Positions 1 through 48,591 of a stretch of DNA of 48,591 nt are shown here, piece by piece. Source of the DNA: Candidatus Sodaliphilus limicaballi (GTDB taxonomy: Bacteria > Bacteroidota > Bacteroidia > Bacteroidales > Muribaculaceae); NCBI GenBank assembly GCA_018065815.1, contig JAGHSP010000069.1, positions 1 through 48,591 of the forward strand. The letters are read 5' to 3'. The position numbers and the translations under genes are program-made. The first letter of the stretch is position 1. Every line of letters starts with the position of its first letter. The notes below the pieces were generated by a model. That model searched no databases and had not been told where the DNA came from. It was given only the letters and a program-made list of their open reading frames with translations.

Positions 1-1
1 G

Positions 2-814
2 AAGGTCCTTCCTGTTGATGAGTCGGGGCATCTTGACGTTGCGGCTCTGGATGACCTTATTTCTGACAGGACGCGCATTGTCTGTGTTGCCCAGATTTCG
101 AGTGTTCTCGGTCTCAGGAATCCTGTGCGCGAAATCTCCGACATATGTCACAGGCGGGGATGCCGGTTTTTTGTGGACGGTGCGCAGGGTGCCGTGCACG
201 AAAAAACCGATGTAAGGGAACTGGACTGCGATTTCTATGCCTTCTCCGGCCATAAAATATATGCGCCGACAGGAACAGGCGTCCTCTATTGCAAAAAAGA
301 ACTGCTGGAACAGCTGCCTCCGTACATGGGAGGGGGAGAAATGATAGAAAGTGTGAAGTGGTCCGAAATCACTTACACGCGCATACCTCACCGTTTCGAG
401 GCCGGTACCCAGAACTTCAACGGAGTCCCGGCGCTGAAGCCGGCCCTGGAAATTGCCCGTGAGATGCGGGAGGACTCCTCAACGACGGAGGAGCAGCGAA
501 GGATTACGGAATATGTGTATTCGTCTCTGATGCGTGTCCCGGAAATCAGACTTTTTGGCGTGCCACGGCACTTGGAAGAGAAGGTTCCGCTTTTCTCTTT
601 CTGTGTCCGGGGAGCGCATCATGAAGACATCGCGCTGATAATGGACAAGATGGGAGTGGCTCTCCGTTCCGGACAGATGTGTGCCGAGCCTTTGATGGAC
701 AGGTTCGGAGTCACGGGAATGCTTCGGGCCTCGTTTGCTCCTTACAATACTCTCGCCGAGGCGGAATATTTTGTTGAATCGTTGCATAAGGCGATAAAAA
801 TGATAAAAGGATGA
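2..814 (+). CDS. sufS: Cysteine desulfurase SufS-type (class V aminotransferase), 5'-truncated by window edge
   Basis: Frame open from base 2 (KVLPVDESGHLDVAALDDLIS...); FFVDGAQGAVH, FYAFSGHKIYAPTGTGVLY PLP-lysine motif, RFEAGTQN, LRSGQMCAEPLM; followed by sufE. Confidence 0.93.
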   Translation, partial: KVLPVDESGHLDVAALDDLISDRTRIVCVAQISSVLGLRNPVREISDICHRRGCRFFVDGAQGAVHEKTDVRELDCDFYAFSGHKIYAPTGTGVLYCKKELLEQLPPYMGGGEMIESVKWSEITYTRIPHRFEAGTQNFNGVPALKPALEIAREMREDSSTTEEQRRITEYVYSSLMRVPEIRLFGVPRHLEEKVPLFSFCVRGAHHEDIALIMDKMGVALRSGQMCAEPLMDRFGVTGMLRASFAPYNTLAEAEYFVESLHKAIKMIKG

Positions 815-1218
815 ATACTTTGGAAGAAGCCAAGAGGCAGGTTACGGAAGATTTCTCCCTGTATGAGGAATGGCTTGACAAATATGAGTATCTGATAGAA
901 CTCGGCAAGAATCTCGAACCCTTCCCGGAAGAGCTGAAGACAGATGACAGGCTCATCAAGGGATGCCAGTCAAGGGTATGGCTGGACTGCAGGAAGGAAG
1001 GGGATACTCTTTACTTCAAGGCTGACAGCGATGCCATCATAACAAAGGGAATAATATCGCTGCTGATAGGCGTTTATTCCGGAAGAAGGGCAAGTGAGAT
1101 AGCGGAGGATGATTTCTCCTTCATAAATGACCTTGGCCTCAGGGAGAACCTCTCCCCTACCAGGGCCAACGGACTGGCATCAATGATAGAAACAATCAGG
1201 AGATATGCAGAACAATGA
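811..1218 (+). CDS. sufE: SufE family Fe-S sulfur-acceptor protein
   Basis: 135 aa; IELGKNLEPFPEELKTDDRLIKGCQSRVWL is the SufE core with the sulfur-acceptor Cys; overlaps the sufS stop. Confidence 0.93.
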   Translation: MNTLEEAKRQVTEDFSLYEEWLDKYEYLIELGKNLEPFPEELKTDDRLIKGCQSRVWLDCRKEGDTLYFKADSDAIITKGIISLLIGVYSGRRASEIAEDDFSFINDLGLRENLSPTRANGLASMIETIRRYAEQ

Positions 1219-1558
1219 TATCCTTACTCCGGAGGATGTGAAGGAACTTGCTCCTCTTTACGAGGATGTAGTCCTTGCCATCAAGCAGGTGTATGATCCG
1301 GAGATTCCGGTCAACATATACGATCTGGGACTGATTTATGAATTGAACATCAACAAGGCCCGTGAGGTTTACATCAAGATGACATTCACCGCCCCCAACT
1401 GTCCCATGGCCGATGATGTTATCGGCGAAGTCCAGCACAGCGTTGAAAATACCCCCGGGGTCACTAAATGCAGCATAGAACTTGTTTTCGAGCCTGCCTG
1501 GGATCAGAGCATGCTTTCGGATGAGGCCCGTGTGGCTCTTGGATGGGATCCGGAATGA
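1205..1558 (+). CDS. DUF59/MIP18 family (SufT-like) Fe-S assembly protein
   Basis: 117 aa; VYDPEIPVNIYDLGLIYEL...MTFTAPNCPMAD typical DUF59; within suf cluster. Confidence 0.88.
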   Translation: MQNNDILTPEDVKELAPLYEDVVLAIKQVYDPEIPVNIYDLGLIYELNINKAREVYIKMTFTAPNCPMADDVIGEVQHSVENTPGVTKCSIELVFEPAWDQSMLSDEARVALGWDPE

Positions 1559-1980
1559 GAACGATGAAGCGCAGCCTGTATCTTGCCCTCGGCACTAACA
1601 TGGGCGACAGGGCGTCCAATATGGAAACGGCCCTTGCCCTTCTTGAAGAAAGGTTCGGACCGCGGTCCGGGATGTCGGAGGTGATTGAGACGGAAGCCGT
1701 GGGCTTTGACGGCCCTCCGTTTCTGAATTGCATAGCGGTTTTCCTATGCTCGGATTCCCCCTCGGAGGTGCTTGCCGCATGCAAGGCGATAGAAAAGCGT
1801 ATGGGGAGGAATGACTCCCCGGAATATGCCGCAGATGGCTCAAGGATATACCACGACAGGGTCATGGACATAGACATCCTTATGTACGGAGACATTTGTG
1901 TTGACACCCCGGAACTTACGATACCCCATCCTCAGATTGAAAGCCGGGCATACATTAAAGAACTTTTATTAAATTTGTAA
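1543..1980 (+). CDS. folK: 2-amino-4-hydroxy-6-hydroxymethyldihydropteridine diphosphokinase
   Basis: YLALGTNMGDRASNM, DRVMDIDILMYGD, IPHPQIESRAYI HPPK motifs; real start may be the ATG at 1555. Confidence 0.9.
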   Translation: MGSGMRTMKRSLYLALGTNMGDRASNMETALALLEERFGPRSGMSEVIETEAVGFDGPPFLNCIAVFLCSDSPSEVLAACKAIEKRMGRNDSPEYAADGSRIYHDRVMDIDILMYGDICVDTPELTIPHPQIESRAYIKELLLNL

Positions 1981-2000
1981 GATTTAAGATATCAAACGAT

Positions 2001-3539
2001 ATGACACAGGAAGAATTATTCAAGGTGCTGGTCGCACATTGCAAGGAATACGGGTTCATATTCCCGTCCAGTGAAATTTATGACGGACTGGCAGCAGTCT
2101 ATGACTACGGTCAGATGGGTGTGGAACTCAAGAACAACATCAAGCAGTACTGGTGGAATGCGATGACCCGCCTCAATGAGAATATAGTCGGAATAGACTC
2201 CTGCATCTTCATGCATCCGCGCATCTGGGAGGCGTCCGGGCACGTGGGGGCATTCAACGATCCCCTGATAGACAACAAGGACTCCAAGAAGCGCTACCGC
2301 GCCGATGTCCTCATCGAGGACTATCTCGGCAAGATAGAAGAAAAAATGAACAAGGAGGTAGAGAAGGGCCGCAGGAAGTTCGGTGAATCTTTCAACGAAG
2401 AGCAGTTCCGCGCCACGAATCCCAACGTCCTCCGCGAAAAGGCCAAGTATGACGAGGTGCACAACCGCTTCATGAAGGCCGAGGCGGAGAGCAATTTCGA
2501 CGAGTACCGCCAGATAATCATAGACTGCAATATCGTATGCCCTATCAGCGGAACCTGCAACTGGACGGATGTCCGCCAGTTCAACCTGATGTTCAGCACT
2601 TCCATGGGAAGCACTGCTGATGGAGCGAATACGATATATCTCCGTCCGGAGACCGCACAGGGCATTTTTGTCAACTACCTTAACGTCCAGAAGACAGGGC
2701 GTATGAAGATCCCTTTCGGAATAGCCCAGATAGGAAAGGCCTTCCGCAATGAGATTGTAGCGCGCCAGTTTATTTTCAGGATGAGGGAGTTCGAACAGAT
2801 GGAGATGCAGTTTTTCATCAAGCCCGGAACCGAACTCGACTGGTTCAAAAAATGGAAGGAACAGCGCATGAAATGGCACGTGAACATTGGAATGGGAGCG
2901 GAGAACTACCGTTTCCACGATCATGAGAAACTCGCGCATTACGCAAACGCGGCCACCGACATTGAGTTCAACTTCCCCTTCGGATTCAAGGAACTGGAAG
3001 GCATTCACAGCCGTACCATCTTCGCCCTCGGCAATCATCAGAAGTTCTCAGGCAAGAAAATAGAGTACTTCGACCCCGAGGAGAATGCATCCTACACTCC
3101 GTACGTCGTGGAGACATCCATCGGTGTGGACCGTATGGTGCTTGCAGTGCTCAGTCACGCCTTCAAGGAGGAAAAGCTTGAGAACGGAGAGACCAGGGTT
3201 GTGCTCAGCATTCCCGCTCCCCTCGCTCCCGTCAAGGCCGCTGTGCTTCCTCTCGTAAAGAAAGACGGTCTGCCGGAGCTCGCCCAGAAGATAATGAACG
3301 ACCTCAAGTACGATTTCAACTGCCAGTACGAGGAGAAGGATTCCATAGGAAAGCGCTACCGCAGGCAGGATGCAATCGGAACTCCGTTCTGCATCACCGT
3401 TGACCATGAATCCCTCACCGACAACTGCGTTACCGTCCGTGAGCGCGATACAATGGAGCAGCAGCGCGTCCCCATCGCCGAGCTTCGCGCGATGATAGAC
3501 AGGAAGGTCAACCTGAACAACCTCCTCAGAAATCTGTAG
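2001..3539 (+). CDS. glyS: Glycine--tRNA ligase (single-subunit, class II)
   Basis: 512 aa; class II aaRS motifs (IGKAFRNEI, FRMREFEQMEMQFF, VVETSIGVDRMVLAVL). Confidence 0.95.
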   Translation: MTQEELFKVLVAHCKEYGFIFPSSEIYDGLAAVYDYGQMGVELKNNIKQYWWNAMTRLNENIVGIDSCIFMHPRIWEASGHVGAFNDPLIDNKDSKKRYRADVLIEDYLGKIEEKMNKEVEKGRRKFGESFNEEQFRATNPNVLREKAKYDEVHNRFMKAEAESNFDEYRQIIIDCNIVCPISGTCNWTDVRQFNLMFSTSMGSTADGANTIYLRPETAQGIFVNYLNVQKTGRMKIPFGIAQIGKAFRNEIVARQFIFRMREFEQMEMQFFIKPGTELDWFKKWKEQRMKWHVNIGMGAENYRFHDHEKLAHYANAATDIEFNFPFGFKELEGIHSRTIFALGNHQKFSGKKIEYFDPEENASYTPYVVETSIGVDRMVLAVLSHAFKEEKLENGETRVVLSIPAPLAPVKAAVLPLVKKDGLPELAQKIMNDLKYDFNCQYEEKDSIGKRYRRQDAIGTPFCITVDHESLTDNCVTVRERDTMEQQRVPIAELRAMIDRKVNLNNLLRNL

Positions 3540-3542
3540 CGG

Positions 3543-4511
3543 ATGGAAGAACATACATTCGCGGAATTAGGCCGTGTAGAGGCCGTCAGACAGCTCTTCG
3601 AAGGTACGGGATACCGTCCTTTCGGAGAGCCTCTCCATTTTGAGGCGAAAAGCGGGGAATACGTTGCCTGCGCGTCCAAGACTCTGCTTGAGGGGGTGGA
3701 TTTCAATCTGGTTTATTTCCCCCTGAAACACCTCGGATACAAGAGCGTGATCAAGGCGACGGGGGAACTGTATGCCGTTATGGCCCGTCCGCGTACACTT
3801 TCCGTGGTTCTGGGCGTGTCTGCAAAATTGGATTACTCCCAGATCAGGGAACTGTGGAGCGGCATCGTGGCTGCGGCCAAAGAACACGGGTACGAGTCAC
3901 TGAGTCTTGAACTCCAGCCTTCAAGGAACGGTCTGGCCATAAGCATAGCCGTTTCCGGCGCATGCCCGAAACTCACCGGGGTGCGCAGGTCGAAGGCGCA
4001 CAGCAAGGATCTGATCTGTGTGTCGGGCCGTCTTGGGGCGGCATATTTCGGACAGCAGGTACTTGAGCGCAAACCCGATGAACTTGAGAAGTACAGGATG
4101 ATGGTGGGAGAATACATCAAGCCCGAATTAAGTCCTTCCTTGGCCTCTCAGCTCGAAAACGAGGAAATATACCCGTCGTACGGTTACTTCGTCGAAAACG
4201 GCCTTTCTGATGCCATTCTGAGGCTTTCCAGAGACTCCGGATTCGGAGCAAAGATATATGCGGACAAAATTCCTTTCGAAGGTAACAGTTTTGCGCTTGG
4301 GAAAGAACTTGACATAGACCCGGTATCGGCCGCCATGAACGGCGGTGATGACTGCCGGATTCTCTTCGTCATTCCCATATTGAGCCTTGAGAAATTCAGA
4401 AGGGAGTTCCAGACATTCGACATAATAGGACATCTGGCACTGCCGGATGTCGGTTCAGTTCTTGTAACTCCGGACGGGCTGGAGCACCCGCTTACATCCC
4501 AGGGGTGGTGA
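3543..4511 (+). CDS. AIR synthase-related/thiamine-monophosphate kinase-like protein
   Basis: ThiL/PurM-like architecture (LEGVDFNLVYFPLKHLGYKSVIKATGELYAVMARPR; MNGGDDCRILFVIP). Confidence 0.7.
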   Translation: MEEHTFAELGRVEAVRQLFEGTGYRPFGEPLHFEAKSGEYVACASKTLLEGVDFNLVYFPLKHLGYKSVIKATGELYAVMARPRTLSVVLGVSAKLDYSQIRELWSGIVAAAKEHGYESLSLELQPSRNGLAISIAVSGACPKLTGVRRSKAHSKDLICVSGRLGAAYFGQQVLERKPDELEKYRMMVGEYIKPELSPSLASQLENEEIYPSYGYFVENGLSDAILRLSRDSGFGAKIYADKIPFEGNSFALGKELDIDPVSAAMNGGDDCRILFVIPILSLEKFRREFQTFDIIGHLALPDVGSVLVTPDGLEHPLTSQGW

Positions 4512-4574
4512 TTTCATGTATACCGGCGTACGCGCCCGTGGAAAGGAAGAGCAGCGCGGGCGGAACAAAAGTTT

Positions 4575-5789
4575 TCAGATCTTGAAACCGATTCCGAACT
4601 CCATCATTTCCGCCTGGGAGAAGAAGTGTGTCTTGCAGCACATTGACAGAGTGAGGCCGGAAATCTTCGGGAAACTGTATTTTATTCCTATCCTCTGGTA
4701 GGAGTGCCGTGGAGCCTGGCTCGCTCCCACTCTGTTGAAGAGGTAAATTCCCACACAACCCCATATTGCGAAGTTTCTGTAGTGGAAATTCTGAATGGCT
4801 GAAATACCGCAGGAGAACGGGGAATACTTGTGATTGTTGACGGCATCCGGCCCTATAAGAACGGTTTCACAGTCTTTCAGACTTGTTATCCAGTCTTTAG
4901 ATGAGCAGAACAAGTCAAGGCCAAGTCCGGAAGAAAATTTTCTTGCATAGCGCCAGGTGGAGATGAAAGACAGAAAATATTTGGGAAAGGCGTTGATTGT
5001 AGAGACTTTCCTGCCGGGGTCGGGTTCCATCTTATTATAAACATCCCATTCCTCCACGCATCTGTTGACCCCACCTCCTGCAAGGATCTCGAATTTGAAG
5101 CCTTTTTCAAAATCATTCTCCGTTATGGCGGGTGCCTTTCCTTCATAGGGGCTTTCAAGGTAATACTTTGCCGAGACGGATGCCACTACTTCGTTGATTC
5201 CGCTGTTTGGATATGTCAGTTTACCGAATGAATGATGCTTGAACCTGAGGTTTGCGCTGAGTTCGAACTGTGAGACGGGACGCCATTTGAGGAATGGTGA
5301 CCCACCGATATCGAAGGTAACCTTGGAATTGATAATCTCATTCAGCGGATTGTTGCAGGGGTCGTACTTGTTGTTGCTCAGTCCGAGACCGAACTGAATC
5401 TCGTATCCGAACGAGAACTTCCGGGTCTTGACTATATCCCTTTCCACGAAACTGTAAATGTCCAGAATGTTGTTCAGGTGGGATGTTCCCGTATATTTCA
5501 GGGCGTGGAGGTTGGAATATCCGATACCGAACCCTATTGTCGGGAAATTGTAGTCGATGGCGTAGGAACCGGCATCTGCCGGGTTGATACCGTAGCCTGC
5601 GCGGACATCCCAGGAAGGGAAAAAACTGGAGCCCAGCATTCCCTTGAGCTCATCATTAGCAGGAATAAGGTAATCCGCCCCTCCGCTGAATGAAAAAGAC
5701 CATCCCTTGTTGCTGTAAACGTTTTCTTCCGCCCCGGTGATAAAAGTATGTGAAAAGGCCAGAAGAAAGAATAGAATCAGTCTTTTCAT
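4575..5789 (-). CDS. Outer-membrane protein, PagL-like lipid A deacylase/acyloxyacyl hydrolase family
   Basis: Signal peptide; FKHHSFGKLTYPNSGIN resembles the PagL His-Ser active-site region; start overlaps dnaE stop. Confidence 0.6.
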   Translation of the reverse strand: MKRLILFFLLAFSHTFITGAEENVYSNKGWSFSFSGGADYLIPANDELKGMLGSSFFPSWDVRAGYGINPADAGSYAIDYNFPTIGFGIGYSNLHALKYTGTSHLNNILDIYSFVERDIVKTRKFSFGYEIQFGLGLSNNKYDPCNNPLNEIINSKVTFDIGGSPFLKWRPVSQFELSANLRFKHHSFGKLTYPNSGINEVVASVSAKYYLESPYEGKAPAITENDFEKGFKFEILAGGGVNRCVEEWDVYNKMEPDPGRKVSTINAFPKYFLSFISTWRYARKFSSGLGLDLFCSSKDWITSLKDCETVLIGPDAVNNHKYSPFSCGISAIQNFHYRNFAIWGCVGIYLFNRVGASQAPRHSYQRIGIKYSFPKISGLTLSMCCKTHFFSQAEMMEFGIGFKI

Positions 5790-8700
5790 GCCTTTTTGCT
5801 TATCTGATAATGGATGCCGGATTCTGAAAGGGCGTTCAGAAGTTCAGTGCAGACATTCACTGCATATTTCTTGGATTTGAATGTAAGATTGTACCCGCTC
5901 TCCCTGTCAAGCAGTTCTATGTCAAGTTCCGTGGATCCCTTGTATGATTTGAGAATGCCCGTCAGCTTTTTCCTGAAACCGGAGGGTATTTCCCTGGAAT
6001 CCAGATTGAGCTGGAGGTTGGCTATATGTTCCTGTCCTATATTGCCGAGGAGAGATATCTTTTTTATCTTGAAACCGTAGGGAGAGGTCTTGCCCTGGGC
6101 CCTGTCTTCGGCTTTCACAAAGTACCTTTCCGCTATCTCCCCTTCTATGAAAATCTGGGAGTGGAGCTGCATGTAGGGCAGATGAGCTTCGTAATCCTTC
6201 CCGAAAAGGGCTATCTCATATGTTCCGCTGAAGTCTTCCAGCAGGATTATCGCCCCCTGGGAACCTGTTCTTGTGGTTCTTTGCCTGATATCTGTAACTA
6301 TGCCCGCTATGGCCGCCTGGCATTTGGTCTTGCTCCTTTCACATTCGTCTATCTTTGCCGGGAATTCCGAAAGCTTTGTTGCGAATGTATCTAGTTCGAA
6401 CGCAAACTTGTCGAGAGGGTGGGCAGAAAGATACATGCCGACGTATTCCTTTTCCTGCTGGAGGATACTGAGCGTGTCCTCTTCTCCGGAGAATACGGGC
6501 ATCTCGGGCCGGACAGGCTTCATCTCCTCAACTTCTCCGAAGAGTGAGTTGGAACTGTCCATCTCGTCCTTGTGGAAAAGGTCGGCATAGCGGATCAACT
6601 CGTCTATGAACAGTTCCCCGTTCTTGCACGGAGTGAAGAATTGCGTGCGCCTGTAGCCGAATGACAGGAAGGCTCCGGCACAGACCAGTGTCTCGAGAGC
6701 CTTGCGGTTGACGTTCCCGTCCATCCTTTCCATGAACTCGAATACATCCTTGAAAGGGCCTCCCGCTTCCCTTTCCCGGATAATGGCATCGACCACGTTG
6801 TCTCCGAATCCTTTCAGTCCTCCAAGGCCGAAACGGACATTCCCGTCCCTGTTTACCGAGAACTGGGCATCCGACTCGTTGATATCCGGATTGAGGACTT
6901 TGATTCCGCCTTTCTTGCAGTCCGCCATAATCTCCTTCATCTCCTCCATGTTTGAAGCGTTCTGCGTGAGGTTCGAAGCCTGGAATTCTGCAGGATAGTG
7001 AGCCTTGAGCCAGGCGGTCTGATAACTTACCCAGGCATAGCAGGTGGCGTGGGACTTGTTGAAGGCATATTTTGCGAAGGCCTCCCAGTCTTTCCAGATT
7101 TTTTCCAGCATTTCCTGCGGATATCCGTTCTTGAGGGCTCCTTCCATGAAGGAAGTCTTGAGCGAGTCGAGCACATCCTTCTTCTTCTTTCCCATTGCCT
7201 TGCGGAGCTTGTCCGCCTTGCCTTTGGAGAATCCCGCCAGTTTCTGGGAGAGAAGCATCACCTGCTCCTGATATACGGTTACGCCGTAGGTTTCCTTGAG
7301 ATATTCCTCCATGTCGGGGAGGTCGTACTGAATCTTGTCGGGATCCATTTTGCCGGCCACGAAATTGGGGATATAATCCATTGGTCCCGGACGATAAAGC
7401 GCATTCATCGCTATGAGGTCTTCGAAGCGTTCGGGATGAAGCTTTATCAGCCATTCCTTCATTCCTCCGGATTCAAACTGGAATATGCTCTTGGTGTCTC
7501 CTCTTCCGTACAGGTCATAGACCAGAGGGTCATCTATGGGGATTTTCTCGATGTCGAAGTCCGGATCTCCGTTCACGGTCCCGAATCTCTTCTTTATCAG
7601 GTTGAGGCACCTGTCTATTATGGAAAGAGTCCTGAGGCCGAGAAAGTCCATCTTCAACATTCCGACATCCTCGATCTTTGTTCCTTCGTATTGTGAGACC
7701 CATACTTCCTGCCCCGTGGCCTTGTCCACACCGAGTGAGATGGGTATGTAGTCGGTCAGGTTTCCCCGCCCTATGATCATGGCGCAGGCGTGTATTCCTG
7801 TCTGACGTATGCAGCCTTCGAGCTGGAGAGCGTATTCCAGCACCTCCCTTACCAGCGGTTCACCGTTCTCATACTCATTCTTGAGTTCGGGGACGTATTT
7901 CACGCAGTTTGCAAGAGTGGGCTTGTATTCCGTATCCTTGACGGTGAAAGGACGGTCCGGAATCATCTTTGTAAGCCTGTTCGATTCCGGGATGGGCAGG
8001 TTGCTTATTCTGGCAACATCTTTCACGGCCAGTTTTGCCGCCATTGTGCCGAAGGTGATGACGTGCGACACATGGTCCAGCCCGTAATGCTCCTGTACGT
8101 ACTTGATTACGCGGAACCGGCCCTCATCGTCGAAGTCTACATCTATATCGGGCATGGAAATCCTTTCGGGATTGAGGAATCTCTCGAAAAGAAGATCGTA
8201 GCGGATAGGATCAAGATTTGTGATACCAAGACAGTACGCAACCATGGAACCGGCGGCAGAACCTCGTCCGGGACCTATGGAAACGCCGTTCCTTCTGCCC
8301 CAGTTGATGAAATCCTGCACTATGAGGAAGTAATCCGGGAAACCCATGTAGGATATTGTCATCAACTCGAAATGGCGCCTCTCGGATTGACCCTTGTCCA
8401 GCGTTTCTCCGTAGCGTTTCCTTGCACCCTGACAGGCCAGATGGCACAGATAAGCTACTGAATGGCAGAACTCCCGGCCCCTGTCTTTCTTTTCAAGAAT
8501 ATTGCCGTCGTGGTCTTTCCTTATTTCGTAGCGCCCGTTCTCTATTATGTCGGAATATTCCTGAAGGTGGCTGTCTATGTCGGCAAGGAATGCAGGGTCG
8601 ATTTCGAATTTGGGAAGTACATGGCCACGGTCAATCTCGTAGCGTTCCACCTTGTCCAGAATTTCCAGGGTGTTGGAGAGGGCCTCGGGATGGTCCGGGA

Positions 8701-9490
8701 ACAGGGCGGCCATTTCTTCCTCGCTCTTCAGGTATTCCTGCTGGGTGTATCTGAGCCTTTTTGGATCATCTATCGCGGCGTTGGTGGTAAGGCATATAAG
8801 CCTGTCGTGCGCAGGACCGTTCTCCTTGAGCACGAAGTGGACGTCGTTTGTGGCAACTACCTTCACCTTGTGCTTTTCCGCCAGCTTGAAAATCTGCGAG
8901 GTGTATTCCTTCTGCTGTTTGTACAGGTCGAGGGACATTCCGGGAATCTCCGTCCTGTGGAGCATTACCTCAAGGTAATAGTCGTCTCCAAAGACGTTCT
9001 TATGCCATTCAATGGCCTTGTCAACCCCGTTCTCGTCCCCTGCAAGTATCTTTTTCGGAATTTCTCCGGCCATGCAAGCGGAACAGCAGATAAGTCCTTC
9101 GTGATATTTCTCAACTATTTCGTGGCATACCCTCGGCTTGTCATAGTATTTGCCCTCAAGATGACCTGTGGACACTATTTTCATGAGATTCCTGTATCCG
9201 TCGTAGTTCTTTGCAAGAAGGATGAGGTGATAGTATGACCTGTGCTCATTGTCCTTGAGCTTATGGTCATAATGTTTTGTCACATAAATCTCACATCCGA
9301 TGACAGGCTTGATGTCCGGAAATTTCCTGGCGGTGTCGCAGAAATCCTTCACTCCGTACATGTTTCCGTGGTCTGTTATGGCTATTCCGGGCATTCCAAG
9401 CTCATGCGCTCTGGCGAACAGCTTTGAGATATCGGACATTCCATCCAGGATGGAATACTGTGTATGGACATGAAGATGTACGAAAGACAT
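5786..9490 (-). CDS. dnaE: DNA polymerase III alpha subunit
   Basis: MSFVHLHVHTQYSILDGMSDI PHP N-terminus, PDIDVDFDDEGR, GPGRGSAAGSMVAYCLGI; ORF track start at 9526 extended, natural ATG at 9490. Confidence 0.96.
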   Translation of the reverse strand: MSFVHLHVHTQYSILDGMSDISKLFARAHELGMPGIAITDHGNMYGVKDFCDTARKFPDIKPVIGCEIYVTKHYDHKLKDNEHRSYYHLILLAKNYDGYRNLMKIVSTGHLEGKYYDKPRVCHEIVEKYHEGLICCSACMAGEIPKKILAGDENGVDKAIEWHKNVFGDDYYLEVMLHRTEIPGMSLDLYKQQKEYTSQIFKLAEKHKVKVVATNDVHFVLKENGPAHDRLICLTTNAAIDDPKRLRYTQQEYLKSEEEMAALFPDHPEALSNTLEILDKVERYEIDRGHVLPKFEIDPAFLADIDSHLQEYSDIIENGRYEIRKDHDGNILEKKDRGREFCHSVAYLCHLACQGARKRYGETLDKGQSERRHFELMTISYMGFPDYFLIVQDFINWGRRNGVSIGPGRGSAAGSMVAYCLGITNLDPIRYDLLFERFLNPERISMPDIDVDFDDEGRFRVIKYVQEHYGLDHVSHVITFGTMAAKLAVKDVARISNLPIPESNRLTKMIPDRPFTVKDTEYKPTLANCVKYVPELKNEYENGEPLVREVLEYALQLEGCIRQTGIHACAMIIGRGNLTDYIPISLGVDKATGQEVWVSQYEGTKIEDVGMLKMDFLGLRTLSIIDRCLNLIKKRFGTVNGDPDFDIEKIPIDDPLVYDLYGRGDTKSIFQFESGGMKEWLIKLHPERFEDLIAMNALYRPGPMDYIPNFVAGKMDPDKIQYDLPDMEEYLKETYGVTVYQEQVMLLSQKLAGFSKGKADKLRKAMGKKKKDVLDSLKTSFMEGALKNGYPQEMLEKIWKDWEAFAKYAFNKSHATCYAWVSYQTAWLKAHYPAEFQASNLTQNASNMEEMKEIMADCKKGGIKVLNPDINESDAQFSVNRDGNVRFGLGGLKGFGDNVVDAIIREREAGGPFKDVFEFMERMDGNVNRKALETLVCAGAFLSFGYRRTQFFTPCKNGELFIDELIRYADLFHKDEMDSSNSLFGEVEEMKPVRPEMPVFSGEEDTLSILQQEKEYVGMYLSAHPLDKFAFELDTFATKLSEFPAKIDECERSKTKCQAAIAGIVTDIRQRTTRTGSQGAIILLEDFSGTYEIALFGKDYEAHLPYMQLHSQIFIEGEIAERYFVKAEDRAQGKTSPYGFKIKKISLLGNIGQEHIANLQLNLDSREIPSGFRKKLTGILKSYKGSTELDIELLDRESGYNLTFKSKKYAVNVCTELLNALSESGIHYQISKKA

Positions 9491-9494
9491 AATG

Positions 9495-9502
9495 CAAATA
9501 TA
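9495..9502 (-). promoter_or_regulatory. Bacteroidota -7 promoter element (TATATTTG) for dnaE
   Basis: Exact TAnnTTTG match on minus strand, 4 nt upstream of the dnaE ATG. Confidence 0.6.
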
Positions 9503-9515
9503 ATCAAAACAAACA

Positions 9516-9545
9516 AAAGACACCAAGCTTTGGGCTGGCGTCTTT
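9516..9545 (-). terminator. Putative rho-independent terminator downstream of secDF
   Basis: AAAGAC...GTCTTT inverted repeat with an inner CCA/TGG pair, followed on minus strand by T-rich TGTTTGTTTTG. Confidence 0.55.
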
Positions 9546-9568
9546 CGTCTGTTTACCGTAATCCGGTA

Positions 9569-12500
9569 TTATTTCTTTGCTGTTTTTGCTGCAGCTCTTC
9601 TGGCAGAATCGAACATGATTGGAGTACCGATCATGATTGATGCGTAGGTACCGATGCAGATACCGAGGATGAGGGCTACTGCAAGACCTCTGATGGACTC
9701 ACCGCCCCAGATTGCGATGGCAACCATAGGAAGGAGGGTTGATACGGAGGTGTTGACCGTACGTGTAAGAGTCTGGTTGAGGGACCTGTTCACGGTAGTC
9801 TTGAAATCATCGTTCGGGTGCAGCTGGAGATTCTCACGGATACGGTCGAAGATAACCACGTTATCGTTGATGGCGTATCCGATGATGGTCAGGATGGCCG
9901 CAATGAAGGTCTGGTCAACGTCGAGGTTGAACGGGAGGATTCCGCTGAACAGTGAGAAGAATCCGATAACGATGATTGCTGTGTGTGCAAGAGAAACAAC
10001 ACCGCCGAGACCCCATGTCCAACCCTTGAACCTCCATGCTATGTAAGCAAAGATTATAAGGAGGGCGAGGAGTACGGATATGACGGCGGATCTCTTGATA
10101 TCGTTTGCGATGGATGCACCGACCTTGTCGGAAGAAATGATTCCGTAAGGATTCTCAAGCGTTGAGGTGAACTCCGCAAGAGTCATGTTGTTCTTGAAAA
10201 GTCCCTTGACGGCCTGATAGAGCATGCCTTCAATCTCAGTATCGACCTCTGAAGACTCAATGTCAACCTTGTAGGCTGTGGTGATCTTCATCTGCTGGTC
10301 GTTACCGAACTGCTTGACCTCTGCGGATGAACCCTTGATAGTGGGGTCTGCAGCGGCTGCGGCCTCGAATACGTCATTGACAGCAGCACGTACGGACTCG
10401 GCCGTGACGGGCTGGTCGAAGCGTACGACATAGGTACGGCCTCCGGTAAAGTCAACACCATAGGTGAATCCCTTGAAGCAGATGGAACCGATGGCGATGA
10501 GGATGAGGGCTCCGGATATGATGTATGAGTACTTGCGTCCTCCGATGAAGTTGATGTGTGTATTCTTGAGGAAGTTCCTGGTGAAATTGTTCTCGAACGT
10601 GATGTTCTTGCCTGCCTTCACGCGGTCTTCAAAGATGAGACGGGTGATGAAGATAGAGGTGAGGACAGAGGTGATGATACCGATTACGAGGGTCGTTGCG
10701 AATCCCTTGACAGGACCGGAACCGAACAGGAACAGTACAAGACCGGTGAGGAGAGTGGTTACCTGACCGTCGATGATTGCTGAATAGGCGTTGCTGTAAC
10801 CGTCGGCAATGGCCTTTCCAAGACCCTTGCCTGCCTTAAGCTCTTCCTTGATACGCTCGTAGATAATCACGTTGGCATCAACCGCCATACCCAGTGTAAG
10901 CACGAGACCCGCGATACCGGGCAGAGTGAGGACTGCTCCGAATGCCGCAAGAGTTCCGAACAGCAGCACTACGTTGGTAAGAAGCGCGAGATCGGCGGCA
11001 ATACCTGCTCCCTGATAGAAGAAGAGCATGTATATGAGAACCAGAACGAATGCGATGATGAAGGAAATGAGACCGCTGCGGATGGATTCAGCACCGAGTG
11101 AAGGTCCTACAACCTGCTCCTGGACGATTGTTGCGGGAGCGGGAAGCTTACCGGACTTGAGCACGTTGGTAAGGTCGGTAGCCTCCTCAACGTCGAAGTG
11201 ACCGGTGATTGATGAAGAACCTCCGGTGATTTCGCTGTTGACCGTAGGATATGAATAAACGGTACCGTCGAGAACGATTGCAATCTGCTTTCCGATGTTC
11301 TCTTTGGTGAGGCGTGCCCAAATGTTGGCGCCTTCTGCATTCATGGTCATTGATACTCCGGGTTCACCTCCGCGCCTGTTGTCATAGTCGACACGTGCAT
11401 CTGTGACTACGCTGCCGTCGAGGGGCGCCTTTCCGTCACGGGATGACGCCTTGATGGCGACGAGCTCGAAGATGTTGTCTGCAGCCATGAACTCTGAAGG
11501 CTTGACGGACCACATCGGACGGAACTCCGCAGGGAAAAGGTCAGCTATCTGGGGCTCATTCAGATACTTGTTGATCTGGGCGGTGTCGGCTGCAGCGGCA
11601 TAACCTATGCAGGCGGTACCCCTGCCCTGGCTGGGCTGAAGGAGTGCAAAGAGAGGGTTGGCGGCCTTGTATGCGTTGAAGTCGGCTTCGCTGGCATTGT
11701 CGCTGTTGGCTGCAATCTCTTCGGCAACGAGATCCTTCTCTCCTTCTTCTGCGACATTCTCTGCGGCAGGAGCCTCTGTTTCAACCTCCAGTGTCTCTGC
11801 GAGAACGCGGTTTGCTTCAACGAGGTAAGGATAAATCTCCTGGTTGTCGAATGTTGTCCAGAATTCGAGGGAAGCGGTTCCCTGGAGGAGTTTGCGGACA
11901 CGCTCAGGCTCCTTTACACCGGGAAGCTCGACGAGGATACGTCCTGTGTTTCCGAGTTTCTGGATAGAGGGCTGCGTTACACCGAAACGGTCAATACGGT
12001 TGCGGAGAACATTGAATGAGTTTGCAACTGCACTCTCGGCCTCTTCCTTGATGACGGCGGTAACCTGCTCATCAGTTGATTCGGGCTTGATGCGGTCGCG
12101 CATTTCATATGTTCCGAAAATCTGGGAAAGCCTCTGGCCACCTCCTACTTCCTTCCAGGCCTCTGCAAAGAGGGTGATGAAGTCTGACTGAGAGTTGACG
12201 CTGCGCTCTTTGGCAAGAGAGAGGGCCTTGAGGAACTCGGGAGACTGATTGCCTCCTGCAAGTGCCTTTACAAGGTCTTCCAGCTGCACCTGCAGCATTA
12301 CGTTCATACCTCCCTTGAGGTCAAGACCGAGGTTCATTTCCTTTGCCTGGACACTCTTGAATGTCTGTCCCAGGAATACCTTCTCGGATGAGATGGAATC
12401 CGTGTACCTGCGGCTCTCGTTCTTCTTGAGAGAATCAAGATAGAAGGCACGCTGATCAGCGGGGACAACGGCGAATGCGGGGGTCTGCTGGATCTGTTCC

Positions 12501-12628
12501 GCAAACTTTTCCGCTCTTTGTTCAGCTTTGTTCTGCTGTACTCTTGTCACAACTGTGAAAGACAGCTGCCAGATGCAGGCGAGGATAAGAAGAATAGCTA
12601 CAAATCTGATTGCTCCTTTGCTTTGCAT
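9569..12628 (-). CDS. secDF: Protein translocase subunit SecDF (fused)
   Basis: 1019 aa; LGLDLKGGMNVMLQV, GMAVDANVIIYERIKEE, YGVDFTGGRTYVVRF, IGYAINDNVVIFDRIREN. Confidence 0.96.
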   Translation of the reverse strand: MQSKGAIRFVAILLILACIWQLSFTVVTRVQQNKAEQRAEKFAEQIQQTPAFAVVPADQRAFYLDSLKKNESRRYTDSISSEKVFLGQTFKSVQAKEMNLGLDLKGGMNVMLQVQLEDLVKALAGGNQSPEFLKALSLAKERSVNSQSDFITLFAEAWKEVGGGQRLSQIFGTYEMRDRIKPESTDEQVTAVIKEEAESAVANSFNVLRNRIDRFGVTQPSIQKLGNTGRILVELPGVKEPERVRKLLQGTASLEFWTTFDNQEIYPYLVEANRVLAETLEVETEAPAAENVAEEGEKDLVAEEIAANSDNASEADFNAYKAANPLFALLQPSQGRGTACIGYAAAADTAQINKYLNEPQIADLFPAEFRPMWSVKPSEFMAADNIFELVAIKASSRDGKAPLDGSVVTDARVDYDNRRGGEPGVSMTMNAEGANIWARLTKENIGKQIAIVLDGTVYSYPTVNSEITGGSSSITGHFDVEEATDLTNVLKSGKLPAPATIVQEQVVGPSLGAESIRSGLISFIIAFVLVLIYMLFFYQGAGIAADLALLTNVVLLFGTLAAFGAVLTLPGIAGLVLTLGMAVDANVIIYERIKEELKAGKGLGKAIADGYSNAYSAIIDGQVTTLLTGLVLFLFGSGPVKGFATTLVIGIITSVLTSIFITRLIFEDRVKAGKNITFENNFTRNFLKNTHINFIGGRKYSYIISGALILIAIGSICFKGFTYGVDFTGGRTYVVRFDQPVTAESVRAAVNDVFEAAAAADPTIKGSSAEVKQFGNDQQMKITTAYKVDIESSEVDTEIEGMLYQAVKGLFKNNMTLAEFTSTLENPYGIISSDKVGASIANDIKRSAVISVLLALLIIFAYIAWRFKGWTWGLGGVVSLAHTAIIVIGFFSLFSGILPFNLDVDQTFIAAILTIIGYAINDNVVIFDRIRENLQLHPNDDFKTTVNRSLNQTLTRTVNTSVSTLLPMVAIAIWGGESIRGLAVALILGICIGTYASIMIGTPIMFDSARRAAAKTAKK

Positions 12629-12666
12629 AAATATCGATATTAAAAATTACTTTCCAAAATAGTTCG

Positions 12667-12674
12667 CAAAGATA
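12667..12674 (-). promoter_or_regulatory. Bacteroidota -7 element (TATCTTTG) upstream of secDF
   Basis: TAnnTTTG on minus strand about 39 nt from the secDF ATG. Confidence 0.55.
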
Positions 12675-12683
12675 GCATTTTTC

Positions 12684-13757
12684 TTAAAAGAAAGAAATTT
12701 TACGCTCCATTTCAAGTAATTGTTCTTCCATACTGGTCAGAAGTTTATACTGTGCGCGGGTCCTGACAAGGTTGTGGTCCGGACTTTTGATTTTGTAGTA
12801 GGTGTCTCCGTCTATGTAGTCCATGAGGAAACGGAGCACCTGCTCGTAAGTGATGTAGATGCCGCTGAATGCCAGATATTCCAGTTCCGCGGGAGCAAGA
12901 AGCTCCTTCATTTCCTTGAGATAGCCCTTCATGTAGGCCTCGAACATGTCCATGCTCATCGAAACCTTGCCGAGGTCGGGGTCGTCTTCTGCTCCGGTGT
13001 TCGTATATGAACGCAGGGCGTCTCCGGTGTCGTTGAGAAGGGTGGAACTCATCATCGTGTCCAGGTCAATGGCGCACAGAAGCCTGCCGGATCCGGAATC
13101 GAAGAGGAAATTGCTTATCTTGGTGTCTCCGTGGGTAACCCTGACAGGGATGGTTCCGTCTTCGTAGAGTTTCCAGAAGGAAAGCATCTTCTCCCTTCTT
13201 GACTCAATCCAGGAAATCTCATTTCCCAGGTCCCTGACACGCCCGGCAGCGTTGCGCTCCAGGCTTGCATCCCACTGCTTGAAACGCCAGCGTATGTTGT
13301 GGAAGCCCTTGATGATTTCCGTCAGGGAGCCGTCAAAATCGGCCACCTGTCTGTGGAAGGTGCCCAATCCGAGTCCTCCCTGATACGCCCTGTCCGGGCT
13401 GTCGGCCCTGTCGAAGCTCATGGAGTCCTTGATAAAAAGGCACATAGCCCAGAAGTTGCCGTCCGAATCCTTATAGTACAGCTTCCCGTCTTTCGTGGGG
13501 ATTACGGTGAGAGTCTCGCGAAGAGGGTCGGACACTTTTGCCCTGATGTGCCGGCTTACCCTGTTGATGTTGTCCATCATTGCCGGGACATCCGGGAAAA
13601 CGATATGATTCTTGCGCTGGAGGATGTAGTCAGGCGTAGTCCTGTCTTTGAGAAATACTGTGTAGGTGTCGTTGATGAAACCTTCTCCGAGGGGTTTGAT
13701 AACGGCGGCTTCGCCTTCTGTGGCAAAGAACGCGGCAATGGAAAGAATGTCGGTCAT
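12684..13757 (-). CDS. Aminoglycoside-phosphotransferase-like (APH) kinase
   Basis: VRVTHGDTKISNFLFDSGSGRLLCAIDLDTMM: APH HGDxxxxN...IDxD catalytic motifs. Confidence 0.8.
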   Translation of the reverse strand: MTDILSIAAFFATEGEAAVIKPLGEGFINDTYTVFLKDRTTPDYILQRKNHIVFPDVPAMMDNINRVSRHIRAKVSDPLRETLTVIPTKDGKLYYKDSDGNFWAMCLFIKDSMSFDRADSPDRAYQGGLGLGTFHRQVADFDGSLTEIIKGFHNIRWRFKQWDASLERNAAGRVRDLGNEISWIESRREKMLSFWKLYEDGTIPVRVTHGDTKISNFLFDSGSGRLLCAIDLDTMMSSTLLNDTGDALRSYTNTGAEDDPDLGKVSMSMDMFEAYMKGYLKEMKELLAPAELEYLAFSGIYITYEQVLRFLMDYIDGDTYYKIKSPDHNLVRTRAQYKLLTSMEEQLLEMERKISFF

Positions 13758-14551
13758 TAGAGTTTGTAGTAGCCTGAAAGGAGACGGGAGAACCAGCGGG
13801 CCGGAAGTATCCTTTTCAGAATGGTTGATGAGTATTGTTCGAACGTCGATATGACGTATGAGTAACGGGGATGACGGCAGGTGACTATCCTGCTTATCCT
13901 GGAGGCCAGGAATTCCGGTTTGAGACCGTTCGTCTCATCGTGCTCTATGCTCCTGAGGGATTCTGCGTAGGAAGGGTAGGCTTCGAAAGCCTCCTGCCGG
14001 TCCACACTTTTGCGCATTGCGGTGAAGTTGGTGGAAAAATCTCCCGGTTCTATCACCACCACGTCAATCCCGGAGGCCTTCAATTCCATTCGGAGAGCCT
14101 CGCAGTAGCCTTCTATGGCGAATTTGGAGGCGGAGTACAGTCCCTGGAAAGGAAGTCCCATGAGGCCTCCTATTGAACTGAAGCAGATAATCCTTCCCGC
14201 CTTCTGCCTGCGCATCACGGGGATGACGAAGTGAAGGAACCTGACCATCCCCATCCAGTTCACGTCCATCTGACGGGCCGCGTCTTCCAGTGAACAGAAC
14301 TCCAGAGGTCCGCCTATCCCCATTCCGGCGTTGTTGATGAACACGTCTATCCGTCCTTCCTTCTCAAGTACGGCATCCACTGCCGACCTGCAGTCTTCTT
14401 CGTTGCAGGCGTCAGCCCTGATGTAGGTGACTCCGGGCAGAGGGTCCGTGTCGCGCCTGTGGGTACCGTAAACCTTGTGCCCGTCGGCGGAAAGCCTGCA
14501 GGCCATCGCTTTCCCGAATCCGGAAGTGATGCCGGTGATGAGGATAACCAT
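13757..14551 (-). CDS. Short-chain dehydrogenase/reductase (SDR)
   Basis: ITGITSGFGKAMACRL, NNAGMG, S...YSASKFAIEGYCEALR. Confidence 0.9.
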   Translation of the reverse strand: MVILITGITSGFGKAMACRLSADGHKVYGTHRRDTDPLPGVTYIRADACNEEDCRSAVDAVLEKEGRIDVFINNAGMGIGGPLEFCSLEDAARQMDVNWMGMVRFLHFVIPVMRRQKAGRIICFSSIGGLMGLPFQGLYSASKFAIEGYCEALRMELKASGIDVVVIEPGDFSTNFTAMRKSVDRQEAFEAYPSYAESLRSIEHDETNGLKPEFLASRISRIVTCRHPRYSYVISTFEQYSSTILKRILPARWFSRLLSGYYKL

Positions 14552-14554
14552 AAC

Positions 14555-15748
14555 TTATTCTATTATGCCGAACTCCTTGAAGAGGACGGAGAGTTTCTCC
14601 ACAGCCTCGTCCACATGTTCGTGGGTGTGGGTGGCCATCAGCGCGAAGCGTATCATCGCATCGTTCTCGGGAACGGCCGGAGCCACTACGGGAGTGACGA
14701 ATATTCCGACTTCCATAGCCTTGGTGACTATGGCCATGGCCTTGGTGGAGTCGCGTACGAACAAGGGGATGATGGGGGACTGGGTGCGTCCGATGTCGAA
14801 TCCCCTGTCTCTGAAGGACTTCTGGGCGTAGCGGGTGACATCCCACAGATGCTCTATCCTTTCAGGCTCTTCCGTAAGGACGTCGAGAGCCCTGGACACG
14901 GTGGCCACGTTCGCAGGAGGCATTGATGCGCTGAACATGAGCGAACGGGCGGAATTCTGGATGAAGTTGATGAGGGTGTGGTTGCCGGCGACGAATCCTC
15001 CGATTGAACCGAAGCTCTTGGAGAAAGTTACCATTATGAGGTCAACCTTGTCGGTGAGGCCGAAATGGTCTGCGGTCCCTCGTCCGTCCCTGCCCACAAC
15101 TCCGAGTCCGTGGGCGTCGTCCACCATGATTTCCGCATTGTACTTCTCACAAAGTTCACAGATCTTCGGCAGATTGGCCAGATCTCCCTCCATTGAATAT
15201 ACTCCGTCAACCACGATAAGTTTCGGGGCGTCCGGAGGTACCAGGCTCATCTTGTGCTCCAGCACTTCCATATCGTTGTGGGGGAATTTGAGAACCTTGC
15301 TGAAGCTTAGACGGCTTCCGTCTATTATGCAGGCGTGGTCAAGGGAATCGAGGAAAATGTATCCGTCACGTCCTCCCAGACAGGAAACGACGCCTAGATT
15401 AACCTGAAAGCCTGTGCTGAAAGTCACAGCCTCCTCCTTTCCTACAAATTTTGCGAGTTTCTCCTCGAGGGCCAGGTGGATGTCGAGAGTCCCGTTGAGA
15501 AAACGGCTTCCGGAGCAGCTTGTACCGTATTTCTTTATTGCGGAGATGGCGGCATCCTTAAGCCTTGGGTCATCGGACAGACCGAGGTATGAGTTTGAAC
15601 CGAACATAAGGGCTTTCTGTCCGCTTGCCATTGTGACAACAGGATCCTGCCCGGATGAAATGGGACGGTAATAGGGATATATCCCCTTGTCCTTCAAGTC
15701 CTGCGGGGCCGTGAATCTGGCACAGGACTCATCGAGAATCTTAGTCAT
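14555..15748 (-). CDS. spt: Serine palmitoyltransferase/alpha-oxoamine synthase family PLP enzyme
   Basis: YGTSCSGSRFLNGTLDIHLALEEKLA, VDDAHGLGVVGRDGRGT, TFSKSFGSIGGFVAG. Confidence 0.82.
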   Translation of the reverse strand: MTKILDESCARFTAPQDLKDKGIYPYYRPISSGQDPVVTMASGQKALMFGSNSYLGLSDDPRLKDAAISAIKKYGTSCSGSRFLNGTLDIHLALEEKLAKFVGKEEAVTFSTGFQVNLGVVSCLGGRDGYIFLDSLDHACIIDGSRLSFSKVLKFPHNDMEVLEHKMSLVPPDAPKLIVVDGVYSMEGDLANLPKICELCEKYNAEIMVDDAHGLGVVGRDGRGTADHFGLTDKVDLIMVTFSKSFGSIGGFVAGNHTLINFIQNSARSLMFSASMPPANVATVSRALDVLTEEPERIEHLWDVTRYAQKSFRDRGFDIGRTQSPIIPLFVRDSTKAMAIVTKAMEVGIFVTPVVAPAVPENDAMIRFALMATHTHEHVDEAVEKLSVLFKEFGIIE

Positions 15749-15779
15749 TTCTCAAAGGTTTTAGTTCTAATCGTGGGGA

Positions 15780-15787
15780 CAAATATA
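15780..15787 (-). promoter_or_regulatory. Bacteroidota -7 element (TATATTTG) for the spt operon
   Basis: Exact TAnnTTTG match about 31 nt upstream of the spt ATG. Confidence 0.6.
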
Positions 15788-15832
15788 GATATTTTCTAAA
15801 AAATGCGTACATTGCAACGAAATTGTACTGAA

Positions 15833-16777
15833 ATGAAACCTGAAGTAATCAACGCCATCGATGCGATTAACGTCACCCTCAATGCCGGGGGAATGAATGC
15901 AATCAACATTGTTCTGGCATTTGTGATGTATGGAGTAGCGCTGGGAATCAGACCCGGAACCTTCGTCAAGGTGTTCACACAGCCCAAGTCAGTAATTCTT
16001 GGAGTGGTCTGCCAGCTGGTACTGCTGCCTCTTTTCACCTTCTGCCTTGCTCTGGCATTCGGTGATTCCATATCATGGACCATGGCAATGGGAATGATAC
16101 TCGTAGCTTCCTGCCCGGGCGGAAACATTTCAAACTTCATGTCCAACCTCTCCAAGGCAAATGTTGAACTGTCCGTCAGCCTTACGGCAATAAGCACTGC
16201 CCTGGCTGTGTTCATGACCCCGTTCAATTTCTGGCTGTACGGTAATCTTTACCTTCATTTCACGGATGTGACCGAAGAGGTGCCGACACTTGTCATCCCT
16301 CTGTGGGACGTCTTCAAGACTATCTTCATTCTTCTGGGTGTGCCTCTGGGACTTGGAATACTCACTTCCCGTCTGCTGCCCAAGTTCGCAATAAAGATGA
16401 AGAAGCCTTTCCAGTGGTTCAGCATCGTGTTCTTCGTAGCAATGGTAGTGCTGTCGTTCATTGGCAACATCGATGCATTCCTCAAATGCATCAAGTACAT
16501 ATTCCTGGTTGTACTCATTCACAATGCGGTATGCCTCTGCGTGGGATTCTTCACCGGAACGATTTTCAAGGTTTCCAGAAAAGACCGCAGGACGCTCACC
16601 ATCGAAACGGGAATCCAGAATTCCGGACTGGGACTGGTGCTTCTTCTGGGAACATCCCTCTTCGCCAATTTCCCGCCTCATGGAGGCATGCTCGTGATTA
16701 CTGCCTGGTGGGGAATCTGGCATATCATCAGCGGCTTCACCGTATCTTATCTATTTAACAGGAGCAAAAAATCTTGA
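15833..16777 (+). CDS. Bile acid:sodium symporter family (BASS) transporter
   Basis: Multi-TM; SCPGGNISNFMSNLSKANVELSVSLTAIST, ETGIQNSGLGLVLL typical BASS; ORF track start 15803, likely ATG at 15833. Confidence 0.88.
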   Translation: MKPEVINAIDAINVTLNAGGMNAINIVLAFVMYGVALGIRPGTFVKVFTQPKSVILGVVCQLVLLPLFTFCLALAFGDSISWTMAMGMILVASCPGGNISNFMSNLSKANVELSVSLTAISTALAVFMTPFNFWLYGNLYLHFTDVTEEVPTLVIPLWDVFKTIFILLGVPLGLGILTSRLLPKFAIKMKKPFQWFSIVFFVAMVVLSFIGNIDAFLKCIKYIFLVVLIHNAVCLCVGFFTGTIFKVSRKDRRTLTIETGIQNSGLGLVLLLGTSLFANFPPHGGMLVITAWWGIWHIISGFTVSYLFNRSKKS

Positions 16778-17658
16778 AAGAGAAAATCTGGCAGAAGGAT
16801 GTGTGCTATACCATCCTCCGCGCGTACACCAATGCGTGCGCGCGCACTTGTTTCAGAAAGATGAAGTTCAACGGCCTGGAAAAGATTCCTGCGGAGGGGG
16901 CTCTCATCTTTGCATCCAACCATTGCTGCACGATGATGGACCCTATGGTTCTCTGCTGCAAGAGTGTGGATCCCCTGAGTTTCGGCGCCCGCGCGGACAT
17001 TTTCCGCAAGCCTCTGGTGGCCAAAATTCTGAGATTTATAAAGATGGTGCCTCTTGCACGTCCTCATGACGGCAGGGAGGCCGTTCTTGGCAACAATGCC
17101 GTCTTTGATGAAGTCGTGGATGTCATAGAGCACGGGGTTCCCTTCTGCCTTTATCCGGAGGGGACGCATTTCCCGGGATATGAACTGCACAGGCTTAAGA
17201 CGGGAGCGTCAAGAATAGCCCTTCTGGCAGCTGAGAATTATCCGAAACCCGTGTATATCATCCCTACAGGCCTGATATATTCCGACTTTTATGATTTCAT
17301 GGCAGATGTTACCATCAATATAGGAGACCCGATAGAGGTGCACAAAGGAGACACCCCTCCGGAGGTCACCGCAAAACTTACAGAGAGGATGACGCCTCTC
17401 ATCTATGAACCGGAAAGAAAGCCCGTTACAGGAAAGTGGTGGAAGAGGATACTTGCTCTGCTTTCTCTCCCTCTTTTTGCACTGTGCGCGGCGGCAAGCA
17501 GTCCTATTCTCATTCTGACAGCCATTCTTTCCAGAAATCTCGAGGACAGGGCCTGGATAAACACGGTAAGATTCGGCTGCCGTTACCTGTTCTTTGTACT
17601 GTGGCCTTTCCACTGCGGGTTCTTCCTTCTTCTGAACTTTTATAAGAAATTGAAATGA
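16774..17658 (+). CDS. 1-acyl-sn-glycerol-3-phosphate acyltransferase family (PlsC-like)
   Basis: ASNHCCTMMDPMV (variant of HX4D motif), LYPEGTHFPG. Confidence 0.8.
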   Translation: MKEKIWQKDVCYTILRAYTNACARTCFRKMKFNGLEKIPAEGALIFASNHCCTMMDPMVLCCKSVDPLSFGARADIFRKPLVAKILRFIKMVPLARPHDGREAVLGNNAVFDEVVDVIEHGVPFCLYPEGTHFPGYELHRLKTGASRIALLAAENYPKPVYIIPTGLIYSDFYDFMADVTINIGDPIEVHKGDTPPEVTAKLTERMTPLIYEPERKPVTGKWWKRILALLSLPLFALCAAASSPILILTAILSRNLEDRAWINTVRFGCRYLFFVLWPFHCGFFLLLNFYKKLK

Positions 17659-19016
17659 AAAAAATTATTGCTGTTGCCATTATGGCGGCGACAGTCCTGA
17701 ATGCCTTTGCAGGCAACAAGACAGATGAAAACGGACAGATTATCAAGACAGGATATAACATCGGACCGCTCCCGGCTCTCGCATACGATGCGGACAAGGG
17801 TTTCCAGATAGGAGCCGTGCTTCAGCTGTTCAATTATGGAGACGGCCACAATTATCCGAACTACGATTCCAAGGTATATCTCGAGGCTTCTTATTTCACA
17901 AAGGGGAGCCAGTTGTATCAGATCAGGTATGACAACAAGGAACTCATTCCGGGAATACGCTGGTGCTCGGCATTCAGGGCCAATATAGACAAAGCCTATG
18001 ATTTCTACGGGTTCAACGGTTATCAGTCATATTACGATTATGGAAGAGTGGCTTCAGGCAAGGCCGGAGATGCCTTCCTCTTCACTCCTTTCTACAGGAT
18101 GCGCAAGAACGAATTCCTCTTCAAGACCGAATTCCTCGGGGAAATCACTGAGGGTTTAAGGTGGGAGGCAGGAATATTTGCAAATTATATAAAGACGGGA
18201 AGCATAGACAAAGGGAACATAAACAAGGGCAAGTCCGAAAAACAGGAATTTCCCGAGGAATGCCCCACACTCTATGACATTTACAAAGCTTCCGGAGTAC
18301 TCAGTGAGGAAGAGGCGGACGGTGGATTCTCAAGCGGAATCCGTGCCGGACTGGTGTATGATACCAGAGACAAGGAAGGTGCTCCTTCAAGAGGAATATG
18401 GGCGGAGGGGCACATTACAGCGGCTCCGAAGTTCATATCCAAAATACCCTACTACCGTTATTCCCTTACATGGAGGCATTATGTGCCCATTGTGAAACAA
18501 GATGTCCTTACTCTGGCATATCGTCTGAACTATGAAGGAACTTTCGGCAGTTCAGCTCCGTTCTATGCCCTTCCTTATATGACGCAGATGGGGGAAAAGC
18601 CCGATCTTGAGGGAATGGGAGGATTCCATACGGTCAGAGGAATCATGAGGACCAGAGCCTATGGCCTTGATATGGCGACATATAACGCTGAATTGAGATG
18701 GCGCTTTGTTAAGTTCAATATCGGCAAACAGAACATAGCCCTGGCTTTCAACTTCTTCAGTGACGGAACCATGGTCACCCGTGGCAGGGATATCAGCGCG
18801 TTGAAGGAGTCCGTGCTTTATCCTGCGAAACTCAAGGGACAGACAAAGGATACGCCGCACATCACGTTCGGAACAGGTTTCAGGTTCATCATGAATGAGA
18901 ACTTCATTGTTGCGGCGGAATACGGAATGCCAATCACACACCTGATGAAGAACAGTCCTCTTTACAATCAGGACGGTACAGGTGCCTTCTACGTGAACGT
19001 AGGTTATCTGTTCTAG
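17655..19016 (+). CDS. BamA/TamA (Omp85 surface-antigen) family outer-membrane protein
   Basis: Signal peptide, SSGIRAGLVYDTRDKEGAPSRGIWAEGHI, GGFHTVRGIMRTRAYG, terminal GAFYVNVGYLF beta-signal. Confidence 0.8.
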   Translation: MKKIIAVAIMAATVLNAFAGNKTDENGQIIKTGYNIGPLPALAYDADKGFQIGAVLQLFNYGDGHNYPNYDSKVYLEASYFTKGSQLYQIRYDNKELIPGIRWCSAFRANIDKAYDFYGFNGYQSYYDYGRVASGKAGDAFLFTPFYRMRKNEFLFKTEFLGEITEGLRWEAGIFANYIKTGSIDKGNINKGKSEKQEFPEECPTLYDIYKASGVLSEEEADGGFSSGIRAGLVYDTRDKEGAPSRGIWAEGHITAAPKFISKIPYYRYSLTWRHYVPIVKQDVLTLAYRLNYEGTFGSSAPFYALPYMTQMGEKPDLEGMGGFHTVRGIMRTRAYGLDMATYNAELRWRFVKFNIGKQNIALAFNFFSDGTMVTRGRDISALKESVLYPAKLKGQTKDTPHITFGTGFRFIMNENFIVAAEYGMPITHLMKNSPLYNQDGTGAFYVNVGYLF

Positions 19017-20164
19017 GATTTCCTTGCGGAATCTACAGCGGAAGAATACATTGCAATCAGTTGCTCGATAGACTTGTGAATGTCATATTTGAGCACCGAT
19101 TGCGCGTATTCGTGCCCCATCTCCAACCTTTCCTGCGGATGCTCTATCCACCAGTCTATACGCTCGGCCAGGGCCTTGCAGTCCCTTGCGGGGAAAGTGC
19201 TTCTTGAATCGAGGGCGAACTGCGCCGTTGCGGAAAGCCTGGCTTCCGCAATTACAGGAACCGTTCCCTCCCTGAGAGATTCTATGCAGGAGAGACCTTC
19301 CACTTCCACCGGTGCGCAATGAATATACAGATATGCTTTGCTGGCGTATGCTTTCATCTCTTCGGGAGAAAGGAACATGAACTCGGGCTGATATTTCAGT
19401 ATCCCTTCACTGACAAGCTTCTCCGCCTGCTTTCTGAGTGCCTTTTCCTTTGGTCCCTTTCCGGCAAATACAAGCTTTATCCTTTCTGAATAGCGTGAAT
19501 GCCTCATGGCCCTGAGCAGGGTTTTCTGGTCTTTCTCAACAGACAGACGTCCTATGCTGAAGATAAGGTATGGATCGGTCTGGGGTTCGTGCACATCAAT
19601 GGGGGCTTCAAATCTCATTCCGTTGGGGATGAGGTGCAGCCTGGCCTTGAAATTGAAATCCTGAGCCCTTTCCAGAACATTCCGGGTAGGGCACTGGACA
19701 TCTGTGCATTTGTCAAAGATGAGAGCCTGGGCAGCTTTCAGTAGAATCGCATTCGCTCCTCTTGACCATCCCAGGAAAAGGTGGCTCAGAATGTTCTCGG
19801 GATGGATATGGTAGGTGCTTACGCACGGAACCCCCATCTTTTTTGCCATTCTCGCGGCTCTCCACTGAATGGTGAAAGGTTCTTCCAGATGCACTACATC
19901 CGCCCACTCCAGCGCTTCTCTGGTAAGTTTCGCGTCGTAACGGGCAAAGCAGAAGGTCATCTTCTCAATGAAAGGCTGGAAAATGGGGAAATGGAACTTC
20001 TTCAGAACATATTCCGGCTGATATCCCTTCCTGTTAGGATTCTCCATGGACATTACCCTGACTTCCACACCGGCCTGAAGAAGATACTTCACAGTCGTTC
20101 TTGCGGACGAACACAGACCGTTGCCCTTGCCGAACATATTGTTGATGATAAACAGAACTTTCAT
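19013..20164 (-). CDS. Glycosyltransferase family 4-like
   Basis: NNMFGKGNGLCSSARTTVKYLL, LIFSIGRLSVEKDQKTLLRAM, GLSCIESLREGTVPV. Confidence 0.88.
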   Translation of the reverse strand: MKVLFIINNMFGKGNGLCSSARTTVKYLLQAGVEVRVMSMENPNRKGYQPEYVLKKFHFPIFQPFIEKMTFCFARYDAKLTREALEWADVVHLEEPFTIQWRAARMAKKMGVPCVSTYHIHPENILSHLFLGWSRGANAILLKAAQALIFDKCTDVQCPTRNVLERAQDFNFKARLHLIPNGMRFEAPIDVHEPQTDPYLIFSIGRLSVEKDQKTLLRAMRHSRYSERIKLVFAGKGPKEKALRKQAEKLVSEGILKYQPEFMFLSPEEMKAYASKAYLYIHCAPVEVEGLSCIESLREGTVPVIAEARLSATAQFALDSRSTFPARDCKALAERIDWWIEHPQERLEMGHEYAQSVLKYDIHKSIEQLIAMYSSAVDSARKS

Positions 20165-20166
20165 GG

Positions 20167-20781
20167 TCAGTCTATGCAGATGATGGTCGTTTCCGGCGTC
20201 CCGGGAGCTCCTTCAACGGATTTGTAGGCTATGTATTCGGAAGTTCCGCCATCAAAGAAGAAATTGCAGGACCACATCCCCGCGAAGACCCCGTTCGCAA
20301 GGGTTGACTTGACCTTGAAGGCATTCTTTCCCTCAATCTTTTCGGGTCCCTTGTCCGTTGCGCTCATTACGTAGAACTTGAGATCCCTCGCACCGAAACA
20401 TTCATATTTGAACGAATTGCACCCTTTCAGAGGACCGTATCCGTTCATTTCTATCTTCTGATACCAGGGATTCCCCTTGCTCTTTTCCTTCCTGTTGACT
20501 TTATCGCCTTTGTAAGTGCCGGTGATTATATAATAACCGTTCTCCATGGATATTCTGACATCCGTGCCTGCAGATTTGTCAACCAGCCTCCATTCTGTGG
20601 TTTTTCCGTCGGCTCCGCTTGTATAGTATTCAGTCTGACTTCCTGTTTTGACGATGTTGCCATCCCATACTATGGATGTTTTCTGCTTTCCGCATGAGGA
20701 AGTGAAATTCCTGACCCTGGCGGACGCCGGGCAGAGGATAAATGCGGTTAGAGCAAGACAGATTAAAATACGATAACGCAT
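20167..20781 (-). CDS. Secreted hypothetical protein
   Basis: 204 aa with signal peptide MRYRILICLALTAFILCPASA; family not recognised. Confidence 0.7.
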   Translation of the reverse strand: MRYRILICLALTAFILCPASARVRNFTSSCGKQKTSIVWDGNIVKTGSQTEYYTSGADGKTTEWRLVDKSAGTDVRISMENGYYIITGTYKGDKVNRKEKSKGNPWYQKIEMNGYGPLKGCNSFKYECFGARDLKFYVMSATDKGPEKIEGKNAFKVKSTLANGVFAGMWSCNFFFDGGTSEYIAYKSVEGAPGTPETTIICID

Positions 20782-20788
20782 ATTTCTG

Positions 20789-20796
20789 CAAAGATA
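20789..20796 (-). promoter_or_regulatory. Bacteroidota -7 element (TATCTTTG)
   Basis: TAnnTTTG 7 nt upstream of ATG of the 20167-20781 gene. Confidence 0.55.
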
Positions 20797-20802
20797 CGAA
20801 AA

Positions 20803-21963
20803 TTAATCGATATTCAATGCCACCGTCATTGCTGTGCTCCATGCCGCCTGGAGGTTGAATCCTCCTGTAACGGCATCAATGTCGAGAATCTCTCCGGCAA
20901 AATACAGTCCGGGTATCTTCCTGCACTCCAGTGTGCTGAGATTGACTTCTTCAAGGGCCACGCCTCCGCAGCTTACGAATTCCTCCTTGAAACGGCATCT
21001 CCCTTCTATGCTGTATGGATCGGCGGTCAGGGCGCAGACAAGTCTGTTGGTGCCCTTCTTTCCAAGTTCAGACCAGCGCCGGTCTTCACTGAGACCGGCT
21101 TTCTGCAGGAGGTGTTTCCATAACCTCGAGGTAATCCCCCCGGGATGCACGCTTGCCAGCTGTCTGCTCCTGTCTTCATTCATTGCCGACCCTATCCATT
21201 CGCGTGCGGACTCTTCTCCTTCTCCCAGCCAGTTGATGATCAGAGGGGCGCGATAAGCATTGTCCGCCAGATAGCGTGCGGCGTATGAGGAGAGCTTGAG
21301 GGTGGCGGGGCCGCTTATTCCCCAGTCGGTTACAAGCAGCGTCCCTTCCGCTTTGAACGCGGTTCCGGGGATGCTGAGCCTCGTGTGCTCCACAACGTTG
21401 CCCATCAGGGAGGTGAGCCCGCCGTCATTTATCCTGAAGGTGAAAAGGGAGGGGACAGGCGGAATGCAGTTGATCCCGAGTCCGTCGAGCGGCCTGATTT
21501 GTCCTCCTCCGGCGGTGAAGACAACTTTGCATCCGTCTTCCAGGAATTTCCTTATATCGGAAACTCTGCTGTTGGTCACAACCCGGACGCCGAGTTCGGA
21601 CATCAGCCTTTCAAGGGTGTGGACAATCTGCATCGCATCCTGCGATTTTGGGAACACGCACTGGTCTTCCTGCACTACGCAGGGTACTCCTTCCTTGAGG
21701 AACCAGTCCATGCAATCCTGCTGGCTGAACAGCTTGAGAGCACGTTTCATGACGGCTTCTCCCCGGGGATAGACTTCCTTCAGGCTGCTTACCTGCGCGA
21801 AGGAATTGGTGAAGTTGCACCGGCCTCCGCCGGTTACGGCCACTTTGGCAAGGGGCGCGGGTCCGGCTTCGTAGATGACCACCACGGCATCGGGACGCCT
21901 GCGCTTTATCTCTATCGCGCAGAAGCACCCGGCGGCCCCGGCTCCTATGATGCAGACTTTCAT
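20803..21963 (-). CDS. BaiN/HI0933-family NAD(P)/FAD-dependent oxidoreductase
   Basis: CIIGAGAAGCFCAIE, VAVTGGGRCNFTNS, GLYFAGEILDIDAVTGGFNLQAAWSTA. Confidence 0.93.
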   Translation of the reverse strand: MKVCIIGAGAAGCFCAIEIKRRRPDAVVVIYEAGPAPLAKVAVTGGGRCNFTNSFAQVSSLKEVYPRGEAVMKRALKLFSQQDCMDWFLKEGVPCVVQEDQCVFPKSQDAMQIVHTLERLMSELGVRVVTNSRVSDIRKFLEDGCKVVFTAGGGQIRPLDGLGINCIPPVPSLFTFRINDGGLTSLMGNVVEHTRLSIPGTAFKAEGTLLVTDWGISGPATLKLSSYAARYLADNAYRAPLIINWLGEGEESAREWIGSAMNEDRSRQLASVHPGGITSRLWKHLLQKAGLSEDRRWSELGKKGTNRLVCALTADPYSIEGRCRFKEEFVSCGGVALEEVNLSTLECRKIPGLYFAGEILDIDAVTGGFNLQAAWSTAMTVALNID

Positions 21964-21968
21964 GCCTG

Positions 21969-21976
21969 CAAATATA
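21969..21976 (-). promoter_or_regulatory. Bacteroidota -7 element (TATATTTG)
   Basis: TAnnTTTG in the 14-bp gap between tolC-like stop and the oxidoreductase ATG. Confidence 0.5.
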
Positions 21977-21977
21977 G

Positions 21978-23291
21978 TCAGAATTCTATATCCTTGCCAC
22001 GGTAGAAATCAAGGAGTCTGGTTTGGTAGAGGCATTCGTATCGTGCCTGCAGATAGGTTGATTCTGCTTCGAGATAGCGGTTCTTGGAGTCGTTGTACTC
22101 TGTGATGTTTGCCTTTCCGTTTTCATATTTCTCCTTGGTGAGTTCGAAGGCCTTTCCGGCGCTGGAGGCCGCTTCGCGGCTGCTTTCCTGTCTGGTCTGG
22201 GAGGCTACTGCATTGTAGTATGCCTGCTGGATCTCCTTGTAGAGTGATTTCTTGGTGTTCTCGAGCTGCAGTTCCTGGTTTGTGTGAGACAGCTCGGCCG
22301 ACTTAACGGAGTTGCGGGTGGAGAAACGAGAGAAAATGGGAATGCTCAAAGACAGACCTATGTATTGGCTGAAGTTGTTCTTGAGCTGCTCCCCGAAGGT
22401 CTTGTGTTCGTATCCTGAAGAGGTGTAGAAGTTGGATCCCAGGCCTCCGGAAAGTGAAAGGCTGGGAAGATAGGCTCCCTTGGCCTTCTTTATTGCCGTG
22501 GCCGTATAATCCAGACGGAGTTTCTCCGCGAGGATGGATGACTTGACCTCAACCGCCTCTGCGTAGATGTCCTCGGGATTGAGCAGGAGTGTGGGCTCGA
22601 GGTCGGCAGGGCCCGGGCATACGACGGAGAATCCTTCCGGGAAAGGCAGTTCCAGCAGCTGGGTCAGGTCAAGGATGGCGATGGCCCTGTTGTTTGATGC
22701 CTGGGTAAGGGAGAGCCTGCTCTGCGCAAGCGTCGCCTGCTGGGCCGCCACGTCGGCGGAACTGGCCTTCCCGTTGATGTTCATAGCCTTGAGGCGCTCG
22801 AGCTGCAGCGAGTCTGTCTGCACCTGTCTGCGCGCCACCTGCTCCAACTCCTGGGTGTAGAGTATCTCCACGTAGGCCTGGGCCACGGCCACCCTGATGT
22901 CGTCCTTTGCCTTTTCCAGGTCTTTTGTGGCGGCGGCCAGGTCAAGCATGCTCAACTTTATGCCGTTGCTGATGCTGAATCCCTGAAAGACGGGAATGTC
23001 TGTTCCGAGGGAGAACGATGTGGAGGTGGTGTTGGTGTTGGCGTAGGTGTTGTCTGCCGTCAGGCCTCGTCCGAAGGAAAGATTCTCCGATGCGGAGGCT
23101 CCCAGGGAGGGAAGGCGTCTGCCTTTGGCCGTGTTGAGGTCGAGCTCCCTCTGCTGTACGTTGATGCTGTTCTGCTTTATGGTGATGTTGTGCTCGATTG
23201 CGTAGTCTATGCAGTCGCGAAGGGTCCAGCTGCCGGTCTGAGCCGATGCGAGGCTGCACAGAAGAAGTCCTGCCAGTGCAAAGTGTCTCAT
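21978..23291 (-). CDS. TolC family outer-membrane efflux protein
   Basis: Signal peptide; LRDCIDYAIEHNITIKQNSINVQQRELDL and duplicated coiled-coil OEP repeats. Confidence 0.92.
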   Translation of the reverse strand: MRHFALAGLLLCSLASAQTGSWTLRDCIDYAIEHNITIKQNSINVQQRELDLNTAKGRRLPSLGASASENLSFGRGLTADNTYANTNTTSTSFSLGTDIPVFQGFSISNGIKLSMLDLAAATKDLEKAKDDIRVAVAQAYVEILYTQELEQVARRQVQTDSLQLERLKAMNINGKASSADVAAQQATLAQSRLSLTQASNNRAIAILDLTQLLELPFPEGFSVVCPGPADLEPTLLLNPEDIYAEAVEVKSSILAEKLRLDYTATAIKKAKGAYLPSLSLSGGLGSNFYTSSGYEHKTFGEQLKNNFSQYIGLSLSIPIFSRFSTRNSVKSAELSHTNQELQLENTKKSLYKEIQQAYYNAVASQTRQESSREAASSAGKAFELTKEKYENGKANITEYNDSKNRYLEAESTYLQARYECLYQTRLLDFYRGKDIEF

Positions 23292-23292
23292 A

Positions 23293-24387
23293 TTATTCCT
23301 CCTTTATGATTTTTGTTCCGCGCACCTTGTCTCCCTCTTTCAAACCGCTGAGTATCTGTATGTTGACGCCGTCGCTCAGACCGGTGGTGACGGGAGTGCG
23401 GTTGTATTTGTCTTCGCCCGTCTTTATGTAGACGAAGGTGCTGTCTCCCTGGAATTCAAGCGCGCTCTCAGGGATGCTGAGCACTTTCTCCGCCCGTTCG
23501 AGGACGATTTCTGCATTGGCGCTGTAGCCTGAGCGTATCATCTTGTCTCCCTGTACGCTCACCGCCGCCTTTATCTGGAACTGGTTGGCTCCGTTGACTT
23601 CGGTGGCCTTTGGGGAGACGTATTCCAGCGTGGCTTCGAGGGAGAAGTCCTGGATGGCGCCTATCCTGATGGTGAGGGGCATCCCTTCGGAGAGTAGGCC
23701 TACCTCGGTTTCGTCTATCTTGCCGTCGAAGATGAGGTCCTGCATGTTGGCTACGGTTGCAACGGTTGTACCGTCATTCATCGTGTTGGCCTGGATTACG
23801 GAGTTTCCGACCTTTACGGGAATGTCGAGGATGAGCCCGGTGATGGTGGAGCGCACAAGGGTGGAGCTCCCGGTTGCGTTGGATGAGGAAACACCGTCCC
23901 TGATTACTTCGAGGGCATCCTGTGCGGCGGCCCTTTCCTCCTTGGCCTGGTTGTAGCTGTTGAGAATCTGGTCGTATTCCTCTGCGCTCACGAGGTTCTT
24001 GTCATAGAGTGCCTTCTCCCTCTCGTAATTGGTCTTCGCCTGCTTGAGGTTGATTTCCGCAAGACGCACGCGGCTCTGCGCGGAACTCAGGGAGTTCATG
24101 TCGGGGATGACCTTGAGCTTGGCTATTATCTCGTTCTCCTTCACCTGCTCGCCGGCCTCCTTGCAGAGCTCCGCTATGATTCCGTTGATCTGGGGCTTGA
24201 TGGCCACTTCGTTGCGGGGAGTTATCTTGCCCGTGACGACGGTGGTCTTCTGTATGTCCTGCAATGTGGCTTCCAACTCATTGAATTTCTCTACCTCGGG
24301 CTTGGATTTCTTGTAGAGGAAAACGAAGGTTCCGGCAAAGAGAATTGCAATCAATGCAAAAATGATGTACTTGACGATTCTTTTCAT
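23293..24387 (-). CDS. MacA/HlyD-like efflux periplasmic adaptor subunit
   Basis: N-terminal TM; TGKITPRNEVAIKPQINGIIAELCKEAGEQVKENEIIAKL; gene order. Confidence 0.92.
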   Translation of the reverse strand: MKRIVKYIIFALIAILFAGTFVFLYKKSKPEVEKFNELEATLQDIQKTTVVTGKITPRNEVAIKPQINGIIAELCKEAGEQVKENEIIAKLKVIPDMNSLSSAQSRVRLAEINLKQAKTNYEREKALYDKNLVSAEEYDQILNSYNQAKEERAAAQDALEVIRDGVSSSNATGSSTLVRSTITGLILDIPVKVGNSVIQANTMNDGTTVATVANMQDLIFDGKIDETEVGLLSEGMPLTIRIGAIQDFSLEATLEYVSPKATEVNGANQFQIKAAVSVQGDKMIRSGYSANAEIVLERAEKVLSIPESALEFQGDSTFVYIKTGEDKYNRTPVTTGLSDGVNIQILSGLKEGDKVRGTKIIKEE

Positions 24388-24405
24388 ATATGTCTTTGTT
24401 TTTTA

Positions 24406-25635
24406 TTATTCATCGCGCATGGCGTCAACAGGTTTTATCTGCATGGCCCTGACGGCCGGTGCGAGTCCTGCAACCACTCCGAGCAGGGCAAGGAGGGCCG
24501 CCGCCGCTATGGCCGTCCAGAAATTGATCTGGAATGTGCTTTGCTTCGTTATTTTTTCCACTGTTTGGAGAACCAGCACGGAAAATACTATTCCGGCGCT
24601 GCCCGCCATAAGGGTAAGGGAGATGCTTTCCATGATTATTTGGGAAAGGATGTCCTTGGGAGTCGCTCCTATTGCCCGTCGTATTCCTATTTCGGTGGTG
24701 CGCTCCTTTACCGTTACCATCATGATGTTGCTCACCCCTATCGCTCCGGCGAGTATCGTTCCAAGACCCACAAGCCAGATAAGGAAGTTGACGCCCTTGA
24801 ACAGATTGTCCATTATAGAGAAAATCTGTTCCGTGTTCAGATAGAAAAGGGCCTGCTTGTCCGTAGGGTCGAAGTAGTGCTCCCTTGCGAGAATCTGGCG
24901 TATGCGTTCCTCCAGGGAGGACATGCGTATGCCTTTCTTTCCGGTGAGGCAGATGATGTCTATGTAACTGCCCCTGTTGTATATCTTCTGGATGACCGGG
25001 AGGGGCACCGTCGCGGCTTGGTCGGCATTTCCATTGATGCTGATGTTCCCGGAGTTGAAGTCGACTCCTATTACCTGGTAGTAGGCGGTGCCGAGCTTGA
25101 TGAAGGAGCCGCAGGGATCTCCCCCTTCCGGGAACAGGCTGGTGTAGATACGTTTGCCTATCACGCAGACCTTGCGCTCGAGAAGGACGTCGGTGCTGTT
25201 GATGTAGCGCCCGTATTTCAGCTTCGGAGATTCGATGTTGGCATAGTCGGCATACACCCCCTTGAGGGAGCAGCTGGCGGTGCTGGTCCCGTATTCGGCC
25301 GTGATGCCCCATTCGCTGAGGACGGGCGTCACCGTTTCCAGTTCCGGAACTATCTTCCGGAGCCTTTCCACATCCTTGTAGGACATGTGCCACCTGCGTC
25401 CCTCCTTGAACCCCTTGCAAGGTTTTGTGGTTGCGCTTTCCCAGACGATGGCGGTATTTGTGGCAAAGCCTTCGAAGTTCTTCAGCAGCATGGACTTGAG
25501 ACCCTGGCCTCCGCCTATGAGGGCAAGCAGCATGAAGAGTCCCCAGAATATTCCGAACCCTGTAAGGAGGCTCCTGCTCCTGTTGCGTACAAGAGAGTCG
25601 GCTATTTCCCTGTATGTGTCTATGTCCAGTCTCAT
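24406..25635 (-). CDS. MacB/FtsX-like ABC transporter permease
   Basis: GVSNIMMVTVKERTTEIGIRRAIGATPKDIL FtsX signature. Confidence 0.93.
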   Translation of the reverse strand: MRLDIDTYREIADSLVRNRSRSLLTGFGIFWGLFMLLALIGGGQGLKSMLLKNFEGFATNTAIVWESATTKPCKGFKEGRRWHMSYKDVERLRKIVPELETVTPVLSEWGITAEYGTSTASCSLKGVYADYANIESPKLKYGRYINSTDVLLERKVCVIGKRIYTSLFPEGGDPCGSFIKLGTAYYQVIGVDFNSGNISINGNADQAATVPLPVIQKIYNRGSYIDIICLTGKKGIRMSSLEERIRQILAREHYFDPTDKQALFYLNTEQIFSIMDNLFKGVNFLIWLVGLGTILAGAIGVSNIMMVTVKERTTEIGIRRAIGATPKDILSQIIMESISLTLMAGSAGIVFSVLVLQTVEKITKQSTFQINFWTAIAAAALLALLGVVAGLAPAVRAMQIKPVDAMRDE

Positions 25636-26900
25636 CAGTTTGCGTTCAATGCTTCAATGGGTCTTACTTTCGTTGCTTTCCTTGCCGGGAAGAAACCTGC
25701 TATGGTGCCGGCTATTATGAGAAGCAGGGTCGCCTCCAACGCCACGTCCACTCCTACGGTGGGGTTCTTCAGAAGCTGCATCTGCATTCCCATGACTTCG
25801 GTGACATTATGCCCGGCAGTAGCATCCAGAATCTCGCACGCGACCATTCCCAACACCATTCCTATGTATCCGAAGAATGCCGTTATGACAATACTTTCGG
25901 TTATTATCAGTTTGCTGATGTCCCCTGGAGCCGCCCCTATGGCTTTCCTTATCCCGAATTCGTGGGTGCGTTCCTTTACGGTGATGAGCATAATGTTGCT
26001 CACTCCAACGATTCCTCCCAGAAGGGTGAATATTCCCAGTACCCAGAGCGCGATTGTCAGAATGCCCGAAGCTTTGTTCATCTGCATGTTCTGGGTGAAG
26101 CGGTTCCATATCCAGATTGCGCTCTCGTCATCCGGAGCGGCGCGGTGAAGTTTGTTGATGATGGCCTTGAAGTTCTTCTCGAAGGCTTCGTTCTCCTCTT
26201 CCGTCTCCAGCCCGTGGAAGGTGAAGGTCAGGTCGTCTATCTCCTTGCCCTTCGCGTAGATGGTCTTGACCGTGGTGTAGGGGGCGTAGAAGAGGTTGTT
26301 GTCCTGCATCTCGTTGGCTCTCACTATGCCGACTATCTGGAATTGGAGATTGTTGATTTTTACGCGTTTCCCTATTACCGAAGCCAGATCGACTTTTTCC
26401 CCGAAGAGAATCCTGATCATGTTGTCCGGGAGGACAACCACCTTGCGCTGGTCGGTGATATCCTTGTCGTTTATGAATCTTCCGTGGGTGAGGGGTATCT
26501 TCTCCATCTCCATTCTGGCCGGGAAGTTGCCTTCTATGTATCCTCTGACGTGTTTTGTGCCAAGGACTACGGTGTCACTCGCTCCCACGGTAGATGCAAC
26601 CTTGTCTACGATTCCCTTGAAGTTCTTGCCTCGGGTTACCTCTATGTCCTTGTCGTCAAGAACGATGCGGCGCCCCTGCGCGAGTCCGTCATAGGGCTTT
26701 GACGTCCATCCTCCTCCTACCATCATGCTGTTGGTGGCGAAGGTCCCGCCCTGTTCGCTGAAAGCGTTCAGCAGACCGTTTCCGGCGCCCAGCAGTACTA
26801 TGAGCATGAAGATGCCCCAGGAGACGGCCAGACCCGTAAGGCAGGTCCTGAGCTTGTTACGCCGGACGGACTCCCATATTTCTACGAAAAGGTCTTTCAT
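25635..26900 (-). CDS. MacB/FtsX-like ABC transporter permease (second paralogue)
   Basis: GVSNIMLITVKERTHEFGIRKAIGAAPGDIS FtsX signature. Confidence 0.93.
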   Translation of the reverse strand: MKDLFVEIWESVRRNKLRTCLTGLAVSWGIFMLIVLLGAGNGLLNAFSEQGGTFATNSMMVGGGWTSKPYDGLAQGRRIVLDDKDIEVTRGKNFKGIVDKVASTVGASDTVVLGTKHVRGYIEGNFPARMEMEKIPLTHGRFINDKDITDQRKVVVLPDNMIRILFGEKVDLASVIGKRVKINNLQFQIVGIVRANEMQDNNLFYAPYTTVKTIYAKGKEIDDLTFTFHGLETEEENEAFEKNFKAIINKLHRAAPDDESAIWIWNRFTQNMQMNKASGILTIALWVLGIFTLLGGIVGVSNIMLITVKERTHEFGIRKAIGAAPGDISKLIITESIVITAFFGYIGMVLGMVACEILDATAGHNVTEVMGMQMQLLKNPTVGVDVALEATLLLIIAGTIAGFFPARKATKVRPIEALNAN

Positions 26901-27565
26901 CAGTCATTAACTATTAGTCCGTCGCTGATATGTATTCTGCGGTCTGTCTGTGCCGCCACGCCTGAATCGTGGGTGACTATGACCATTGTGATCTTTTCCG
27001 TGCGGTTGAGTTCCTTCAGCAGGGCCATCACCTCTTTCGAAGTCTTTGAGTCGAGCGCTCCCGTAGGTTCGTCCGCAAGGATTATCTGGGGATGTGTTAT
27101 GAGGGCCCTTGCAATGGCCACCCTCTGTTTCTGACCGCCGGACATCTCATTGGGGTAGTGCTGCGCCCAGTCCCTGAGTCCGAGTTTTTCCAGATACTGC
27201 ATGGCGAGCTCGTGGCGCTTCCTGCGGGGCACTCCCTGATAGAAGAGGGGCAGTTCCACGTTTTCCACGGCAGTCTTGAACGAGATAAGGTTGAAAGACT
27301 GGAAGATGAATCCTATCATCCTGTTCCTGTAGGCGGCGGCCTGCTTTTCCGTCAGGTTCTTGATAAGGGTCCCGTTGAGGTGGTAGGTTCCGCTGTCGTA
27401 ATTGTCCAGAATGCCGAGGATATTGAGCAGAGTGGATTTTCCGGAACCGGACGCACCCATGATGGAAACGAACTCCCCCTGTTCGATATTCAGGTCTATG
27501 CCCTTCAGAACGTGCAGAGGCTGCCCGTTGTTATAGGTCTTGTTTATGTCTTTCAGCTCTATCAT
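26900..27565 (-). CDS. MacB/LolD-like ABC transporter ATP-binding protein
   Basis: Walker A GASGSGKST, signature MSGGQKQRVAIARAL, Walker B IILADEPTGALDS. Confidence 0.95.
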   Translation of the reverse strand: MIELKDINKTYNNGQPLHVLKGIDLNIEQGEFVSIMGASGSGKSTLLNILGILDNYDSGTYHLNGTLIKNLTEKQAAAYRNRMIGFIFQSFNLISFKTAVENVELPLFYQGVPRRKRHELAMQYLEKLGLRDWAQHYPNEMSGGQKQRVAIARALITHPQIILADEPTGALDSKTSKEVMALLKELNRTEKITMVIVTHDSGVAAQTDRRIHISDGLIVND

Positions 27566-27577
27566 AATGTGTTTGTA

Positions 27578-27601
27578 AGTGTATCACTGAACTAATACAC
27601 T
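27578..27601. promoter_or_regulatory. Inverted repeat AGTGTAT-N10-ATACACT at the efflux operon promoter (candidate operator)
   Basis: Perfect 7-bp arms directly downstream of the -7 element 27603-27610 on the minus strand. Confidence 0.55.
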
Positions 27602-27602
27602 G

Positions 27603-27610
27603 CAAAAATA
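27603..27610 (-). promoter_or_regulatory. Bacteroidota -7 element (TATTTTTG) of the efflux operon
   Basis: TAnnTTTG match, about 37 nt upstream of ABC ATPase ATG. Confidence 0.5.
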
Positions 27611-27655
27611 TTGTGAATTTTTTTAATCTGCAATATATATTCAAAAAAAATGCCG

Positions 27656-27663
27656 TATATTTG
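27656..27663 (+). promoter_or_regulatory. Bacteroidota -7 element (TATATTTG) for tRNA-Ser
   Basis: Exact TAnnTTTG match 30 nt upstream of the tRNA. Confidence 0.6.
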
Positions 27664-27693
27664 CAATCCCGTTTGACAAAATGTGGTAAGACT

Positions 27694-27780
27694 GGAGAGG
27701 TGGGTGAGTGGCTGAAACCAGCAGTTTGCTAAACTGCCGTAGGGGTAACCCTACCGCAAGTTCGAATCTTGTCCTCTCCG
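27694..27780 (+). tRNA. tRNA-Ser(GCT)
   Basis: GGAGAGG...CCTCTCCG acceptor stem, anticodon stem GCAGT-TTGCTAA-ACTGC (GCT), long variable arm, TTCGAAT T-loop; no encoded CCA. Confidence 0.93.
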
Positions 27781-27786
27781 CTATTT

Positions 27787-27823
27787 CAAGGGTAACGAGT
27801 TGCGATGCAACGAGTTACCCTTG
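27787..27823. repeat. Large imperfect palindrome immediately 3' of tRNA-Ser containing a direct repeat AACGAGTT (27794-27801, 27809-27816)
   Basis: CAAGGGTAAC-GAG-TTGC-GAT-GCAA-CGA-GTTACCCTTG: 10-bp outer arms plus 4-bp inner arms. Confidence 0.85.
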
Positions 27824-27861
27824 ATTAGTTTTAAAATCATAGACGCTGTATAGACGGTAAA

Positions 27862-27869
27862 TAAATTTG
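27862..27869 (+). promoter_or_regulatory. Bacteroidota -7 element (TAAATTTG) for the integrase
   Basis: TAnnTTTG match upstream of integrase ATG at 27915. Confidence 0.5.
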
Positions 27870-27914
27870 ATTGTTGAACCATTTGCATTCTTCATCCCAA
27901 AGAATGTAAAAAAA

Positions 27915-29072
27915 ATGTGTGCAGCACGAAAAAAATTAAACTCGCTCAGCGAGGTACTGAAATTCACTTATCCCAAACTTCACACCGGCTCAAAGTGGTT
28001 CGTTGACTTCTATGCCTACGACCCCGCAACAGGAAGCATGCGCCGCAAGAAGTTCCACCTTGACAACATCGCGAAAGTAACGGAGCGCCGCAGACGAGCC
28101 AACGAGATGATTGAGTCGCTTATCTCACTTTTAAGGTCGGGATGGTCCCCATGGATCAATGCCGAAACCAACAGAAGCTACACTTTATTGTCGGATGCCA
28201 TCGAAAGATATGAGGCATACATCGAAAGAATGCCGAAATACAAGACTCGCAAATGCTACACCTCCCGACTGAATATCTTCAAGAAGTACAACTCCAGCAG
28301 GCTTTTACCTATCCGTTACGTGTATCAGTTTGATACGGCATTCGTCAGCGACTTCCTCGATTATATATTTTTGGATCGAGAGACAAATGCCCGCACGAGA
28401 AACAACTACCGACAATGGTGCTCGTCGCTCGCTGCATTCTTTATAGAGAAGCAATACCTGACTACGAACCCTGTTGACAAAATCAAGCCCATTGCCGAGA
28501 CAGGTAAAAAGCGTAAACCTCTCACAGTACAAATGCTTAAAACACTGGAAAAGCATTTGCGTGATTCACACCCATACTTTTATCTTGCATGCATGATGGA
28601 ATACTACACTTGCATACGACCTGAGGAACTGACACATGTGAAGCTGTCTGACATCAATATCAAGGAGCAGTCCGTATTCATCAGCGGCGAGGTCTCCAAG
28701 AACAAGCATGATGGCAAGGTGGGTCTCAACGACAAACTCGTGCTGTTCATGATCGAGCTTGACATCTTCAAATACCCGAATGACTATTACCTCTTTGGAC
28801 CAAGAGTTTCCCACCCCTCTGAAACACGCAGCGACAGCGAGATGTTCCGCCGTCGCTGGAATACGCTTGTGCGCAAAGGTCTCAAGTGGGATGACTGCTA
28901 TCAGTTCTACAGTCTCAAGGACAGCGGTCTGCGTGACCTTGCCAATTCGGAAGGCATAGTCATTGCCAGGGACCAGGCACGCCACAACGATGTGGCGACA
29001 ACCAACAAGTATCTGCAGGGGCGTGACGCTCCCGTCCACGACGAGACAAAGCATTTCAAGGGAAACCTCTAA
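27915..29072 (+). CDS. int: Tyrosine recombinase/phage integrase
   Basis: SAM-like N-terminal region; YYTCIRPEELTHVKLSDI, YSLKDSGLRDLANSEG, RDQARHNDVATTNKYLQ; directly downstream of tRNA-Ser; ORF start at 27867 is a TTG inside a promoter box, ATG at 27915 preferred. Confidence 0.9.
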   Translation: MCAARKKLNSLSEVLKFTYPKLHTGSKWFVDFYAYDPATGSMRRKKFHLDNIAKVTERRRRANEMIESLISLLRSGWSPWINAETNRSYTLLSDAIERYEAYIERMPKYKTRKCYTSRLNIFKKYNSSRLLPIRYVYQFDTAFVSDFLDYIFLDRETNARTRNNYRQWCSSLAAFFIEKQYLTTNPVDKIKPIAETGKKRKPLTVQMLKTLEKHLRDSHPYFYLACMMEYYTCIRPEELTHVKLSDINIKEQSVFISGEVSKNKHDGKVGLNDKLVLFMIELDIFKYPNDYYLFGPRVSHPSETRSDSEMFRRRWNTLVRKGLKWDDCYQFYSLKDSGLRDLANSEGIVIARDQARHNDVATTNKYLQGRDAPVHDETKHFKGNL

Positions 29073-31099
29073 CCCAACCTATAGAAGTAACCCGTGACTA
29101 ATGGTGACACTCCTGCCGCCGTGATGCTGTACTCGAGTTTCTCACATGCGAATCGCTGGTTGTTTATTATAAACGCTCCTGACGCTCTCAGAACATCCCG
29201 CGAGATAAACTTGATACAGTATTTGACAGTTGTGTCTATCACCTGACCGTCATCAAGGCATTGGTTTGCTATGGTCTGGGCATTGGATAAGTCGGCAAGA
29301 GAAATATAACCAGGCTGCAATACATCTTCAATGCCTGCGCCAATATCATTGACGAGATAGCGGGTGTATGGGTATATGCGGGGATATGGCCCGAAAATCG
29401 TCTCGTTACCTCTTTTCGCGACAACCGAATATAGTCCGTCAGGCACCATTGCCACAAACATTTTGTCGATAGTGGTGCCTTTTTCTACTGTTGCCTCTCC
29501 CTCGATGAGCGCCTGCAGGTCGGTACTGTCAGATGTTACTCCTCCTATGAGGTCTGCACCGACGTTCTCACGGTCTTCTACAATGATCACATCTACAGAA
29601 CCTTCGCCCACGACTGTGTCAAACCATTTGCCATCGCGTTTTGTTGTCTCGACAAAAAGCACCTTCTGCTCGGCAAGCTGGGCTGGCACAATCTTCAGCT
29701 CAATGTCTATGTCCGAAGTTTCCTCCTTGCGTTTTAACGGGCGCAGCTGGTTCACCTCTTTGAACACATATTCAGAAGAATCCTCAATATAATAGAGGAT
29801 GAACTGATGGCCATCAACAACAAATATCTTGTTCTTGTCGCTTGGGTTGGCTCCGCGGACAATGTACTGGTGCATCTGCTCCAGTGTCGTGAACGTGGTC
29901 TTGTCAATAGTAGCGACTTCCATGATTTCATCACTGATATGAGCCATGCCGTCGCCCATGTCAGCCCACCCTACATTGCCGTTGCTGATGTCTGTAGTCT
30001 CATCTTTGTCAACCTCGACGGTATATTCATCAACAACCTCGTTGATGACCGTAGGCGATGAATCTTCCCACCATTGCTTACGAGACAGGATACGGCTTGT
30101 CTTGGTTACCTCATCCACCTCAATGACGATGCCCATGAAATGCTCTATCTGAGTAAGGAACTCGTTGAGTGTCCAGTGCGGCAACGCCTTGGCTATCTCA
30201 CGACGATTGTTTGCACAGGCTATGAATATGCGGGGAAATATGTCATTGCTGTAGTATAGGAAACGCAAAGAGTCAATGTCATCATCCATGGGGTAGCCCG
30301 CTGCGCTTAAGATTTTTCGCAATGTCCTGCACAGCATGGGCTGGAATGAGGGACACACCTGCGGGAAATCGCCGCCAGGTGTTGCCTGGTTGGGCCACGT
30401 GAGTCTATACTCGGGAAAGTAACTGTTGCCGTGTTTACGCATCACCACCTCATTGCAAAGCAGGCCGCTCTCGCAGTATGAGTTCCACTCGCTGTTTGAG
30501 TTTATAACGGGGAAAGCCACTCCTCTGTTCTCGTGCGCGTCATATCCCTGTGATTTGTCAAACGACCACCAGCGCGCTTTCCACCATTCATAAGCCCGTT
30601 GGGCCTCTGCCTCGTCCTGGCTCTCAGGTGCGTTGCTGTAGCGCAGCTGTGTCGTGTCCATCCAATCAATAAATGCGCGAAACATCGCAGTGCCCTTCTC
30701 GGTCGGGAAAACCCAGTTTGCCATCTCGCTCTGCCAGTCGCCTAGGTCCAGCTCGTCAATATACAACTCTCCGCCTTTGGCATAGAAGTTCATCTCACTG
30801 TTGCCGCCCAGCAGTTGCACCTTTACGGCGGTATCGGTAACCTGGTTTATGATTGCCTTCCCATCAAGCAGCGTGATGTTGTCCACTCGCAGGACAGCAT
30901 GGTATTCCTGGAACTGTGTCTCTACATCCTTGCGGTTGATGCTCCCGAATATGACACGGTTTTCTGCACACTGCAGCGGCAGTTCCACATCGTATGTATA
31001 ACTGCCTGTCTTGTTGAAATACACGTTTTCGCGCGTGAGTTTGATGCTCACATTGTCGCGAAGCACTGCGGGTTTATCGTCAAGGAAAAGTTCTATCAT
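29069..31099 (-). CDS. Putative phage tail/baseplate structural protein
   Basis: 676 aa, part of the leftward phage operon; N-terminus MIELFLDDKPAVLRDNVSIKLTRENVYFNKTGSYTYDVELPL looks like Bacteroidota phage tail proteins; family not verified. Confidence 0.5.
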   Translation of the reverse strand: MIELFLDDKPAVLRDNVSIKLTRENVYFNKTGSYTYDVELPLQCAENRVIFGSINRKDVETQFQEYHAVLRVDNITLLDGKAIINQVTDTAVKVQLLGGNSEMNFYAKGGELYIDELDLGDWQSEMANWVFPTEKGTAMFRAFIDWMDTTQLRYSNAPESQDEAEAQRAYEWWKARWWSFDKSQGYDAHENRGVAFPVINSNSEWNSYCESGLLCNEVVMRKHGNSYFPEYRLTWPNQATPGGDFPQVCPSFQPMLCRTLRKILSAAGYPMDDDIDSLRFLYYSNDIFPRIFIACANNRREIAKALPHWTLNEFLTQIEHFMGIVIEVDEVTKTSRILSRKQWWEDSSPTVINEVVDEYTVEVDKDETTDISNGNVGWADMGDGMAHISDEIMEVATIDKTTFTTLEQMHQYIVRGANPSDKNKIFVVDGHQFILYYIEDSSEYVFKEVNQLRPLKRKEETSDIDIELKIVPAQLAEQKVLFVETTKRDGKWFDTVVGEGSVDVIIVEDRENVGADLIGGVTSDSTDLQALIEGEATVEKGTTIDKMFVAMVPDGLYSVVAKRGNETIFGPYPRIYPYTRYLVNDIGAGIEDVLQPGYISLADLSNAQTIANQCLDDGQVIDTTVKYCIKFISRDVLRASGAFIINNQRFACEKLEYSITAAGVSPLVTGYFYRLG

Positions 31100-31542
31100 C
31101 GTTTACGAAGTTTGATTGTTATCGTCACACACACTACTGCCATCGCTACACCTCCCAACCACATGAGTGCCTTCTGCCACCACAGCAGTTTGTTGGTCGT
31201 AACATATTCGGTGCGCGTCACTGTTACAGGCTTTTCTTTGGTATGCGTAGCGGTATCTGTTTGCGTGAGCACACGGTTTTGCTCTTGTCCGCGCTCGATC
31301 AACGATGTGCGGTCATGTCGCAACACGGGCAGTCCCAGCGTCGCAACCGTGCTTGTATCAATATACATCGTGTCCACCATCCACACCCTCTCGGTCTGCC
31401 TGATGGTGTCTGTTGCTTTGACAACGCTGGATATGTATATCGAATCATGAACCGTAACAGGCACTTCGACACGCTCAATGGATTTATGGCACCTGCAGCC
31501 AGCAAGCGCAAGTGCCATAAATAGTAAGCTCATTAGTCTCAT
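31096..31542 (-). CDS. Putative unimolecular spanin (u-spanin)
   Basis: 148 aa; N-terminal lipobox MRLMSLLFMALALAGC and single C-terminal TM segment WWQKALMWLGGVAMAVVCVTITIKLRKR; overlaps amidase gene (ATGA) in lysis cassette. Confidence 0.65.
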   Translation of the reverse strand: MRLMSLLFMALALAGCRCHKSIERVEVPVTVHDSIYISSVVKATDTIRQTERVWMVDTMYIDTSTVATLGLPVLRHDRTSLIERGQEQNRVLTQTDTATHTKEKPVTVTRTEYVTTNKLLWWQKALMWLGGVAMAVVCVTITIKLRKR

Positions 31543-32156
31543 TTCCCAAACACCTGATTGATTGCATCAAAATGCAGTTTGACAATCGCTTCTTTGCCAG
31601 TTGGCGAGGTAAGGAAATCAACATCGTCGCGATTGTCCTGGAACAGGTTCTCTGTAAGGACTGCGGGACAAGCGGTTTCGCGTAGCACATAGAAATTTGC
31701 CTGCCAATAATGTTCGCCGGGAATAGAGCGGTTTCCGTGCAGGTTCCTGCTAACCGCAAGCTCACAAAAAGTCTTCGCAAGATTCTTGCTGGTTGCCGAA
31801 CACGAGCGTGCCACATATACTGCGAAACCTCGGGCGTCAAGCCATTTGCCTCCGCTACCGGCTGCATTGACATGGATGCTCACATACACACAGTTCTGCG
31901 TGCCGTGTTTTGCACAGATGCCATTGACAAACCTGCAGCGCTTTGCAAGCTCGTTTACCTGCGGTGTCGGAACAACATCCTCCGGCATATCAACGAAAAC
32001 TGTATAACCCGCAGCCTCGAGTCTCGGTTTCAGGATGCCGATAACCTCACGACTGAACTGGTACTCACGAAACTTCTTATCGGGCGAGCATTTGCCAGGT
32101 ACATTGCTGCCATGGGCAGTGCCAAGGATAATGATGCGTTTAGTTGTGCTGTTCAT
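31539..32156 (-). CDS. N-acetylmuramoyl-L-alanine amidase (endolysin)
   Basis: IIILGTAHGSNVPGKCSPD, VYVSIHVNAAGSGGKW, PAVLTENLFQDN (Amidase_3-like zinc ligands). Confidence 0.88.
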   Translation of the reverse strand: MNSTTKRIIILGTAHGSNVPGKCSPDKKFREYQFSREVIGILKPRLEAAGYTVFVDMPEDVVPTPQVNELAKRCRFVNGICAKHGTQNCVYVSIHVNAAGSGGKWLDARGFAVYVARSCSATSKNLAKTFCELAVSRNLHGNRSIPGEHYWQANFYVLRETACPAVLTENLFQDNRDDVDFLTSPTGKEAIVKLHFDAINQVFGK

Positions 32157-32631
32157 TTTTGTCTCCTTTCTTTTTTAATTGTGATAAATCAATGTCAAAG
32201 TGGCGCGAGGTCTTGTCGACCATGATTTGCTGCAGTATTATCGCCCACTTTGCTCCATTGCAGCTGCTGATGTTCTCGAGGCTGCTCCATGCCTGCCAGC
32301 CTATAACCATACCGGCTGCCACCTTGAGGGCGTTGAATGGGAGCCAGTCGGTGACATAGACCTCGAGGAAGAACGAGAAGATGAGCAGCATGTAAACCTG
32401 GATCATCGTAACAATGACATCACCGAAGCGGCTGCTCTTGAACTTGCCAGCGTTTTTTGTTGCCTTCTCTGGGTAGGTTTTCGCTACACGCTTGCCAAGC
32501 TGCCAGGCCGTGAAGCAGTCAAACAGTACGGCAGCGGTACACAGTGCTATGTACGGCAGCGTGGGAGACAGTGCCGTGATGATGGCACTGAAGCATGTGA
32601 ATAACATACGACTTGTTAAATCAGTGTTCAT
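32140..32631 (-). CDS. Phage holin family protein
   Basis: 163 aa, several TM segments (YIALCTAAVLFDCFTAWQLGKR), adjacent to the amidase. Confidence 0.8.
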   Translation of the reverse strand: MNTDLTSRMLFTCFSAIITALSPTLPYIALCTAAVLFDCFTAWQLGKRVAKTYPEKATKNAGKFKSSRFGDVIVTMIQVYMLLIFSFFLEVYVTDWLPFNALKVAAGMVIGWQAWSSLENISSCNGAKWAIILQQIMVDKTSRHFDIDLSQLKKKGDKNEQHN

Positions 32632-32638
32632 GATAGCT

Positions 32639-33115
32639 TTATTTTAGGGATTGTATGAATGCGTCTGCTTCGGCCTTTGCCTTACGGTTGGCATCGATGG
32701 CTTCGGTAATGTGTTGCGTCATCTGGGCGATGAACGCATGCACCTCAGTGATGTCGGCAAAGGTGTGCAGCACTGGGGCTTCATCGGTGCCGAGCTTGAT
32801 GGTAGGCATGAAGCCATTGTTCTCGGCGTTCATTGCCCACATGGTGTAGTTAACCTGGTTTTCTGCGCTTAGCCAGACGAGCCTGCCGTGCCACCTCATG
32901 CCTTGGGTGATTTGCTCCTTGGTGTCGGCATCAATCTGCGCGAAAATCACTTGCCTTACCTCTTCGGGCGAAGGGCGGTGCTCAAAGGTATGGCAGTAGG
33001 ACCAACCATACTCTGTGTCTTCGACTTCGGTGTAGCCGTAGTAAACGATCCAACGGCTGCGACCAATCTGCTTCAAGCTGTCGTTGCGGATGACAGTTCC
33101 AATTATCTTTTCCAT
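32639..33115 (-). CDS. Phage protein with DUF4376-like C-terminal segment (possible tail-fibre accessory)
   Basis: GRLVWLSAENQVNYTMWAM...IKLGTDEAPVLHTFADITEVHAFIAQMTQHI; ATG at 33115 (MEKIIGTV) follows a promoter box; ORF track start 33190 is too long. Confidence 0.6.
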   Translation of the reverse strand: MEKIIGTVIRNDSLKQIGRSRWIVYYGYTEVEDTEYGWSYCHTFEHRPSPEEVRQVIFAQIDADTKEQITQGMRWHGRLVWLSAENQVNYTMWAMNAENNGFMPTIKLGTDEAPVLHTFADITEVHAFIAQMTQHITEAIDANRKAKAEADAFIQSLK

Positions 33116-33134
33116 AAAAATCAAGTTTATACAG

Positions 33135-33142
33135 CAAAGATA
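33135..33142 (-). promoter_or_regulatory. Bacteroidota -7 element (TATCTTTG)
   Basis: TAnnTTTG 19 nt upstream of ATG 33115. Confidence 0.6.
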
Positions 33143-33170
33143 ATATGCCTTACCGGGCGGTAAAAAGACA

Positions 33171-33198
33171 GCCGCCCAGTGACTGAACACCGGGCGGC
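33171..33198 (-). terminator. Rho-independent terminator of the DGR reverse transcriptase
   Basis: Minus strand GCCGCCCGGTG-TTCAGT-CACTGGGCGGC stem (one G-U) followed by TGTCTTTTT; 21 nt after RT stop. Confidence 0.85.
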
Positions 33199-33218
33199 CG
33201 TTGATGCTATCGCAATGG

Positions 33219-34532
33219 TCAGGTAAATCGGTACTTGACCTTGTTGCCGTCGAACACTTCGCTCACTATAGTGGTGAGAATGGGGAATATCTTTTCCCCG
33301 GTCTCATCCTCCTTGAGCGCAATCTGGTCGAGGATGTTCTGCATTTCCTCGCTCGTGGTGAAAAACTTGCCCCATTCGTTTGTCTGCGGGTCGCGGATGC
33401 TGACCACATAACGGTCGGCACCGTAAGAGGTGTTAAGACCTGTTTCAAAGTCATGCACCTCGATTTCCTTGTTAACGATGGCACCCAGTCGCATCACTTT
33501 GCCCGGAAAACGCTTCTTGCCGTCGGCAGGAGTGAAGCTGATGCCTAATTCACTGAATTTCTTCATGTCTTGGTTAGTTATTGATTTATAAAGATGATTG
33601 CAGTCGGCATGAACGGCCATGCCCTTGAAAGACCCCATGAGCTGCACGCGACGCTTGCGGCTCTTGACCTTTGCCATGCGGCGGGCGAACTTCTGCTTGA
33701 TGCGTTTGCGCAGCAGGGCGTGAGTGCCGTAGTTGACATACCCGAGGAAGTCAAGCCCTTCAGAGAGCGGGCGCACCGCCTCATTCCCCTTGACGGTGAG
33801 GTTGAGCGCAGCAACCTGCTCGTGCAGCACTTCGCGCCAGTACCACAGCTTTTCTTTGTCTGGAGCCAGCATCACGATGTCATCGCAGTAGCGATAGTAG
33901 TAGCGAACATGCAAGACCTCTTTCATAAAGTGGTCGATGCCGCTGAGCATCAGATTACCGAAGCACTGCGATGAGCGAAGCCCGATGGCGAGTCCATGGG
34001 GCATGAGCCTTACGAAATTTTCAAGGATAGGCAGGAGCACGGGGTCTTTGATGTGGCGACGGATCTGCGACATCATGATGTCCTGGTCGATGGACTCATA
34101 GAACTTGTTGATGTCGCATTTGTAGAAATAGCGTGTCCCGTCGGGATCGAGGCGTATGTCTCGGCTGATGGTGTTGAACAGCATGTGCATCCCTCGCCCG
34201 GGGATTGATGCTGCGCTTGTGGGAATGACGGTGCGGTAGATGATTTCGTCCACTACATTCATGATGGCATGGCAGCCGATGCGCTCGAAGATGGGCGGTG
34301 CCTGCACCTTGCGCTCCTTTGGTCCGTCGGTGACCAGGATGTCATTATAGCTGGTGATACGAAAGGAACCCTCGGCGATTTGTTCACCCAGAGTGCGCAC
34401 CACCTCGTCTTTCTTGGCCTTGAACGCCTCGCGGCGGTGTTTGTTCTTGAGATTGCCAACAACATCATCGAAACTGCTGAGCAGGTTGCCCGGCTCGATG
34501 ATGCGTGCAATCAGGTTGCCGTATCTTTTCAT
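33219..34532 (-). CDS. Diversity-generating retroelement reverse transcriptase with C-terminal extension
   Basis: 437 aa; KCDINKFYESI, HGLAIGLRSSQCFGNL (DGR-type xGxxxSQ motif), YYYRYCDDIVML, LDFLGYVNYGTHALLRKRIKQKF; adjacent to TR and VR. Confidence 0.94.
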   Translation of the reverse strand: MKRYGNLIARIIEPGNLLSSFDDVVGNLKNKHRREAFKAKKDEVVRTLGEQIAEGSFRITSYNDILVTDGPKERKVQAPPIFERIGCHAIMNVVDEIIYRTVIPTSAASIPGRGMHMLFNTISRDIRLDPDGTRYFYKCDINKFYESIDQDIMMSQIRRHIKDPVLLPILENFVRLMPHGLAIGLRSSQCFGNLMLSGIDHFMKEVLHVRYYYRYCDDIVMLAPDKEKLWYWREVLHEQVAALNLTVKGNEAVRPLSEGLDFLGYVNYGTHALLRKRIKQKFARRMAKVKSRKRRVQLMGSFKGMAVHADCNHLYKSITNQDMKKFSELGISFTPADGKKRFPGKVMRLGAIVNKEIEVHDFETGLNTSYGADRYVVSIRDPQTNEWGKFFTTSEEMQNILDQIALKEDETGEKIFPILTTIVSEVFDGNKVKYRFT

Positions 34533-34742
34533 CAGCCTTCAGGACATGTGGCCCGATGACGTTCACCCCCTCGATGGGGATTACCAGCCACCGCATGGCC
34601 ACGGTTCTTTTGTTCCGGCTTTCTCGCTATGGAGGTTTGCCGAGGTTCAGTCCCCTCGCCCATGGCTGTGGCGACACCGTCGCCGTGCCAGAGGAACGAT
34701 TGTCACGCCTATGCCTCTGCACAGGGGTGTAGTCTTGAAAAT
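34533..34742 (-). ncRNA. DGR spacer RNA region between TR and RT
   Basis: No credible ORF; perfect hairpin GGCGAC-ACC-GTCGCC (34670-34684); position matches the TR-RT spacer required for cDNA priming in BPP-1. Confidence 0.5.
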
Positions 34743-34853
34743 TAACCGCGAGCCGATGTTGTTGTTCGCGTTCGAGGAGTCGTTTGTCGCATTGACGTTC
34801 ACGAACCCGTTGTTCGCATTGTTGTTGTTGCCGGAACGCGCCACAACACGGCC
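34743..34853 (-). repeat. DGR template repeat (TR), 111 bp
   Basis: Aligns without gaps to 35018-35128; 13 mismatches, all at TR adenines of the minus (coding-sense) strand; sense reading ...GNNNNANNGFVNVNATNDSSNANNNIGSRL rich in AAC/AAT codons. Confidence 0.96.
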
Positions 34854-34882
34854 AACTTGGGGACTTCCACCTTTTTCGGGTG

Positions 34883-34890
34883 CAAAGTTA
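34883..34890 (-). promoter_or_regulatory. Bacteroidota -7 element (TAACTTTG) for TR-RT transcript
   Basis: TAnnTTTG on minus strand, 29 nt upstream of the TR boundary and downstream of the fibre terminator. Confidence 0.6.
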
Positions 34891-34898
34891 CTAAAAAT

Positions 34899-34925
34899 AA
34901 AAAAAATCCGACCCGCAAAGCGGGT
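34899..34925 (-). terminator. Rho-independent terminator of the fibre/variable-protein gene
   Basis: ACCCGC-TTT-GCGGGT hairpin then CGGA and T8 on the minus strand. Confidence 0.75.
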
Positions 34926-34937
34926 AAAAAAGAGTGG

Positions 34938-34951
34938 GAGCAGTCCTGCTC
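34938..34951. repeat. Perfect inverted repeat GAGCAG-TC-CTGCTC downstream of VR
   Basis: 6-bp arms, 2-nt loop between VR gene stop and terminator. Confidence 0.7.
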
Positions 34952-34984
34952 GGCCTCTCCACTGACGATTAGCGGAGGCGAACG

Positions 34985-37900
34985 CTACTCAACGAACTCG
35001 ACCGCGCCTCTGAAGGCTAACCGCGAGCCGATGTAGAAGAACGCGTACGAGGAGTCGTAAGTCGCATTGACGACCACGAACCCGTTGTTCGCATTGTAGC
35101 TGTAGCCGGAACGCGCCACAACACGGCCGGTGGAGGCGGTGTCTTCCTGCTGGTCGCAGAAGAATGTGTCATAGTTGGAATTTGAAACAAGGCGGCTCGG
35201 CACAACATCGCAGTAGCGTCCCCAGCGCACGCGGCAAATCTCGGTGCTGCCGCTCACGCCCTGCACGGCGCGCTCGCGGCCGTCGGGCATCTGGATGTGC
35301 CACACATGGTCAGCAACGCTGCCAGTCGGCACAGTGCATTTGTTGCGGAAGTAGGCGGCAAAGCTGGTTACATTCACGGCTACGCTGTCCATCCACTCGC
35401 GGCCGTTCGCCCACCAGTCCTCAAGGCACAGGGTGCGCGGACGCTGACCCGACACGCTCTCTCGCTTGGGACTGCGGAAGGTCTCGCCGCCGCTCGAGAG
35501 CGTATTGGTGCCGCCGGTGACAGTGCCATAATTTACACCGACACCATTCACTGCCTGGCAGTTGCGACGGCCATAGAATGCCATCCACAGCACATCAATG
35601 TCCTTGTGCATCTCGTAGTCAACAAGCTGGTAACCTGCACCGCGGCACTTGGCAAGGTTGCTGAAGTCCTTGAAAGTGCGGTTCATCGACAGCGTGCTCT
35701 GCGGCAGACCCACGACAAGATTACCCTGCTCATCATACTTCCAATACGGAGAAGTAGTTGTGGCATTGTTCACACCGTAGAGCGGTGACTGGCCACTTAC
35801 CGAGCGCAGGCGCCACAGCGCGTCCTTGGTAGCCTTGTACATGCCCACGAGAGCAAACTCATGCTCTACCCAGTCGGGCTCGATGGCTTCCACTGCATCG
35901 CTGTCAACGGCTATGCACTCCTGGGACTCAAGACCGCGCACGGCGGTGAACACGAAGTCAACCGCTCCGTCGGGAACGGCAACGAAAACATATTCGCCGC
36001 TGATGAAGTCGTTCTGGGCGTGCGACACGAGCGGAGCGACTGTGCTCATCACCTTGCCCTTCGCGTCGAGGAAGGCACAGCCCACCGTGCTGCTGTTGAT
36101 GCTCGGCCAGCGCACCTGCTTCATGCCCTCCACATTCATGCGGTACACATTGTTGGTGCTCGATGTGTCAAGGGATGATGCGTTGAAAGCACTGCCTTCG
36201 GGGAAATTTTCCACGAGTAGGCTCGCGAACTCGGCAATCATCAGGTCGGCAAGCGGGTGGCGCTCGATGCGGCTGTAGCTTGGCAGCGGACAGTGGTCCT
36301 CGCTCGACAGGCACAGGTACTTCTTATTGTGCAGGTGGTCGTTGATGCCCTTGTACCAGTACCGGGGCATGCCCACGAAGATGTCGTGCCCAACGCCGCT
36401 TGAGTCTTCAAGGTCGCTGGTGGTACGGCCGTCGGCGAGCACGTTGATGTCCTCGTCGCTTATCTGGCGCAGCTTCATCTTGCCGCCGGCAAACTCGCCC
36501 TTGTAGGCGTGTATGCTGTCGATGATGCGGGTGATGTGACCGCTGGGAACATAGCCCACCTTGCCGTCGCCGTCGTAGGTGCCGTTGTCCAGGTTGGTGA
36601 TGTTGGCATCATAGCTCAGTGTCTCGTCAAACTCGATGACGGTGCACTGCGCATTGTGGATTGAAAGGTGCTCATAGTAGGCTTGCAGCTGGGCAAGGCG
36701 GTCGGGATCCATATACGAGGTGAGGCGGTAAGTGCCGAATAGTTCGGGCTTGCCGTTGCGGTTCTCGGCTCCCTTCACTCCTTTGTTCATCATGTCGATG
36801 AGCGCCTGGCCGTCGCCCGTGAGGTTGATGTCGGTGATGCGCACATACTGCAGCTGGTTCCCTGCCGTGGCGAGGATGTCGCCCAGCAGGCGCACTGCGT
36901 CAAGCCTCGGGCAGCTCACGATGTTCACCGTCTGGATCTGAGCATACCCGTCGAGCGTGATACCCTCGTAGGTGAGGTTGGGCAGGCGGTCAAACTGCAG
37001 CTGCACCAGCGTCTCGGGCAAGTGCATTCTGCGTATCACGCTTGCCGTCGGCAGGTTGACCGCAGTGATGCGGGAACCCTGGGCCTCGATGCGCTCAAGC
37101 GAGCGGCAACCGCTCACGTCGAGCGAACTCTGCAGCGTGGGACAGTTGACCACGTTGATGTACTTCAGCAGCGGGTGGTTGCCCAGCGTGAGTGTGGCGA
37201 GTTTGCCCGTGTAGCCTGGTGTGGCATTGCCCACGGTAAGCGACTCGAGGAGGCGGCAACCGCCCACCACGAGCGTTGTGGGATAGAGCACGCTCAGGTC
37301 GCCCAGGTCGGCGATGCGGTCGGCTTGGTAGATATAGGTCTCGGTGTCGTTCGGTCGGCTGCCTGCAGGGGCGGTGAAGGTGTACTGCTGCCCCTTGCGC
37401 ACAAGGCGGCTCGAGTAGCCGGCATTGCCCGAGAAGCGGAAGCCGAAGTACCAGTCCTGCGCGGCGGTGACTGTCACTTCTACCTTGCTGGGGACGCTGC
37501 TCGCACCCTCGGTGTTGGCTCGCAGGTACACCGCGCTGTCACGGTAGGAGCCTGTGCAGCGCTTGGCGTTGATATAGGCGAAACGCTCGCTCAGCACCCA
37601 CTTGCGGTGGTGGGCACGAGAACCCTGGGCGATGTCGAGGTAGTTCTGCGCCTGGCCGTCGCCCTGGCCGGCTACGCCGAAGCTGTCGATGTACTTGTAG
37701 CGTGAGTCCTCGTTGTAGATGGTCTCGCACCACTGGTCGCTCTGTCGCTCGTTGAACCAGTAGAGAGCACGGGCATAGATGAAATTGCCCTGTGCGGTAA
37801 GCCGCTCGTAGTTTGTGGTCTTGTCGGCATCCATGGTCTGCTCCACGAGGTTCCACAGCGCGCTGCTCTCTCCGTTGAACACCTGCTTGCCCAGAGCATC

Positions 37901-40900
37901 GGTGTCGTGCAGCTCGGCGTAGGGCGTGAACTGGATGCGGCCCTCGTTGTTGAGCGTGAGGATGGTGTCGTTGTCATAGAAGATGGGATAGCACAGACCG
38001 TCGTAGAACGCCCACATCATGTTCTTTGCGCCCTGGTCAACGGCAAGCAGGCCCTCGCGCAGGTTGTCGTAGGCAAGCAGCATGTCCTTGTGGAAGTAGT
38101 TGCCCGCCTCGGTTACGAACCTTGCCTTGCGCTCTGCCACTTGCTGCTCGGTGAGCGTGGTGTCGGTGATGTCGAGCGACACGAGCCAGTCAACGATGCG
38201 CTTGAGCTGCGCAGGCACCTTGCCGCGGCCATAGGCGGCGTTGAGGTCGTCGCAGTCGGGATAGCGTGGCTCGAAGGCGCCGCCCCAGTAGGGGGCATGG
38301 CGCGTGCCCTCGCTGTCCACGGGGAGTGAGTCGCCGTCAAACCAGTCGGCAATGTCGTCGCCGGTGACCTGCGAGGTGAAGTCGCTCGAGTGGAACAGGC
38401 ACATCGGGTGGCCGTTGTTGGTGAACTCCCAGCACTCGGCGTTGTTCTCGATCAGTTTGCCTGACTTGGCTTCGGCAAGCCCCTGGGCAAGGGCGATGGT
38501 TGCACCGGCACGGTTGCGCCAGTTCTTCGCCTCGGCATCCCATTGCCACAGTTCGCCCATGTCCTGCCATGCGCCCTGCTCGGCGTTGTACTTCGCGAGG
38601 TGGTTGAGGTGGGTGCTGTCGGCAGCCGCCGCTATGAGATACATCAGCTCACCGCCTTCGGCCGCTTCGAGGGCATCGGCATCGCCCTGCAGCTGCGACA
38701 GCGTGCCTTGCCACAGCAGGTAGTCGCTGCGGTTGACCATGGCGTCGTTGTAGCCGGCGATCTTCTCAAAGCCGAAGGTGTCGGCAGTCGACTTGTCGTT
38801 GTTGAAGTTGTACTTGCCTATGAAGGTGCGGGGGCTGCTCTCGGTCTCCTGGTGGAACATGAGCACGGGGAAACCGAAGATGGTGGTGCGCACCGTGGGG
38901 TCGATGTGCTGTGGCGGAGTGAGGATGCCGGTAGATGACAGCACCTCGCCTATGAAGTTGGCGGCACCGGTGTTGTGCGTGCCGCTGGACTCGGCAAAGT
39001 CGGCCTTGAGGCAGAAGGTCTTCACGGCTTTCTGGGGCACGAGGTTGCCATGGCCGTCAACGCCGCGCAGGGCATATTTCTTGGCCGTCGAGCCGCTGTG
39101 CGTCAGCGTGATGTCCTCCAGGAACTTGAACTTCCAGTTCTTGCGGGGGTAATACTGCGACGAGGTGCCTTGCACGTCGTTCTGCACCTTGTTGCACGAG
39201 AATGAGCATTCGGGGTGCTGGCGGTCTTCATAGATGACCTTGGTGTCCTTCTTCTTGTCGCCCTTGAACTTGGGAAGCGTCCCCACGAAGGTGATGCACG
39301 GTATCTGCTGCACCGCTTTCTCGTAGTCCACGGCATCGGCGTTGTCGTCGTTCATGATGTCGTTGCGCTCCAGCTTGGCAAACATCACCGTGGTGTCGTC
39401 CATGTCGGCGATGTAGTTGTTCACCATCTGGCGCATGCCCAGCGAGGTGTTATAAACCCTCACGTTCCAGATGTCGAGGTCACACAGGCGGTTGCCCATG
39501 CTGATGGCCACCGGCTCGTTCTGCACGAAGTAGTCGCTCGTGTCATACTGCTGAATGCCGCTCAGCACGCCGTCGAGGTACAGCAGCATGAAGCGCTGCT
39601 CGTCCACGCGCTGGATCACGAAGCCCACCCTCACGCGTTCGCCTTGCTTGAACTTGCTGCTCACGCGCTGGCGCAGCGCACTCTGCAGGAAGCATTCCTG
39701 GGCGGTGATTTCAAAGCCCACCGTGCCGTTCATGCACCCTATGAGCACTGCATCGGCATCGTGGCAGTTGGTGGCGGTGAACTCTACCTCGATGGTCTTG
39801 CCCTCGAGCTTGCAGTCCTCGGCAAAGATGTTGAGCGGGATGCGGCACTGCGCTCCCCCGGCGAGGTGGAGCGACACGAGGCCCTTGCCGTCGGCTAGCC
39901 AGCCGCTCTGCGTGTCAAAGGGGCAGTCGGTGAACTCGGCCGCCGTGGTGTTGCCGTTGGCATCGGTAAACGACCACTCGCCCTTGTTCGAGGCGGCGTT
40001 ACTGCGACCGCTTGCGGTGAGATAGAGCGCAAGCGCTGCCGTCTCGGCGGTAATCTGGTGAGAAGCGGGTACCACTTCCACCTCTATGTCACGGGTAACC
40101 TCACCGCACTTGATCGTGAGCGTCGAGGTGCCTGCCTCGCGGCTGCGGTGGCTCACGGTGTGGCGGTTGCGGTCCACGTCCATCGAGGTGAGGACTACGC
40201 CGTCAAGCAGCACTTCGATGTGCGATGTGATGCTTGCAGGGTCGTAGATGGCAAACGGCACGCTCAGCGTGTCATACTGGGTGACCTTCACCTTGTCACA
40301 CTCGGTGGCGATGATGATGTCGCCTGTGCCCTGGCGGGTTATCATCAGGTCAAAGTAGAGGCGGTTGCTCGTGAGCATCACGCCGTCGGCAATCTCGCGC
40401 TCGGCCCACACTTCGAGGGCATGCGCTCCATGGGCGAGACCGGCAGTGGGGATGTCCTTGATGCTGGTGGCTCCGCTCGAGGTCACTGTCATGGTCGACA
40501 GCGGCTCGCCGTCGAGGGTGAAGTTCACGACTTTGGCTCCGCTGCCGTTGACCGTGAAGCGGAAGGGTATCACTGTGCCGCTCTCGGTGAGGGTGGCGAG
40601 CGAGTAACTGCTGGCGATGCCCAGTGTCACCACTGTTATCTTGATGTAGGCGCTCTGTGCCACCACGCCGTCGTCGGCTGTGATGCGCACGCGCACGCTG
40701 TTGGTGCCCACGGTGAGCCAGGGCGACACGTCAAACGAGCCTATGCCCTGCACCACGTCCTTGCTCTCCACGCTGCTGCCGTTCACGATGAGCTCGGCAC
40801 GGCCGCCCAGCTGGTCATCGACGCCTGTGGTGATGTTGTAGTGGTGCCAGGTGAAGTCCACGGTGCGGGTGTCGCCTTCCTTGAGGGTGGCGATGAGCCC

Positions 40901-42652
40901 GTTGTCGATGGTCAGCTCTATGGCTGAGGGGGTAATGTCGCTGCCTCCGCCGCCCGTGGGGATGGTGACGCTGTTCATCACGTTGCCGTCAGCGTCCAGC
41001 AGGGAGAGCTGGTTGGTCGAGGCATCAAACTGGAACCCGGCGGCAAGGCCGCTCTGCATCTGCTCGAGGGCTGCGCTCACGGCTGCATTGCCCACGGGGT
41101 TGCTGCTTTCCTTGTTGAGCACATCATCCACGGTGACGCTGTAGGAAAGGCGCACGAGGCCGTCACGACCGGGCGTTACAGGGTCGCCGTCGTTGAACTG
41201 CACGCCGCGCACTGTCGATCGCCAGGCGGTCTCGTCGGCCCAGTCCTCGAGGCGCATGCCGCAGAACTGCCATGTCTGCCATTCGCCCGCACCGCTCATG
41301 AAGGTGATGAAGCGGCCGCTGGCGCGCAGTTCCTCGGGCACTGCCGCTGCCGCTGTGCCGCGGTTGTAGTAGCCCTCGGCCTTGGGGACGAGTTCGTTCA
41401 CGTTGACCACATTGCCCGTGGTGCTCCCGCTTGCGCCGAAGGGCTGCCACGATGCCTTGTCGGTCCACGAGCCGCCCTGCCATTGCCAGTTCTCGATGCC
41501 GCCGTCGGTGAGCAGCGTGATGACCACCCCGGTGACGCGCGCGGCACTGTGCTGGTCGCCGTCGGTCAGGGCGAGGAAGGTGTCGAGCGTCAGCGCATGG
41601 CCTTGTCTGCCCGCAAGCATGTTGCCGTTGAAGAAGAGGCGAGGCTTCAAGCCGTCCTCGGTGGCGGCGGTGCGGGCGGTCAGCCCGGCGATCTGCGCGC
41701 TGAAGTCCTTGCCCATGGGAGCAAGCTCGGCACGCTCTTCCTGGTAGTAGTAGAGGGTGTCGGTGCTCGTGCACACATACGCCTTGAGGCTCAGCGGAGT
41801 GTAGTCCTCTCCGCTGTAGAGCGAGCGGTCGGCCCAGTCGAGGTAGTAGTTGTAGAGGGTGTTGAAGTCGGCAAGGTCTTTCACCGCCAGCAGCTGGGCG
41901 TCGGTGAGGCGCGTTGCCACTGCGGGATTGGCGGCGGGTGCCTTGGGGATGGCGGGCGTGAGTTCGGCCATCAGCGACGATACCGCCACGGCGGTGCGCA
42001 CGCCCAGCACAAACTGGCGAAGGCTCTCCACATAGAACACCTGCGCGTTGTCGTCGGTGCTCTTGCTCTCACTCTTGCCGCTCTTCACGGTCACAGCGCC
42101 CAGCACGGCACTGAACTCAAGCACATTGGCGAGGTTGTCGGGGATAAACTCCCCGGGCACCTTGCCGTTCCCGTCGAGAGGAGCAATGCCGCCCGCCTTG
42201 CCTATGCCGTCCAGCACATCGGTAATGCCCTGAAGGGCTTGCGACGCTGCACTGGCGGCGGTGTCTGCCGCCTCTTCGGCTCTCGTGGCGGCGGCGCTCA
42301 CCGTGGCAAACTGTTCCATGGCAGCAGCCACTGCCTGCACAGCGCTATTGACCTCGGCAAGCTGGGCGGGGGTGAGCAAGCCCGCATTGGCACTCGATGC
42401 AGCGGGGATGGTGATGCTCTTGCTCACAGTGTTCCCCTCGTCATCTACTGTGCGGTAACGCACCACATAGTTGCTCTCGCTCGTGCTGGTCGTGATTGTC
42501 GAGGCATCAACAATCTCCATCGGTAACACGGCAAGGCAACTCTGGATGAAGTCGACAAACATCTTGCCGACTCGAGCCGCGGTGTTCTCGTGCTCCTCGG
42601 TGGCATCGCGGATCACTGCGGCTTGTTGCAATAAGTTGCTTAGTTTACTCAT
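34985..42652 (-). CDS. Giant phage tail-fibre/adhesin, DGR variable protein (2555 aa)
   Basis: Single ORF; VR occupies codons 2509-2545; C-type-lectin/FGE-like C-terminus ending GSRLAFRGAVEFVE; N-terminus phage-fibre-like. Confidence 0.9.
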   Translation of the reverse strand: MSKLSNLLQQAAVIRDATEEHENTAARVGKMFVDFIQSCLAVLPMEIVDASTITTSTSESNYVVRYRTVDDEGNTVSKSITIPAASSANAGLLTPAQLAEVNSAVQAVAAAMEQFATVSAAATRAEEAADTAASAASQALQGITDVLDGIGKAGGIAPLDGNGKVPGEFIPDNLANVLEFSAVLGAVTVKSGKSESKSTDDNAQVFYVESLRQFVLGVRTAVAVSSLMAELTPAIPKAPAANPAVATRLTDAQLLAVKDLADFNTLYNYYLDWADRSLYSGEDYTPLSLKAYVCTSTDTLYYYQEERAELAPMGKDFSAQIAGLTARTAATEDGLKPRLFFNGNMLAGRQGHALTLDTFLALTDGDQHSAARVTGVVITLLTDGGIENWQWQGGSWTDKASWQPFGASGSTTGNVVNVNELVPKAEGYYNRGTAAAAVPEELRASGRFITFMSGAGEWQTWQFCGMRLEDWADETAWRSTVRGVQFNDGDPVTPGRDGLVRLSYSVTVDDVLNKESSNPVGNAAVSAALEQMQSGLAAGFQFDASTNQLSLLDADGNVMNSVTIPTGGGGSDITPSAIELTIDNGLIATLKEGDTRTVDFTWHHYNITTGVDDQLGGRAELIVNGSSVESKDVVQGIGSFDVSPWLTVGTNSVRVRITADDGVVAQSAYIKITVVTLGIASSYSLATLTESGTVIPFRFTVNGSGAKVVNFTLDGEPLSTMTVTSSGATSIKDIPTAGLAHGAHALEVWAEREIADGVMLTSNRLYFDLMITRQGTGDIIIATECDKVKVTQYDTLSVPFAIYDPASITSHIEVLLDGVVLTSMDVDRNRHTVSHRSREAGTSTLTIKCGEVTRDIEVEVVPASHQITAETAALALYLTASGRSNAASNKGEWSFTDANGNTTAAEFTDCPFDTQSGWLADGKGLVSLHLAGGAQCRIPLNIFAEDCKLEGKTIEVEFTATNCHDADAVLIGCMNGTVGFEITAQECFLQSALRQRVSSKFKQGERVRVGFVIQRVDEQRFMLLYLDGVLSGIQQYDTSDYFVQNEPVAISMGNRLCDLDIWNVRVYNTSLGMRQMVNNYIADMDDTTVMFAKLERNDIMNDDNADAVDYEKAVQQIPCITFVGTLPKFKGDKKKDTKVIYEDRQHPECSFSCNKVQNDVQGTSSQYYPRKNWKFKFLEDITLTHSGSTAKKYALRGVDGHGNLVPQKAVKTFCLKADFAESSGTHNTGAANFIGEVLSSTGILTPPQHIDPTVRTTIFGFPVLMFHQETESSPRTFIGKYNFNNDKSTADTFGFEKIAGYNDAMVNRSDYLLWQGTLSQLQGDADALEAAEGGELMYLIAAAADSTHLNHLAKYNAEQGAWQDMGELWQWDAEAKNWRNRAGATIALAQGLAEAKSGKLIENNAECWEFTNNGHPMCLFHSSDFTSQVTGDDIADWFDGDSLPVDSEGTRHAPYWGGAFEPRYPDCDDLNAAYGRGKVPAQLKRIVDWLVSLDITDTTLTEQQVAERKARFVTEAGNYFHKDMLLAYDNLREGLLAVDQGAKNMMWAFYDGLCYPIFYDNDTILTLNNEGRIQFTPYAELHDTDALGKQVFNGESSALWNLVEQTMDADKTTNYERLTAQGNFIYARALYWFNERQSDQWCETIYNEDSRYKYIDSFGVAGQGDGQAQNYLDIAQGSRAHHRKWVLSERFAYINAKRCTGSYRDSAVYLRANTEGASSVPSKVEVTVTAAQDWYFGFRFSGNAGYSSRLVRKGQQYTFTAPAGSRPNDTETYIYQADRIADLGDLSVLYPTTLVVGGCRLLESLTVGNATPGYTGKLATLTLGNHPLLKYINVVNCPTLQSSLDVSGCRSLERIEAQGSRITAVNLPTASVIRRMHLPETLVQLQFDRLPNLTYEGITLDGYAQIQTVNIVSCPRLDAVRLLGDILATAGNQLQYVRITDINLTGDGQALIDMMNKGVKGAENRNGKPELFGTYRLTSYMDPDRLAQLQAYYEHLSIHNAQCTVIEFDETLSYDANITNLDNGTYDGDGKVGYVPSGHITRIIDSIHAYKGEFAGGKMKLRQISDEDINVLADGRTTSDLEDSSGVGHDIFVGMPRYWYKGINDHLHNKKYLCLSSEDHCPLPSYSRIERHPLADLMIAEFASLLVENFPEGSAFNASSLDTSSTNNVYRMNVEGMKQVRWPSINSSTVGCAFLDAKGKVMSTVAPLVSHAQNDFISGEYVFVAVPDGAVDFVFTAVRGLESQECIAVDSDAVEAIEPDWVEHEFALVGMYKATKDALWRLRSVSGQSPLYGVNNATTTSPYWKYDEQGNLVVGLPQSTLSMNRTFKDFSNLAKCRGAGYQLVDYEMHKDIDVLWMAFYGRRNCQAVNGVGVNYGTVTGGTNTLSSGGETFRSPKRESVSGQRPRTLCLEDWWANGREWMDSVAVNVTSFAAYFRNKCTVPTGSVADHVWHIQMPDGRERAVQGVSGSTEICRVRWGRYCDVVPSRLVSNSNYDTFFCDQQEDTASTGRVVARSGYSYNANNGFVVVNATYDSSYAFFYIGSRLAFRGAVEFVE
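35018..35128 (-). repeat. DGR variable repeat (VR), 111 bp, in frame, codons 2509-2545 of the fibre
   Basis: 98/111 identity to TR; mismatches are coding-strand A>T (11) and A>G (2) only. Confidence 0.96.
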
Positions 42653-42684
42653 TGTTTTATGATTTTAGTTAATTAAACGCATTG

Positions 42685-42692
42685 CAAATTTA
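42685..42692 (-). promoter_or_regulatory. Bacteroidota -7 element (TAAATTTG) for the fibre gene
   Basis: TAnnTTTG 32 nt upstream of ATG 42652, in a low-GC intergenic gap. Confidence 0.55.
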
Positions 42693-42729
42693 ACGACTGC
42701 GCTCTGCTCAAAAAAAGACAACACCGCCC

Positions 42730-43230
42730 TCAGCGGGGCAGTGCTTTGTTCGCGTTCTCCAGTGCTTCGCATATCACTGCGGCGGCTTCCTCGCCCACCA
42801 TGTGCGCCATCGTCTCTTTCATGCGCATCAGCGACGCAAACAGTTTAGGATTGAACCAGTCGCGCTTCTCCCTCGGCTCGCCGCTGGTGTAGTGCCCGCC
42901 CCAGGCAGGGCCCACCTTGCGAGGACGGTCCAGGCGGTGCTCCTTGCGGTAGGCCGCGCCCAGGAACGGCAGGTCGCCGCCGTTATTCCTGTGGTAGCCG
43001 TTGCCCACGCCGTAGGCCTGGTAGATGCCGTAGCTCAGGAACCGCAGCACGATGCTCGCGCTCAGCCCGTCATGGCTCACGCTCTCGCTGAACGACTGCA
43101 TCAGCGCACCCGTCCGCCTGATGTTCCACATCTGCAGCTTGTCCTGCCATATCTGGGTCATCAGTTTCGCCCAGTTGTCTATCCACAGCTGTTGCTGGCG
43201 CTCTATCTCTTCTTTCCTCAGCTCTGCCAT
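42730..43230 (-). CDS. Putative HK97 gp10-like/virion morphogenesis protein
   Basis: 166 aa; WNIRRTGALMQSFSESVSHDG...RFLSYGIYQAYGVGNGYHRNNGG pattern; gene position. Confidence 0.5.
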   Translation of the reverse strand: MAELRKEEIERQQQLWIDNWAKLMTQIWQDKLQMWNIRRTGALMQSFSESVSHDGLSASIVLRFLSYGIYQAYGVGNGYHRNNGGDLPFLGAAYRKEHRLDRPRKVGPAWGGHYTSGEPREKRDWFNPKLFASLMRMKETMAHMVGEEAAAVICEALENANKALPR

Positions 43231-43721
43231 TCGCTTGCGTCATATGTTAGGTCAACTGGCTCGCTCACCTCCACCATGAAGTACAGCCCGGTGCAGCCGT
43301 TCAGGAAATACTGGCCCAGCTCGCGGCTCAGCACGCTCTCGGTGCGCAGGTACACCAGGTCGTTGCTCAGCGCGTCCTCGTCCGTCAGCATCCGCGTCAG
43401 CAGCTGCTGCATCAACTGGCGGCACTTGCCCAGCGCCGTCTCATAGCTGCTCATGTCTTTCATCGAGTAGCGGTGCAGCAGGAACACCGTCACCGTCCGC
43501 TTCTTGAACCAACCGCCGTTGCGGCCCCTGAAGGTCGCCCCGTCATTGGTGTCGTCCACGCAGAAAAAAGCATTCGCCGTGCGGAACTGTTGCAGCGGGC
43601 CCTGCAGGGTCTCGATACCCGAGCAGGTGCACCACTTGAACTTCTCGGCCTGCGCCAGCTTGTTGCGCTCCCACAGCCCCTTGAAGTAGCCTATGTAGTC
43701 AAACAGTTGTTTTGCATTCAT
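43218..43721 (-). CDS. Phage structural protein, possible tail completion/terminator
   Basis: 167 aa; overlapping starts/stops with neighbours in the structural operon. Confidence 0.4.
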   Translation of the reverse strand: MNAKQLFDYIGYFKGLWERNKLAQAEKFKWCTCSGIETLQGPLQQFRTANAFFCVDDTNDGATFRGRNGGWFKKRTVTVFLLHRYSMKDMSSYETALGKCRQLMQQLLTRMLTDEDALSNDLVYLRTESVLSRELGQYFLNGCTGLYFMVEVSEPVDLTYDASEWQS

Positions 43722-44482
43722 TTCTTCTTCATTTTGCGGTTAAACTCCTCGGCCTCTCGCGCCTTGGCGTCGAGTTCGGTCAGCGCGCGCCATGTGTCGG
43801 TACCCAGGATCTCGCCCTCTTTGGTCACGTCGCCGCCCGTCAGCGCCCTTATCTGGTTGTTCATCATGTCGGCCATCTCCACAGTGCCGCCTCCGTCGCT
43901 GGGCTTGAACAGGTTCGGGAACTGATGGGCAAACATCGCCTTTACTTGCGTCCACCACTGTATCACGCCCAGTTGCTCCCACATCTCCACCTTGCCCTTC
44001 AGCCCGGGATAGAGCAGCCGCGCAAGGTGCTTCACTGCCTCTTCGCTCTGGCTCTGCAATACACCCTGGTAGCAGTTCTCACATTGCAGGTAAGTCCCGA
44101 ACTCCACCCCGTGCAACTCGGCTGGCAGGGCAGCCGCGCCATGCAGCCGGTCAGGGCGCACAGGGCGGCTGCCGGGCTCGTCCAGCCAGTTTAGGGTGTC
44201 AAGCATCCCGGGCACCAGCTCGGGGTTGAGCAGGAACTTCCGCCCTTTGCCGCCCTCCGTCGGCACGGTGCATTCCCATGCTTTCCCCGTGCGGTGCAGC
44301 GCTTTCAGCCCGGTCAAGTGCATCAGCAGGGCGAGGCGGCCGCGCCACGGCTCCTCGGCGCGCGCCTTGATTTTCAGCACCTCGGTCAGTTCCTCCTGGC
44401 TCAATTCAGCCCAGCCAGTGGGCAGCGTCAGGCTCAGCGTCTTGCCGTCACCCGAAAAAGTAGCACGGATCGTCCTTCTCAT
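43718..44482 (-). CDS. Phage structural/assembly protein of unknown function
   Basis: MRRTIRATFSGDGKTLSLTLPTGWAELSQEELTEVL; likely ATG 44482, longer ORF start 44560 overlaps upstream gene. Confidence 0.5.
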   Translation of the reverse strand: MRRTIRATFSGDGKTLSLTLPTGWAELSQEELTEVLKIKARAEEPWRGRLALLMHLTGLKALHRTGKAWECTVPTEGGKGRKFLLNPELVPGMLDTLNWLDEPGSRPVRPDRLHGAAALPAELHGVEFGTYLQCENCYQGVLQSQSEEAVKHLARLLYPGLKGKVEMWEQLGVIQWWTQVKAMFAHQFPNLFKPSDGGGTVEMADMMNNQIRALTGGDVTKEGEILGTDTWRALTELDAKAREAEEFNRKMKKK

Positions 44483-45254
44483 TCTTGTAGGGTTCAAAGG
44501 TGTTGGCGGCATACGCCGTCGAGTTTGCGTAGGTCCGGAATGTCTCGATGTTGCCGTCAAGCCACTCCACCAGTTTCTTCACGTGGTAGTGCGCCATCAC
44601 GCTGTCACCGCTCGCGTCAGCGCCTATCACCTGCAGCACCTTGTGGATGGCTGTGTTCTGCATCGCCGTCGCGCTTCCCGTGCGCAGTGCGTCACACAGT
44701 TCTTGGTAGAACTCTCCTGAGATGCAGTGCTGCACCTTCGCCTCGGCAGCCGCAATCTTGGGTCGCCACTCGTCCAGCATCGAGCGGTGGCCGTTCGCCA
44801 CGCCCAGGTACATCAGCTGCAGTCGCCCGTTCCACACCAGGCTGCGGAACACCTCCCTCGCCGTGTGGGTCTCCACCCACAGCTCATTGCCGCGAAGCAT
44901 CGACAGCAGCTCGTCCACCGTGTCGTCAAGCGACCACTGCACCTGCTGCCGCAGGCGGTTCACGCGCTCGGCACTCGCCGGCGCAACGTTCTGGTTGCTC
45001 ACCACCCCGAATCCGTTCTCGGTCAGCACAAGGTCCAGGTGCGCTATCGCCAGCTTATACGCCGTCAGGCACACCATCCGGTTGCACAGGTTCAGCAGCT
45101 GCAAGTCGTTCTCGCGCTCGCTATACAGGTCGCCGCCCAGCAGCGACTTCACCGACGCCTCGCCCTCGCTCAACTGCTCGGCTATCCGCTCAAACAGCGT
45201 GTCATCGGGCATCACAGCACTTGGCACATAGTATTCAAATTCTTGTCGCGTCAT
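44448..45254 (-). CDS. Phage head-tail connector-like protein (DUF6712-like)
   Basis: 268 aa; position directly downstream of the portal-like gene; alpha-helical. Confidence 0.45.
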   Translation of the reverse strand: MTRQEFEYYVPSAVMPDDTLFERIAEQLSEGEASVKSLLGGDLYSERENDLQLLNLCNRMVCLTAYKLAIAHLDLVLTENGFGVVSNQNVAPASAERVNRLRQQVQWSLDDTVDELLSMLRGNELWVETHTAREVFRSLVWNGRLQLMYLGVANGHRSMLDEWRPKIAAAEAKVQHCISGEFYQELCDALRTGSATAMQNTAIHKVLQVIGADASGDSVMAHYHVKKLVEWLDGNIETFRTYANSTAYAANTFEPYKNEKDDPCYFFG

Positions 45255-46639
45255 TGCTCGTTGTTATCTTGGTTTAGTGAAACTTCCTTTGCATCGGTCT
45301 TCTGGTCGAGGGTGGTGAGCATTATCAGCGGCACATCGGGTACAGCACGCTCTTGCCATCCGTTGTAGTAGATCACTACCCAGTGCACCTTCATCATGAT
45401 GTCGTGCCACGACTTCTCAAGGCTCTGCTTGAGGGTGAAAAGTTCTCGCTTGTCACTGCCGCTGTTGTTGCTTTGCGACTTGCCGGGCGTTGCACCCACA
45501 AGGTTAGGGTGGATATTGTCGCCATAGCAAGTCATGTTGGCTGCCTCCTGAATATCCTCGCTCCAGTCGCCGCCTTCCTTGCTCGCGTCGATCACGTTGA
45601 TCCGCACCATGCGGTTTTCCTTTCCGTTGGGGTCGATGTAGTAGCCCGTTATCCACACTTTGCCGCTGTTCTCAATGCCCGCAACAAAGTTCTTGATGTT
45701 CTCTTTCTCACGCTTGATGCGCTCGGCTTGCTTCAGCGGGTCGGTGATATTCTCCTCGTCACAGATGTTATACCAGTAGTCCCTATGCACCTCCACCTGG
45801 TACTTCACGCTCGCATGGTTGCGCAGCTTGGCTTTCTTGCCTGTACCTATCAGTCGCTTGATGTCAAACCAGTCGCCCCTGAAGATTGCCGTGTAATAGG
45901 GCACGGGGTAATACTGCAAGCCGGGAGTGGGAAAGCGCATCAGCACCGCAAACTTCCTCGTCTTGGTGCGCTCTTTCTTCAAGCCGTCCCAGCCGGGTGC
46001 TCGCCCCATCAGCACCTCGAGGTGACCCAGCGGGTCTTTCTCGTCGAGCAGCTGCAGCACCTCGATGTCCTTGGCGGTCAACCCGCGCTGGCCGCGCCAG
46101 TTGGCATAGAACACATGGTTGATGCGGCCTCGTGCATCGGCTTTCTCAAAGCGGCAGTAGCACGCCTCCTTGTGGCGCACCTGAACCACCTTGCTGCCGT
46201 CACGGCTCAGGATAATCACAGCAACCGCAAAGTAGAAGTATTTCATGTCGGTAGCCTGCTCCAGGAAAAACTCGGGAAGCGAGTTCTGGAACATCCACCG
46301 CTTCACCTCCATGTCGGTGGTGGGCTCGCCGCTCTGCGGGTCGTTGTAGCGCAGTCCGTTGCCATAGCACGTCAGCACGTTGAACAGCTTGTTCTGGCTC
46401 ATGATCTCGTCAGCACCTATCAGTCGCATCATCTCAAACGGCAACTGGTCGTCGGCTCCGAATGGCACATACTGGTACTTGCCGCCATACTGCGGCAGGT
46501 TCCTCACCGCTGGCAAGCCGTCCTCGTCAAAGATGTCGCCGCTGCTGCTCACCTCGCTCATGATTGCAGCAACCTTACTCTTACCCACGGTGAATATCTC
46601 GCCCTTGGGCAACTGGATGTCTAAATCTTCTCTTTTCAT
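45251..46639 (-). CDS. Putative phage portal-like protein
   Basis: 462 aa; PFGADDQLPFEMMRLIGADEIMSQNKLFNVLTCYGNGLRY, HPNLVGATPGKSQSNNSGSDKRELFTLKQ. Confidence 0.5.
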   Translation of the reverse strand: MKREDLDIQLPKGEIFTVGKSKVAAIMSEVSSSGDIFDEDGLPAVRNLPQYGGKYQYVPFGADDQLPFEMMRLIGADEIMSQNKLFNVLTCYGNGLRYNDPQSGEPTTDMEVKRWMFQNSLPEFFLEQATDMKYFYFAVAVIILSRDGSKVVQVRHKEACYCRFEKADARGRINHVFYANWRGQRGLTAKDIEVLQLLDEKDPLGHLEVLMGRAPGWDGLKKERTKTRKFAVLMRFPTPGLQYYPVPYYTAIFRGDWFDIKRLIGTGKKAKLRNHASVKYQVEVHRDYWYNICDEENITDPLKQAERIKREKENIKNFVAGIENSGKVWITGYYIDPNGKENRMVRINVIDASKEGGDWSEDIQEAANMTCYGDNIHPNLVGATPGKSQSNNSGSDKRELFTLKQSLEKSWHDIMMKVHWVVIYYNGWQERAVPDVPLIMLTTLDQKTDAKEVSLNQDNNEQ

Positions 46640-46884
46640 CGGTATATTGTCATATTATTGATTTCAAACAGTGTCACGTCGCGGAACTCGCGTATCAGCC
46701 CGCTCTCGGGCAACTTGATCCGGTGCGTCCCCTTGCGCCAGTGGCTGCCCACGCATTTCACGCCGCGGTACTCCAGTATGTCACCCGTGCTCAGCTTCCA
46801 CACGCGCAGGTCGCACGCATATCCCGCCTCAAGCAGCACAATGGCATCCTTGATGTGGATCACGCCTTTAGTTGTAGGTCTCAT
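46636..46884 (-). CDS. Small phage hypothetical protein
   Basis: MRPTTKGVIHIKDAIVLLEAG...; overlaps portal-like start and upstream stop. Confidence 0.5.
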   Translation of the reverse strand: MRPTTKGVIHIKDAIVLLEAGYACDLRVWKLSTGDILEYRGVKCVGSHWRKGTHRIKLPESGLIREFRDVTLFEINNMTIYR

Positions 46885-47884
46885 CAAATGTCGAGTCAAA
46901 TAGTTTGGGAGCCCTCACGGCCATCAGGCGGGCGCTCAACTGCTCGGCTCGGCGCCAGGTCACAGTCATGTCGGCAACGGTGTCGTCGGCGGTGTTATGC
47001 TTCACGTCAACGCCTGTCACCACCACTGCGTCAATGGCAACGCCTTTGTTGAGCAGTAGCAACTCGCGGCTGCGGGCAAGGTCACGAACAAGCGCCACTC
47101 CGCTCGGGCGCAACGCTCCCGTCCAGCTCTTCACCGTGTCGGTCTCCTCCAGGTTATACATTCGCAGCTGGCCGTTCACCAGCGCTGTCTCTCTCACATA
47201 GTCGGGGTCGCTCTCTTGCATCCCGGCAAAATACACCGCCTCCCAGGCACCGAAGGCGTTGCGCATCAGCATCGCCGTCTCGGCTGTGGCAAGTGTGCTC
47301 ACGCGGTAACGCATCGTGCGCTCTCCGGCCTTTACAGTGTAGCCCACAAGCCTGCCCATCGACAGGTCAACAAACTGTGCCGCGCTCACGTCAACCTCCG
47401 CCGCCTCGCCAGCCTGCAACTCAATGTCGAGCGTGCGCTGCACTGTTACCACCTCGCTGCCGTTCCAGTAGGTCGCCACCACTATCACTGCCGGCAGCGA
47501 TGTCTCAATCGGGAGCAGCGTCAGCAGTTCCTTGCGCTTCTCCGAGGTGTCGCGCTCGCTCATCACGGTGCTCAGGAAGAACGACGGCAGGAACTTCATC
47601 GCCGGCTCGTTCACCGTCAGGCGGCTCTGCACCACATGCACCGTCTTGCTCTCATCGCCCACCGTGATCCTGAAGGTTGCTGCCACCTCGGCAATCAGCG
47701 GTGACAACAGTTTATACAGGTGATACACTCGCACCTTGCCCTCCACAGGGATATAGGTGCCGTTCAGCACCGCCGCCCCGCTGGCGTCGGCAATCGTCAC
47801 CGTCACATCCTCGTGGCTGTCTGCCTCCAGGATGTCAAGCTCGCTCACAAAGTGCCATGCTCCTATGTCGTTAAAGTTTATCAT
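46868..47884 (-). CDS. Phage structural protein of unknown function
   Basis: 338 aa, first large gene of the structural block; preceded by -7 box 47889-47896. Confidence 0.55.
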   Translation of the reverse strand: MINFNDIGAWHFVSELDILEADSHEDVTVTIADASGAAVLNGTYIPVEGKVRVYHLYKLLSPLIAEVAATFRITVGDESKTVHVVQSRLTVNEPAMKFLPSFFLSTVMSERDTSEKRKELLTLLPIETSLPAVIVVATYWNGSEVVTVQRTLDIELQAGEAAEVDVSAAQFVDLSMGRLVGYTVKAGERTMRYRVSTLATAETAMLMRNAFGAWEAVYFAGMQESDPDYVRETALVNGQLRMYNLEETDTVKSWTGALRPSGVALVRDLARSRELLLLNKGVAIDAVVVTGVDVKHNTADDTVADMTVTWRRAEQLSARLMAVRAPKLFDSTFDETYN

Positions 47885-47888
47885 ATCG

Positions 47889-47896
47889 CAAAGTTA
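47889..47896 (-). promoter_or_regulatory. Bacteroidota -7 element (TAACTTTG)
   Basis: TAnnTTTG only 4 nt upstream of ATG 47884. Confidence 0.5.
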
Positions 47897-47930
47897 CTTC
47901 TTGCTTGCAACAGGTAAAAAGACACTCACG

Positions 47931-48095
47931 CTACTCACGCAGCTTGGCGATGAAGCGCTGCACACGGGGGCATTGCTTTGGGTGCTTGCGCTCCACTGCG
48001 TCCTCGCCACATGCCGTGCAGTAGTTGCACAGCAGTCGTGACAGCCTTGTCGGCGACACCGCTATGCAGGTCTCATTGATTCTTCTCTTTCCCAT
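47931..48095 (-). CDS. 54-aa Cys-containing small protein (possible zinc-binding)
   Basis: MGKRRINETCIAVSPTRLSRLLCNYCTACGEDAVERKHPKQCPRVQRFIAKLRE*; read from the sequence, below ORF track length cut-off. Confidence 0.55.
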   Translation of the reverse strand: MGKRRINETCIAVSPTRLSRLLCNYCTACGEDAVERKHPKQCPRVQRFIAKLRE

Positions 48096-48231
48096 CGTTT
48101 ATGCGGTAATATTCGTCATCAACCATGTCTTTCCACTCTCGCTCGCGAGCCACAAAGCACGCCAGGTCTATCACTACCGCCGCCACCAGCGCCAGCAATA
48201 CTATCGCTATCACTAACAATGTTATTTTCAT
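48073..48231 (-). CDS. 52-aa small membrane protein
   Basis: MKITLLVIAIVLLALVAAVVIDLACFVAREREWKDMVDDEYYRINDGKEKNQ*; N-terminal TM; preceded by a -7 box; overlaps next gene. Confidence 0.55.
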   Translation of the reverse strand: MKITLLVIAIVLLALVAAVVIDLACFVAREREWKDMVDDEYYRINDGKEKNQ

Positions 48232-48252
48232 AATTCCAAATGTTTATTCTTG

Positions 48253-48260
48253 CAAAGATA
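48253..48260 (-). promoter_or_regulatory. Bacteroidota -7 element (TATCTTTG)
   Basis: TAnnTTTG 21 nt upstream of ATG 48231. Confidence 0.55.
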
Positions 48261-48306
48261 CAATATATCATCGTTATCGTTATTATATTATTGGTCAAAA
48301 GTAATC

Positions 48307-48337
48307 AAAAAAGCCCCGCGCCTCACGGAGCAGGGCT
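48307..48337 (-). terminator. Rho-independent terminator
   Basis: AGCCCTGCTCCGTGAGGCGCGGGGCT hairpin (two mismatches) then T6 on the minus strand, downstream of the edge gene. Confidence 0.75.
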
Positions 48338-48380
48338 CGAAATACTCTGTTTACTATGTAAAAAAAATGTGTCGCTTTGG

Positions 48381-48591
48381 TTATTCTTGACCAGCGTCGC
48401 CATCGCGCTCCGCTACATTCCAAACGCTGGCCAACTCATCACTCATCTTGCATTCTTTGTTTTGCATCAAAACGTGATCAACGCAGATGCTCAACATCTC
48501 ACGATAGGTTATAGGCAAGTCCAACACTCCGCTCAGCGTGCGGAATGCCGCCAACGGTACACACCAATTGCGGAGTATGCGGTCTTGAACC
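48381..48591 (-). CDS. C-terminal end of a DUF3987/VirE-like replicative primase-helicase-type protein (truncated by window edge)
   Basis: VQDRILRNWCVPLAAFRTLSGVLDLPITYREMLSICVDHVLMQNKECKMSDELASVWNVAERDGDAGQE*. Confidence 0.45.
   Translation of the reverse strand, partial: VQDRILRNWCVPLAAFRTLSGVLDLPITYREMLSICVDHVLMQNKECKMSDELASVWNVAERDGDAGQE

Follow-up and report, generated by a model that had tools for sequence, protein, structure and literature searches.

A hankyphage-type diversity-generating retroelement with an RT-3 RNA in its spacer in a tRNA-Ser-integrated Bacteroidales prophage

Does the phage-type DNA beside a tRNA-Ser gene of Candidatus Sodaliphilus limicaballi hold a complete diversity-generating retroelement (DGR), and how far does this element follow the paradigm of the Bordetella phage BPP-1? 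The window analysed here is the whole of contig JAGHSP010000069.1 (assembly GCA_018065815.1), 48,591 nt in length. On its minus strand, the target gene, with the repeat VR at its 3' end, is followed by the repeat TR, a 210-nt spacer, the reverse transcriptase (RT) gene, and a DUF4376-like gene. The features of this locus are as follows:

34985..42652, minus strand: target gene, 2555 aa, with an intact ORF and the VR at its 3' end
35018..35128, minus strand: VR, read in the frame of the target ORF and ending 30 nt short of its stop
35006..35017, minus strand: candidate target-site inverted repeat GCCTTCAGAGGC, found by eye directly after the VR
34900..34925, minus strand: hairpin ACCCGC-TTT-GCGGGT with a T-run, found by eye between the target gene and the TR
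34883..34890, minus strand: candidate -7 box TAACTTTG, found by eye 30 nt before the TR
34743..34853, minus strand: TR, with 31 adenines
34743..34759 (VR counterpart 35018-35034), minus strand: invariant 3' end of the TR (IMH*-like), from re-alignment
34549..34701, minus strand: RT-3 RNA (RF03068), an Rfam match in the spacer between TR and RT
33219..34532, minus strand: DGR RT, an ORF of 437 aa with the motifs IGLRSSQ and YCDD
33222..33569, minus strand: C-terminal domain of the RT (phrog_19665, residues 322-437), from a PHROG match and a structural model
32639..33106, minus strand: DUF4376-like protein, downstream of the RT

The repeat positions agree with an earlier note on this DNA, which had placed RT, TR, and VR adjacent and on the same strand. 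The hairpin between the target gene and the TR is possibly the terminator of the target gene. Bacteroidales -7 boxes have the consensus TAnnTTTG, which TAACTTTG fits, making it a possible promoter candidate for the TR-RNA.

Re-alignment on the minus strand paired TR and VR without gaps over 111 bp at an offset of 275. All 13 mismatches fall at coding-strand adenines of the TR (11 A>T and 2 A>G, out of 31 adenines), and not a single difference was found at a non-A position over the 111 bp. Every number in the pairwise alignment of the earlier note was thereby reproduced, and its claim of adenine-only substitution was borne out. The final 17 nt, which are A-poor, are identical in both repeats, and the mismatches end at TR 34760 and VR 35035. 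Among direct repeats of more than 38 nt, a search of 32000-44000 returned the TR/VR pair only (118 nt, 86%). The chance of all 13 mismatches falling at A is 6.9e-9 (hypergeometric). A chance or ordinary duplication of the end of the tail gene, without any DGR, would account for the mere existence of a repeat; however, A-only mismatches with a p of about 7e-9, repeated independently in 54 other loci beside a DGR RT, are not expected from it. The A-only pattern and the RT together thus already refute this reading, whose probability we put close to nil.

The RT itself was compared with solved structures and with other RTs. A profile of 29 clade RTs, used as the query in a PDB sequence search, gave the BPP-1 DGR RT as the best match (8ub7, E 7.6e-36), followed by group II intron RTs (E 1.9e-17). 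The predicted structure of the RT (pLDDT 84) likewise has its best fold match in 8ub7, with a TM of 0.87 on the target. In the tree, 12 clade RTs form one group (100/100) that is joined with BPP-1 and other DGR RTs, and four group II intron RTs stand apart from the DGR RTs. The motif-4 position of the RT reads IGLRSSQ and its active site YCDD. Sequence match, fold match, and tree all agree with the proposed placement of the RT within the DGR clade. With an A-only TR/VR pair, a DGR-clade RT, and an in-frame 3' VR, the locus is a complete DGR, as the earlier note had described it.

Three further genomes of the genus hold full-length relatives of the RT at 67-78% identity; hankyphages and BS-TP4-like phages do so at about 50%, and at least 80 IMG/VR contigs at 47-68% (alignment query). 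With the RT alone as the query, scans of viral and genome contigs gave no match. A single scan yielded 55 clade loci with TR/VR pairs, namely, the window and 54 others, some of which are near-duplicates; of their TR/VR mismatches, 623 are at TR A and 9 at other positions. Over 13,311 bp, the two phages of the near-identical pair L057/L058 differ at 13 positions, without exception in the VR at TR A, and over 9,119 bp those of the pair L083/L085 differ at 12 positions, 11 of them in the VR at TR A. The TRs are identical within each pair. In the two pairs together (22 kb), TR-adenine positions of the VR account for 24 of the 25 differences. DGRs of this RT clade show VR-only divergence between close relatives. 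None of the 21 differences between L040 and L043 lies in the VR (borrowed coordinates; the scan called no TR/VR pair).

No near-identical copy of the window element was found, and the current activity of its own DGR copy is inferred. The element could instead be a formerly active DGR that is now dead, its VR a record of past mutagenesis, with the prophage decayed or a factor lost. The window is a single snapshot of a prophage that runs off the contig end, and some clade pairs show little or no VR change, such as L036/L038 with one of eight differences in the VR. Nevertheless, both the RT ORF and the target ORF are intact and no catalytic motif is missing, the TR with its invariant 3' end is intact, as is RT-3, and non-A mismatches between TR and VR have not accumulated. 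We therefore regard a dead element as quite improbable.

A candidate regularity of the mutation spectrum, the lack of the A>C class, was dropped. No A>C occurred among 85 changes in the window and six relatives; in three DGRs used for comparison, it accounted for 12 of 42. In the 55 clade loci, A>C makes up 43 of the 623 TR-A mismatches (6.9%) and is thus merely rare, not missing. Rarity of A>C is general to DGRs in DiGReF (PMC3521204). Two side observations concern genomes with more than one DGR. A single genome, G015, carries two RT-3-type DGRs on different contigs (L026 on C9, L027 on C116), and in the DGR on C116, TR and VR differ at nine A positions and additionally by two C>T changes. 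Several DGR RTs with adjoining bAvd genes lie on contigs C23, C250, C472, and C646 of G048, which is possibly a multi-DGR host.

The earlier note had missed that the spacer between TR and RT is an RT-3 RNA, which occupies the slot of Phage_DGR in BPP-1. Positions 34549-34701 match Rfam RT-3 (RF03068) with 63 bits (gathering threshold 40.5) and an E of 9.8e-14 over model positions 1-148 of 148. When the spacers from the window and 36 relatives were folded, a recurrent element emerged that consists of CCUCGGCAAC, a hairpin, and GGAAAGCCGGAACA. RT-3 was matched in all 19 clade members scanned with Rfam and was absent, in the same kind of scan, from three DGRs with RTs of other groups (L007, L009, and L010). 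It starts 9-47 nt past the TR and stops near the RT start. A search with RT-3 alone through 394 genomes of the order returned four, including that of the window. In two of the other three, RT-3 is flanked by a TR, for which a VR is present, and by a clade-type RT; 12 of 12 TR/VR mismatches are at A in one (L154), and eight of nine in the other (L157). In the third, RT-3 is located near the contig start, and no TR/VR pair was seen. RT-n motifs were reportedly introduced by Weinberg et al. in 2017. The Rfam entry for RT-3 has no DGR label, and the literature we found covers the structure only; the original description may hold the link. In BPP-1, the slot between TR and RT holds the Rfam family Phage_DGR (RF03022), and this spacer reportedly recruits bRT-Avd and primes cDNA synthesis (PMC12875486). 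RT-3 would correspondingly recruit and prime the RT.

Avd is required in BPP-1 (PMC12875486). No match to bAvd (PF22296) was obtained on the window contig or in any of 18 clade phage records, and the control G048 has bAvd beside its DGR RTs. As the target stop is 131 nt from the TR, an Avd-sized gene cannot fit in the BPP-1 position. The BPP-1 paradigm invoked in the earlier note thus carries over only in part: the A-specific mutagenesis stands, whereas a full transfer does not, because no Avd is recognisable. The RT has a C-terminal extension of about 115 residues (phrog_19665) that is conserved throughout the clade. Its model is beta-rich, with three strands followed by a helix and two more strands. 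OB folds show this order, and the domain might, at a guess, be one. A sequence search found no solved relative of this domain. Avd is a helical bundle, and the idea that the domain is a fused Avd was rejected in view of the beta-rich model and the lack of a solved sequence relative. RT-3, the additional RT domain, and the lack of a recognisable Avd co-occur across the phage clade. The C-terminal domain may take over the role of Avd. With middling confidence, we propose that RT-3 is the reverse-transcription initiation element of a distinct, Avd-independent subtype of Bacteroidales phage DGRs, in which the fused beta-rich domain and RT-3 together replace Avd and the BPP-1 spacer.

The main alternative concerns the protein encoded downstream. 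The DGR would be the same, with the DUF4376 protein rather than the C-terminal domain of the RT playing the part of Avd. In 47 of 49 loci, a DUF4376 homologue is encoded after the RT, and Benler et al. described a small ORF near the RT whose size and isoelectric point resemble those of Avd (PMC6199706). However, a close homologue (G015:C9:65240) is located 16 kb away from the RT, immediately in front of an ORF overlapping a lysis-type gene, and a further homologue, in G013, is on a different contig from its RT. These DUF4376 homologues away from the RT argue for a phage-structural neighbour, and the phage records gave no bAvd match. An Avd role of the DUF4376 protein therefore appears rather doubtful to us.

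The target protein matches phrog_14959, an uncharacterised 2494-residue family, over residues 143-2554, and its C-terminus (residues 2265-2547) matches phrog_5302, 'tail protein'. By these matches, the target is a predicted phage tail-type protein. As to the C-type lectin (or Ig) fold expected of a DGR target domain, the VR domain was modelled poorly (pLDDT 49) and had no Pfam match; the hankyphage target has been described with a C-type lectin domain (PMC6199706). The codons after the VR are GCC TTC in 22 of 22 distinct loci, and GCC makes up 34% of the upstream Ala codons; since the 22 loci are mutually related, this conservation is suggestive only. In the window, GCC TTC opens the inverted repeat GCCTTCAGAGGC, a possible candidate for the counterpart of the BPP-1 stem-loop after the IMH.

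The element resides in a prophage, whose integration site is marked by three features:

27694-27781, plus strand: tRNA-Ser(GCT), from ARAGORN
27767..27781, plus strand: att core TCTTGTCCTCTCCGC, the last 15 nt of tRNA-Ser(GCT)
27867..29072, plus strand: tyrosine integrase (phrog_1 integrase, E 1.6e-24)

About 85 nt separate the 3' end of the tRNA from the start of the integrase ORF. In the relative G001:C141, TCTTGTCCTCTCCGC is bordered on the left by phage-type DNA and on the right by a homologous integrase, and the rest of the tRNA is missing. This is an attP arrangement, in which the phage ends are joined around the last 15 nt of the tRNA. The integrase beside the tRNA and the attP core in G001:C141 support the integration into tRNA-Ser. 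As the window is the whole contig, the far end of the prophage lies beyond it. A search of the same genome for a second att copy found just another tRNA-like gene (G000:C228:7454-7541; L109 1501-1588). This tRNA has a serine body, 97% identical to the tRNA-Ser of the window; its variable arm is long, and in it A-T compensatorily replaces G-C. Its anticodon is the Gly-type GCC, and ARAGORN calls it tRNA-Gly; the ORF after it resembles the start of another phage integrase. The GCC anticodon was present in none of the 29 other copies compared, from 29 relatives, and the gene may reflect an artefact of the assembly or the strain. Within the prophage, large ORFs at 29069-31099 and 42730-47884 (676, 462, 338, 280, and 268 aa among others) have no PHROG match, so that much of the phage structural module is undescribed.

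The closest characterised kin of the element is the Bacteroides hankyphage DGR, which diversifies its VR in culture (PMC12135933). Hankyphage p00 (BK010646) and the window have the order target-VR-TR-RT3-RT-DUF4376 in common, with RT-3 in the spacer and a large tail-type target. The two RTs are 50% identical over their full length and share the C-terminal domain. In contrast to the Mu-like, transposable hankyphage, the window prophage has a tyrosine integrase and sits at tRNA-Ser; its target is also larger, with 2555 aa compared to about 2246. The Bacteroides phage BS-TP4 (PQ571277), whose RT is about 50% identical to that of the window, likewise has the RT C-terminal domain, RT-3, A-only TR/VR mismatches, and a downstream DUF4376 gene, but carries two extra genes (annotated as RelE toxin and regulator) between target and TR. 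BPP-1 shares with the window the order target-VR-TR-spacer-RT, A-specific changes, and a structured spacer RNA, and its RT is the closest solved RT. However, an Avd gene separates target and TR in BPP-1, its RT is 328 aa long and lacks the C-terminal domain present in the 437-aa window RT, and its spacer RNA belongs to RF03022 Phage_DGR instead of RF03068 RT-3. By phrog_19665 and an RT-3 between TR and RT, the window element belongs to the hankyphage-type DGRs.

We conclude that the locus is, very probably, a functional hankyphage-type DGR in a tRNA-Ser-integrated Bacteroidales prophage that works by the following RT-3/tail-tip mechanism. A TR-RNA would be transcribed that spans the TR and the RT-3 spacer. 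The RT, with its own C-terminal domain and no recognisable Avd, would bind the RT-3 element, begin copying near the 3' end of the TR, and misincorporate opposite A. The mutated cDNA would then take the place of the VR in the 3' end of the gene for the 2555-aa tail protein, with the common A-poor 3' end and perhaps also the short inverted repeat that follows as anchors. This would yield a changing tail tip that presumably binds receptors and most likely serves host recognition.

This kind of DGR is already known from gut phages, and the value for follow-up lies in the RT-3 link. The window adds one more natural case of targeted tail-protein evolution in gut-type phages. It ties RT-3 to a specific job, with the prediction that the clade RTs load and begin copying at RT-3, and it offers RT-3 as a search marker for DGRs that lack Avd. 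Compared with the Avd-dependent BPP-1, these phages possibly possess a simpler mutagenesis system of RT and RNA.
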